A stretch of DNA of 64,000 nucleotides from Ascochyta rabiei (Eukaryota > Ascomycota > Dothideomycetes > Pleosporales > Didymellaceae): NCBI RefSeq assembly GCF_004011695.2, contig NC_082410.1, positions 1-64,000 of the forward strand. Reading direction: 5' to 3'. Below, piece by piece: positions 1 through 64,000 of this stretch. The notes below the pieces were generated by a model. The model saw only the letters and a list, made by a program, of their open reading frames with translations. It was not told the DNA's origin and did no database searches. Both the position numbers and the translations under genes were made by a program. Numbering within the stretch: the first letter of the stretch is position 1; every line of letters begins with the position of its first letter.

Positions 1-95
1 ACCCTAACCCTAACCCTAACCCTAACCCTAACCCTAACCCTAACCCTAACCCTAACCCTAACCCTAACCCTAACCCTAACCCTAACCCTAACCCT
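1..95. repeat. Telomere, CCCTAA array
   Basis: About 16 uninterrupted CCCTAA units start at base 1, so the window begins at the chromosome end. The + strand is the C-rich strand and the G-rich TTAGGG strand runs leftward. The array stops at 95, where CCCTCTTCC replaces the unit. Confidence 0.98.
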
Positions 96-2740
96 CTTCC
101 TACATTAAAACCCTAACCCTTACCTCTACACTCTTTTACTCTCTTTTTCTTTTACATTTATCCTTCCTTACTCCTTCTTACTCCCTTCTTCTTAACTCTT
201 TTTCTCTACTATTTTCTTCTCTCTCTACTTTTTTACTCTTAACACTTACTTCTTTCTACTACTTCTTCTCTCTAATTCCTCACTTTCTTCTTCATCCTAC
301 ACTTCCTTTCTTTTTTCTTTTCTTAAACCTTAAAACTCTTCCTCTTCTCTCTCCCTTTTTCTACCTTTCTTCTACCCCATCTTTACCTACTCTTTCCACT
401 CACTTTTCTTTTTTTCAAACCCTAACTCTCTTCTTACACTAAAACCCTATCCCTCTTCTTATACTAAAACCCTAACCCTTACTCTTACACTCTTCTTTAC
501 TCTTCCTCTTACTTTTACCTTCTTCCTTCTCTACTTACATTCTTATCCCTTACAATCTTTACAATTTCCTTCTACTACTTCTTCTTTTTTCCTACTTCTT
601 CTCTCTTTCTCTCTTTCTCTCTTCTCCTCTTCTTCTAAACTCTCCTCTTTTTCTTTCTTCTTCTTACTACTTTCAAATTTTTACCTCTTTTCTAATCTTT
701 CTTAAAACCCTAACCCTTTCTTTCTTCTAAAACCTTAACTTAACCTTTTACTCTATACTTCTTCCTTTACTTTTCTTACTCTTCTACCTTCCTCTACACT
801 TCCTTCTCTACCTTCTACTCTTTCTTCTCTTAACACCTCTTTTCTTACTTTCTACTTTCTACTTTTCTTACTTTTCTTTCTTTCTTTTTATTTTACTTTT
901 TCTTTAACCCTTAACTTTTCTACACTACTTTCCTTTCTATACACCTTACCTTCCTCCTACACAACTATTTCCTTCTAAATTTACTCCTTCTTCTTCTTCT
1001 TTCTTTCTATTTAAATCTTCACTTACTTTACCTTTTCCTTCTCTCTCTTTTCTTTTTCAAACCTCATCTCTTTTCTTATTAACTTTCTCTCTTACCTTTA
1101 TTTTTAACCTTCTTACTTTTCTTTCATCTTTTTACTCTTTTCTCTCTTTTCTTCTTATTCTTCTCTTTTCTTCTTCTTCTTCTCTTTTCCTTCCATTCCT
1201 CTTACTCTCTTCTACATTATAACTTTTTTTTTCTTAAATCCTTTCTTAATTTTTTAAACACTTACTTCCTATCTTTTACCCCTTTTAACAACTCTTACTA
1301 CTTCCTTTTTTATTCTTCTCTCTCCTAAACCCTAACCTCTTTTCTCTTCTTCTTTTTCTATCTCCTCTTCTTCTTTACTTTTCTTAACTTTTCTTACTTT
1401 TCTACCTTTATTTTAACCTAACTACTTTACTACCTTCTCTACTTCTCTTTTTCTTCTCCTCTAACTTCTTCTATCTACTAAATTATTTCTATTTTTAATT
1501 GTCTTCTTCCTTCTTTTTATCTCTCTTCTTACACTTCTACCTACTTCTTTCTTTATCTATTTCTACTTCTTTTTTCTTAAACCCCTTCTACTCTCTCTAT
1601 ATTAACACCCTAACTCTCTTCTAACTCTAAAACCCTAACCCTCTTCTTATTCTAAAACCCTAACCCTCTTCTTACTCTAAAACCCTAACCCTTACACTTA
1701 CCCTCTTTTTCTCTCTTACTCTACTCTTTTCAATACTCTACTTTCTTCCTTACTTTATTCTTCTCTTTACTCTACTCTCTTCTACTTCTTCTTCTCTTAT
1801 CTTTTTCTTCCCTCTACTCTTCTACTCTTAACACCTATTCTCTAATCCTTACTACTTTTCTCTATCCTTTCTACACACCTTATCCTTTCTACTTCCCTTA
1901 TCCTTTTCTTTCCTTATTCTACTACTCCTAATCTTCTTCACTTTTCAACAATCTTTCTTTAAACTACCACTCTTTCTTTTCCTACTCTCCTTCTTCTCTC
2001 TTTTTTAAAACTTCAACTTTTACTCTTCTAACTTTTCTTCTAACCCTACCCCTCTTCTCACACTAAAACCTAACTATTATTATTACTTTCTTCTCTACTC
2101 TCTCTTACTCTATTCCTTACCTTCTTCCTTACATATAAACTTACTTTCTTACTTACCCTCTCTCTCTCTTACTTATTCTCTTTCTACCTTTCTCTTCTCT
2201 CTCTAATTTTTTACTCTTAATACTTACTCTCTTCTTCTTATCTTTTCTACTCCTCTTTTCTACTTACTTTTCTCTACTACTCTCTTTTCTAACACCTTAA
2301 CTTTCCTCCTTCTCTTCTTACACCTACCTTCAATCTGTACTCTCTCTTTTACTCTACTAACTTTTTCTAATTTTTCTTATCTTTTTACCTTCTCTCTAAC
2401 TATTCTTTTATTCAACATCTCCTCTAATCAACTATCTTCTTCTTCTACTTCCCTCTTTTCTCTTTAATTCTTTTTACTATTTAAAACTTATTTATATCTT
2501 ATCTTCTAACTTCCCTCTTCTATATATCTATTGTTTCTTTCCTTTTTCTTTTTATCTCTATCTACCATCTCTCGATTTTCTTTTGTACTTTTTTTATTAT
2601 TATTACTATCTTCTCCTACTTATAAATAACTCTTGACTCTATTCCTTTATACTTAACTAATACTATACTATTTTCCTTCTTTCTTTTCTTCTTTCTTTTC
2701 TTCTTCTTTACTACTATTACTACGCTACTGTCTTTTTCTC
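96..2740. repeat. Pyrimidine-rich, G-depleted subtelomere with degenerate telomere motifs
   Basis: No gene is seen here. The + strand consists almost only of C, T and A: between 96 and 2336 the only G I find is at 1501, and further Gs appear from 2337. Telomere-like motifs of the form AAAACCCTAACCCT recur near 103-120, 415-480, 700-735, 1325, 1607-1695 and 2040-2070. At 1607-1695 they form about three consecutive units of ~26 bp, telomere motif plus CTTCTTACTCT spacer. This reads as decayed telomeric sequence spread through a CTT/CTA-rich filler. Confidence 0.85.
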
Positions 2741-2744
2741 TCTC

Positions 2745-4170
2745 TTCTATTCCGCTCCGCGGTCTCAACCACCTCCCCTCCTTCACTCTCTTCTGTTCCG
2801 CTCCGCGGTCTCAACCACCTTCCCTCCTTCACTCTCAACCGCTTCGCTCCAGGGGCACATCCACGGGCCCCCCGCCTACCCCTCTACTCCCCTCTCCCAT
2901 GATACCTTATCACGGGCCCACCGCCTACCCCTCTTTCTCCCTCACCCTCTTTCTCCTCAACCACCCTCTTCTCCTTAACTCCCATCTCCTTTCTCCTTCT
3001 TTTACTTTTAACTCGACACTTACTTTTTCCTATTATTAACTTTCCCTTCCCTCCTCACTGCTCTCTTGTGACACCTGACGGGCCCACCACCCACCCCTCT
3101 CTTGCGCGTCACGGCCTTTTTAGTTTGCGGGCGCGTCTCTCTAACGCACAATATGCCCTGTGCACTCTTAGGCGGGTTTCCGTCATACCCCCTACCAGTT
3201 GCCGGCCTGCAAATGCGGGTAACTCTAACCCTAACCTCGACCTGTGTCTGGTCCTAAACCCAACTTCACTTATCTGACGTCTTTGTTACGCTTACTCTCT
3301 TGTAACGCCTTACAGGCCCCCCTTTAGTTCTTCTCCCCTAAACGCTGTCTCAATCGTTTCTACAGTTTAATGCTGTGCTCTTCTGCTTTTAACAACGGAT
3401 CTGCTCACTCTGTTAACCTTCTTGCTGGTTACCCGGCCTTTTACGGGCTGTTTGCTGTTGTCTCTTACCAGTCACAGGTCATGCTCCTCGACTGCCCGCC
3501 TTCCCTCCCTCTCCACCCTTTCGCCTTTCTCCAACGGTCTCGACCACGCTTCTGTTAACACTTGCTGCACTCTCAGACGGGTATCTGCTACACCCCTGTT
3601 ACGCGTCACTAACGCACCGGTTACGGGGGCCTCTTCACGGGTTACGGACCTCTCTACGGGCTCAGGGGCACCTCTACAGGTTGTACGCCTTACTGTCGGC
3701 CTCTTCTTATTCTGTGCTATTGTCAACTACTTTGCTCGGCGTCCTTGTAATACATTATCACGGCTTACCTCTCTACTGCTTTGCTATGTTAACCTCTCAA
3801 TGATACCTCATCACAGCTTCGTCGCCTACCTCTTCTCTTTTCTTAACTACTGCGCTTCTTGTGCCTCCCCACAGGCCTTCCGCCCCCCCCTTCTACTTCA
3901 CCGCTGCGCTCGGCTTCTTTGTGACACCTTACGGGCCCACCGCCCACCCTCTTCTCCCTTCTTCTCAGCGACCCTCTCTTAAAACACCCACGGGCCCACC
4001 GCCCACCCCTTCTTCTACCCTCTTCTCTCCCTTATCCCTTGCTCGTGATACCTTATCACGGCCCTACCCACCTCCCCTCTTTCTCCTTCACCCTCTACCG
4101 CCCCGCCCGACTGCTTTGTGACACCTGACGGGCCCACCGCCCACCCTTCTCTCACGCACTACAACATCTA
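2745..4170. repeat. GC-richer subtelomere with dispersed ~35-bp repeats
   Basis: No gene is supported. G content rises abruptly at about 2745. A CCGCTCCGCGGTCTCAACCACC-like module occurs near 2752 and 2794. A module built on GTGACACCTGACGGGCCCACCGCCCACC recurs near 2860, 2910, 3066, 3920, 3987, 4046 and 4115 with varying ends. Open frames here only read through repeat copies. Confidence 0.7.
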
Positions 4171-4480
4171 CAGGATTAGGAATGCCTTTCTGGCTGCGGC
4201 ACCACAATCAGGTTTGCTAAACTTCCCCTAACTACTGTTCTATCTTGTGACAATACTCTCTAAACGCCTAAAAACCTTTTTAAATGCATCCTCCTCTCTA
4301 TATCTTACTTTTCCCTAATTTTCGTTGTCTTAATCCTGCGCTTTCTTTTTAATACAAACGGCTGCTTTAGGTTAGGGACTTACTTACTTTTAGGTGCTCT
4401 TCCTAGTTTACGGGCTCTTTCTAGGCTGTGCGCTGTTCTTAAATGATTGGCTCTTACTACTTGGGGGCACTAATGTGGAC
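4171..4480. other. Non-coding stretch with no recognisable content
   Basis: AT-richer spacer between the CGGGCCCACC repeats and the G-rich repeats. I see no gene, RNA or repeat that I can support. Confidence 0.5.
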
Positions 4481-4481
4481 T

Positions 4482-4730
4482 CCCTTAGCTTGCAGGGACC
4501 ACTTTCGGGCCACTTGGGGGGACTACTTTCGGGCCACTTAGGGGAACTACTTGGGAACCACTTAGATTGGGGGACCTACTCAGGTTGGACGTGCCACTTA
4601 GGTAGGGCAACTACTTAGGTTAACGCACTACTTGTGGAACTACTTAGGGAACCACTTGTGGACCTACTTAGGCTAGGGGACTACTAGGCAACCACTTGGG
4701 TTGGCGGACCACTTTGGGAACCACTTGGGA
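4482..4730. repeat. Degenerate CTACTTAGG / CCACTTGGG repeats
   Basis: Short irregular units of the type GGGACTACTT(A/C)GGG and AACCACTTGGG recur through the stretch. The + strand is G-rich here, the reverse of the telomere-proximal tract, so strand skew flips near 4.4 kb. Confidence 0.65.
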
Positions 4731-4844
4731 TACTACGCGGGTTGATGCTTACTACGCGGGTTGATGCTTACTACGCGGGTTAATGCTTACTACGCGGGTT
4801 AATGCTGACTATGCGGGTTGGTGCTGACTACGTGGGTTGGGGGA
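4731..4844. repeat. 19-bp tandem repeat, about six copies
   Basis: The unit TACTACGCGGGTTGATGCT repeats at 4731, 4750, 4769, 4788 and 4807 with single-base variants (GTTGA/GTTAA, TACT/GACT). A last degraded unit begins at 4826 and runs into the GGTTGGGGG repeats. Confidence 0.9.
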
Positions 4845-5010
4845 TCCGCATGGGTTAGGGGCTCTACTTAGGTTGGGGGGGCTCTACATAGGTTGGGGGA
4901 TCCGCATAGGTTGGGGGCTCTACTTAGGTTGGGGGGCTTTACTTGGGTTGGGGGCTTTACTTAGGTTGGGGGATCCGCATAGGGTGGGGGGAACTACTCA
5001 GGTTGGTGGC
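4845..5010. repeat. G-rich tandem repeats with G-quadruplex potential
   Basis: Units of about 18-19 bp alternate GGATCCGCATAGGTTGGGG and CTCTACTTAGGTTGGGG. Many runs of four to seven Gs lie a few bases apart on the + strand, which could form G-quadruplexes. The open frame through it is only translated repeat. Confidence 0.8.
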
Positions 5011-5400
5011 TGTCTCTTGCGGGCGTCTGTGTTCTTCTACATGCTGTTGCTTGCTTAACCAAACCACATATAACCCTAACCCTATCCTGACATACGTCCC
5101 AGCCCCCACCGCAGCTCTAACACCTCTACTTGTCTCTGCTGCCCTCTTTACTTATGCTCTCTGCGCTTGTGTGCGCTTCTGCTCCTTTGTCTGTCTTGTT
5201 AATAATCTGCTTGCCGTAAACGCCAGTAACTCTACCTTAATTTGCGTCCAGACTGGAACTTAACCCTAATGCTAACTTGCGTCCGGGCCCGACCGCAACT
5301 CTACTACCCTGACTTCCGTCCCAGCCTGAACCTAACTCGGCTGCACCGCTTCTATGAATCGTAAGCGGAAATTCTTTTATTTGCTACTACTGCATCTACT
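5011..5400. other. Spacer with interstitial telomeric motifs, 3' flank of TLH copy 1
   Basis: Contains CCCTAACCCTA near 5073 and a loosely repeated ~30-bp module with CGTCC(A/G)(G/C)CCC near 5092, 5280 and 5310. No gene is supported on the + strand. The TLH frame from the right can be read into this stretch but is stop-rich there. Confidence 0.5.
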
Positions 5401-5404
5401 GCGT

Positions 5405-8400
5405 CTACTCAGCTAACAACCGCGTAATCTAACAAAATTCCTTAACTAAATTGTTGCTCTCTACGTTGTCTAGCGGCTGCTTCTTCCCTAAATATTTAAT
5501 TAACATCCTACCCGGTCCTGCATCGTCCACCCCAAGCTCCACTAATTAGACCTGCTATTGGGCATTTGCCTCTGTGTAACCGAATACTATGCCTATTAAC
5601 CCTGCGCTTAATACCCCAGTGTACTAACAAGTTCTGTCCTCTACTTGTTAATATCGCCCCTCCCCGTTCGGTTCCCAGCTATTGCAAATCTCCTGCGGCA
5701 CGCCACCGCACAGGAAACAGCCTAAAAACATGTTAAACCGAACTTGATCATCCATCCTCTGTACTATCTCTTTTGCTTTTTTACTTTCTGCCCTCTAACA
5801 CTGCCGTATGTTGTGTCTGCTCTGCGCGTTGCCCGCTCCCTTGCATATCCTGCATTAATTCGCCTACTACGCTAACTGCCTGCGCACCCACTCTATATCA
5901 GCAAACTCTTGCTGTCGATGCTCCGTCAACGTCTGCCACAGCCCCCGACGCGCCTGCTCCTGCTGCCAAAACACCTGCTGCACCTCTTCTTGCTCGGCTT
6001 CAACGACGTCTATCTCGTCCCGATCGTTGTTCTCTGGCTCGCTCTCTTCTTCTGTTTCTTCCTCTACCACCTCCTCCAGCTGCCCGTCTATCCCTCGACA
6101 CACGTCGCACATCTCCTCGTTGTCCTCCTCTCTACACCCTGCTTGATCCTTCCTCCCATCCAAATACCCGTCCAACACTTCCCTCCTGCAGCCAACCGCC
6201 CTGCTCTCGCCACCTTCCACATACTCCCTCACCATCTGCCGCTCAGCTTCTGTCCTGTTGTTGTTAGTGCGTTGTTTCCTATCCTAAACAATTAAAACTG
6301 CCTCGCTTTGCAACCCGTCCTAGCCTGCCCTGCCGCTCTCTTGTGCGTAATCTAACATGGTAAACGGCTAATTAATGTGAATAATGCACCGTACATCCGG
6401 TATGTCCACGCCTATCCCTAACGCGCTCGTTGCTACAATCACGCGCTGCTTACCTGCCATGAAGTCTGCTAACATGGTTGGCTTGCCTATAGCATCCGCG
6501 TGATACGCGTAACAATCCAATTGCTCTGCTATTGCCTTTACCTTCAGCTTTAAGTTGCTGTACACAATAAGCTTACCTGTCCTGTACTTCTACATCTTCT
6601 GCCGCACTGTCTTAACAACCATCAACTTAACGTCCTTCTTCTTCGCGGACTGGCTGATCTGGATGGTCTGATACGCCACGTTTGTCCTAGTAGTTAGTTG
6701 TCTAAACATCTTGACCTGCTTCTGCTTGTAATGCATTCGTTAATACAGCTCGTCTTCTTCTGTCAGCAGCAACGTTGCTGTTAACAGCACCATCTGCGTC
6801 TCAGCTGCTGCCAGCCTGCCGAGCTGTTGCATCTGCTTGCGGAACGTGTAGCAACGGTTCAACACAATGTAACACTTGTTAATCACGATGCGGTCCAGCT
6901 GCCGCGTCGCTCGCAGCCGGTTCAAAAACGTCGCGAACGCTTCTCCTACTGCCGACTCAGGCGTTACAAACACAATAGCTGCTGCGTCAGGCAGGCAGCA
7001 ACTCTGCCACTCGGCACACGATATCCCCAGCTCCTTGCATCGCCGCATCATGTCACTACGCAGCAAAACCAACGGCACAACGACGACCGTTGTTCTGCCT
7101 TGCTCTGCCCACGCCGGCAACATAAACAGCATGCTCTTGCCTGCGCCAGTCGGCATCACGGCCACAACAGGGCTCTCGCCGGCAATGATCGCCTTAATCG
7201 CCTCCTTCTGCACGCCTCTGAATTTGGCTTTCTTGCCCTTCATTCGCTTAAGTTGCGCTGCCGGGTCCATCTTCCTCAGCTGCTCCAGCCGCTCTATCCT
7301 CGCCTCGTCGGCCTCGCTCTTGAACGGCGCCTTCTTCTGCTTCTTAACGTCTGCCACTGCGTCTACGGCAGACTAGAAACCTAAAAACCGGTGCCAATTG
7401 GTGCTTGAGTTGCGGAACAGCTGCCGCCTGTCTGCTGTAACGCCTGCTATCTCTATGATCCCGCGCGTGTATACCATGCCGGCTACGTGCGCGCTGTGGC
7501 CGGCCTGCTTGTCCTAGATGTTGGCGAGCATATTCTCCTCATTCCACTCCTTGTTCTCCTCTCCCTCCTCTGCTCGAAATGCCGACAATGGCTGCAAAAA
7601 CCTCCGGCTGATGCTGATGGCAATCTCACGGTATGCTGCAATCGTCAACTCTTGCTTTAAACCTACTCTGCTTTTACGCTTTAGTATTTCACAAAATTGG
7701 TCGCTTGTCCACTTCCGTCTGCTGGGGTCCGCTGGCCACATGTGTGATGATATTGCCTCTTTCTCCTACACTATCGCCTCTAACTGCTGCTAAAACGGCA
7801 ACACCAACTACATGTAATACACCACCAGCTCGCCTACCTCGCGCAGCAAGTACCAGTGAATGATCTTAACATTGCTGCTTACAGCATACCCCTTATAGTA
7901 CCACGTAACAAACGCAACTATGCTGTCCTTAATAAAAATGTTTCAGTGGCCCCCCTTAATGGTGTTGCTGTGTTGAACGCTGCCTAACTCTGGCCACCTT
8001 GCGGGTTGCCCTTCTGCCATGTGCACTAACGCGGCCAGCTTCTCTTGAAACGCAATTACTTGATCCATGTACCGCTCCACCTCTTTCTAGTCGATGCCTG
8101 AACAGGTTCCTGGCTTAATGAACCTTTCCCTGACGCTGTTGTCCTGGCCTACCTGCTCAAACAACCACTTTTCCCTATCTACGGGCATGCGTGTGCAGTG
8201 GTCCTGCAAAAAGTTCCACCCTGGCCGCTTATTAGTCGGGTTGTCGCGCAGCTGCTCCCATGGGATTAGGGGCACTTGACCTGCTGTCTGCTCGCCGCAA
8301 AACAGCAACTCCTCCACCAGCAGCCGCTTGGCCTCAGCCTGCATACCGTGCACTATGCCGCAGAACTAGGCTATAGTGAAGTGCAAGTTCTTATACAGCA

Positions 8401-10057
8401 GCTCATCCTTCCCTATCCACTTAACATGGCTGCGCGACGTAGTGTTGTAGTGCACCTTCAGCCCGTACGTGCGTAAGTTAAGCATCTACTACATTAGGCT
8501 GTGGCTCCCTTGCACCATAAACCTGTCCATCATCTGCTGCACAAACTCTAAGCAGCCTTTAGGTTAACGCTGACTAGGGGGGCTACTGCCGCTGTCGCTC
8601 CCCCTGTACGCGCTATTGTTGTCGAACGCCTGCTCTTTAAACGGCTCAGACAGCTCTAGTGCGTGCTGCACGACCATGAAACAGGTGATTTTGATTACGG
8701 ATAACAAGATTGGCGGGTACAGCTCAGGGCCCTTCCAGCCGTCTTCCTTAACGCCGAGCACGGCTAACGCGCACACCATCGCGCAATTGTACTCCTTGCG
8801 GCAGATAGTCTGTTTAAGCAACACAATGCAAAAGTCCAAGCACGCTTTTTTAATCGGCCTCAGCTTCGCGTGCTTAGGCTCATTGTTGCGTTCAGACGGG
8901 TCCTGCTCGTCGTTAAGCTTATCGATCATCATCTCGTCCTCCTCTTCCTCCCCGTCCTCGTCCTGGTCCTCGTCCGCTATCTCCATCTCTGCCCCGCCTA
9001 CGTCTCTCTCTGCCTGCTCGATCAACGCCTCCCACGCCTCGCGCTGCTGCTGCGTGAAGCGGTACTTGGGGCTCTTCCAGCAGTGCTCCCTCTGCGTCTG
9101 TGCAAAAAACATCAGTATCTGCTTCTATAGACGTGACCGCTCTTTAATCAACTTCTTGTCCATGTACGCCTGCAGCAGCGTGTACCTAGTCTGATGCTTC
9201 TCTATACAAATAGCTTCCATACGCACAAATATGCCTGTCTGCTTAATAACAGACGTCTGGCTCACGCAGGCCAGTCCATCCATCGCGCTCCAAATTGCAG
9301 CCTTAACGGGCTCCTTATCTTTCTCTAGGTCTATGTTAGGCTCCTTAATGCTTGCTAGCAATTTGGTACGATCCAGTTTGTTTAAGTACAGCAGCTACCC
9401 AGTCCGCTCCAGCCATAGGGCTGCCTCGTCCTTCTCCCTGTCTTCGATTATTGTCTTTGTCCGGTTCTTGACGTTGGCCCACGTCTTAGCCATCTCCTCG
9501 CCTACACGCGCCCACGCTGCCTCGCCCTTAATAGGGACAGGCTGCGGACCGCTGTCTAGGGTGTGACGCACCTCGAAGTACTGTAATCTGTGCCAGCTGC
9601 CAAAAAGTCGCTGGCAGTGTACGCGCTTGCAGCCATCTTCGAGCTGGGCCTGTAACGCCTTTGCCCGGGTTCAGCTGGGGCGTCCGCATTTCTTTCCAGC
9701 TGACCACCCATGTGTCGTACGCTAATGTTCTTTCAGCATCTTTAGGCTGCGGAACACTAGTTAGCATGTCTCTGGTTCGAGTTAACACAGCAGCCCGTCG
9801 TCGAATACGGGCAGCTGGGGGATCGCCTGCACGCTGTTGCTGGGTATCTCCAACTCCGTAGGGTACTGTAGCAAGCCTGCCCACTGACGTACGGCTTCCC
9901 CAACCGCCTTAACGCTTTTAAGTGACTTCTTGTGCTGTTTGTGCAAGTGGCTCTTGATCTGATCTGGCTATACTGCGTATCGGCACGCTCTGCACACCGC
10001 GACCTGGTACTCAGCCAAGTGCTTAAAATACGGATTCTTGACTTCTTCTGCCGACAT
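5405..10057 (-). pseudogene. Telomere-linked RecQ-type helicase, copy 1 (nearly full length, RIP-mutated)
   Basis: OrsD-type TLH, a nuclear ATP-dependent DNA helicase family found next to fungal telomeres. Reading starts at the ATG at 10057-10055 and stays in one frame for about 1550 codons. The N-terminal OrsD zinc-finger module has C22, C25, H37 and H42. A long TLH-specific middle follows. The C-terminal RecQ core has Walker A PTGAGKS near residue 970, the DEAH box read as INKCY near 1060, LTAT near 1092, motif V near 1211-1222 and a motif VI-like DYAQESGRAG at 1236-1245, followed by stop 1246 and DG. A Cys-rich tail ends near 5405 (end uncertain). More than ten in-frame stops, nearly all TAG or TAA, and loss of the acidic DEAH residues make it non-functional. 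It pairs head-to-head with the gene at 10261. Confidence 0.9.
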
Positions 10058-10260
10058 GTTGGTGGCTTGGTTCTTGCTTGATCCAACGCTGCAGTCGCTG
10101 TTCTTATCGCTGGGTTATGTTAAGTTTCGCACCCCAGCTTGTGCGCCCGCTCATGTTGTACAGGCTGATCTCTGTTCGGTCTGTTACCCTGGTCAGGGGC
10201 TTAACCCAACAAATCTCTTTCTTCTTCCGCTGTATCTCCTACATTAATAAACAAACAGTT
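10058..10260. promoter_or_regulatory. Shared divergent promoter, copy 1
   Basis: This 203-bp gap separates the two start codons of the divergent pair and is nearly identical to the gap at 14105-14321. A perfect palindrome, CCCTGGTCAGGG, lies at 10187-10198. The segment GTGCGCCCGCTCATGTTGTA at 10141-10160 is unchanged between copies. Conservation beside RIP-damaged coding sequence suggests either recent duplication or a protected regulatory site. Confidence 0.6.
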
Positions 10261-12060
10261 ATGTCACCATCTAATCTACCCTAGATCTCCGCGTTGGAAG
10301 ATGCCGCCGAGCAATTCGATGGTGGGCCCCGGAGCTTCCCGCTAGCCAGCGAGTCGAGCTTTGCCTACAGGCTCGCATACAACCTGCCGAACCTAGACTA
10401 CTAAAAGCTATTTTAGAGCAAGGCAACTGTCTTAGACTCGCAGCGTGATGCTCTATTCCGCCCGCACAGCGCAGGCTGGCTGATTCCGGCCAAGACAAGT
10501 GTCTGCAAGCCTGTCTTTGTTGCCTACTCTGTGCTGTCAGCAATATGGCTGTTAAAGGAGACGCTTGCTAAGGACGCGCTGCCTGCTGATGCTTAGGCCC
10601 GGCTGGTCTCTGCAGCGCAGGATCTTGCTAGCAGCCCGAGCGACAGCTTCTAGAAGGAACCCCCTTCAGCGCAGCAGCCCTGCGATTCCCTACCACCGTC
10701 GACAAAGCGCGCTGCTGCATCCAGCTCAGCGCGGCCGTCCAAGCGCCTCCGACGAGCCAGCGAGTCTCCCAGTCCTGCGACGCCGCTGGAAGCAGAGGAC
10801 GAAGCGGAGGAACCTGAGCAGCTTGCGCCGCCCAGTGAATCTGAGGCGGCTGAGGACCCTAAACAGCCCGTCCGTGGACAGGTTGGACACAAGGAACCGC
10901 CCCAGATTACGAGCGTCTCTAACAAAAACCGTCGTGCTGAGCAGGAGCGCGCCAGGAAGCTGGAGCTTATGCGAGCGCAGAAGAAACAGGACCTTAGGTT
11001 GGTGCTGCCGCCTAAGTCGGCATCCCGCAGGGAACACGGTGCCTATGCCTCCATCTTGCGGCGGGATGAGCCGTTCATCTCTTGGATCCTCAAGCAGCTG
11101 GTTGACGACGACGACCTGTACAGCAGTACCGCAACGCCTTACCTGACAGCTTCTGGCATACTCAAAAAGGCCAACTCCATCAGCAACACTACCTCCCAGG
11201 CCTCTGCGGCTGCATTTCTGCGGAGCTGGCGCACACAAGGCTTACCCTTTGCGCAGGAGTCTGTGGAGGATCGCCCGCCCGCTTCCTCGCGCACCCGCTA
11301 GTCGCTGTCGCAGAAGAATAGCTCCTCGACTGTGCCAAAGAGCGCGCTCGCTTCTGCCTGGAGCCTGTGCGATCGCTACGAGCAGGAGTTGGATATTATC
11401 TATATTAAGTACCGCTAGGCTATAGCTTTCCTTAGCAAGGCCTACACTAAGAGGATAGACCAGATCAAGGAGCAAGACGTTGCCCGCAGCAGCGATGCTA
11501 AGAACCGAGGCAGCAGGGGCAAAGTCAGCTCTGAGGCCATGGACGCCCTGCTGCTGTCCGCCACCGCCATGTCGGGGCGTCAGCAGCGTCAGCGATTTAA
11601 GAAGCAGCTGCACCAAGCGCTCCGCTGGTACGAAGCAGCCAAGCAGCTGGGCTGGGGCATGCTCTGCCTGATGCCGCACAACATTATCTCCAACTTGTGG
11701 GTAGAGAACAATCTCCGCGTCCCCTTCTGGCACATCTGGCTCAAGTTGGTTGTAGAGGTGAATCTGGAGGCCTACAAAGCAAGCATGGCCTTAGACGCCT
11801 GGCTAGGCTCAGAAGGCATCTCTGGCGGATCTATCAGCGAGAAGGCAACGCTGTCGATCGAGGCAGACACGCCGACACCGGCGACGCAAGTGGAGGAGAT
11901 TAAAGACAGCGAGATGGAAGATGGCGAAGACACCAAGAACGGCGACAACGACGGCGCTGAGGATGCGCCGTCTCAAGGACCCGCTAAGAGCCCTGCGCCC
12001 GCCCGTCCGATGCGCCAGCTTACCTTAATTGAGCTGTGTAAGCCTTTTCAAGGCAAATAG
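10261..12060 (+). pseudogene. Unrecognised TLH-partner protein, copy 1
   Basis: One frame runs from ATG 10261 to TAG 12058-12060, 600 codons with no indel but seven internal stops, all TAG or TAA. Three of the positions that differ between copies show the ancestral codon: the stop in SSRTR*SLSQ and in DA*ARLV is TGG (Trp) in copy 2, while AIW and FISW here are stops in copy 2. The protein has a basic patch (KRLRR), an acidic Glu/Pro/Ala stretch, a charged helical Arg/Glu/Lys segment, a Trp-rich conserved block (WSLCDRYEQEL; WHIWLKLV), an acidic tail and a C-terminal RQLTLIELCKPF. I do not recognise the family. Placement and composition suggest a nuclear protein acting with the helicase, which is inference only. 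Confidence 0.75.
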
Positions 12061-12442
12061 CATACTACAATTTTTTATTCTGTGCTATGCAGTAAGTGTG
12101 TTACTTTCTTGTGTTGGTGTTTACAGAGTTGTTCTGTTGTAGTGATGCGGCGGGGCCTGGTCCTCCGCGCACTAGCCTAACCCTGACCAACCCCAACTAC
12201 AAGCACCAACCCCAACACTACCAACCAAGTGGACAATGATGCTGGGGGTTGCATGGATAACAGAGTTGAGTGCTGCGAGACTGTTGTCTACGTTTTAGCT
12301 CGAACGGACTTAAAAATGGAATTCCAATGTACAACTGAATAGTATTCTAGCGTACGTTGTGACTGAAAATACGCTAGTGTCCTGTAGCTGTTGTCACTAA
12401 CAAAACCAAAGCTATAACTCCAGTGAAGGTACACTGCAACTA
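12061..12442. other. Spacer between cassette copies
   Basis: No gene seen. It contains telomere-like CTAACCCTGACCAACCCC near 12178 and an imperfect inverted repeat around TAGCGTA/TACGCTA near 12346-12375. It ends at the left homology breakpoint of TLH copy 2. Confidence 0.5.
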
Positions 12443-14104
12443 CCCATTTGGGATAGTGTTGAAATGCACCTTCAGCCTGTACGTACGCAAGTCGAGCATC
12501 TACTACATTAGGCTGTAGCTGCCTCGTACCATGAACCTGTCCATCATCTGCTGCACAAACTCTAAGCAGCCTTTTGGTCGACGCAGCCTAGGGTTACTGC
12601 TGCCGCTGTCGCTCCCCCCGTACGCGCTGTCGTTGTCAAACACCTCCTCTTCAAACGGCTCAGACAGCTCGAGTGCGTGTTGTACAACCATGAAACGGGT
12701 AATTTTAATTACTAACGACAATATCAGCAGGTACAGCTCAGCATCCTTCCAGCCGTCCTCTTTAACGCCGAGCACAGCCAACACACACACTAACGCGCAG
12801 TTGTACTCCTTACAGCAGATGCGCTAGTTAAGTAGCGCAATGCAAAACATTAAGCACGCTTTCTTAATCAGCGTCAGCTTTGCGTGCTTGGGCTCGTTCT
12901 CGGGCTTGTTCTCGGGCTTGTTGTCGCACTCGGACGGGTCCTGCTCGTCGTTGAGTTCATCAATCATTATCTCGTCCTCCTCCTCCTCTTCCTCCTCGTC
13001 CTCATCCTGGTCCTCGTCCGCTACCTCCATCTCTGCCCCGCCTACGTCTCTCTCTGCCTGCTCAATCAATGCCTCCCATGCCTCGCGCTGCTGCTGTGTG
13101 AAGCGGTACTTGGGGCTGTTCTAACGGTGCTCCCTCTGCGTCCTTGCGAAAAACATCAGTATCTGCTTCTACAGGCGTGACTGCTCTTTAATCGACTTCT
13201 TGTCCATGTACGCCTGCAGCGGCGTGTACCTAGTCTAGTGCTTCTCTGTACAAATGGCCTCCATGCGCACAAATATGCCTGTCCGCTTAATAACAGACGT
13301 CTGGCTCACGCAGGCCAGTCCATCTATTGCGCTCCAAATCGCAGCCTCAACAGGCTCCTTATCTTTCTCTAGGTCTATGTTAGGCTCCTTAATGCTCGCT
13401 AGCAATTTAGGACAATCTAGTTTGTTCAAGTACGGCAGCTACCCAGTCCGCTCCAGCCATAGGGCCGCCTCGTCCTTCTCCCCGTCTTTGATCGTTGTCT
13501 TCGCCCGGTTCTCGACGTTGGCCCACGTCTTGGCTATCTCTTCGCCTACGCGCGCCTACGCTGCCTCGCCCTCTGTAGGGACAGGCTGCGGGCCGCTGTC
13601 TGGGGTGTGACGCACCTTAAAGTACTGCGATCTGTGCTAGCTGCCAAAAAGTCGCTGGCAGTGTACGCGCTTGCAGCCGTCTTCCATCTGGGCTTGTAAC
13701 GCCCCTGCCCGAGTTCAGCTGGGACGTCCTTGCCTTTTTCCCAGCGACCAGCCGTTATGGTCTTTGCGCCAGTGCTTTTTGATTAAGTTAACAGTTCTTG
13801 TAATATGCTGGCATTTTTTAGGCTTAAGTTGGTATAGCAAGCCATTGTTGTATACTGGCAGCTGGGGGATAGGCTGCACGTTGTTGTCTGGTACCGTCCA
13901 CTCGCTAGGGTACTGTAGCAAGCCCGCCCACTGACGGACGGCATCCCCTACAGCTCTAACGTTCTTTAGCAGCCTCTTGTGTTGCTTCTGCAAGTGGCTC
14001 TCGATCTGGTCCGGCCATACTGCGTACCGGCACTCCTTGCACACTGCTACCTGGTACTCAGCCAAGTGCTCAAAGTACTGATGCTCAACGGTGGCTTCTA
14101 ACAT
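12443..14104 (-). pseudogene. Telomere-linked helicase, copy 2 (N-terminal ~554 codons only)
   Basis: The ATG at 14104-14102 opens a frame colinear with TLH copy 1. It has the OrsD zinc-finger module with C37, C40 and the HLQKQH histidines, the second OrsD half ending HWRKDHNGW, then the acidic Asp/Glu-rich stretch near 12960-13020. Homology to copy 1 (8438 onward) ends at about 12443, before any helicase motif, so the enzyme core is absent. Stops are nonsense points in a single frame. The break looks like a duplication or recombination breakpoint, not decay. It is divergent from the gene at 14322. Confidence 0.88.
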
Positions 14105-14321
14105 GTTAGTAGTCCTCTGCGAGCCTCTGTGTGTGTGTTTTTTTTTTCCTTAAGGCAACTGCTCTTATCTCTGAATTGTGTTAAGTTTTGCACCCTAGCT
14201 TGTGCGCCCGCTCATGTTGTATAGGCTGATCTCCGTTCGGTCCGTTACCCTGGTCAGGGGCTGAACCTAACAAACATCCTTCTTCTTCCGCCGTATCTCC
14301 TATATTAACAAACAAACAGTT
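14105..14321. promoter_or_regulatory. Shared divergent promoter, copy 2
   Basis: Counterpart of 10058-10260, with the CCCTGGTCAGGG palindrome at 14248-14259. It differs by scattered transitions and by a short T-rich run near 14140. It lies between the start codons of TLH copy 2 and partner copy 2. Confidence 0.6.
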
Positions 14322-16112
14322 ATGTCACCATCTAATCTACCCTAGATCTCCGCGTTGGAAGATGCCGCCAAGCAATTCGATGGCGGGCCCCAGAGCTTCC
14401 TGCTAGCCAGCGAGTCGAGCTTTGCCCACAGGCTCGCATACAACCTGCCAAACCTAGACTACTAAAAGCTGTTTTAGAACAAGGCCACTGTCTTAGACTC
14501 GCAGCGTGATGCTCTATTGCACCCACACAGCGCAGGCTGGCTAGTTCTGGACGAGACGAGTGTCTGCAAGCCTGTCTTTGTTGCCTACTTGGTGCTGTCG
14601 GCAATATAGCTGTTGAGGGAGACGCTCAACAAGGACGCGCTGCCTGCTGATGCTTGGGCCCGGTTGGTCTCTGCAGCGCAGGATCTTGCAAGCAGCCCAA
14701 GCGACAGCTTCTAGAAGGAACCCCCTTCAGCGCAGCGGCCCTGTGATTCCCTACCACCGTTAACAAAGCGTGCTGCTGCATCTAGCTCAGCGCGGCCGTT
14801 CAAGCGCCTCTAACAAGCCACCGAGCCTCCCAGCCCTGCGGCGCCGCTGGAAGCAGAGGACGAAGCGGAGGAACCTGAGCAGCTTGCGCCGCCCTGCAAA
14901 CCTGAGGCGGCTGAGGACCCTAAAGAGCCTGTCCATGGACAGGTTGGACAGGAGGAACCCGCCCAGATCACAAGCGTCTCTAACAAAAACCGCCGTGCTA
15001 AGCAGGAGCGCGCCAGAAAGCTGGAGCTTATGCAAGCGCAGAAGAAACAGGACCTTAGGTTGGTGCTGCCGCCCAAGTCGGCATCCTGCAGGGAACACGG
15101 TGCCTATGCCTCCATCTCGCGGCGGGATAAGCTGTTTATCTCTTAGATCCTCAAGCAGCTGGTTAACAACAACGACCTGTACAGCAGTACCGCAACGCCT
15201 TACCTGACAGCTTCTGGCATGCTTAAAAAGGCCGACTCTATCAGCAACACTACCTCCCAGGCCTCTGCGGCTGCGTTTCTGCGGAGCTGGCGCACACAAG
15301 GCTCACCCTTTGCGCAGGAGTCCGTTAAGGATCGCCTGTCCGCTTCCTCGCGCACCCGCTGGTCGCTGTCGCAGAAGAGCAGTGCCTCGACTGTGCCGAA
15401 GAGCGCGCTCGCCTCTGCCTGGAGCCTGTGCGATCGCTACGAGCAGGAGTTAGATATTATCTATATCAAGTACCGCTAGGCTATAGCTTTCCTTAGCAAG
15501 GCCTACACTAAGAGGATGGACCAGATCAAGGAGCAAGACGTCGCCCGCAGCAGGGATGCTAAGAACCGAGGCGGCAGGGGCAAAGTCAGCTCTGAGGCCA
15601 TAGACGCCCTGCTGCTGTCTGTCACCGCCACGTCAGGGCCTCAGCAGCGTCAGCAATTTAAGAAGCGGCTGCACTAAGCGCTCTGCTAGTACAAAGCAGC
15701 TAAGCAACTTGGCTGGGGTATGCTCTGCCTGATGCCGCACAACATTATCTCCAACTTGTGGGTCAAGAACAATCTCCGCATCCCCTTCTGGCACATCTGG
15801 CTCAAGTTAGTTGTAGAGGTGAATCTAGAGGCCTACAAAGCAAGCATGGCCTTAGACGCCTGGCTAGGCTCAGAAGGCATCTCTGGCGGATCTATCAGCA
15901 AGAAGGCAACGCTGTCGATCGAGGCAAACACGCTAACATCAGCAACGCAAGTAGAGGAGATTAAAGACAGCGAGCTGGAAGACGGCGAAGATGGTGACGA
16001 CCACAGCGTCGAGCCTGCGCCCTCCCGAAGGACTACAAACAGCCCTGCGGTCGCCCGTGCCATGCGCCAGCTTACCTTAATTAAGCTCTGTAAGCCTTTT
16101 ACAGGCACGTAG
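14322..16112 (+). pseudogene. Unrecognised TLH-partner protein, copy 2
   Basis: ATG 14322 to TAG 16112 in one frame, 597 codons, close to copy 1 along its whole length, with nine internal TAG/TAA stops. Some stops are private: LH*ALC*YKAA reads LHQALRWYEAA in copy 1, which fits CAA to TAA and TGG to TAG. Others are shared, near the start and at IKYR*AIAF. The acidic tail differs by a few codons. The C-terminal motif is RQLTLIKLCKPF. Damage is independent but of one mutational type, so both copies descend from an intact gene. Confidence 0.75.
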
Positions 16113-16486
16113 TGTGCTATAATTAATTGCTCTGTACTGTGCATTTAGTGTGTTACTTTCTTACGTTAGTGTTTATGGTGTTAATGTTCTGCTGCGTTAA
16201 TACAGTCATTGTCCGCGCGCTAGCGCAACCCTAACTACAACAACAAACCCTACCCCCATGATTTACAAAGCTAATTTTGCTATAACTTACACAGGTAATG
16301 TAGGTTATTAACGCAAAATATATGTCTAAGTTTAAAGCAGATCCAATCTGTTGTTGCAGAATGACCGTAGTTGGGAGAAAAACCAACTGTACCCATGATA
16401 AGATATCCGCGCAAAATCTGTAGCCCTGGTCCCTAACAAATCCGTACCCCTAAATCAACCATTAGAATGGTTGGCCTACCCATCTT
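16113..16486. other. Spacer after cassette copy 2
   Basis: No gene seen. It contains CGCGCTAGCGCAACCCTAAC near 16215. The TLH copy 3 homology starts at its right end, just after GTCAACGCC. Confidence 0.45.
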
Positions 16487-19400
16487 GGTTAGGTATGTCA
16501 ACGCCTATCCCTAACGCGCTTGTTGCTACAATTATACGCTTTTTGCCCGCGGCAAATTCTTCTAACATGCTTGCTTTGCCTACGGCCTTGTGATGGTATG
16601 CGTGACAACCTAAGTTCTTCGCCAACTCCTTAACCTTTGGCACCAAATTGCTGTACACTACGACTTTCCCTGTCTTATACTTGCGCAACTTCTGCTGCAC
16701 CATGCCTAACACCATTTCCTCCACCTCCTTCTTCTTTGCTGCCTTGCCTACCCTGATCACGCGGTACGCTACGTTCGTCCTTGCGGTTTTGGCTCGGAAC
16801 AAATCGACCTAATCTCGCTCGACGTACATCCGCCGGAACAACTCGTCTTCCTTGCTCGGCGGCAATGTTGCTGTCAACATCACCATCTGCGTCTTGGCAG
16901 ATGCTAACTTGCCTAACTTCTGCATCTCCTTGCAGAAATTGTACTGGCGGTTCAATACGATGTAACACTTGTTAATCACAATCTGGTCCAGCTGTCGCGT
17001 TGCCCGCAACCGGTTCAAAAACGTCGCGAACTCTTCCCTAACTGCTGACTCGGGCGTCACTAATACAACTGCGGCTGCGTCTGGCGGGTGGCGGCTGTCC
17101 CACTCGGCGCACGATATGCCCAACTTCCTGCATTGCCGCATTATGTCTCCCTGCAACGCGATTAACAGCACTACAACCACCGTTGTACCGCCCTGCTTGG
17201 CCTATACTGGTAACATAAACAACATGCTTTTGCCTGCCCCAGTCAGCATTACTGCCACGACGTGACTCTTGCCGGCAACAATGGCGTTAATAGCCTCTTT
17301 CTGCACGCCGCGAAACTCAGCCGCCTTGCCCATTATCTGCTGCATCTGCGCGGCTGTGTCCATCTTCCTTAACTGGCCCCAGCGATCAATCCTCGCCTCG
17401 TCTGCCTCGCTCTTGAACGGGGCCTGCTTGCGCTTCTTGCACCCGTTGTCGTCGTCTACGCCTGCTTGGAACCCTAAAAACCAGTGCCAATCCGTGCTCG
17501 ACATACGGAACTGCTGCCTCTTGTCTGCTACTGCCCCTGCCTGTTCCATGATGCCTCGTGCGTATATCATCCCTGCGATGTGCACCATATACCCTGCCTG
17601 CATGTCCGCAATAGCTGACCACGTGTTCTCCTTGTTCTACTCCTTGTTCTTGTCTCCCTCGTCTGCTTAAAACGCGGTGGACCCGCGTAAAAACTGCTGG
17701 CTGATGCTAATGGCGATCTTGCGATACGCTGGAATCGTCAGTTCCAATCCTAATCTGATCCTGCTCTCGCGCTTCAACGTCTCTCGGAACCGGTCGCTCG
17801 TCCACTTGCGGCCGCTTAGGTCTGCCGGCCACATGTGCGACGATATCACCTCCTTCTCCTACACCATCACCTCCAACTGCTGCTAGAACAGCAACACCAA
17901 CCACATGTAATACACCAACAGCTCGCCCACCTTGCGCAGCAAATACCAGTGGATAATCTTAACGTTGCCGCTTACGCTGTATCCCTTGTGGTACCGCGTT
18001 ACGAACACAACTATGCCGTCCTTAATAAATATGTTGCAGTGCCCGCCCTTAACTGTGTTGCTGTGCCAGATGCTTATGATCTCTAGGGCTCTCGCTGGCT
18101 GTCCGCCCGCCATGTGCATCAACACAATCAACTTCTCCTGGAACGCAACTACTTAATCCATGTACCGCTCCACCTCCTGCGTGTTAATGCCCGAACGGGT
18201 GCCCCGCTGCATGAATCGGTCCCTGATGGCGGCGTCCTGCCCTACCTGCTAGAACAACCACCTCTCTCTATTAACGGGCATGCGCGTGCGGTGGTCCTTT
18301 AAAAAATTCCACCTAGGCTGCTTGTCAGTTAGGTTGTCGCGCAAACCGTCCTACGGCACACTAGGGATAGGCTCGGCAACCTTGCTGTTGCCAAACAACA
18401 ACTTGTCTATTAACAACTGTTAACTCTCTGTCGCCAATCCATACACTATGCCGCAGAACTGTGCTATGCTAAACTGCAAACTCTTATACAACAACTCGTC
18501 CCAGCTAACCTACTTAACGTGGCTGCGTGACGTGGTGTTGTAATAGATCTTTAACCTGTACGTCTGTAAATCCAATATCTACTGCATCAGGCTGTAGCTG
18601 CCGCGCACCATAAACTGGTCTATTATCTCCTGCACGAACTGTAAACATCCTTTGCGCCAGCGTTAGGGCAGGTTGCTGCTGTCGTCGCTCTTGTACGCGC
18701 TGTTACTGTTGAACTCGTCTTTATTATCCAACGGGCCTAACAACTCCAACGCCTGCTGCACAACCATAAACCGCGCTACCTTAATAACAGCCAACAAAAC
18801 GGGCGGATACTGCTCAGCACCTTTCTATCCATTCTCCTTCACGCCTAACACAGCTAATGTGCACACTAACAGGCTGTTATACTCCTTGCGCGTGATTAAC
18901 TGGCTTAACAACGCAATGCAAAACTCTAAACACGCCTTCTAGATGCTTAACAACCTCTCTGGCTCACTGATGGCGTTAGTGGTGGGCTTGGCTGTGTCTG
19001 TCTCTATCTCGTCGATGGCTTCGTTAACGTCTGCCATGGTCTCGTCTTCTTCGTCTTCGTCCTCTACCTCTTCCTCTTCTTCTTCCTCTTCTGCTTCCTC
19101 TCCTTCGACGCTTCTCTCCGCCGCCTCGACCAACGCCTCCCATGCCTCTCGCTGCTGGCAGGTAAAACAATACGCTGGACTCTTCTACGCGTGCTCCTGT
19201 TGCGTTTGTGCAAAAAACATTAATATCTGCTGCCACGGCCGCGTGTGGTTGCTAATTAACTTCTCGTCCATGTACGGCTGCAACAGCTGGAATCGCGTCT
19301 GGTGCTTCTCTGTCCAGATTGCCTCCAGCCGCACGAACACGCCGATGCGGTAGATAACGGACGCTTGACTGAACCGCGCCAATCCCTCCATCGCCGCCCA

Positions 19401-20171
19401 CATTGCTGCCTCTACAGGCTCGGCCTGCTGCTCCTGCCTGGGATTGGGCTCTGCCACGGGTTCCTCGATGCACGCCATCAGCTTAGGTCGCTCCATGCCT
19501 ACTAAATACGGCAACTACTGCGTCCGCTCCAACCACAGGTTTACCTCGTCTTTCTCTCCCTCCTGGATGGTGTTTTGCGTCTGCATCTCGACGTTGGCCT
19601 ACGCCTTGGCCATCTGCTCGCCCACCTGCGCCTATGCCGCGTCGCCATCTGGCACAACGTCTGGGCTATTGTCGTCAGGCTGCTTAACCTCAAAATACTG
19701 CGACCCCAGGCCCTAGACCAACAACTGCTGGCAATAGATTCTCTTACAACCCTTGCTGATGCGCTCTTGTATCTCTGCCTTCTCTACCCAGCTCGGACGA
19801 CCTCCTTTTCCTGCTACTGACTAACTGTGGGTCTTCTGCTAATGCTTCCTTATTGCCTCTGCGCTTTAGAATATCTGACGGCAATGGTCTGCGTCTACCT
19901 GACACATTAACCTGTCTGCGTAAACCAGCAACTGATGTATAGGCTGAATAGCCTAGCTTAGCACTTCTAACTCTCCTGCATATTAAATTAATCTAGCCTA
20001 ACTACTTACGTCTTCTGCTACTAACTCGGCTTGCTTCCGGCTGACACGATGACGCTGCAAATGACTCCTAACCTGGCTAGGCAAAACGCTGTGTCTACAC
20101 TCTTTGTAAACTGCCAACGCGTACTTAACTAAATGCTCAAAATACTTGCCTGCAACGCTATCCTCTGTTAT
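16487..20171 (-). pseudogene. Telomere-linked RecQ-type helicase, copy 3 (C-terminus missing)
   Basis: A single frame of about 1228 codons. The start codon is inferred at 20171 and reads ATA, as if ATG were mutated. The first zinc-finger cysteine reads Tyr. The TLH middle block reads well from 18131 to 17202. Walker A is LTGAGKS (Pro to Leu), the DEAH box is again INKCY, then LTATL and the motif V stretch ATSALGIGVDIPN. Homology stops there, so motif VI and the tail are lost. It is more diverged from copies 1 and 2 than they are from each other and has no partner gene on its right. Confidence 0.88.
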
Positions 20172-20760
20172 GATTGCTGCTGAACGTTAAACTGTAGATG
20201 AATGATAACAATTAGTAACACAGGGTTGTGCTAGCACACTATAGGTTACTAGTAATTGTTTGCATTTTACTATACTTAACTACAGTCTGCATGTTATATA
20301 TTGTGTTGTAGACGTGTCCTACCTCTTATATGTGTGATACAACTACGCGCGTAGTTAACGTTTGTAATTGCTGGTTGTTATCTCGGAACGTCTCCGAACC
20401 TGGTCGCTTGGGTTCTCCCAACCTCACAAACCTTACCCCAACCTCTAACACGAAACCCTAACGCACGTAACCACGCATGCTGTAGGGATATAATTTCGCT
20501 GGAGCATATAACTAAATGCGCTGATTAATATACTTAAATTTAGGGTTAATTGACTAGTAGAAACCTAACTAGACTAATTGCTTTAAGTTTTCTGGAGTCA
20601 GCTATACGTGATGTAGTCTACGCAAGGAAAATGGATATCCTAGTACGTTGAAAACTGGAGGAAGTACTGCCTCCAGTTGCAGCCCTGGGATAGCATTAAC
20701 GCGATTCACACTCCGAATCGCTGTGTTATATTGGTGAGGGCCTTTATAGCTAGTAATGTA
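20172..20760. other. Spacer at the edge of the TLH cluster
   Basis: No gene supported. It holds a telomere-like AAACCCTAACG near 20453 and a hairpin-forming CTGGAGG...CCTCCAG near 20650-20675. Base composition changes to very AT-rich at about 20.5 kb. Confidence 0.45.
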
Positions 20761-23700
20761 TTATTTCTTACTAAAGGGGGTAGAACCTCCTAGAGCACTA
20801 AAGGGGACGCCTAACATGCTAAAAGCGCGCAATCTAGTAACTAGGGCAGACTCTACAATTAATGTACAATAGGTAGGAAAACTACTATACTTAAGCAGCT
20901 ATTAGATTAAGGACCTGCTACTATAGGGGGAGCAAAATGCCCTGTATGTAGACAACGCTATAGTATACAGGATTGCTATTATATTAATCTAGATAAGGCA
21001 CCTAAGTAGTAGATACTAAATAAGACAATAAATAAGCTTATAAAATTTAAGCGTAAGAAAGACACTACATTTTAAGGGCTAATTTGCAGACAAAGCAGAA
21101 CCTGTCTAAGAACACTAGTTGTAAAATAATTATATACTCTAACGCCTAAACACTTAAAGAATAACTAAAGGGCTAGAGAGTTACAAATGTGAAAGCTGTC
21201 TTTAATACAGCATTAGGCGGAAGGAATGCTAAAGGCTATCTACTAAGGAGGTTGTTTATCCTTAACTTAGGATTAACCTACTATATAATAAATAACCCTA
21301 ACTATATACACAACTTCTGCCTACTAATTCCTAGTAACTATGTCTAGGCTAGAAACTTAAAAGTGTAGATAAAGGGATAAAGATTAATTAAGCTAAGTTT
21401 AATAAACTAGTCTAGAACCTGCAGTATAACACTGCATAACGTAGCAGTCTACCCTAACCTACTATGCAATTTAGTATCTTTCCACCTCCTAAGACAACAA
21501 GGGATATTGTAGGATACCTAGACAAATCTAACAACCCTACGAAGATTAGACAACAAAATTATCTACACTATTAGTAAAATGTTTATGTAATAGGTACTAG
21601 AGTATAAGGAATTGTAAGACGCCTTATACTACACATATAAAACTATATTAAAAACTATAAAGGGACTATAAAGAGCCTCTGCTATACTATAGCACAAGTA
21701 ACTAGGTTATTCTAGCCTAGTAGTAGTAGAACACCTTGTATAATAAACTTAGGGGGTGCGTATTAAGGGTATTACTACAGCAGAGTGCAATTTCTACAGA
21801 AGAGCAAAATTAAGGCAATAAATAAGCTGAGCCCTACGCACAAATAATAACAGCCTAGGAAAAAGATTATGTACTAGTTTCCACACCTATAAAGCTTAAG
21901 GGGTAACAAAAGAAAAGAGCTAATTATTAATTACTAAAAAATTGTAAGGCCTATAATACAATCTACTTTACTAACAACTAAACAGCAAAATCTATTATTA
22001 AAGCCTTTTTAACATTTATACTATTTCTTAAAAAATACTACAACATATTAGTAAGGACAATTAAGGCGGACAATAAAATTATAACTGTTAAGCTAGTAGT
22101 TTAAAGATAGTTAGTAACATAAGGAATTATTATTAAGCCTTCTACACTAGATATATATGCACAAAATAGAGGCGTAGAACGCTTAGGGGGCGTAAATAAG
22201 GAGAAAGCTCTCGCTATACAACTTAACGCTAACCTCGTCTAAGAACTATAGCTAGAAGTTACAAGAGCTGCAGTATAACTCTATAACAGAACTCTAAACT
22301 ACATAAACTATTAGAAAACACTATATAAAATACTCTTTACGCAAGTTAATTTTAGTAATAGGATAGTAATATTATTATACAAACCTAATCTTACACACCT
22401 TAAAGCATATAGCTGTAAGGCATTTATAATAACTAATAATACACACAGAGGTAGATTATGCCTTTATCGCCTAGACCTAAAGGTATAGATTAGTTATCTA
22501 GTAGGATACTAATTACTAAATATATACTAAATATAGATACTATTACTTGCTAAAGTAACTAGTACCTAGGACGTTGTATTTAACAAACTGTTAATATTTG
22601 CTAGAGAGATTAAAGATCTAAAAGCTAGCCTAATGCATAAGTCGCTAGAGGAGATAGCGACACATGGTAGGACTATTAAGCTACCAACTCTATACTAGTA
22701 ACTAGAAACAGAATCCTTCTATAAAGACAATGTTGCTAAAGAACGTTCAGAAGAACAAAAAAAGTAGACTAACTAGGCTACTAAGGAAGGAAGAATAGGG
22801 ATAATTACCTAACACTTCTATCTACACTACCTTCTGTAGCACTACTTACACAGTTAATTACTAGAGAACAACTAGATCTGACGTAACAAGTGTCCTTAAC
22901 AACTGTCCCCTAGGCAGCAGCCTTTATAGCAGGAGCCTAAGCTAGTTTTGTTAGACAATATAGAAGAGAAGTTATAGACAAGGCTAAGATGATAAGAATA
23001 TATACTATAGGCTTAAAGCCCTATTACAGTTAACTTCTACCTTTGCTGACTTGCTAAACTAAGCTTAAGGATTACCTAATAGGTAAATTATTCTAAGAAG
23101 CTAAGCAAGTACACCTTTGAAGTTATTAGGATATAAAATTCTAGTTAGAAATACTATTAAAGAAAATTGAACTAATAGGATAATAGATCCTTAACCGTAT
23201 GTAGGTATAGACCTATAAGCTTAATAAACACTATTACTTACTAAAGTGTAAGGCGCAACTAGTACTTAGAGGCAACAATTAACAAAATGTGACATTATAA
23301 GACACTTACGCAGCCACACTTGCTAGCTAATTATTTTAAATAATAATAGCAATTACAGCTTACTATAATATAGAGCTAGAATAATATAATGTTATAAACG
23401 CGTTTGTCTATATAATAATAGAAAAAGAGAATTACATTAAAATGCCTTAAGGCTACTAAAAGCCTAGAATAATCCTATAAATAAACAAGGCGTTATACTG
23501 TCTCTGTATCTCCCTACACCTCTAGTAGAAAGAATTTACCACAACGCTTAAGGTACTAGGGTTCCAGAGTATACCCTATAAGCTGTGCTGCCTAATTAGA
23601 GATAGAGTTATTATTTTCTTCTATATTAATAATATTATACTTACGTACTACAGAGACAAGAAGCGTAAAGCGTAAGAAGTAATTAGAAACTTAGAAAATA

Positions 23701-24688
23701 GTTACAAATCTACTAGAGGAGATAACCTTTAGTGGTTCCTTAGCATAGAAATTATCTAAGAAAGAATAGATTAAAAAATCTAACTATTATAAGCTGTATA
23801 CTTAGACAAGATTAGCTACTTAGCTAATAGGCAGTACATTTAACACAATACTCCTATAGCAGTAATAGAACTTTAGCGAAGGAAGGGTCTAGCAGTGCTA
23901 GCAGAAAGTAATACATATTAACGCAAGATTAGGTTGTTACTCTTTTCTACAGTTACTATAAGGCTAGATATTACGTTTGCTACCTTACAACTAGCTTACT
24001 TCCTAGTAAATCTAGGACTTAAGCACTATAACGCTGCAGATTAAGTACTACTATACCTCTAAGATACTAAATAATAAGCCCTATAACTAGGAGGAGCTAA
24101 AGGACTATAAATTATAAGCAACGCTTTATTTGTAGATAACACCCTAGATTGCAAAAGCTCATAAGGATACGCTATAAGACTATTTAGTAGACTTATTACA
24201 TAGAGAGCTAACAGGCAAGACACAGTTACCACATTAACTACTAAAGCAGAGCTACCAGCTCTCTTATAAGTAGCTAAAGAAGCACTCTTTATATTAAGAC
24301 TACTCTGTAAACTTTAAATATAAATAGACACGCGTACTATTACTATCTAGTATAATAATAAGTAAACTATACGCTTAGTAACAGAGAAAGTTTTCTGTCT
24401 CTAAACTAAACTTTAATATGTAGTTATCCATAACTATTAGGTTAGATAAGAAGTATCTAAGGGTACAATTAAGATAGAATTTGTGTAGTTAGCAAATATA
24501 ATTGCAGACAGCATAACAAAGGTCCTACCAGCAAATAAATAGGAGGGTTTTCTTTAATAACTTAGCCTAGCTATTACAGAGCTAGTATAGGTAACAAATA
24601 TTATGCCTCTTAAGGAAATTTAAGAGTAACTTAAAGAACTTACACTTGCATAACTATTGGCTTAATAAGTCTCTAAGCTAAAGGGGTG
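20760..24688 (+). mobile_element. Copia-type LTR retrotransposon 1, 5'-truncated, RIP-mutated
   Basis: Translating through stops gives a Gag zinc knuckle near 20930 (CPVCRQRYSIQDC, histidine lost). The integrase core follows at about 21.9-22.5 kb (GGVERLGGVNKEKA...LYNRT). The reverse transcriptase is at about 23.1-23.8 kb, with YVDD read as YINN near 23620, then RNase H at about 24.1-24.56 kb (SNALFVDN..., TTKAEL, ADSITKVLPANK). A polypurine tract, AAAGGGG, at 24680-24686 abuts the 3' LTR. The 5' LTR and Gag start are absent. TAG/TAA fill all frames. Confidence 0.88.
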
Positions 24689-24861
24689 TGTTAGATAGAA
24701 CAAGCTCTAGCAAGGTTGGATCTGTACAATCGAGCAGGGACTAATAGGCTTGTCACACTAGCGAAGAACCTAAATCTCACTGAACACAGGGGAATAGCAA
24801 CACACAACAATCATTAATATTATTAAGTTACCTTATCACACATTCAGTATACCATTTAACA
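24689..24861 (+). repeat. 3' LTR of Copia element 1
   Basis: 173 bp, begins TGTTAGATAG directly after the polypurine tract and ends TTTAACA. It matches the inverted copy at 25037-25209 along its length. Confidence 0.8.
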
Positions 24862-25036
24862 GTTTCTTAGATACTAGATTTTAATTTTATCTTGTCCTAG
24901 ATGTTGTAGACTATGTATCTAGTATGTAGTTGTGTAATCTAGCCTGTGTAGTCTATATAGTCCCTTAGCGTTATTATAGAGTTATAGTAGGTTAATCATG
25001 CTATTTTACGTTAGCTGTAGTAGTAAGACTTTTAAT

Positions 25037-25209
25037 TATTAGATAGTATAATAAATGTATAATAAGGTAACTTAATAATATTAATAATTGTTGTGTGTCG
25101 CTGTTCCCCTGTGTTTAGTGAGATTTAGGTTCTTTAATAGTGTGCTAAGCCTCCTAGTTCCTGCTCGATTGTACAGATCCGACCTTGCTAGAGCTTGTTC
25201 TATCTAACA
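25037..25209 (-). repeat. Solo LTR, same family as Copia 1, opposite orientation
   Basis: Reads TGTTAGATAGAACAAGC...CTATCTAATA on the - strand, 173 bp like the LTR at 24689. No polypurine tract or coding sequence adjoins it and no 5-bp target duplication is seen. With the first LTR it forms a long inverted repeat with a 175-bp loop. Confidence 0.75.
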
Positions 25210-25619
25210 CTAGTATAGGTTAAATCACCTTCCGTTACGAGACTCTACTATTACTTAAAGAGAGTAAAGGCCTTACTACTTTAAGTAGGCCCCTCTCTCC
25301 GCCCTCTTGTAGCTCGCGGTCTGCTATTTTATCCACTCTACTTCCGAATCTATTAGTTTACCAGATCGCTACTTTTATCCTAATAAAGTCTACCTCACAG
25401 CAATATAGACAGCAACATGTTAACAAAGTAGTTGACTGTTCTGTGCTATTAGCTAGTCTACTATATTTAAAACTTTGCAAGAACAAGTAGCCTATCCCTT
25501 CGTAAAATAATTCTTTAAATAATATTTGCGTTTAGATGTAGTGAATGTTAAAAAAGTACTATTATTATGCTAAGGCGCGTGTTACGGCGTATCTAAATTG
25601 TAAGCATATGTATAAGTAT
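25210..25619. other. AT-rich gap, no gene seen
   Basis: Decayed AT-rich sequence with scattered stops in all frames. Nothing recognisable. Confidence 0.4.
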
Positions 25620-25624
25620 ATTTA

Positions 25625-25826
25625 TGTAAAGAGTGTACAAGGCGATCACAAAGGAGGATAGGGTTAAAGAGGATAGTAGGTGTATTGAGGTACGTAGTAT
25701 ACAGTAACAAGACTAATCACTAGTGTATTAGCGATAACTTCCAACACCTTTATATAGTCTGGGCTGACTAGCCCTATAGTAGCTCGCTAAGACTAGCAGA
25801 GGTACCTCTAGGCCCAGCGCCTGACA
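25625..25826. repeat. Solo LTR with ATTTA target duplication
   Basis: 202 bp, TGTAAAGAGT...GCGCCTGACA. ATTTA is present on both sides (25620-25624 and 25827-25831), showing a clean insertion later reduced to one LTR. A second copy is at 27698-28122. It ends 10 bp past the stop codon of the secreted-protein gene. Confidence 0.85.
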
Positions 25827-25836
25827 ATTTAACTAC

Positions 25837-26386
25837 CTAGTAGTTTGTCTTCCAGAAAAATTTACCAACATCATTTGCCTCGTAGAGTGCAGCGTGAAGA
25901 GTCCATTCTACTTTCTGGCCAGCTGGTACTGTTAGGGCCATAATATCCTCTCTTTTAGTCCACTCCTCAATATATGCTGATATGTCCTGGGCTAGGTGGT
26001 TGTGAATAGTCACAAAAATGTCTCCCTTGTTGTAGAAAAGAGAGATAGCGACTCCACCAATATTCCGTACAGCGCCTCTTAAAGAATTAATAAAGGTAAA
26101 GGTATATTGTCCTTCAGTACGCCTAAACAGATTAGTAAGAGCGCATTAACTTGACTATAACTCTTACTTGTCAAAGCTAACAAGGCCAGAAGCTTGATCT
26201 TCTAGACTGTTCTCTCCAGCCCTGTTTAATTTTAGCGACGCCCTTGTCTAAGGATCTAATATAGTACTTTAATTGGAGATCAGTGGTAACTGGATCAATT
26301 AAACCCTTTCCTTGATCAGCAGTAGGTGCGGCCAAGCTTGGGGCAACTGCAAGGGCAGCAAGGACATAAACTAGCTGGAAACGCAT
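25837..26386 (-). CDS. Small secreted protein, intron-containing, apparently intact
   Basis: Family not recognised. ATG at 26386 opens a signal peptide (MRFQLVYVLAALAVAPSLAA). A clear 45-bp intron lies at 26167-26123: donor GTAAGA, branch CTTACTAAT, acceptor TTTAG. Exon 2 (26122-25837) is fully open, 95 codons, ending GKFFWKTNY and a TAG stop. The first exon read straight through hits a stop at SFWPC and is one base out of frame with exon 2. Removing 46 bases (26262-26217, GTACTA...AAACAG) restores frame, giving about 153 residues; a one-base insertion is the alternative. CA and TG dinucleotides are normal, so RIP has spared it. The product would be an extracellular candidate effector, which is inference. 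Confidence 0.65.
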
Positions 26387-26500
26387 AGCTGAGATAGTGG
26401 AGAGTTTAATAGTAGAGAGTGAAGTAGAGTAGAATTAATCTAAAGTGTTTATGGTGGAGATGTAGTAGGTGGTAATCTATAGGGTAGGCTTACAAGTTAC

Positions 26501-26507
26501 TTATATA
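26501..26507 (-). promoter_or_regulatory. TATA box of the secreted-protein gene
   Basis: TATATAA on the - strand, 115 bp upstream of the ATG at 26386, followed by a CT-rich leader near 26390-26430 typical of fungal 5' UTRs. Confidence 0.5.
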
Positions 26508-26710
26508 GAATCTCTATTTTCTAATAGATTATTAATCTTAGCTAGCTATTTATATCGGTAGAATTTTTCACCCAGAACAATAACGTAATAGCGTTACAGC
26601 TGTGTCTAATAAGATTCTACTGTAGTATCCGGCAAAGCCGTAAAAGTACTAAAGGTGGCTCTGGTATAACTAGGATACTATCTAAGTTATCCGAAATGGC
26701 CCTGTTAAAC

Positions 26711-26862
26711 TGGTAGATAACCGGCCTTGCCGAACTAGGTTGTGGTTAACTTCAGTTAACGTAGCGGCTAGCCACCAACATAGAAAAATAGCCATCTAAA
26801 TAGTTCATAATTAATTATACACTCTTATTGTATTCTTTACATATTTAGCATATAATCTTACA
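26711..26862 (+). repeat. Solo LTR of the Copia 2/3 family
   Basis: Begins TGGTAGATAACCGGCCTTGCC and ends near CTTACA at 26862, about 152 bp. It aligns with the 163-bp LTRs at 37544 (same strand) and at 29417 and 34449 (opposite strand). No target duplication or coding sequence adjoins it. Confidence 0.7.
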
Positions 26863-27060
26863 TAGTTATGTTATACTAAAATACCCCTATTTATGTATAT
26901 AATACAATGTAGGCAATCCTTAAGTATTAAAGATAAATTCTAGGTAGTAATCAATGCCTGTAATAGGTACACAAAGTACTTAGTAATTAATTTAATTTAC
27001 AAATAAATAACTGCTAAGCACCCCTGTTAAGCGTACCTACCTACACTATAATTGCCGAAT
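26863..27060. other. AT-rich gap with TATA-like element
   Basis: Contains TGTATATAATACAATGTA near 26896, repeated near 28334. Possibly remnants of one retroelement promoter. No gene. Confidence 0.4.
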
Positions 27061-27697
27061 ACTATAGTAAGCACTAAGCTACTATAGTAAGCACTAAGCT
27101 ACTATAGTAAGCACTAAGCTACTACAATAAGCACTAAGCTACTACAGTAAGCACTAAGCTACTACAGTAAGCACTAAGCTACTACAGTAAGCGCTAAGCT
27201 ACTACAATAAGCACTAAGCTACTACAGTAAGCACTAAGCTACTACAGTAAGCACTAAGCTACTACAGTAAGCACTAAGCTACTACAGTAAGCGCTAAGCT
27301 ACTACAATAAGCACTAAGCTACTATAGTAAGCACTAAGCTACTACAATAAGCACTAAGCTACTACAGTAAGCACTAAGCTACTACAGTAAGCACTAAGCT
27401 ACTACAGTAAGCACTAAGCTACTACAGTAAGCGCTAAGCTACTACAATAAGCACTAAGCTACTACAGTAAGCACTAAGCTACTACAGTAAGCACTAAGCT
27501 ACTACAATAAGCACTAAGCTACTACAGTAAGCACTAAGCTACTACAATAAGCACTAAGCTACTACAGTAAGCACTAAGCTACTACAGTAAGCACTAAGCT
27601 ACTACAGTAAGCACTGAGCTACTACAGTAAGCGCTAAGCTACTACAGTAAGCACTAAGCTACTACAGTAAGCACTTAGCTACTATAGTAAGCACTAA
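27061..27697. repeat. 20-bp minisatellite, about 32 copies
   Basis: Unit ACTACAGTAAGCACTAAGCT in strict 20-bp phase across more than 600 bp. Variants are limited to CAG/TAG/CAA in the fifth to seventh bases and GCAC/GCGC, nearly all transitions. It ends directly at the TG of the next LTR. Confidence 0.95.
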
Positions 27698-28122
27698 TGT
27701 AAAGAGTATAGAAGCCGATTACAAGGGAGGATAGGGTTAAAGAGGATAGTAGGTGTATGAAGGTACGTAGTATGTAGTAACAAGACTAATTACCAGTGTA
27801 TTAGCAATAACATCTAACACCTCTATATAGTCCCAGCTGACTAGCCCTATAGTAGCTCGCTAAGACTAGCAGAGGTACCTCTACTATGGTCTCCGGTAAA
27901 AGTAGAGTCCTATGGCCAGTGCAGACAGGGATTCGACAAGGGTTTCTGGAAGCCTCTACCGAAATTAAGAACATGTCCCACACCAATAAGCAGGCTACCT
28001 TTGTCTTAGTAAGATAGAAATCGTCCATGTATATCTGTAATTAACAGTTCCGTATACTAGCCTACGCACTGGCTATAGGACTCTACTTTTGCCAGAGACC
28101 ATAGTAGGCCCAGCGCCTAACA
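27698..28122. repeat. Solo LTR copy 2, split by a MITE
   Basis: Same sequence as the LTR at 25625-25826, from TGTAAAGAGT to GCGCCTAACA, with a 221-bp insertion plus TA at 27884-28106. No flanking target duplication, because the left end abuts the minisatellite. Confidence 0.8.
27884..28104. mobile_element. MITE with ~40-bp inverted repeats and TA target duplication
   Basis: Ends CTATGGTCTCCGG(T/C)AAAAG and its inverted match ending at 28104, about 40 bp each. TA is duplicated at 27882-27883 and 28105-28106. The paralogous LTR at 25625 gives the empty site CCTCTAGGCCC. TA specificity fits the Tc1/mariner superfamily. The interior has no coding capacity. Confidence 0.85.
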
Positions 28123-28389
28123 AATCCGGAGGAGCATTTCAAATGGCTCCTCCCCCTCTAGTCAACGCACGGAGCACGGTTAGGGGCATTCGGCCAGGAA
28201 TTTGTTAGAATCTTAACACTAACAGTGACAAGTACTATAGTATTAGGCATAAGTAGTGTAGGTAGGTCCGGCATGACCAGGGGTTATCTAGAATTGCCCT
28301 ATTAACTAAACTACCCTAAATCCACCCTATTTCTGTATATAATACAATGTAAACCTGTCTCTGCCTGCATCTACGTGTTATCTTTAATT

Positions 28390-28835
28390 ATGCCTACATG
28401 GTCTTAGCCATCTGCTAAGCTATCTACCCCTCATCACCACCGGTACCTATTACGAGATGAGCGTCTCTCGGTACAGACCCTCTGTTAGGCCAGCCACACC
28501 TTCAGGTTTATTGCTAAGCTCCTTAACATTATAGAGAGACAAGTTAGCTATGCTCTTGCTAGTAAACAGGTTACACTAAGAAGTCGATCTAGTCGCCTAC
28601 GAACTCTTACAGAGGCCTAGGTAGATAACCCTAAGGCCTACGTCTAATCCTTACAACGCATGCGTTAGATAAGCTACCACTGTGCCGGTGCACACGGTAA
28701 CTGCCTTAGTAAGAACCAGGATGCTTAGCTTGTGTACGTAATCTGGCCGGCAGAAAGGTATAAGAAGCCTTGACAGTAGCTGCTAAGGCACAACACAGAT
28801 GACAACAACTAGAAACACTTACTTAAAGAATTCAA
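28390..28835 (+). pseudogene. Possible Tc1/mariner-type transposase N-terminus
   Basis: From the ATG at 28390 one frame reads, through several TAG/TAA stops, a helix-turn-helix-like stretch (LSVQTL, FRFIAKLLNI, ERQVSYALAS, LRTLTEA) as in Tc1-type transposases. After about residue 95 the sequence no longer matches what I know of the family. No DDE catalytic region is seen. Alternative: another HTH-bearing element ORF. Confidence 0.45.
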
Positions 28836-29411
28836 TTACCGTACTACCCATCTCTCTAACCTTTAACAATAATAATAATCTTAATAAGTATTCTTCCTAA
28901 TGTGCCTGCTAATAAGATGCTTTAATACTTATACTGGAACAAAATAGTAACCTAACTAGGGGGCACGGTATAGCAGGTAACATCGAAATTCTGCTACTCT
29001 AAAGGCTAGGGTATAGTTTAGGAATTATCCTGTTAATTCTAGACTAGGACGTAATTATCTGAATATCTGCCACTCTAAAGGCTGGGGCACGGGCTAGGAA
29101 TTATCCTGTTAATTCTGGACCAGGACGTTACTATCAGAACTATTATTTAGAAAACCAGAAAACAAGCTTAAAACAAGGCGGGCATCTAGTTAATCTAGAA
29201 AAGCCTTAGCTAAGGGACTATCTTAGTCTAATTTCTAATGCTTATTATATATATTATCCGCACAGTTCTGCTTCGCCCTATTCCTTAGGGCTAGGGGAAC
29301 ATAAAAGACAGGTACTAAGCTGCTTTCACAGACAGAGCAATTAAGATCAATTTAATTACAAGAAACTATTATCTACTTAGAATAACAGACTACTAAGGAT
29401 TAATGTACACT
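28836..29411. other. Decayed retroelement sequence with a ~70-bp tandem duplication
   Basis: Two copies of a ~70-bp segment lie at about 28991-29061 and 29065-29134 (CTCTAAAGGCT...GGAATTATCCTGTTAATTCT). The rest is AT-rich and probably the 5' part of Gypsy element 1, which Copia 2 interrupts. Confidence 0.5.
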
Positions 29412-29416
29412 ACTAT

Positions 29417-32400
29417 TGTCAGATAATATGCTTAATGTGCAAAGATAATAATGAAGGTGATTGATTAATAATTATCTGTCTTAATGGCTGATTTTATGTG
29501 TGTGTGCCGCTAGCCCCTAAGTTAACTAAGGTTAACCCTAAACCCCCTAACTTCGTTTGGTAAGGTTAGTTATCTGACACACACCCTTAGATTTAAGGCC
29601 CTAATTAAAGCTGGACATGACTGGCTCTTATTGTACCTCTAGGTTAGAGAGCTTTTAGTTAAGTAATTCTATCTAGGTGTTAGCTGGCTTTCTTTGTTTA
29701 GTATGTTTCTCTAGTCCTAGCTGCCTTAGAAAGGTTAACTACTTACTTGCAGGCAGAGCCTTTGTAAGTCTGTTAGCTAACATCTTAGTAGATAGGACAT
29801 AGGTTACTATTATAGTACCTTTGTTTACCTCTTAATACAGCTAGTAGTTATAAATATCTATATATCGTAGTTTAGTTTAGAGTTTTAAGACTTCCTTATT
29901 AATTAATTAGATAGTCTAGGTATTATTATATTAAATAGTAACTGTTAATTATAAGAGTTGCATGCTAAGTTCTAACAATAGTTATAAGATAAAGATAGCT
30001 TCCTTAGCCACCTGTGCTAGGGTAAGTAGCTCTACTTTAGTTGTTAATGTAGTAACTATGTCTTGTTTATTAGCTCTCTAGGTAATAAGTCTTCTGTATA
30101 GTTTAATAGTATATCCTTAAAAGCTCTTCCTATTAAGAGTATTATTAGCAAATCATGCATTACTAGCAACTACTAGGTGCTTGTTGCCTCTAAAGGTAAG
30201 GGACAGGTCTTGTGTTCCTTGTAGGTACAATAGTACTTAATCTGCTGCGTTATAGTGCTGCTGTCTAGGGTTATTAAGGAACTGTGCCAGCCTAGATGTA
30301 GCAAATGTAATATTAGGCCTAGTTGTAATTGCAACAAAGAGGAAAGATCTAATTTTTCTCTAGTATTTATTAATTTCTAATGCTGCAGCTTCCCCTTTAT
30401 TTAGTAGAAGCTTAACACTTAATATTAGTGTGTTATGTTGTATGTCTGTCTTATCTGCTAGGGAGCTAATTCTGTTAATGTATAACGTCTGTAAGAGAAG
30501 GATCTTTAGGATGTCTTAGTCTTAGGTTGTCTCCACTCCTAGGAACTATTACAGATTATTTCCTCTAATAAGAGAGTATTTGTTAGTAATATAGCTAAGG
30601 GCCTTGTCTACCCTATATCTTCTAGTTAGGTAATAAGCTATAATAATATTGTCTATATAGAAGAAGATAGTAACTCTATTCTTAAGTAAGTAGTAGGGTT
30701 TATAGGGAATAACTACAAATCTATAGCTTATTAGAGTAGATATAAATTCCTTTTGCTAGATAAGTAGAGAGATTCTTAGTCTATATAGTGCCTTGTGTAG
30801 CTGTAGGACTATACCTAGTTTCTAATACCTACGTAGCATCCTTTTAAAGACCTCTCTGTTAATTAATATATAAATAAAGGCGTTTACAACATTAAACTAC
30901 TTAAGTTCTAGGTTATATGCTGCTAAAATTGCTATAAGTATTCAAAAGGACCTGCTAGCTAGTATTACTGCGTAGGTATCTTTAGAAGTAATATTTTGTT
31001 ACTAGTTACCTTAGACTACTAGTTGCGCCTTATATTTAAGTAGGTAGTAGTTCTTATTAAGCTTGTATGTGTATACCCATATACAGTTAAGTATCTAGTA
31101 TCCTACTACCCTAGTCTTTATTAGGGGTACTTTAGACTATAACTCTATGTTCTAATAGCTACTAAGGTGCTCTTGCTTAGCTTCCTTAAACTATTAGTAA
31201 AGCAGGTGGTCCCCTAGGTTTAATTGTGCCGTTAGCTCTAGTAGGAGTTAGCTTTAATAAGGCTTAAGCCCTTTTATTAATATTTGTTTTTACCTAGCCT
31301 TATTAATATTGTTGCCTTAGTATGTGCCTATGTATCTGCCTTATATGCTAGCTATAAATGCAGCTTTCTACAGGATAGTTTATAAAGTTCCTTAAGATTG
31401 CGCTAGCGTTAATTCTGACTAATTAGCAGTTAACTAGTGCTACCTACTAACTCCTAATTAGCTGTTACCTCTTACTAATTAAGATAGCAATAACATGTTT
31501 ATTAACAGCGTACCTAGTAGCAATGTTAGAGGAGGAGTTAGATATATATGTCCAGCTTTCTATCTATTATTATATCCTAGTTAATCTTCTATAGTATTTA
31601 AGTGTGTAATAGTGTTATCCTTATAGAGTAACTAGATTTTAGCCTTATTTTAGGGTAGGGGTGGAAGCTCTACGCTTCTTGTCTATATGGCTATCTCTTT
31701 AAGAGTGCTGTACATAAGGTTGTCTATTAGGTTCTAAGTCTAGCTGCTAAAGACAGTATCCTTATTAAAGATTATGTCTCTCATACTAATAACTTTTACT
31801 AAGGTTAGAATCTATATCTAATATATGTTTAAGGATTAGTATCCTACTAGGTATCCTACCTATACTCTTAGGTCTAGTTACTAGAGTTATAATTTTCCTT
31901 AAAGGTTGTTACTTATAAGAGTAAAGGCTTTACATTAATAAACTTTTAGATATGCCTAGTTTAGTTTCCTACTTTATATATTTAGGCTAGCTAGTTAAGC
32001 TGTATAGGTAAAGAACACATTATAGGGTGTTTTCTAGTTATTTAATAACCTTAGTTTTTAGTTGTGTAGGTATACTACTGCCCTTATAATCTTTAGCTAT
32101 ATTTCCTATAGTAGGTTTACGTCTAATCTTATAGTGCGTACCTTATCTTTTATTCCACCCCCTAAGTATTTAGCACCTCTGTTCTGTGCTTAGGTGTCTA
32201 GTGCAGAAGGCTTAAGCCTAATTAATTATGCAGCGCACTATCTTAATACTTCTAGTTTTATTATAGTAATTTTACTATCACACTTAATTACCTTAACCTA
32301 GATCTTATATTGTTTTAACAGGAAATGTGTAAGAGTGTCTAGTAAGTAGATAATTGTCTTTCCTAGTTAATTATCTTTAAAATAGAAGTCCTAGAGGAAG

Positions 32401-34611
32401 CTAGATTGCCTGTTAATAGTAAGTAATTAGCTCTTTTCTTTAGTAAAGCTTCCTTCTTTATATAAGTGGAAGTTAATTGCTATACGTTCTCCTAGTCCTT
32501 TATCGCTTTTTTATAGTATTTAACTAATTTGCCTCTTAGTCTTAGCTTATCTGCAAGCATTACATTAGACTGTAGTAATACCCCTAACTCTTACCCCCTA
32601 AGAATGTTATATAAGGTGTTTAATAGTAGCTGCTCTAGGGTGCCCTATTTCCTTATGCTATAGTAGAGCAGTAGTAGTCTTAGGTATTTAGCCTTGTGTT
32701 AATTGTATTACAAATACTACCTATAGCTGTTCCCTAAGTACCTATTATCTATATTGTTTATCTAAGGATGTAATAGCTGTATTGTCTACTTATCGAAGCT
32801 AAGTTAGATCTCCTTTTATGTCCTACCAGATGCCCTATTAACGTAGTTGTTAGAAAGAGCTAAGGCTGTAAAGTATGTCTAGACACTATGCTACGTTGTG
32901 TAATTTAAGAGTAGTTAGTTGGCTTATATTTAATAGATAGAGATAGACCGAGCTATATCCCTATATCTATACCTAGGAGTTTCCTGCCTATAGGTAGTTA
33001 TTTAATGTAGGTAGAGTAAGGTCTTGTATTTAGTCCTTATTGTTTGTAATATAGATTAGTAATCCTAAGTTAAGGGTAAAGGAGTTTCTAAGAGGGTAGC
33101 TTAGTAGCTCTATATTGTATAATTCTTTAACTAGACTTATATTAATTATTAATATCTTCTGTTCCTGTAGTTATCCTAGAGGTGCCTCTAGTGTTTAGGA
33201 TGTCTTAATAGCTAGTGTCTTAGTGTAAGCTTGTTTTGCAGATTTAACCTAATCTTAAAGGTTAGCATTTTATTCTATCCTAAATTGTACTATCTTAGCA
33301 ATTCTATTACGTAGGGTAAACTATTCTAGTGCTTTATCTTTATAGACGTAGTAGCAATCTTCTAGTCTATAGCGTTGTCTATAAGCAGGGCATTTTGCTC
33401 CTCTAGCTGCTGCTGTATCCCCTCTTAGGTACTGCTTAGATATAGTTATTTAACTAATGTTCTGTTTTTAACAAGGTCTTCTCTATCTCCTCTGTGTAGT
33501 AGGAGTAGATAATGCGTCTTTAACAACATAAGAGGCGTCACTATTAGTGTCTAGGGTAGATTTACTACTAGTAGTAAAAGTTAAGTTGTTCCCTGCAGCA
33601 AAGGCGCCCCTTTACTGTCTCCCCTTAGAGTAGTACTTACTTATATGCTCTTAGAAGCGTTTTATTATTTCTTTGTAAGTTATGTTTTGTTCATATCTGC
33701 TATAGTCCTAGAATGTTATTACCTAGGTTAGCGCTATTTTTATTACTAAATCTAAGAAGTCTTAGACAGTGTCTTATATATTGTATATTTCAGCAACACC
33801 CTCTATTTTAGCGTTAGTTACAGCATAATTATACTTAAGGAGCTAGGTATCCTAGCTCCTAGGTTATCTTATTAGTTTAAGGGCTGCTAGGTATTAGTAG
33901 CGTGCGCGTAATTGTTCTTCTTTAGTATTAATACTAACTATATGTTTAAAGCTAATAAGCTATATTTAAATTAATTTACCTAGTTAGCAACAGTTCTTTA
34001 TAAGGTTAGGTAATACTAAGCTTTAGATAAATATTACTACCTTTTCTAGGTTAGTTTGTTCCTTGCAGTAGTCTCTATCTGCTATCTTGTAGGATTTAAG
34101 GCAGCTCTTCTAATAGTTATTATCTTCCTTCTATGCCTTTAGGCTGTTAGCTAATAGTTTAGATAGGATTTCTAGAAGCTAAGGGTTTCCTTGTTTATTA
34201 TTGCTAAGAGCTAGCCTCCTCTTATAGTTAGTAATGTCTAGGGCGTTAGGTACTTGTAGCTTAGTCCTTAGAGGGATAGTCTGGTTTAGGTCTATCTTCT
34301 CCTATACGTCTAGAGAGGCGCAGCAGGTCTGTAGTTAATATAACTAAGGTGTGTAGGTTATATAATCTATAAGAATTATTATTAAATTACGCCTAGTTAA
34401 TAGCAATATATTAAAAGGGTATTCTAGTAGTGTTAGTAAGACTCTAATTGTTAGATAATATGCTTAATGTGCAAAGATAATAATAAAGGTGATTAATTAA
34501 TAATTATCTGTCTTAATGGCTCATTTTATGTGCGGGTGCCGCTAGCCCCTGAGTTAACCGAGGTTAACCCCAAACCACCCAACTTGGTTCGGCAAGGTCG
34601 GTTATCTGACA
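29417..34611 (-). mobile_element. Copia-type LTR retrotransposon 2, complete, RIP-mutated
   Basis: 5195 bp with 163-bp LTRs at 29417-29579 and 34449-34611, each starting TGT(C/T)AGATAA and ending TTATCTGACA, flanked by ACTAT at 29412-29416 and 34612-34616. On the - strand the order is Gag zinc knuckle near 33395 (CPAYRQRYRLEDC), integrase at about 31.6-32.4 kb, RT with YVDD read as YIDN near 30660, RNase H near 30.0-30.2 kb, then a polypurine-like TAAGGGTGTG before the left LTR. All ORFs are broken by TAG/TAA. It is inserted in Gypsy element 1 and closely matches Copia 3. Confidence 0.9.
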
Positions 34612-34616
34612 ACTAT

Positions 34617-37543
34617 AGACAACCCTTTTAACTCTATAGAGACACTATCTTCCCTAACAGGAAACAGCTAGTAGGATGTTGTTCTAATAAAGGGAAGGTC
34701 TATCTAACTATCCTTTAATAGAAAGGAGGTTATAGAGTTCCTTAATAACTATAACCGCATAGCAGAAAACAGAGGATTAAGTAATAAGCAGAAGGTTAGG
34801 GTCCTCCCTAACTACTACTATACTTACTGGAGGAGGTTTATTAAACGCTTAAAACTATACGCCCTAAATAATTAGGTTAAGCTTTAGATCGCTATAAAGG
34901 ATTACTAGAAAGACTAGGACACTGCTTAACGCATAGGCAATTAAGCGTTCCTTAAAGCCTATATTAAAGAAACCTCTTAAGCCTTCCCTAGACTATTATA
35001 CTACTATACTGACTTTATAGTATACAGTAATATATATTAAAAGAATAATAATATTCTAACCTCTAAGGAGGGATACTACTTCTTCTTAGGACTACTAAAG
35101 GTTAACAAAGACCTTGTCCCCTTTAACATACATAATAGGCTAGACATAAAGGATTACTCTTTATTTATACTTAATAATATCTATAATTTTATAAAAAGGG
35201 TGCATAAGCAGCGCTAAGTCTTAAAGGAATCTGCACTTAGAAGGGACAATAAATATACTAAGGAAACCTAGCGCCTTATAAACCGCACTAAGGAGCTAAT
35301 TAACGCTAAGTCTATTGTTACCTAGGCTAAGGATTAACTAGCTACTAAGGGTAGTAGGAGTAAAACACCTCTACCTCCTAGTGTTAATAAAGACGTTAAA
35401 GAGCTTGTCTAGGCAATAGGCGGAGAGAAGCTATCCCTAGCAGAGGTTAGCATCCTTATAAACTCTAACAATCAGATAAGAGAAATCCTTTAGTCTCCTA
35501 CTAATTACGCTTACTTTATTTCTTAAGCAACTAGAGCTAGTGCTACCTAGGAAAGGAACGATGGCTCTTACATTACTAACGCACCTAGGAACGTTAACCT
35601 ATGACAAGGAGAAAAGAGTTGCATATAAACGACAGCAGCTAATACTTAGTTTAAGACTACGCTATATTAAGCTTTTTAATTACTTATTTAAAAGGTAATA
35701 TGCCCCTTTCCTAAGAGGAAAAAGGCTCACTCATTAGAGAATAAGAGATCAGAAGTTTAGCAATACTCTGTTCCTAGCAGAAATAGCACTCTTTAAGAAA
35801 TTGATCCTAAACAGAGAAGCAGCTATAGCTTTTAAATTTCTAAATCTAGGCAAATTGAGAAGGAGGTTTCTCCTCTATACTAGATTAGGACAATCCTACA
35901 TAAAGCTTAGTAGGTTAAGACCTTTCCTATTGTAAGAATCCTAGAAGGAGAACTTGTTAAGATGTTAAACAACATGTTAGAACAAGGAATACTTAAGTAA
36001 TGCAACAGCTAATACAGTAACCTATAGCATTTAGTGTCTAAAAAAGACAGTATATTTTAGTTTATTAATAATGCTTAACAAATAAATAAGGTCTCTATCT
36101 AAGATATAGGAACTCTGCTAACTACAGACAATTTCTCTAAGAGGTTTGCTAGTTATAAGATTATGTTACTTATAGACTTCTTCTTTAGTTATAACTAGAT
36201 AATACTGCATAGAGACAGTAGAGATATAACATTAGTTATAATGCTAATTAGTCTTTTATAATCATATACCCTAGTTTAAGGGGCTACTAACTTAGTAGCT
36301 GTCTTCTAAAGAATTATAACAAAGATTCTTAAGGATTACTAGCTAGATACACTTCCTTTCCTTAATAACGTTACTAGTAGTAGCCTAAAGACAGATTATA
36401 ATAGTAAGGAGGCTTTACCTAGTGTTTAGCGATATATGCTTAAGCACATCTAGTAACTAGATAGGGTCCTTACAGACGTAGAAAGAGCTAGCAGCACAGT
36501 GTTAGGGCTTAAATGCTACTAGGGACACAATTAACTAGGGGTAGTTAGCTACAAAGTTTCTGCAGAAGGACAATATCTAGTAAAAAATAAGGTTAACATA
36601 ATTGCAAATTGGCTAGAGTGTTAGAACCTAAAGGAGGTCTAAATATTTGTAGGAATTGTAGTGTACTACTGCATCTAGATACCCTTATTTGCCTTAACAG
36701 TAAAACTCTAATTCTAGTTATTGAAAAACAACGCAGTATAGCAATAGGGCAACGCAGAACAAAGCTTAATGTTACTCTAAAAAAAGTACATTGTTAACGC
36801 ACCTACACTTATAACAATACCTTACAAAAATCCTAGTTTAGTGTTTCTCTTAGTTAATCTAAGTAATAAAGGCGCAGGGGCATGCCTTAAACAAATAGGC
36901 CTAGATAGAAAACAACACCTATATAGGTTTAAAAGCACTGTCTAGTCTAAGGTAGAAAGTAGGTAGCACTTAGCAAAGCTTAAATATAAGGTAGTTGTTT
37001 AGGCACTTAAGAAGTTTAGGATGTAGCTATATAGTATACTCTTTATTATTAAGACTAACACCTAGACATTAATTGCCCAGCTAAACAGGTTCTTATTAGA
37101 CCTTCTAGGCTTAATTATAAACAGGTGGCTTGCTGTAATTCTACTCTAGGACTTTAAAATACGCTATATACTAGGAACAAAGAACGTAGTTATAGACGCA
37201 CTATTAAGATACCTAAAGCTAGAGGGGTAGGAGAACCTAGACAAGCCTAAATCTAACGTTAAGGAGTTTGTTAAAAACTTAATAGTAAATGTAGTGTTAG
37301 GTGACCAGGTTAATATAAGGACTACCCAGATTCTAAGACAGGAATACTCCTAGAAATTAGAGAAACATTAACCCTAACCATAGGTTAAGAATGAAAGAGT
37401 GCAGGGCTTAGAAGAAGAGAGCTATAAACTTCTTTAAGAGGGACAGCTACTTATTCTAAAAAACTTTAAAGAATATTACTATTAGGCGTGTAGTTAATAA
37501 TGCAGATATCTAAACAGTAGTTATATAGGACATCTACTAAACT
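34617..37543 (+). mobile_element. Gypsy-type retrotransposon 1, partial, RIP-mutated
   Basis: Translating through stops gives a Gag-like frame (about 34.65-35.55 kb), then Ty3/Gypsy reverse transcriptase from about 35.93 kb (LNNMLEQGIL, FLNNVTSSSLKTDYNSKEAL) and RNase H at 36.8-37.2 kb (AGACLKQIGLD-like, YRFKSTVWSKVESRWHLAKLKYK-like). Integrase is absent because the LTR of Copia 3 begins at 37544. The left end is interrupted by Copia 2. Confidence 0.82.
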
Positions 37544-40500
37544 TATTAGATAACCAACCTTGCCGAACCAAGTTGGGGGGTTGGGGTTAACCTCGGTTAA
37601 CTTAGGGGCTAGCGGCACACACACATAAAATCAGCCATTAAGACAGATAATTCTTAATTAATTACCTTTGTTATTATCTTTGCACATTAAGCATATTATC
37701 TAACAATTAAGAGTCTCATTAACACTACTAAAATACCCTTTTAATATGTCGCTATTAATTATGCGTAGTTCAATAATAATTGTTATAGATTACATAACCT
37801 ACACACCTTAGTTACATTAACTATAGACCTACTACGCCTCTCTAGACGTATGTAAGAAGATAGACCTAAATTAGACTATCCCTCTAAGCACTAAGCTATA
37901 AGTACCTAACGCCTTAGACATTAGTAACTATAAGAGGAGGCTAGCCCTTAGCAATAATGAACAAGGAAACCCTTAGCTTCTAGAAACCCTATCTAAACTA
38001 TTAGCTAACAGACTAAAGGCATACAAGGACATTAATAACTATTAGAAGAGCTGCCTTAAATCCTATAAGATAGCAGATAGAGACTACTGCAAGGAACAAA
38101 CTAACCTAGACAAGGTAGTAATATTTATCTAAAGCTTAGTATTACCTAACCTTATAAAGAACTGCTGCTAACTAGGTAAATTAATTCAAATATAGCTTAT
38201 TAGCCTTAAACATATAGTTAGTATTAATACTAAAGAAGAACAATTACGCGCACGCCACTAATACCTAGCAGCCCTTAAACTAATAAGACAACCTAGGAGC
38301 TAGAATACCTAGCTCCTTAAGTATAATTATGCTGCAACTAACACTAAAACTAAGAGTGTTGCTAGAATATATAATATATATGACACTGTCTAAGACTTCT
38401 TAGATTTAGTAATAAAAATAATGCTAACCTAGGTAATAGCATTCTAGGACTATAGCAGACAAGAATAAAACATAACTTACAAAGAAATAATAAAACGCTT
38501 CTAAGAGCATATAAGTAAGTACTACTCTAAGGGGAGACAGTAAAGAGGCGCCTTTGCTGCAGGGAACAACTTAACTTTTACTACTAGTAGTAAATCTACC
38601 CTAGACACTAATAGGGACGCCTCTTATGTTGTTAAAGACGCATTATCTACTCCTACTACACAGAGGAGATAGAGAAGACCATGTTAAAAACAGAATATTA
38701 GTTAAATAACTATATCTAAGCAGTCCCTAAGAGGGGATACAGCAGTAGCTAGAGGAGCAAAATGCCCTGCTTATAGATAATGCTATAGACTACAAGATTG
38801 CTACTACGTCTATAAAGATAAAGAACTAGAATAGTTTACCCTATGTAATAGAATTGCTAAGATAGTATAATTTAGGATGTAACAAAATGCTAACTATTAA
38901 GATTAGGTTAGATCTGCGAAACAAGCTTGCACTAAGACACTAGCTATTGAGTTATCCTAAACACTAGAGGCACCTCTAGGATAACTACAGGAACAGAAGA
39001 TATTACTAATTAATATAAGTCTAGTTAAAGAATTATATAATATAGAGCTACTAAGCTACCCTCTTAGAAACTCCTTTATTCTTAACTTAGGATTAATAAT
39101 CTATATTATAAACAACAAGGACTAGATATAAGACCTTACTCTACCTACACTAAACAACTACCTATAGGCAGGAAACTCCTAGGTATAGATATAGGGATAT
39201 AGCACTGTCTATCTCTATCTATTAAACACAAGCTAACTAACTACTCTTAAACTACATAATATAGCATAGTGCCTAGACATACTTTACAACCTTGTTTCTT
39301 TCTAATAACTACGTTAATAGGGCATCTGGTAGGACACAAAAGGAGATCTAACTTAGCTTAGATAAGTAGACAACACAGCTATCGTATCCTTAGATAAACA
39401 ACATAGATAATAGGTACTTAGGGAATAGCTATAGACAGCGTTTGCAATATAACTAATATAAAGCTAAATACCTAAGACTGCTACTGCTCTGCTATAGCAT
39501 AAGCAAATAGGGCACCCTAGAGCTGCTACTATTAAACACCTTATCTAACAATCTTAGGGGGTAAGAGTTAGGGATATTCCTACAGTCTAATGTAATGCTT
39601 ACAGACAGGCTAAGACTAAGAGGTAAATTAGTTAAACACTATAAATAAGCAATAAAGGACTAGTAGAACGTATAGTAATTAACTTGTACTTATATAAAGA
39701 AGAAAGCTCTACTAAGGAAAAGAGCTAATTAGGTACTGTTAACAGGCAATCTTGCTTCCTCTAGGACTTCTATTTTAAAGATAATTGACTAGGAAAGACA
39801 ATTATCTACTTCCTAGACACTTTTTCATAATTCCTGTTAAAACAATATAAGATCTAGGTTAAGGTATTTAAGTGTAATAGTAAAAGTACTATAATAAAAC
39901 TAGAAGTATTAAGATAGTGCGCTGCATAATTAATTAGGCTTAAGACTTCTGCACTAGACACCTAAGCACAGAATAGAGGTGCTAAATGCTTAGGGGGTGT
40001 AATAAAAGATAAGGCACGCACTATAAGATTAGACGCAAACCTACTATAGGAAATGTAGCTAGAGATTATAAGGGCAGCAGTGTACCTACACAATTAAACA
40101 CTAAGGTTATTAAATAACTAGAAAATACCCTATAATATGTTCTTTACCTATACAGCTTAACTAGCTAGCCTAAATATATAAAGTAGGAAACTATACTAGG
40201 CATATCTAAAAGTATATAGATATAAAGCCTTTACTCTTATAAGTAACAACCTTTAAGGAAAATTATAACTCTAGTAACTAGACCTAAGAGTATAGGTAGG
40301 ATACCTAGTAGGATACTAATCCTTAAACATATATTAGATATAGATTCTAACTTTAGCAAAAGTTATTAGTATAAGAGATGTAATCTTTAATAAGGATACT
40401 GTATTTAGTCGCTAGACTTAGGACCTAATAGACAACCTTATGCACAGCACTCTTAAAGAGATAGCAACATAGACAAGAAGCGTAGAGCTTCTGCCTCTAC

Positions 40501-43407
40501 CCTAAAATAAGGCTAAAATCTAGTTATTCTATAAGGACGACACTATTGTACACTTAAATTCTACAGAAGATTAACTAACGTACTCCACAGGTGAGCGGAT
40601 CAAACGGGTAAGCGGATCACTCTGCCAAGACCACACTAAACCTTTTCCCTATTATAGCTTATATTAGCCTACTTTAGCCTTATATATAGTAGTGCAGTAT
40701 GTAATATTATTTAGAAATATCTTCTACAGCCTTTTTATATGTACGTAAGTTATGTCTAACTTTGTAGTACTTTATACAGCATCTTTAGGTTACTTCCCCT
40801 CCTTTAGCGCGTACTTGCTTCTTTGCCTTCTTACTATTACCACGCGCCCTAAACATAGTTAGAGTAGTTAATTAAATGCCTTTCTTAGCTATTAGGACCC
40901 CCTACTCCTATAACTGCTTTCTTTTATTTAATTTACGTTGCATAGCAGCCTTATTTACTGTTTAAAGCCTAGTAATCTTCTTTTTAGCTAACACTAGCTT
41001 ATACGCAATAATAGCTGCGCCTTTAGCAAGATTTTTAAAGGCCTTAACTATTATAGTTAGTAAGCTGCTTGCATGCCTTTAAATCCTCTCTTAAACTAGC
41101 GTTAATTGCGATCCTAATTGTAGGGTATTACTTAGGGTTTAGGACTGCTAGGGAGCATCTTCTACAGGAGGTAGCGGTAGGGTACGTAGGCAGATAGTAA
41201 GACCTATTATAACCTTTTTTAGGTTAAAGGGGACTATTCTAGCGCCTTAAAAGCCTCTTTAGATATTGCTAGAAGTAAATGTCTCCTTATAGGCGCCTAT
41301 AAAGCATAGTAGGAACTTAGTTTTAGTAATATAAGTAATATAGTTATGTATAAGATCCTTAGCTTAGCGCCTATACGCCTTCTTTAAAGGGGCAAAATAG
41401 CCTATATCTAGTAGCTGTAAGAGGTGTAATAAGTGTAGAGGCATATACAGTATAATATTCTTTACTTCCTTACAGTATTATTAGAAATTAAGGGAGTTAT
41501 AGCTCTTATAGCAATTAATAAGGAGCAGCTAGTATACTCCTTAGGTGCGCGTCTTTATATAGGCATTAAAGTGCTTTAACTAGTCTAGACTAAGCTTATT
41601 AGTAGTCTATCTGTTCTTAGAGACTCCAATAACCTAATTATAGGGCAGATTGTCCTCTTTATACTAGGTAGAGAGGTAGTTGCAGCCTTTAAAGATAATA
41701 AAGGGTAGAATAGCCTACCCTGTGCTATTAATGCCCTGTATAACTGTTATCTACTTACAGTTACCCTGCTGCACTACCTTTAGCCGTCCTTAACGCTCTA
41801 AGCCTGTAATAACTACTCCTGTTAATATCTAGCCTATTATAAAGCCTGTCTTATTAAAGTTGTATATGTTATTGTCCTAGATACTATACTTAGCTTTAAC
41901 ATTTGCTATAAGCCTAAACTAGCCCCTAATAATCTCTAGATTCTTACAGAGGGCTCTCTTGTAGTTGTACTTGCAATTAAACCTTACTTTAAGGTTAGGG
42001 CAGCGCTTAACAAATGTGTTAGGCTAGTTTATACTAATATAGCCTATATTATACTTAGCACGCAAAGAATTAGCTATATAAGCTACAGTAGCTAGCTAAG
42101 GGGCAAATCCTTATGCATCTAGCTTAAGGATGTACTTAGCAATTACGTCCTTCTTAGTCTAGTCTATAATCTGTTAAACTAGCGTATAATTAGCTTATGT
42201 AGGTTGTCCTGTGTACTAAGTATATAGTGTGCTGTAAGGCGCGTTATATATAGCTGCAGCGCGTTACAGGGTAAGTATTACGTCTTATTTAATTGCCTAG
42301 AGCGCAAGCTGTATTGCAGCTTCTCTTAAGGGCGTAGATTAATGTTGTTGTTGAGGCATTGCGTGGTAAGGTGGAGGTTTGGTGTGGTCTTAGCAGAGTG
42401 ATCCGCTCACCCGTTTGATCCGCTCACCCGTTTGATCCGCTTACCTGTGGAGTACGTTAGGATATAATAATAGACAGAAAGCTAGATATATATATCTAAT
42501 AACTCCTCTAACTCTGCTACTAGTTGCGCTGTTAATGAACATGCTGTTATTATCCCAGTTAGCAAGAGGTAACAGCCAATCAGGAGTTGGCAGGTGGCAC
42601 TGGTTAACTGCTAATTATTTGGAATTGACGCTAGCGCAATCTTAAGGAACTTCACAAATTATCCTGTAGAAAGCTGCATTTATAGCTAGCACATAAGGCA
42701 GATGCATAGGCACATACTAGGGTAACAATATTAATAAGGCTAGGTTAAAACAAATGTTAATAAAAGGGCTTAAGCCTTATTAAAGCTAACTCCTACTAGA
42801 GCTAACTGCACAATTAAACCTAGAGGACCACCTACTTCACAAATAGTTTAAAGAAGCTAAGTAAGAACACCTTAGAAGCTATTAGAACATAAAGTTATAG
42901 TCTAAAGTACCCCTAACAAAGACTAGGGCAGCAGGACACTAGATACTTGATTGTATGTAGGTATACACGTACAAGCTTAATAAGGACTACTACCTACTTA
43001 AATATAAGGCGCAACTAGTAGTCTAAGGTAACTGGTAATAAAATATTACTTCTAAAGATACCTACGCAGCAATACTAGCTAGCAGGTCCTTTAGAATGCT
43101 TATAGCAATTTTAGCAGCACATAACCTAGAACTTAAGTAGTTTAATGTTATAAACGCCTTTATTTATATATTAATTAACAGAGAAGTCTATATAAGGATG
43201 CTATGTAGGTATTAGAAACTAGGTATAGTCCTACAGCTACACAAGCCACTATATAGACTAAGAATCTCTCTACTCCTCTAGTAAAAGGAATTTACATTTA
43301 CTCTAACAAGCTATAGATTTGCAGTTATTCCCTATAAACTATGTTGCTTACTTAAGAATAGAGTTACTATCTTCTTCTTTATAGATAATATTATAATAGC
43401 TTATTAC
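37544..43407 (+). mobile_element. Copia-type LTR retrotransposon 3, 3'-truncated, carrying a pogo insertion
   Basis: 5' LTR at 37544-37705 (first bases TATTAG, TG mutated). Gag zinc knuckle near 38757 (AKCPAYR...YRLQDCYY), integrase at 39.7-40.4 kb, then an insertion at 40578-42457. RT resumes at 42458 and ends at the YVDD region (FIDN near 43390). Homology to Copia 2 breaks at 43407; RNase H and the 3' LTR are not found. Sequence is very close to Copia 2. Confidence 0.88.
40578..42457 (-). mobile_element. Pogo-type DNA transposon 1 with RIP-mutated transposase
   Basis: 1880 bp inserted in Copia 3 with TA duplicated at 40576-40577 and 42458-42459; Copia 2 supplies the uninterrupted site. Terminal repeats begin ACGTACTCCACAGGT and contain the iteron GAGCGGATCAAACGGGT, about two copies on the left and three on the right. 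The - strand frame from about 42360 gives a CENP-B-type DNA-binding region (RAKYNIGYISIN, FNCKYNYKRAL) and the first catalytic block IYNFNKTGFIIG, where the family has an Asp-Glu (D to N, E to K). TAG/TAA stops throughout. Confidence 0.9.
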
Positions 43408-43604
43408 TGTCAGGCCCACTCCTTCCGCTTGTTCCGCATGAGGAGCCAAGGGTCCGATTGCGTAGCAGGGGTGGCGTAACTATATAGCCTACGTGAATTG
43501 CTCTGATCCTTTCAGCAGCGATTCGTCTATCCATAACCTGCAAATACACACTCCATCTTTAAATGCTCAATAACGTGCCACCCCTCTGAAAAGAGATCCT
43601 GACA
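43408..43604. repeat. LTR-like segment TGTCAGG...CCTGACA, not RIP-mutated
   Basis: 197 bp with 7-bp inverted ends at the exact junction of Copia 3 and the LINE. CA, TG, TCA and TGA are common, unlike both flanks. No target duplication (ATTAC left, TAGAG right). Probably a solo LTR or MITE remnant at a recombination junction. Confidence 0.5.
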
Positions 43605-44155
43605 TAGAGCTACTAAACAACCCTGGCACAGGCACCTTCTACAGGCTAAACATAAGTAGGGAAAGTGTTCTAGACCTTACCTTTGCTACACATAGGCTTA
43701 TAAACTAAATAGAAGACTAGTAAAGCCTAGTAGGTATAGGCTTAGACTACCTAGGTATCCTATTTATAATTATAATGCCTAGAACACAGCTCCTAAACAA
43801 CCCTACTCCTTAGTTTAACACTAACAAGGTAGACTAGGACCTATTCTAGAAGGAGCTAGCAAAGGAGTTAGCAAAAAGCCCTGCTTTTAAAACTACATGC
43901 CCTAGACACTGTACTAGCAAAACCCTACTTCTTATCTAAGGAGAGGACAGAGAGCTAGAGAAGCAGCTTAAAGCAATAGGGAAGGAGCTTACTACAGCAA
44001 TAACAAACGCAGCTAAAACTACAATCCTATAAAGCTCTACTAGTGCACAAAGCAAGCCTTAGTAGAACCTAGACCTAAGAATACTTAGGACAAACATGCT
44101 TAGCAAACAACGCCACCTACAGAGAGAACTAGCAACTAGCTCTACAAACACCTAC
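43605..44155 (+). mobile_element. LINE 1, 5' part (end of endonuclease domain and linker)
   Basis: Reads the end of an AP-type endonuclease (SVLDLTFATHRL, LDYLGILFIII) and the linker before RT, with TAG at Gln/Trp positions. The start of the endonuclease is missing. The LINE is interrupted at 44156 by Gypsy 2 and continues at 52811. Confidence 0.8.
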
Positions 44156-47100
44156 TGTTAAAGTCGTACTTTAGTTAAAGACCGTAAGCACTAATTCTAT
44201 TGGTTCTTAGGGATAAGTACTAGTAGATTGGTTAGGGTTATTAACTAAGCAAAGCTTGTAAAGATAGGGTGCACTAAATAGTACAGAGTAGACTGTCTAG
44301 TTTATGCGCAGGTTAAGAATCTAAAGACAAACTTAATTAATAAGGTTAAACACAAACTATAAGGGTTATATTCCTACTAGCTATATACTAAGGAGATACA
44401 ATACTTATTAATGAGTAACTAGAGTTATTCTAAAAAAATGCATAAGGGTGCTTATAGACAAGCATATTATACTATACTTATTAATAAGAAGTTATATATA
44501 TTATGCTTGTTAACAAGTAGTTACGTAATAACCCTTTCTGTCCTGTCCTTCTCTACTGTTTATTCCTTTAGGGCAGAGTTAGGCGTCTTAGTTAGCTAGT
44601 ACTTATGTTTATGCTGTGCCCTAGCACAGGGTTATAATACTATCCCTCCTTTCTCTTTAGTTTGTCCTTAAACTATATAATTATCTGTTAGAGTTTTATA
44701 TAATCTATAATCTCTACATCTAGTAACTTGTAAGTTAAGATGTCCTTACACGCCTATAATATCTATTTTATATTAGAAATCTGTTAAACTAATACACCTA
44801 CTAAAGTCCCTTATAATTATTATTTCTTTAGCAGCTATAAGTGCTATATTATGCTAGGTAGTCTAAAAGGTCTAAAGTGTGCTAAGTGTATAAAGGCTGG
44901 TAAGCTATATGTAAACATTTCTTAGGTATTATTAGATAATACTTGTAAGGAGTATAAGAAAAAGGTAGAAGTAGACAAGTTACTCCTTATAACTGTAACA
45001 TACCCCACAGGCGAGCCGCTTAACGGGCGAGCCGCTTACTTTTGCTAAGCCCCCACTAAACTCCACCCTATTATAGCCTAAAACAACCTAGTTTGGTGCT
45101 GTAAAGTGCAGTATGGCCTGTAATACTATTTAGAAACTACTTCTACCTATTTATAACACGTTCGCGCGTTGTGTCCTGTCTGATTGCACTGTCCACAGCG
45201 TCTTTAGGAGGGCTTACCTCCTTTAGCGCGCACCTGCTTCTTTGCCTTCTTCCTATTACTACGCGCCCTAAACTCCTTTAGAGTTGTTAATTGCAGGCTA
45301 TCCTTAACTGTTAGGGTCCCTTCTACCTAAACTTGCTTTCTTTTATGTAATTTTTGTTGTATAGCTGCCTTATTAGTAGCTTAAAGCTAAGTAATCTCCT
45401 GTTGCGCTAACACTAGCTTATACGCAATTATTACTGCCCCTTTTACTACCTTCTTAAACGCCTTAACTATAGAGGTAGGCAAACTATCTATATGCCTCTA
45501 AATCCTTGTCTTTATAAGCGTTGATTGCGACCTAAGTTTAAGGGTGTTGCTTAGGGTTTGCGACTGCCAGAGCTTGTTGTTAACAGGTAGTAGTGGTGAT
45601 AGAGTGCGCAACTTCACATTAAGGGCCATTATAACCCGGTCTGGGTTAAATAGGACTAATCTAGCACCTTAGAACCCTCCCTAGATATTCTTAGAAGTAA
45701 TTGCAGCATTATAGGCGCGTATAAAGTATAGCAGGAACTCTGTCTTTATAATATAGTTAATCTAGTTATATATAAGTATTTTAGCTTAGCGCCTATACGC
45801 CTTCTTTAAAGCAGTAAAATAACCTATATTAAGAGGCTATGTAAGGTGTAATAAGTAAGAAGGCAAACAGAGAGTAATAATCTTGTTATCCTTACAGTAT
45901 TGCTGGAATTTAAGAGAGTTATAACTCTTATAACTATTAATAATAAGTAAACAGTAGGTGCTAATAGTACGCTCCTTTGTATGCCTATTAAAGTACTTTA
46001 ACTAGTTAAGACCAAGCTTGTTAGTAGTCCAGCCGTTATTAGAGACTCTAATAACCTAGTTGTAAGGTAGATCCTCTTCTTTGTACTAGGCAGAGAGGTA
46101 GTAGTAGGCTTTAAAGATAAGGAAGGCCAGAATAGCCTATCCTTTAGCATTAATGCTCACTATAGCCGTAGCCCACTCTTAGTTGCCTGGCTGGATAGCC
46201 TTTAGCCGACCCCGTCGTTCTAAAGCTGTAACAACTGCTCCTAGGGAGATCTAGCCTATTATAAAGCCTGTCTTGTTAAAGTTGTACGTGTCTTTATTCT
46301 AGATGCTATACTTAGCTTGAATATTAGCTACTAGGCTAAACCAGCACTGTAGAACCTTAGAATCCTTATAGAGAGCTCTCTTATAGTCGTACTTACAATT
46401 AAACTTAACTTTAAGCTCTAGGAGTCGCTTAACAAACGTACTGGGCCAGTTTACGCTAATAGGGCCTAGATTATGCTTAGCGCGCAAAGAATTAGCTATA
46501 GTAGCTACATCTAAGAGCTAAGGGGAAAATCCTTACGCATCTAGCTTAAGAACATGCTTAATAATCACCTTCTCCTTATTATTGTCCAGCTTCTGTAAGT
46601 TAGCTATAGAATCTGCGCGTAAAGGTCGTCCTGTGTGTTAGTTGCTTAGTGTCTTTTAAGAGACCCTGTAGATAGCTGCAGCGCGTCGCTAAGAGAGATT
46701 CGCGTCTTGTTTAAGAGCCTAGAGCGCAAGCTGTATCTGAGCTTCCTTTGACGCGTCTAAATGGTGTTGTTAAGAAGACATTGGTGTAGGAGGAGAAGTT
46801 TGGTAGGGGCTTGGCAAAAGTGAGCGGCTCGCCCGTTAAGCGGCTCGCCCGTGGGGTACGTTAATTGCGCAATTATTGCGTAATAAGAAAATCCTAAAAT
46901 AGGCAAATAAGCACGCATAGTAAAAGGCGCTGTGTTTAGTAAATAGAATAGTTAAGGCTAGCAAGTTAGACCTAGCTAAGGAAGTTAATGCTAACTGTTC
47001 TGTAGCGTCTATTAGCATATATACCTTGCTAGCTACTTAGAGTACTCTTAGTTTAATTAAAGAGTCTGTAGCAAATTATAGTACTTACGTACTAATTAGC

Positions 47101-50100
47101 AGCAGCTTATAAGATGCGCAGGTAGTTCCTATATATTTTCTAAGTCTAGGTATCCTAACAATTTAACTACGTACCTTTGTTAATTGCCATTTCCCTTATA
47201 TATTACTATTTTTTTAACTTCCTATTTATCTTTACTATTAGCTTAGTAATAGAAGTTCTTCTAGTAAGGCGTTCTAGAGTTAGCTAGTTCTAATAGCAAT
47301 ATGTAGAACACTAGATAGATCTTTACATCCTTTAGCAGATTAAGTCTATAGTTAACTAGGCTTATCTGCTTTAAAATAAAAAAGGGTCTAACTTTAACGT
47401 AGTCTAGTTTTTTTGTTAGCCTTTATGTGCGGAGGTTTTTTGTAAGGAGATAGACTTTATCCCCCTCTTTTAGCTAAGGTGCTGTTTTCCTTTTCTAGTT
47501 AATATATAAGATTGCTAATTCTTAAGCCTTACTAATATTTTCTAGTGCTTTCTTATACACTTCTTTTAGTCTTGCTACTAAGGATATTACTAATTTAGTC
47601 TAAATTAGTGTGTCTAGACTTCTAGTAAAGGGATTTAGGTGCATCCTGTAATTTAGGAAGAATAGTAATTCTCCTGTTACTTCTAACAATTTGTTGTTAT
47701 ATGCGATTTATACTATAGGTAACAGCAAAACCTAGTTATCTTACTGCTAGTTACTGTATATGTATAGGTATGTTTCTATAGTCTAATTAATTCTTTTAGT
47801 CTATCTATCTGTCTGCAGATAATAGGCTGTTAAGAGTTTCTTCTTAGTACTAATAGCTACTAAGAGCGTAGTCTAATAATTTAACGTAAAAAGCTTGTCT
47901 TAATTACTATTAATTAATTCTAGTATACTATAGTGCCTTATATGTTAATCTAGGAACACTTATATAAGCTGCTCTGTAGTATAGCTATGTTAAAAAGGTA
48001 TTATCTTAGCGTACTTAGTAAATCTGTGTAACTTTAACAAAGATTAAGTTGTAGTTGTATCTAGTTACAGGGTCTCTTAAGATAGGCAGCTATGTAATAA
48101 AATCTATTGTAATGTTTGTCTATAGTGCTGTAGGTAGCTCTATTACCTACATTTCTCTCTATTTTACATGTATACTGTGTTTATTTTGCTAATAGTTAAC
48201 ACAGTTCTTATTATATTTAGTAACCTTGTCCTTTATATTACTAAACTTATAGTGTTACTTAATAGGTTCTATTATGTGTGTAATTCTAGGGTGTCTGTAT
48301 AGTAGGTTATTGTAGTAATTAGCTATAATTTTGTCCTAAAGTTCCTCTAGTACGTCTAATGCAATGCGCTGTTTGTTTTTAAGTTGCATTATATTGTTTA
48401 GTTATTATAATAGTCTAAGTAACCTGTTGTTGTTAATTCCTAGTACTGCAAACTAGTTTATTGTCTTTTCTCTAGTAAGGTTGTGTTGTCTGCTAAGCGT
48501 GTTAGCTCTACTATTATCTTTGCCTAGCGTATACAATATCTTAAACTTATATTATCTAAGTATCTAAGACTAACGTACTTATTGTTAATTTAAGACCTTA
48601 GTAGTAGTAAAGTATACTAGGTTCTTATAGTTAGTATAGATAGTAAGTTCTAAGCAGCTTTCCACATATAGTTGCTAATGTTCTAAGGCTAATAAAATAT
48701 AAGTAATTCTTTGTTGTGCATATTATAGCGTTCTTTAAGTCCTAAGAACTTACGTGAGTAGTAGGTAATAGGGTGCTATAGTCTATCCTTTTCTTATGTA
48801 ATACATGCGCCTAATATAAGATCTAAGGCATTAGTCTCTATACGCATTAGTTTGCTACTATAAAATATAATTAACGTAGAAGGTACAATATAGGCTTGCT
48901 TAAGTGCCTTAAACACATTGTTCTATTCTTGTTCCTACTTAAATAGTGTATCCTTCTGCGTAAGCTTTATTAGTAGGATTGCAATCTTAGAGTAGTCCTT
49001 AATAAAGCGTTATTTAAAGTTAACGAATCCAAAAAATTCCTAGATCTGTTTAACCGTTTTTAGCGTCTGCTAAGTCTTAACTACTTCTACCTTTGTTAGA
49101 CTAATCTTAACTCTATATTGTCCTACAATATACCCTAGAAATCTAACTTCCTCCTTATGCTATTTGCACTTCTTAGGTTTAAGTTATAGGTCTGCCTGCC
49201 TTAGGCATTCTAGCACTTCTATAACATGTTGTTTATGCTCTTTTAGTGTCTTTAAGTATACTAGGATATTGTCTAGGTATGCTACTACAGTTCTGTTAAG
49301 GTGTGCTCTTAGGACGTTGTTAATTAACTCCTAGCACGTTGCTAGTGCGTTTATTAGACTAAATAGCATAACTAGGTACTTATAGAGTCTATATTGCGTC
49401 CTAAATACTATTTTCTATTCTTTTCCTTTCTTTAAGTGTATAAAGTTGTACGCGCCTTATAGGTCTAACACTATAAAGTACTAAGCTCCTACTAGCTAGT
49501 CCTGTAACTCTGTAATCTTTAGAAGCAGGTAGTAGTTTTTAATAGTAATTTTATTAAGCTTCCTAAAGTTGATATAAGGTTATAGCTTGCTATCCTTCTT
49601 AGGAGCACACATAATTAGGTACCCTGCAGGTAATTCTAATCTTCTAATAAATCCCTCCTTAAGGTTCTCCTTAATGTACTTATAAAGTACTTTAAGTTCC
49701 TTTTTTAATAACTAATATAATAGCCTAAAAGTTAGTATCTTTCCTTCCTAGAGCTTAATCTTGTAATCCTAGGGTTTATGCTTAGGCAGGGCTTTTACTA
49801 TAAGCTCTTCTCTAAATATCTCTGCGTACTATCTGTACACGTTAGAGATAGCAGAAGGTGCACTCCTCTCCTCTTAAACTTTTGCTTTGTAATCTGTAGG
49901 GCGTTTAGCATCTACAGAGTTAACTACTCTATCTTAGCGCGTCTTATATGTTAAAGAGATATTATTAATCTCCTTCTTATCTACTAGCTGCTGTGTGCGC
50001 TGTGTAGGCGTAGATGCATTAGTGCTGCATTTACATCCTTCTAATAAAAGTCTTTCTTATGCCTAGTCTATCTTTAGGTTATGCTTTTATAACTAGGGAA

Positions 50101-52805
50101 ATCCTAATATAACATTGTGCGTAGCCTTTGCAAAGACATCTAGGTTTATTTCCTTATAGTGCCCCTGTATCTATAGGGGTGCTGCTATTACTTTAAGTAT
50201 AATTAGCAGTTTATCTAGAAATAATTCTCTATTAGCTACTTAGAGTAAGTAAGGGTTCTCCCTATAATATAGTCTAAGTCTAGCTTACTATATTGCTGTT
50301 TTAGATTTATAACTTACATGTGCTCCTAAGTCTAAGAGTGCTGTTAGGATACCCTATTTAGTTTAATAGGTAGCTTAATAAGGTAATTGTTCCTAATACT
50401 ATTTATAGATTAATCCCTAGGGCTTATAGGCGCTAGCCTAAAAAGGTCCCCTCTTTACTAAACCCTTTAAACTCCTTAGTACTGTAATGCTTCTTACAAT
50501 CTGTATTAAGGCAGTTCTGCCAGTATGTGTTGTAGCAACTTCTATTAACTACTAGCTGCATTTGTATTATAGCCTGTAGGTTAGCTGTTCTAGGAAAGTG
50601 TGCTTTCTAGTGTTTATTAAAAAGATAAAGTTTATACAGGTTATTGTAACACTAGTACTATTAACTGCAACAGAGGCTTTGTTGTGCTTGGAACTATCCT
50701 GCGCTAAGCTTCTTATTAAAGTAGATTATGTATTTGTCCTTAGTGTATACTATCTATATAAGGTTTCTATATTTTAGGTTTTAGTAGTCTAGGATATACT
50801 GTAGTTGTAGGCTAATTATTAGTAGTACTTCTTTCTACTTCTGCATACGTTCTAGGCTAAGCTGTATTTCTTACTTACACTAAAGCTAGTCTTTAGCTTC
50901 TTCTAGGTTATTAGTAAACTGTTTGCTATTGTTAATTTCTTTTCTAAACTAGTAAACAAGCTGTTAGAGTTCTAGTGTTATTTCTGCAACTTTAGGTACT
51001 CCTATAGGACTAACAAGTTCTTAATATATTTAGTAATAGGCTTCTTTATTATTATGCTTCTAGCGTTGTTACCCTATACGATCTTGTTTGCGTGTTAGTA
51101 GGGCGCTAATTTAGTTAAACTCTTGTCCTAAGGTGTCTAGTAGGTTGTCTATCTTTTGCTGGTTGTTGTTAGAGTAGTACTCTGTTTCTTTGCCTGTCTA
51201 GGCGTTCTAGTAGGGTGTTGCTACACGAATTAGAGGTACAATACAGTTGTTATTATCCTCTAGACTAGACTCCAGGTCTTCTAGCAGTTGTCCTATATTA
51301 TTAGTAAGAATTTCCTATTTATAAGCATCTATAATATTATAATTACAGGTAAGTATATTTAACTAGCAGTAAACCTTGTTTATCTAGCAGTCTCTAGCAA
51401 AGTAGCCTAGTTTGCCACAGTTGTAGCAGTCCCTGCTGCCTCTGTGTTAGTTACCCCCCTTAGGCTTCTTGTTCTATTGCTTTAGTAGTCCCTTATTAAG
51501 GTTTAAGAGGTCTATTGCTTTAGGTCTGTAGTATCTACTCTAAGTGTTGCTGTAGGTGCAACAACCAGTATTTAGCTAATTACAACCTCCTTACTGTCCT
51601 TAATTTAAGTTGTTGCGCTACTAGTTCCTTAGTAGCAGCCTGTTAGTAGCAATAACAGTAGTACGTGCTCTAGGGTTATCTTAAAGTTCCTGCTAAAGTT
51701 TGTAGAGTTGTACGTTAATGTTAATAGCAGTATTAATAAGCTTATTAAGGGTTTCTATGCTCGCGCTAGTGCGCATAAGTTCTTCTTTAACCTTAGGCTT
51801 TAATTCTTATTAAAATATAGTAATTAGGGCAGTATTATCCTAGTTAGTGTTAGCAGCAAGCTGCTAAAACTCTGCGGCGTAGTTAGCAGCTAACTTGTTC
51901 TGTCTAAACTTCTAAATGTTATGTTAAGCAATGTGTAGTTTGTTAGAGACTCTAAAGATTAGCTTAATCTTTTGTTTAAATAGTTTAAAGTCTTTTATCT
52001 ATTTATCTATGTTGTCTAAAGCCTTACTAGCTTAGTACTACTGTATAAAGGGCTTAATCTAGGTAAACACTTTGCTACGCATGTAGCTAGCTGCAAGGAC
52101 TACCTATTTAGCCTTAGGAACCTTCTTGCCTTAGAAGGTAAAGAAGAGGTCCTACTGTATAAGCTAGTTATTAAGCTTACTATAATCTCTATAGTAAAGG
52201 TTAGGCTTATTAAGGTTTATAATGTTAGTAGTAACAGGTGTATCTATATTTATATTGCTAGATGTAGAGTTACTAGGGGTAGCATAGGGTCTAATAGTAC
52301 TTATCTTAGGGGTGTTTAAAATGTTAAAGTTGTACTTTAGTTAAAGACTGTAGGCACTAATTCTATTAGTTCTTAGGGATAAGTACTAGTAGATTAGTTA
52401 GGGTTATTAACTAAGTAAAGCTTATAAAGATAGGGTGCACTAAATAGTACAGAGTAGACTGTCTAGTTTAGGCGCAGGTTAAGATTCTAAAGACAAACTT
52501 AATTAATAAGGTTAAACACAAACTATAAGGGTTATGTTCCTACTAGCAATATACTAAGGAGATACAATACTTATTAATAAGTAACTAAAGTTAGTCTAAT
52601 AAAATGCATAAGGGTGCTTATAGACAAGCATATTATACTATGCTTATTAATAAGAAGTTATATGTGTTATGCTTGTTAACAAGCAGTTAGGTGATAACCC
52701 TTTCTGTCCTGTCCTTCTCTACTGTTCGTTCCTTTAGGGAGGAGTTAGGGGTCTTAGTTGGCTGGTACTTACGTTCGTGCCGTGCCCTGGCACAGGATCG
52801 TAACA
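44156..52805 (-). mobile_element. Gypsy-type LTR retrotransposon 2, complete, with nested pogo element
   Basis: 8650 bp with 484-bp LTRs at 44156-44639 and 52322-52805, flanked by CCTAC at 44151-44155 and 52806-52810. Without the pogo insertion it would be 6786 bp. On the - strand: Gag with zinc knuckle near 51420 (DCYNCGKLGYFARDC, His to Tyr), aspartic protease and RT around 49-50.4 kb, RNase H near 48.7-49.0 kb (VGFCNFYRRFIKDYSKIA-like, YYSRKF), integrase around 47.4-48.5 kb. All frames carry TAG/TAA stops. Confidence 0.9.
44998..46861 (-). mobile_element. Pogo-type DNA transposon 2 with RIP-mutated transposase
   Basis: 1864 bp with TA at 44996-44997 and 46862-46863. Terminal repeats ACATACCCCACAGG / ACGTACCCCACGGG are followed by the iteron GGCGAGCCGCTTAA twice at each end. 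The - strand transposase starts at ATG 46781. The best open stretch (46487-46299) reads RAKHNLGPISVNWPSTFVKR and NCKYDYKRALYKDSKVLQ; YNFNKTGFIIG follows. The same catalytic acids are lost as in pogo 1. It is nested in the Gypsy 2 region near the left LTR. Confidence 0.9.
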
Positions 52806-52810
52806 CCTAC

Positions 52811-55800
52811 ATATAGAAAAGGGACTACCTAAATACTAGAAATAGCTACCTATAAACAGTAAAAGTAGCAAAGCACAACTACTAGGATTAATTCCTAGAA
52901 GAGGAGGACATAAAATTAATCTTTAAAGTAATATCTTATACTAGGTTTATAGGTAACTAGAGTATACCTGCTAAACAAGGCCCTAGGGGAATAGAGAACT
53001 CCTTTTAAGGCAAATGCTCAGCACTAAGAGACACTCTCTTCCCTAGCCTACCTACCTCTCAGCCTATAGAGTAGAGAACCTACCAGGAAGGTAGCTGGAA
53101 ATAGCCACCTCTTACTAAATAAGAGCTAGAACACGCCTGCTCCTTACAAATTTAAAGTAGCTTCGTAGGACTAGATGTAATAAACTAGGAGATTATTACT
53201 AGAGTATATAAAGCGAAAACAGACATATTCTTCTATGTGTTTTCTACTCTATCCAACTATAGGTACTACCCTTAAATCTAGAAAAGAGTAACAGGAATTA
53301 TCCTAAAAAAGCTAAACAAACTAGACTACGCAGTCCCTAAAGCCTATAGGGTAATTGCCCTTCTAAGCTACCTAGGGAAAGTAGCAGAAAGACTAGTAGC
53401 TAAACGGCTTAGCATCCTAGCAGAAACAACTACCCTACTCTAACCTATATAACTAGGTAGAAGAGTATAAAAAATAGCTATAGACGCTTCTATACTACTA
53501 CTAAACTAAGTGTAAGAAGAAAGGAAACTAAAGCGCATAACAACTATAGTGTTCTTAGACATTAAAGAAGCCTTTAACTACGTCTTACTAGGCTAACTAC
53601 TTACTATCCTACAATAACTAAAGCTACTGTGCAGCCTAATAGCCTAGATCTAATTATTCCTCTCTAGACGCCAACTACAACTGTCCCTTAATAGAGAAAT
53701 AGAAGAATTTAGTAATATAAACGCTAGAATCCTATAAGGAAGCCCTATCTTACCTATTCTGTTCCTAATATATATTAGACCTCTATTCTAGTTAATTATA
53801 AACTACTCGCTATCCTACCTAGACAACCTAGCTATTACGGTATTGTCTACTAGCCTAAAGAAAAACATCTACCTACTAGAAAGAGATTTAGCTAGCCTAT
53901 TTGCAAAAGGATTTAGCTGTGTAATTCAGTTTAATACGCTAAAAAGTAAACTTATCTACTCTACTACAAGAGAAAAAGCAGAAACCTCTACTCTTACACT
54001 GCTAGACATGTCTATAATAACCCTAGAAAAGACAGTTAAATGGCTAGGAATCTACTTTAACAACAGGTTCTCTTGTAAGGAGCATGCTGCTACTAGAATT
54101 AGCTAGGCAAGAAACGCCTTTTACAGAATGTGCAGACTAGCAAACAGTAGTAAAGGCCTTACACCTACTACCCTTTAACAAATATACCTAGCCTGTGTTA
54201 CTAATATAGCAGACTATAGATGCTAAGTCTTCTAGAAGTAATAAGCTAGAATAGCAAAACAACTATAAGGACTACAGAACCTAGCACTTAGGAAAATCTT
54301 AGGCACCTTCTAGACCTTACCTATAATACCCTAGAGGGTAGGGGCAGTACTAGCCCTTCCTACTATAACGCTAAACTCTGTAATAAGAAAGTACGCCTTT
54401 AGAGCTAGAAAGCTACTAAAGAACTACCCTATCTACACTGCTACAACATAGCTAAAGTCCACCCTATAAAACACAGACCTAGACTCTAGCGCAGAGCAAA
54501 GAGAGGTTAACTATACTAGGCTAAGAATAGAACCCCCTACACAGCTTATGCAAATTACAAAGTCTATAGAAAAGGCTATGCCTAGCATAAGAGAAGAAAA
54601 ACTAAAGGACTTCTACTTCTACCCCTAGAAAAAGGCTACAGCATACTAAACTAAAATCTTAAGACTATTAAAAGAAAAAGTAGCAAAAGCATATAAAACA
54701 CAGATGCTATGAAAAGTAGGAAGCCTTATACTAGCTATCTACACAGACGCTTCTTTTATAGAGGTAGGCCTAGGTATAGTAGTAGGAATTACAGTCCTAG
54801 ACTACAAACAACAGCCTAAGGAAATCTACGCTATAAATATAATATTAGCAAAGGCTAAATTATATATAATAGAGACCTAGAAGGTATAATAAGAGGCTTT
54901 AAGATTATAGCTACTATAGCTACTACAGGATATAACGTCTAAGTCTTTACAGACAACTAGGCAGCTATCCTAAGACTAAAAACTCCTTTAAATAACCCTA
55001 GACAGGCTTAGCAAATACGCTTTATAAAGGCAGCTAAGACTCTTGAAAATAAAGAAGCTACAACTAGCCTCAAATAGACCCTTAGCCACTAGGACATTAC
55101 AGGAAACAAGAAAGCAGACTCTCTAGCAAAAGAAGTAATAAAAAAGAGGCCTACCACTAACATCACAAGAATTGCTATAACTAGAATTTAAGTTAAAGCT
55201 ATTACAATAGACAAATAGGATTATAAACTATTTACCTACACAGCTAAAGTAATCCTAAGGTAAATAGACACCTACGCAGCGAAATACTGCCTAGGACTAA
55301 CAAACAGGATAAAACTACTAAAAAACACTAAGAGAGAGGTAGTAAGTGCCTACTACTAACTAAAACTAGAATAAAGATATAATAAAGTATACCTACATAA
55401 TATATAGAAGGTAGATAATAATAGATGTATCTGCAGCTATGCACAGATAACATAACACCTTCTACTTAGCTATAGAGAATACAGACATATAAGGAAAATA
55501 ATACAAGACAGCCTATAAGGACAAAGGCTCTTAATGCAACTACTACTACACACAACCTAAGGAATTTAAACTATTCTAGCTTTTATTTCAGATATAAGAG
55601 TAGGCACCTGTAAGTGGTACCTACAATAAACAACAGACTCCTAAAACCCTCTGTCTACTCCCTAGAGCATAGGCTCTCACTACAGGACTTTAAACACAGA
55701 TTTACTATCCCCTTTACAAACACACTCCTTAAATTACTAGAGGAGCTTAACTGCTCTCGTCTTATATAGTCTTAGACTCACACAGGACGTTAAACTTATT

Positions 55801-55815
55801 GATTAATCAATTAAC
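52811..55815 (+). mobile_element. LINE 1, 3' part (reverse transcriptase and RNase H)
   Basis: Continues the LINE after Gypsy 2. RT at 53.29-54.11 kb (AYRVIALLSYLGKVAERLVA, TTIVFLDIKEAFN, SYLDNLAITV where YxDD is altered; open frame 53843-54106). RNase H at 54.73-55.14 kb (LAIYTDASF, ITGNKKADSLAKE). The 3' end is GGACGTTAAAC with an AT-rich AATC-like tail near 55800. RNase H in a fungal LINE points to the Tad/I group. Broken by TAG/TAA. Confidence 0.87.
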
Positions 55816-55844
55816 CTCTACCCTCTTAGAAAGGAATTAGTGTA

Positions 55845-56035
55845 GGCAGGGGTAGGGTAGGGTAGGGGTACATCACGTGTTGTACCCTACCCCTACATAA
55901 CCTCTACCCTTTTACCACCGTATCCGTACAGACTGTACCCTACCCCTACCCTACGCTAGACGTACCCCTACCCTATCCTAACATAAGGTCTGTGCAGAGT
56001 CCAGACTATACTCTACCCCTACCTTACCCTAGGGT
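55845..56035. repeat. GGGTAGGGG / CCCTACCCC inverted low-complexity repeats
   Basis: The left half is G-rich on the + strand (GGGGTAGGGTAGGGTAGGGG); the rest is its C-rich complement. A hairpin GGGGTACATCACGTGTTGTACCCTACCCC sits near 55870-55900. GTACAGACTGTAC near 55926 resembles the GTCCGCACGGAC module at 59690. Confidence 0.7.
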
Positions 56036-56039
56036 AGTC

Positions 56040-57350
56040 TCTTCTCTTTTTCCAGCCTATGTAGGTGTTAGCTAAGTAGACCTACAGAATGCAGAGCTGA
56101 GTAAAATTAGTATGCTTGCAGCATTACAGCTATTATATACACCAATAATTAAACAACTTAATTAATTTTAGGTACCTCTCTAACCTGCTTATATTTATAC
56201 AGTCTAATTTAATAGTTATTTAACTAACTTTACTTAACATCGTTAACAACATAGGATAATAACTCTATTTACTAGTATCTGCAGCTAAAATACAACGCTA
56301 CTAGTTATTGGAAGACATAAGTAGACACCTCTATCTAATTTTTCCAGGCACTCCTGAAATTGTCAAATTGATCTAATTACTGGTTCTAATATTTGGATAG
56401 ATCTTGTGTAGTAAACAGGCCCTTAGTTTAAAGAGATACTACGTGGTAACAACATTATACGCTGAGCTCACATTAGTGTATTATAGAAAATCCTATTTAA
56501 CATCGCACCTGCTGTGCAGACTGCCTTGTACCCTGTATACTTCTCTTACTTTCTAATAGGTCCTGTATCTGTCTTTCTGCTGTAAACAGAAATCATTGTG
56601 CCCTCTAACCACATAGATCTCTCTTTCACGTTTAAGACATTGCCCTCTGCTGCCTAAGAAGCGACTATCTCCGTAAGCTAAATTGACCGGTTTATGCCTT
56701 CTCTGCAGCAGTTGTGTAGGGCAATATAGACCGGCAATTAGATACTAGATACAAATTTTTTTTTCTGTAACCACGTAGAGAAGAGGACAAAGTTTCTGAA
56801 CTATGTGTAAGTCCGCTACGATGCATGCGGGAGCGCTGGAATAATTGGAAAACCAGAGAGTTTTTTCTCTGCAGCTATTACATATGTACGAAAGAACCTA
56901 AAAAAGTTATTCTACATAGCTACGATTTTTGGTCTGTTTGAATAGCAGGGTAAAAGTTTTCTCTAAAGTACCTAGGGCCTGTGTGTTAATAAGGGCTAAG
57001 TACGTAAGAAAAGACAAGCTACCGTTACGAGGCATATAAGAGCCTTTAAGTCGCAATTTAAACTTTGTTTTAACGATTTGTTACATATGTTAAGATGAAA
57101 TAAGATAACTCTATAGGAAGTGTAGAGATAAGCATATGGCTAGTAGGTATCTATTAACGCTCTAAGGACACCCTAAGAACTGTCCAGTACACATGAAAGA
57201 GGAGCACCTGTATCATGTTAAGAAATCAACCACGTTTGGGTGAATGTAAATTTAAACCCCCCTTTTTATAGCACACAGTAAGACAATTATACACCCCTAA
57301 CTATCCTACGCTTGCTAATGTAATACCAGCGTTTAACTACAGCGTTCCAA
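56040..57350. other. Low-RIP region, possible decayed coding segment
   Basis: No gene is firmly supported. On the - strand around 56740-56430 one frame reads through a few stops (HNCCREGINRS, EGNVLNVKERSMWLEGTM, YTGYKAVCTAGAMLNR). I do not recognise it. TCA and TGA are more frequent than in the transposon nest, so RIP was weak here. Confidence 0.4.
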
Positions 57351-57354
57351 GTTC

Positions 57355-57851
57355 TTAACACTTTTTAGGCTCCGTTAGTAGGAAAATTACTAGATTCGTA
57401 CATGTACTTACACAACTAGGGGTCTAGACAACAGTTAGCATTAGTCTAGAGAATAATGAATCCTTAGTTAGAATACGTACTCCATACAAATCGTTTCCAG
57501 CATTGTTCTTTACGGAGCATCTACCTTCGTTTGTTCCGCATGTGCGATGTATAGGAAATCCCTGTTTAAGATCCGGTCTATAATTAACTTCCCCAATAGT
57601 AACACACTAAGAAGAGGTCAGCAAGTCTGTCTTACGTAGCAGACTTGTACTTCACAGGGAAACATACGCAATAGACATATTGTCCCTATTATCCTCGTTA
57701 GAAATTTGAATGATTCTTAATAGGCAGGACAACTTACTGATTTGCAGCGGATTGAAGGGTTAGCACTTGTACCACCATTGCAGTAAAAGTCCTGCTGCCC
57801 GTAAACAGCAGTTACTGCAAGCAGCAACAGAGAAACCAAAGAGTTATGCAT
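57355..57851 (-). CDS. Small secreted eight-cysteine protein, three exons, apparently intact
   Basis: Family not recognised. ATG 57851 opens exon 1 (57851-57738) with signal peptide MHNSLVSLLLLAVTAVYG, probably cleaved before QQ. Intron 1 (57737-57607, 131 bp) has GTAAGT, GCTGAC and TTCTTAG. Exon 2 is 57606-57481. Intron 2 (57480-57424, 57 bp) has GTACGT, GCTAAC and TTGTCTAG. Exon 3 ends at TAA 57357-57355. The product is about 102 residues with cysteines at 24, 36, 39, 61, 68, 84, 88 and 102, enough for four disulfides. The 3' end is less certain: an earlier acceptor (35-bp intron) or a third intron (GTAAGT with TACTAAC) would give seven cysteines. No RIP damage. Candidate extracellular effector, by inference. 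Confidence 0.7.
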
Positions 57852-57913
57852 GATCGTGATTTCGCAAAATGTTAGTTAACTATGCAATTTGACTATAAAC
57901 GTAAGTACAAGTT

Positions 57914-57920
57914 CCTTATA
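57914..57920 (-). promoter_or_regulatory. TATA-like box of the eight-cysteine protein gene
   Basis: TATAAGG on the - strand, 63 bp upstream of the ATG at 57851. Another TATATAAG lies near 58140. Confidence 0.4.
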
Positions 57921-58450
57921 GTGTGGTGGAGAAGACATGTAGCCACTCGGATTACTGCGCAAGACGTGCGTAGAGCTAATCTCGGAAGGCAGCGGAATTT
58001 AAATTAAAGATAAGAAATCCGCAGTAGTGCAGTAGCATCGCAGTACTATCCATGCTACGCTTGTGTAAGATTACGCTGCACATTCGGTTCTGGAGGTCCA
58101 TGTTCATCCTGCACCAGAGGAAGACAAACAAATGAGCTCTTATATACAGTGATTGTTTAGACAGTTCTAACTATGTTGTACAAACAGTGTGAAAGATAGC
58201 CCGTTTTTAGTTTTTGCAACCTAACAACAGACTTAATGAACAAAGGTAACGTATTGATGAGCTTTGCAATGCGAGCCTAAAGACACAGAAATAACACCGA
58301 TTTGCAGAATATACTGGTGCAGTTAACAAATGGTAGTGCTCTGTTTACGGGCATGGTCTGCCCCTGGACCATAAAATTAGCTTTCTCAGCATCCAATTTT
58401 TGCACCTAGGGGATCGCCGAAGGTAAGGCCGGCCATAATGTCAAAAGTGG
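57921..58450. other. Low-RIP upstream region, no firm gene
   Basis: Normal dinucleotide use. A 41-codon open frame starts at a - strand ATG near 58107 but has no other support. Probably promoter sequence of the small secreted protein gene. Confidence 0.4.
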
Positions 58451-58454
58451 TAAA

Positions 58455-58748
58455 GTTTTCTTACGTTCGTCAGCGCAATCTTCGCGTCTCATACAAAAGA
58501 GTTTTACTTACACCACTTAACAATATCAGCTCGCAGGCCACTGTCTGCCATTCCTTTTGGTTCCCAAGTAACAGCACAACGTGGTTTTTTAAGGCCTCTT
58601 CTTGGTCTTTAATAGCCCTGTTACTAAGTAAATACGTGGCTCATTGTCTTTTGCTGGCGGGCGTGAGATACACTGTCCGTCCGCATGATTCCAGGTGGGT
58701 TGCAATAAGCGTCAGGGCCATAGAGTACTGTTGTTTTGACAAAGGCAG
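58455..58748 (-). pseudogene. Possible gene remnant cut by LINE 2
   Basis: A - strand frame is open from the LINE junction through ATG 58721 (MALTLIATHLESCGRTVYL) and, after one TGA (CGA-type Arg site), continues (ATYLLSNRAIKDQEEALKNH) to a stop near 58470. A GTAAGT donor with a GCTGAC branch follows the codons for LLSG. Not recognised. The 107-codon open frame on the + strand overlaps it, and I cannot decide which, if either, is real. Confidence 0.35.
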
Positions 58749-59640
58749 ATTGATTGATTGATTGATTAGTTTAACGTCCTGTGTGAGTCTAAGACTATAT
58801 AAGACGAGAGTAGTTAAGCTACTCTAGTAATTTAAGGAGCGTGTTTATGTAAGGGGATAGTAAATATGTGTTTATAGTCCTATAGTAAGAGCCTATGCTC
58901 TAAGAGGTATACAGAGGATTTAAGGTGTTTGTTGTTTGTTGTAGGTACTACTTGCGTGTGTCTACTTTAGTCTCTAAAATAAAAGCTAGAGTAGCTAGAA
59001 TTCCTTAGTTTGTGTGTAGTAGTAGGGTTATTAGAAGCCTCTAACCTTTTAGGCTATCCTGCATTGTTTTCCTTCTATCTCTGTATTATCTACAGCTTAG
59101 TAAAAGGTGTTGTGTTATTTGTATGTAGCTGCAGATATATCTACCATTGTCTACCTTCTAAACATTATGTAGGTATGCTTTGTTGTATCTATATTCTAGT
59201 TTTAGTTAGTAGTAGGCGCTAGCTGTCTCTCTCTTAATGTCTTTTAGTAGTTTTATGTTGTTTGTTAGTTCTAGCTAGTATTTTGTTGTGTAGGTGTTTG
59301 TTTTTCTTAGGAATACTTTGGCTTTGTAGGTGTCTAGCTTATGTTTCTACTCTTTTGTTGTAATAGCTTCAATTACAAAACTAGTTATAGCAATGCTTAT
59401 CAAGTTAGAGGTAGGCGTCTTTTTAGTTGCTTCTTTCGCTAGGGAATCTGCTTTCTTGTTTCCTGCAATGTCTCGATGTCCAGGGGCCCATTTAATGCTA
59501 ATTGTGGCTCCTTTGTTTTTAACAGTCTTAGCTACCTTTATGCAGCGTATTTGCTAGGCCTGTTTAGGTTTATTTAAAGGAGTTTTTAGTCTTAGGATTG
59601 CTGCCTAGTTATGTGTAAGATCTTAGATGTCCTGTGTTGC
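58749..59640 (-). mobile_element. LINE 2, 5'-truncated copy (RNase H and 3' end)
   Basis: The - strand matches LINE 1 from about 54935 to its 3' end. RNase H residues are readable (SIKWAPGHRDIAGNKKADSL) with few stops. The 3' end GGACGTTAAAC is followed by (AATC) repeats against the flank at 58749-58765. It is 5'-truncated near 59640, typical of aborted target-primed reverse transcription. Confidence 0.85.
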
Positions 59641-59659
59641 AGTTACGCTGGCAAAAGGG

Positions 59660-59880
59660 TAGGGGGTACCCTAGGGTTAGGTAGGGGTTGGGTACGGTCC
59701 GCACGGACGTTAGGTAGGGGTAGGGTAGGGGTACCTCTAGCGTGGGGTAGGGGTAGGGTACAGTCTGCACGGACGTTAGGTAGGGGAAGGGTAGAGATAC
59801 CTCTAGCGTGGGGTAGATGTAGGGTACAGTCCGTACGGACTAGGGGTAGGGGTAGGGTAGGTTAGGTTAGAGTTACCTAA
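59660..59880. repeat. 66-bp G-rich tandem repeat, about 2.7 copies
   Basis: Units begin GGTACGGTCCGCACGG at 59691, 59757 and 59823. Each holds a palindromic GTCCGNACGGAC-type core (one copy GTCTGCACGGAC) and runs of GGGGTAGGGTAGGGG. G-quadruplex potential on the + strand. The open frame through it is repeat only. Confidence 0.85.
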
Positions 59881-62837
59881 TCTTCTATAATACTACAAAC
59901 AACATACTTAATAGTATGCCACTTAGAAACGCTGTTTACAGACAGAGCTTTTTTTAAAAGATTTAAATAGAAGAAAGAATTTTTAGTTTTTCTCTATTTA
60001 TAACAGCTATTTATCACAGAACTATGAATCTTAATACTGCAGTAGTCTTACTCTCTTTCGCAGCTGCTGTTCCCGCTAAGATAGAGTTAATAGAATAGTT
60101 TCTTTAGTACTACTACTGTGATATTCTTCTTCTATAACCTCTGTTTTTAGACTAGAACAAGCTAGTAGCTTAAAGAGATTATCTAGCTCATCTATAGCTG
60201 CCTCCTCCCCCTTTTATATCTGTGCTAAAGTAAGAGGATCCTTTAGAATTATAGTCTAGGGAATTGTAGTAGCAGATTAAATGTGCCGTTAGTCCCTAAT
60301 TACATCTCTAGCTGTGTTAAACACTTGTTTAACTCTAACTTCTGTTATTAGTACTGTAAGTATATCTTTTGCTACACAAGTAAGTTATAGATAAGTTATA
60401 GCGTTAACCTTCTACTAGTCTAGTAGATTAAATTTATCTCCCTGTTGTATGCAAGGGGTACTAAGATAGGCCTCTCCTTCTTAGCAGGTGTAAGCCACCT
60501 CCTTATTAATATTAGACAGGATTGAACTCTAACTGTAGGATAATGTAGGATAAGAAGCTCCTATTCGGTTGCTTAACTAATATTGCGGGTGTTTAAAACT
60601 AATTATCTTCTACTAACTTTTAAACAGGGTTATAAAGTACTTGTGTAGAGGAAACTAGATTACTATTGTTATAACAATCTAGGTATTGTAAGAATTACTC
60701 TTAGTACATATGCTTATCTTAAGCTTCCTAGGTATTATAGCGCAAGAAAACCAGAATTTATTATAAGTAGGGGATTATTATAACTATTATTAAGAAATAT
60801 TAAATAATATTAAGCTGTAATAGCTTACAGATTATATATATATACTAAGCATATTCTTTTAATATAGGTTGCACCTAGCTCTAAGCTGTTTTAATATTGT
60901 TAGAAAGGGTTTTAATGTTTTTTGTTGTAACAGCGCTAGCGTTTGTTGCTTTTGCGCTAGCAAAACAAGGAGAGGCTAAGCACAGACTAGCTGCTAAAAA
61001 GCTTACTACTGCCCTGCACTTCTATAACACCTTCTATATCCATAATACCTTATATTTTTATAATACTACATATTATTACTGCCTTCTATAATAGTCAGCA
61101 TAATTAATTATGACGCTAATAATATAAAGAAGGAGGAGGAGGAAGAAATACTAACCTTTACTAGCACTACAGGCACTAGTAAACTAGCTAGCTTTACTAC
61201 TAAGCAGTAGAAGTAACTAAATAAGGTAGTTATTACAGCCTATTATAACAATTAGTGCCAACAATACCAGGGTTTCTATTTAAGAGGCTATGAGATTAAT
61301 TAAATCCCTAATTCTTTTATTTGGATTAGGGCTGCAGGCCGAAAGACTGGCACAAAGGTCTTATTTAAGGGAGAGCTTAGCAACAGTATCTGCGCAGTTT
61401 ACTAAAGAAATTAAGCTGCCTTGCGTAGTAAAGAGAAGGAAATTATTAAGAAGGTAAAGGCTGCTAATTGTGCAGTAAAACACCAGGCTAGGCTAAAGAT
61501 AGGTTTAGACCAGTCTTATGCTTTAGCAGATCTTAATATTTGGGCTGTAATAGTAGCCTAGGCTAAAGAAGATATAGATTAGTAACGCTTTAAGTTATTC
61601 ACTAGTAGTTAGTTATTACAGCTTCTTATTACAAACATTTACTAACTAAGAACAGCTAAGTAGCTTAAAACTAAGCTTAAAACTGTTTATAAGAAGTTGG
61701 ATAATCTTAAGCATAGAGTGGATCTTTACGCACACTAACAGGCCCTTAGAAAGTATGCAGAGATTGCTAAAGCTAATCCTACTGCTAGTTAGACTACTGT
61801 AGGCTAACGTAACAAACAGCTCTTTTCTAAAGCAGTATTATTAAAAACTGCTTTGCTAAGAGTATTAGCATAATCTTTAAAAACTTAAAGATAACACCTT
61901 TAAGAGTAAGAAGGAGAAGGAAGAATAGGAGGCCTTCTGTAATAATATATTATTAAAGAGCATAGCAGGTTTAGCTAAAAATACCTAGCTGTAAGTTATT
62001 TTATTATTTTATTACATACACTTACTAATTACAGTAGTTAAACTAAACCTCTGTCTTTTTTAGATAAGATTAGTTTAGATACTAAGCTTGTTAGCTATTG
62101 CCTATTAATTCTAGCACCTAATAAAAATAAGTATAAGGAGGAGATTAAAAAGTCTAGTTTTAAGCTAGGGGAGCACTATTAGTCTATAACAAATGTGTAT
62201 AAGACTAATAAGCAATTTTATTTGTTATTAGCTAAAAAGGATATTAAGGTATTAGGCTTTAAAGGAACTAACAACAATAATACAATAGATCTAGAATAGA
62301 TATAGAGCTAATGTTTTAGCTTAAAATAACAGCTAATTAATACATACATAGCCTGTTTCGCAAGGTCTACTAATTTCTAGTTAATTTAATATTCTATATC
62401 TCTACCTAATTAAAAACTTACTTAGGATATCTAAGCTAACCCTATAAAATTAATAAAGCAACTAATTCCTAGCACTAAAAATAACAATGCTGGTGTTGGG
62501 GCTTAGGCTTGCCCTAGGCAGTTTGTTAAAAGGTTTTTCTATTATTCTGTTACTATAGGATTATATACCTATATTTATTATAGCTACAAATAACATATAT
62601 GTTATTCCTACTAGTAGATACACCTTCTACTCTACCTAAGCTCCTTCTATCTTTTACTGTCTCTGCTACACAACTTATTAAAAGGGCTTTTCTAAAACAA
62701 TTATGTCTTATTAAACGGCTAGTTTCCCTAGACTCTAATACTAGTTAAAGTAAGGCAACTATTATAGCATAGTATTAGTAGTAGACAACTACATTAAAGG
62801 AAACTAATCATACTTCTAAAAAGCCACATTAGGATGC
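59881..62837. other. AT-rich decayed region, probable unassigned mobile element
   Basis: A + strand frame from about 61320 to 61900 reads long stretches broken only by TAG/TAA (RKTGTKVLFKGEL, IGLDQSYALADLNIWAVIVA, KLDNLKHRVDLYAHQQALRK with a stop at one Gln). It may continue to about 62.5 kb (KQFYLLLAKKDIKVLGFKGT). I do not recognise it. The open frame at 60897-61091 lies upstream and has no support beyond length. No terminal repeats found. Confidence 0.4.
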
Positions 62838-64000
62838 TGTCAGATTGGATAGTAATAGTAATGAGTTGATGATGATGTATTAATGTTCGGTTCTTGTTCT
62901 ATGTGAGGGTGATTTTCGTCTTATCTAGGTTCTGGTAGGGGCTCCTGCACAGTTTCTTAGCAGGTATATCACCTAACCTATTTCTCTAATACCTTTTATT
63001 TAACACACCCCCTTAGCTTAGAATCCTATTGTAAGCTGCGTGAACTAGTTAATTAACTCTTTAACGTAAGGTCCTCTAGTTGCTCTTACATCTTCTTCAG
63101 CGGGATATCCCTTAATATACCCTTCTAGCCCTTAATAAGTCCTAACTAATTAAGAAAGCTGGCCTATTTGCTAATTAGTAACAACTTTGTAAATCTATCT
63201 TTAATTATGTTATTAGATAGGATATATTCTACTTGAATTATTTTATAGTTAACTTCTTATTATAAGTAGTAGTTGTGTATGTTAACATGCTAAAGTTTAG
63301 TTTATATCTTAGCAACGTCTACAGTAACTAGATGTATTATCTGCATATTGTTGCATTTAATTATAATTATAGGATTGCTTAGGGTTACCTAAAGCTCTTT
63401 TAATAGTTAAGAGGTAAATATCGCTACCTTAGCTACTTAGGACAGTGCTAGGAGCTTGGCCTTAGTAGTTAACGTTGTAATAGTATCTTGTTTATTTGCT
63501 CTCTAGGCAATAAGTCCTCTAAATAGCTTAATAGCGTATCCTTAGGAACTCTTCTAGTCTACAGTGTTGTTAGCAACTAATGCGTTGCTTGCGACTTTAA
63601 GTCCTTTACCCTATCTAAAGTTAAGTAATAGATTTCTTATCTTCTGTAGGTACAGGAGCACTTAGTTAGCAGCATCTTAGTATTTATTACTTAGGTTAAC
63701 TAGAAAGCGTGCAAGTTGCAATATAGCAAACGCTATGTTAGGTTAAGTAGTTACTGCTGTAAACAACATAGATCTAATCTTTTGCTAATATTAATTAATC
63801 TCTAGTAGTTTAGCTAGACTGTTCCTAGGCTTAAGTTTAATTCTAGATATTATCGTATTATGCCTTACGTCCTGTCTAGTTACTAATTAACTAATCTTGT
63901 TAACGTATGTGGCTTATAACAATTAAATTATCTGTTGCTATCTATTACGTTAGACTTCTACACTAAGGAACTATTAAAGGTTATCTCCTCTAGTGCACAG
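62838..64000 (-). mobile_element. Copia-type LTR retrotransposon 4, runs off the window
   Basis: 3' LTR at 62838-63005 (168 bp, TGTCAGATTGG...TTTAACA on the + strand), then CACCCCCTTAGC, the complement of a polypurine tract. RNase H is readable on the - strand near 63440 (TKAKLLALS, VAKVAIFTS, LLKEL). The 5' part lies beyond 64000. Broken by TAG/TAA. The LTR differs from the other Copia copies. Confidence 0.85.

Follow-up and report, generated by a model that had tools for sequence, protein, structure and literature searches.

A TLH helicase gene and its divergent partner as the coding core of a probable chromosome-end mobile element in Ascochyta rabiei

The window, a stretch of 64,000 nucleotides at the left end of contig C6 in the 40.9-Mb, 23-contig genome of the chickpea-blight fungus Ascochyta rabiei, holds, in order inward from the telomere, a near-G-free tract, minisatellites, TLH-A, partner A, a fragment of TLH-B, partner B, and TLH-C, with the TLHs reading toward the telomere and the partners away from it. 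The telomere, a forward-strand tandem repeat of (ACCCTA)n at positions 1 to 95, is the outer end of unit A. It is followed by the pyrimidine-rich tract of this older unit (96 to 2,500), which has 2 G in 2,405 nt on the forward strand, and a repeat search placed GC-rich minisatellites, to which no strand applies, in the interval that separates the tract from TLH (4,495 to 5,006). TLH-A extends on the reverse strand from its start codon at 10,057 to the helicase motif QESGRAG at 6,323, its C-terminus running past this point; its OrsD domain lies at 9,707 to 10,027, and helicase motif II, DECH, is present as NKCY. Intergenic spacer A (10,058 to 10,260, 203 bp), common to TLH-A and its partner, leads to partner A on the forward strand (10,261 to 12,060), a PF28402-type gene with seven internal stops. 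The unit closes with an inner terminus, whose final 60 nt (12,397 to 12,456, forward strand) comprise an inverted repeat and then CTACCCATTTGGGATAG.

Unit B begins with the 5′ fragment of TLH-B (12,457 to 14,104, reverse strand), which is truncated at the unit A junction, and continues with intergenic spacer B (14,105 to 14,321, 217 bp), common to TLH-B and partner B, with partner B itself (14,322 to 16,112, forward strand, 10 internal stops), and with an inner terminus whose final 60 nt (16,433 to 16,492, forward strand) end in CTACCCATCTTGGTTAG. Further in lies the divergent TLH-C (16,493 to 20,162, reverse strand, start codon approximate), which lost its 3′ part at the unit B junction and has no partner match. 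A sequence-only reading of this DNA had proposed that two of the three TLH copies face a rightward gene of about 600 codons across a conserved intergenic region of about 200 bp, and this is what we found: the genes are separated by 203 bp in pair A and by 217 bp in pair B, and the two spacers are 89% identical over 163 aligned bp. Every copy in the window is broken, with stops at 21 of 1,238 codons in TLH-A, 10 of 544 in TLH-B, and 26 of 1,212 in TLH-C. Close copies differ nearly only by transitions in contexts like those of repeat-induced point mutation (RIP), mostly at CpA/TpG and CpG, with 45:1 and 126:0 transitions to transversions, while the more distant partners A and B differ by 123 transitions and 32 transversions. 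The bias among close copies is the signature of RIP.

The duplication of the pair as a unit, which had also been proposed, holds for the sequence itself, since pairs A and B are 85.9% identical over 3,757 columns and the partner proteins 85% identical with stops masked; it does not hold as a simple tandem duplication. TLH-B is cut at 12,456/12,457, the end of the unit A inner terminus, and TLH-C is cut at 16,492/16,493 by the unit B terminus, in both cases give or take the bases common to the junction. Because both genes stop at a neighbor's inner terminus, the layout indicates two successive end additions, first of B and then of A. Judged by these junctions, unit B was presumably joined to an already shortened TLH-C, the outer part of B was later lost, and unit A would then have been added onto the remnant.

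Open copies of the partner, with 574 residues from the first ATG, are present at other ends of the A. rabiei genome, and 3 of the 32 partners of the terminal family of units give a full match without a stop. The precomputed annotation of the listed homologs of an open genomic copy places PF28402.1 on 118 of 120, A. rabiei entries included, and on this basis the partner belongs to PF28402. Among the homologs listed are proteins from Ascochyta, Pyrenophora, Parastagonospora, Boeremia, Paraphaeosphaeria, and environmental contigs, and an alignment of 100 full-length relatives shows identity of 90% or more at 118 of its 567 positions. The predicted structure is mainly helical (mean pLDDT 77.3, pTM 0.58); its comparison with PDB structures returned no convincing match and no recognized fold, and the partner had no match among PDB sequences or in a local version of Pfam from which the PF28402 model is absent. 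A conserved RQ-TLLELF tail closes the C-terminus, and we take its resemblance to a PCNA-binding peptide as marking a candidate of that kind.

The TLH proteins combine OrsD with DEAD/Helicase_C at chromosome ends, as expected of TLHs, and have the RecQ helicase fold. Pfam detected DEAD, Helicase_C, ResIII, and OrsD; the long open TLH at the left end of contig C5 (C5L) has OrsD, DEAD, and Helicase_C above the Pfam cut-off, and the one at the right end of C20 (C20R) has OrsD and DEAD. A fully intact TLH was not established in the genome, the longest frames being 1,359 codons (C5L, shifted near the C-terminus) and 1,117 codons (C20R).

Across the genome, we found 99 OrsD matches, or 98 loci once merged, and at least 80 partner matches, or at least 72 merged loci; the partner counts are lower bounds because 73 of 104 candidates were scored. 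A near-obligate TLH partner is supported: 71 of the 72 merged partner loci lie head-to-head with the nearest OrsD, 70 of them within 1 kb, and 26 of the 98 OrsD loci are not the nearest OrsD of any partner. On the 22 contigs longer than 1 Mb, no partner locus of the 72 is more than 41.4 kb away from a contig end, and all read away from that end; the end zones so defined amount to 4.5% of the sequence. At least one partner is present at 39 of 44 contig ends, and the remaining contig, of about 55 kb, has no partner match. The merged OrsD loci, 98 of 98, are likewise terminal, at 40.9 kb or less from a contig end. A correlation between TLH 5′ distances and partner distances (r = 0.77, 0 of 2,000 permutations) was obtained over 30 loci, a set that spans the deep divide separating the two main families. 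From this linkage, it would seem that the two proteins act together. The merged locus at C1L contains a second, truncated partner match behind a junction at 12,441, and splitting this double locus into two gives a linkage of 71 of 73.

The sequence-only reading had also suggested looking for frequent linkage in other species, and the pairing seems to recur there. Among 120 listed partner clusters and 92 TLH clusters, there are 12 pairs whose longest contigs have identical sizes, as compared to a mean of 0.47 and a maximum of 2 when the sizes were slid; one of these pairs is A. rabiei itself, two are from Pyrenophora teres, and nine are from environmental contigs of 8.6–18.2 kb. For example, the P. 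teres partner HRS9122_10468, OrsD protein HRS9122_10467, and TLH HRS9122_10470 have neighboring tags and a contig size of 79,864 bp. Judged by equal contig size, Pyrenophora and environmental contigs thus appear to carry both genes.

The pair lies within a larger unit that consists of telomere, G-free tract, minisatellites, TLH, partner, and inner terminus. Downstream of the partner, all 32 units of the terminal family reach one common terminus, immediately after which the sequence changes. The last 40 nt are identical in 30 of these units, with C9R and C2L one base off each, and behind the terminus the 32 units have 28 distinct sites. Among the flanks read at these 32 units are AT-rich DNA, TLH and partner genes of older date, pyrimidine tracts from older units, and, at C2L, telomere repeats. 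A terminus pattern with up to two mismatches occurs at 37 sites in the 40.9 Mb, five of them further in than the terminal units and all within 44.6 kb of an end, as compared to 0 sites for the reversed pattern used as a control. The distance from terminus to contig end is 12,389–12,458 bp in 28 of the 32 units and 10,395, 10,424, 11,818, and 12,225 bp in the others. Two pairs of terminal partners that were compared differ by 14 and 15 transitions, with no transversion in 1,719 bp. All these measurements come from one assembly, in which telomere repeats were read at C6L and C5L and the other contig ends were taken as chromosome ends. At the outer side, the first 3,692 nt of C5L have no G, so the strand with its 3′ end at the terminus is C-free for 3.7 kb; the first G from the end lies at 3,686 in C20R and 3,692 in C1R, where the DNA was seen from 2.2 and 3.2 kb inward, respectively.

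We consider it probable, with good confidence, that the two genes make up the coding part of a mobile element, about 12.4 kb long, that caps most chromosome ends and has no recognized reverse transcriptase, because one invariant inner terminus precedes differing flanks, which homologous exchange does not predict. The pair had initially been taken for free-standing host genes, and its place in a larger, probably mobile unit speaks against this. The same reading had named a partner that turns out to be a transposon ORF as the finding that would undo it; since the larger unit behaves as a mobile element, this is largely the case, though the element is unusual.

The sites at which units were joined provide information on the joining step. 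A paralogous sequence that spans the target was available at 21 junctions among the 32 terminal units and at 16 among the 26 old ones, where the comparators are paralogs at least 80% identical, not original targets, and some of the 21 junctions are duplicates. The match to the terminus before the junction has a mean of 1.10 bp for terminal and 2.94 bp for old units, as compared to 0.14 and 0.34 bp at random positions (0 of 5,000 draws each), and targets and terminus have 0–5 bases in common. A final G is present in 13 of the 21 terminal targets and in all 16 old ones, of which 14 end in AG and 11 in TAG. Base sharing at the junction is therefore favored; it is not required, because 7 of the 21 terminal junctions have no microhomology.

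Both window units, A and B, are of older subfamilies, and their termini are related to the terminus of the terminal family. A terminus of the CTACCCAT...TAG type ends 26 of the 27 old-subfamily loci read, mostly before different flanks; L014 and L016 have a common flank, and L034 has no end of this type. Their last 60 nt, with 18 distinct sequences among 26, align without gaps and contain a five-pair inverted repeat (columns 25–29 with 36–40). It is paired in 97.8% of cells, as compared to 17.8–50% in slid controls, and four of the five pairs show changes on both sides. Of five measures, three (cells paired, cells in which both sides changed, and covariation score) were above 500 of 500 shuffles, while the numbers of double-change pairs and of pair types were not above shuffles (219 and 304 of 500); the structure was drawn from the same old-subfamily sequences that were scored. 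The old ends fall in few subfamilies and therefore represent a handful of independent changes, not 18. Folding of single sequences, for four termini, was weakly better than for shuffles (z −0.90 to −2.37). In these alignments, the inverted repeat of the old subfamilies stays paired even where both bases of a pair have changed.

What the data establish is the outcome, in which a unit of mostly full length has been attached to a chromosome end through a single precise end; the joining enzyme is inferred. In the mechanism that we propose, a unit in the form of full-length DNA would attach by its inner end to a chromosome end that has eroded, broken, or been cut, and this chromosome end would thereby gain a new telomere. 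The RecQ helicase of TLH probably melts or remodels the inner terminus, and we lean slightly toward a TLH that may also cut and rejoin it by a tyrosine-recombinase-like domain. This step is suggested by a tyrosine-recombinase-like set of R/K/R/H/Y residues that is nearly invariant in 70 TLHs, with an H–Y spacing of 9 residues; of the catalytic series R-K-HxxR-H-Y, the histidine that opens HxxR is variable. In a profile comparison with eight E. coli tyrosine recombinases, P was 0.28 at default and 0.008 at permissive settings, and the score was not better than shuffled controls (29, 32, and 40 of 200 were as good, and the reversed query was higher). The recombinase-like domain had no match among Pfam and PDB sequences, PF00589 had no match in the genome at E ≤ 1 or in 16 fragments scanned, and the lists from a structure search with the TLH model were filled by its helicase part. 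As for the partner, it probably acts by binding the structured terminus or by keeping the complex together, a role in which we place less confidence than in the recombinase step. As RIP mutates the copies, the chromosome end would become a stack of ever more decayed caps.

A DNA route, either by a recombinase-like TLH or by joining of a cut fragment, fits the uniform length of the units. In its fullest form, which we put forward tentatively and hold somewhat short of even, the Pleosporales TLHs might be the transposition proteins of a new class of DNA-based capping elements, with a zinc finger, a tyrosine recombinase, and RecQ in one fused protein, a partner of new fold, a hairpin terminus that is recognized, whole ends exchanged at (T)AG or G sites, and a 3.7-kb tract whose 3′-ending strand is C-free.

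Alternatively, in the manner of rotifer Terminons or MoTeR/FoTeR, an RNA that ends at the terminus could serve as template for reverse transcription onto the 3′ end of a chromosome, with the enzyme provided in trans by telomerase or by another element. The inward 3′ end, the short microhomology, and the folded 3′ end recall Terminons (PMC6431247), but these are described as mostly 5′-truncated (PMC6431247), whereas 28 of the 32 A. rabiei units are full length and lack the frequent 5′ truncation of telomeric retroelements. In addition, the longest non-TLH frame in positions 1–6,100 of C5L, the only terminal unit read to the telomere, has 133 aa (frame sizes only), and we regard such a retroelement-like addition as unlikely.

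It is rather less likely that host repair joins broken-off terminal fragments by microhomology, with no enzyme of the element and with the terminus merely a fragile site. Microhomology-mediated repair gives short microhomologies of 0–5 bp, just as we observed; yet a break would be needed at the same base each time, and the inverted repeat that keeps pairing, the maintained TLH–partner linkage, and the conservation of the partner all speak against a fragile site. We give an equally low chance to the earlier reading, in which two host genes form a system for the maintenance of chromosome ends. The near-obligate linkage, the position at ends, the conservation, and the reported upregulation of a TLH-like gene in telomerase-negative Ustilago (PMC10532341) would suit this reading, but most copies contain stops and RIP-type changes, copies stop at a fixed terminus before differing DNA, and 26 of the 98 OrsD loci are no partner's nearest OrsD; the reading can be reconciled with an element that is of use to its host as well. 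Ordinary subtelomeric exchange, in which homologous recombination or break-induced replication would copy TLH and partner between chromosome ends as passengers or as host genes, is largely refuted by the fixed terminus and seems very improbable, since it would not yield one invariant boundary before 28 differing sequences (AT-rich DNA, other genes, and pyrimidine tracts), even though subtelomeric blocks recur at several ends (one junction is common to three ends at 100% identity, and two more pairs of ends each have a junction in common at 95–96%) and the transition-only differences between terminal partners are also expected from homogenization.

Reports of TLH genes at the ends of fungal chromosomes go back about two decades, and a mobile cap offers a new explanation for these long-puzzling helicase genes. 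If true, it would be a route to a new telomere that has no recognized reverse transcriptase of its own, and the stacked, RIP-decayed subtelomeres of A. rabiei would find an explanation. The fixed inner terminus with its 28 flanks makes the TLH question testable in terms of donor form, joining enzyme, and target rule. In the literature searched, with subscription papers outside its scope, there was no clear description of the partner, the inner terminus, or a recombinase domain in TLH. Variants in subtelomeric helicases are described for A. rabiei in a 2024 paper that calls helicase function unclear (PMC11893274), and TLH adjoins FoTeR retroelements (PMC12857005). X26 of Parastagonospora is described as a RIP-mutated telomere-associated RecQ repeat (PMC3017866). 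Fungal TLH genes, X26 included, resemble those studied here in having OrsD and a RecQ-type helicase, a location at chromosome ends, and many RIP-mutated copies, while the fixed inner terminus and the linked second gene set the A. rabiei unit apart from the published TLH accounts, as far as these go (PMC3017866).

Several known element types have part of these features. Yeast Y′ elements spread by homologous recombination. The A. rabiei unit differs from them in its second gene, its fixed terminus joined to unrelated DNA, and its G-free tract, and resembles them as a DNA element with a helicase ORF beside the telomere, which in yeast is seen as a telomere backup (PMC4522978, PMC11042809). Terminons, MoTeR, and FoTeR likewise occupy chromosome ends with their 3′ end facing inward, and many of their copies are decayed or truncated (PMC6431247, PMC12857005); the A. 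rabiei unit, in contrast, is mostly full length and has no recognized reverse transcriptase in the frame listing of C5L. Cryptons are tyrosine-recombinase DNA transposons (PMC3212892), and a candidate residue set of this kind is found in TLH, whereas in A. rabiei it is fused to a RecQ helicase, one end of the unit is a telomere, and the genome has no PF00589 match. Helitrons share a helicase gene and an inverted repeat near the 3′ end, which in the A. rabiei units lies 14–20 nt before that end, but the A. rabiei helicase is RecQ-type, not PIF1-type, and Pfam found no Rep (HUH) domain in TLH or partner. The Helitron 3′ rule is a hairpin plus CTRR (PMC4522978), while the units studied here have the inverted repeat and end in TAG or GAG. 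CTGG is present 3 nt before the end of the terminal-family terminus.

Two of the stop-bearing copies of the telomere-linked OrsD-RecQ helicase in the window, TLH-A and TLH-C, read NKCY at the position of DECH, the helicase motif II (window 6869-6883 and 16962-16976, respectively), and motif II has therefore been lost in both copies.

The C-strand tract adjoining the telomere extends over several kilobases and is G-free at the left end of contig C5, with 0 G in 3,692 nt (L039 1-3692); in the older unit of the window, the same tract (96-2500) holds 2 G in 2,405 nt on the C-strand. The absence of G may be connected with telomere-like synthesis, or may help the 3' strand to remain unstructured. 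In the terminal family, GCGAACAAATWCA motifs recur upstream of the inner terminus (L040, near C9:12330-12453), and these may be protein-binding sites.

Elsewhere in the genome, the OrsD matches at the C5 right end (C5:2360906) and the C12 left end (C12:25970) have equal scores and equal stop counts, and terminus copies are also paired between these ends, which suggests that a large block is common to both. Among the merged partner loci, only G000:C11:10315-11859 lacks a head-to-head OrsD match.

The AT-rich DNA of the window contains a tandem array of a 20-bp unit (27060-27697; about 32 copies, 95% identity), as well as inverted repeats of 2,868 nt (31578-34445 and 37710-40577; 93%) and 950 nt (30630-31579 and 42458-43407; 91%), which may be nested transposon copies. 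Further in, a 793-nt inverted repeat (54922-55714 and 58851-59643; 81%) is followed by a 66-bp tandem array (59656-59861).
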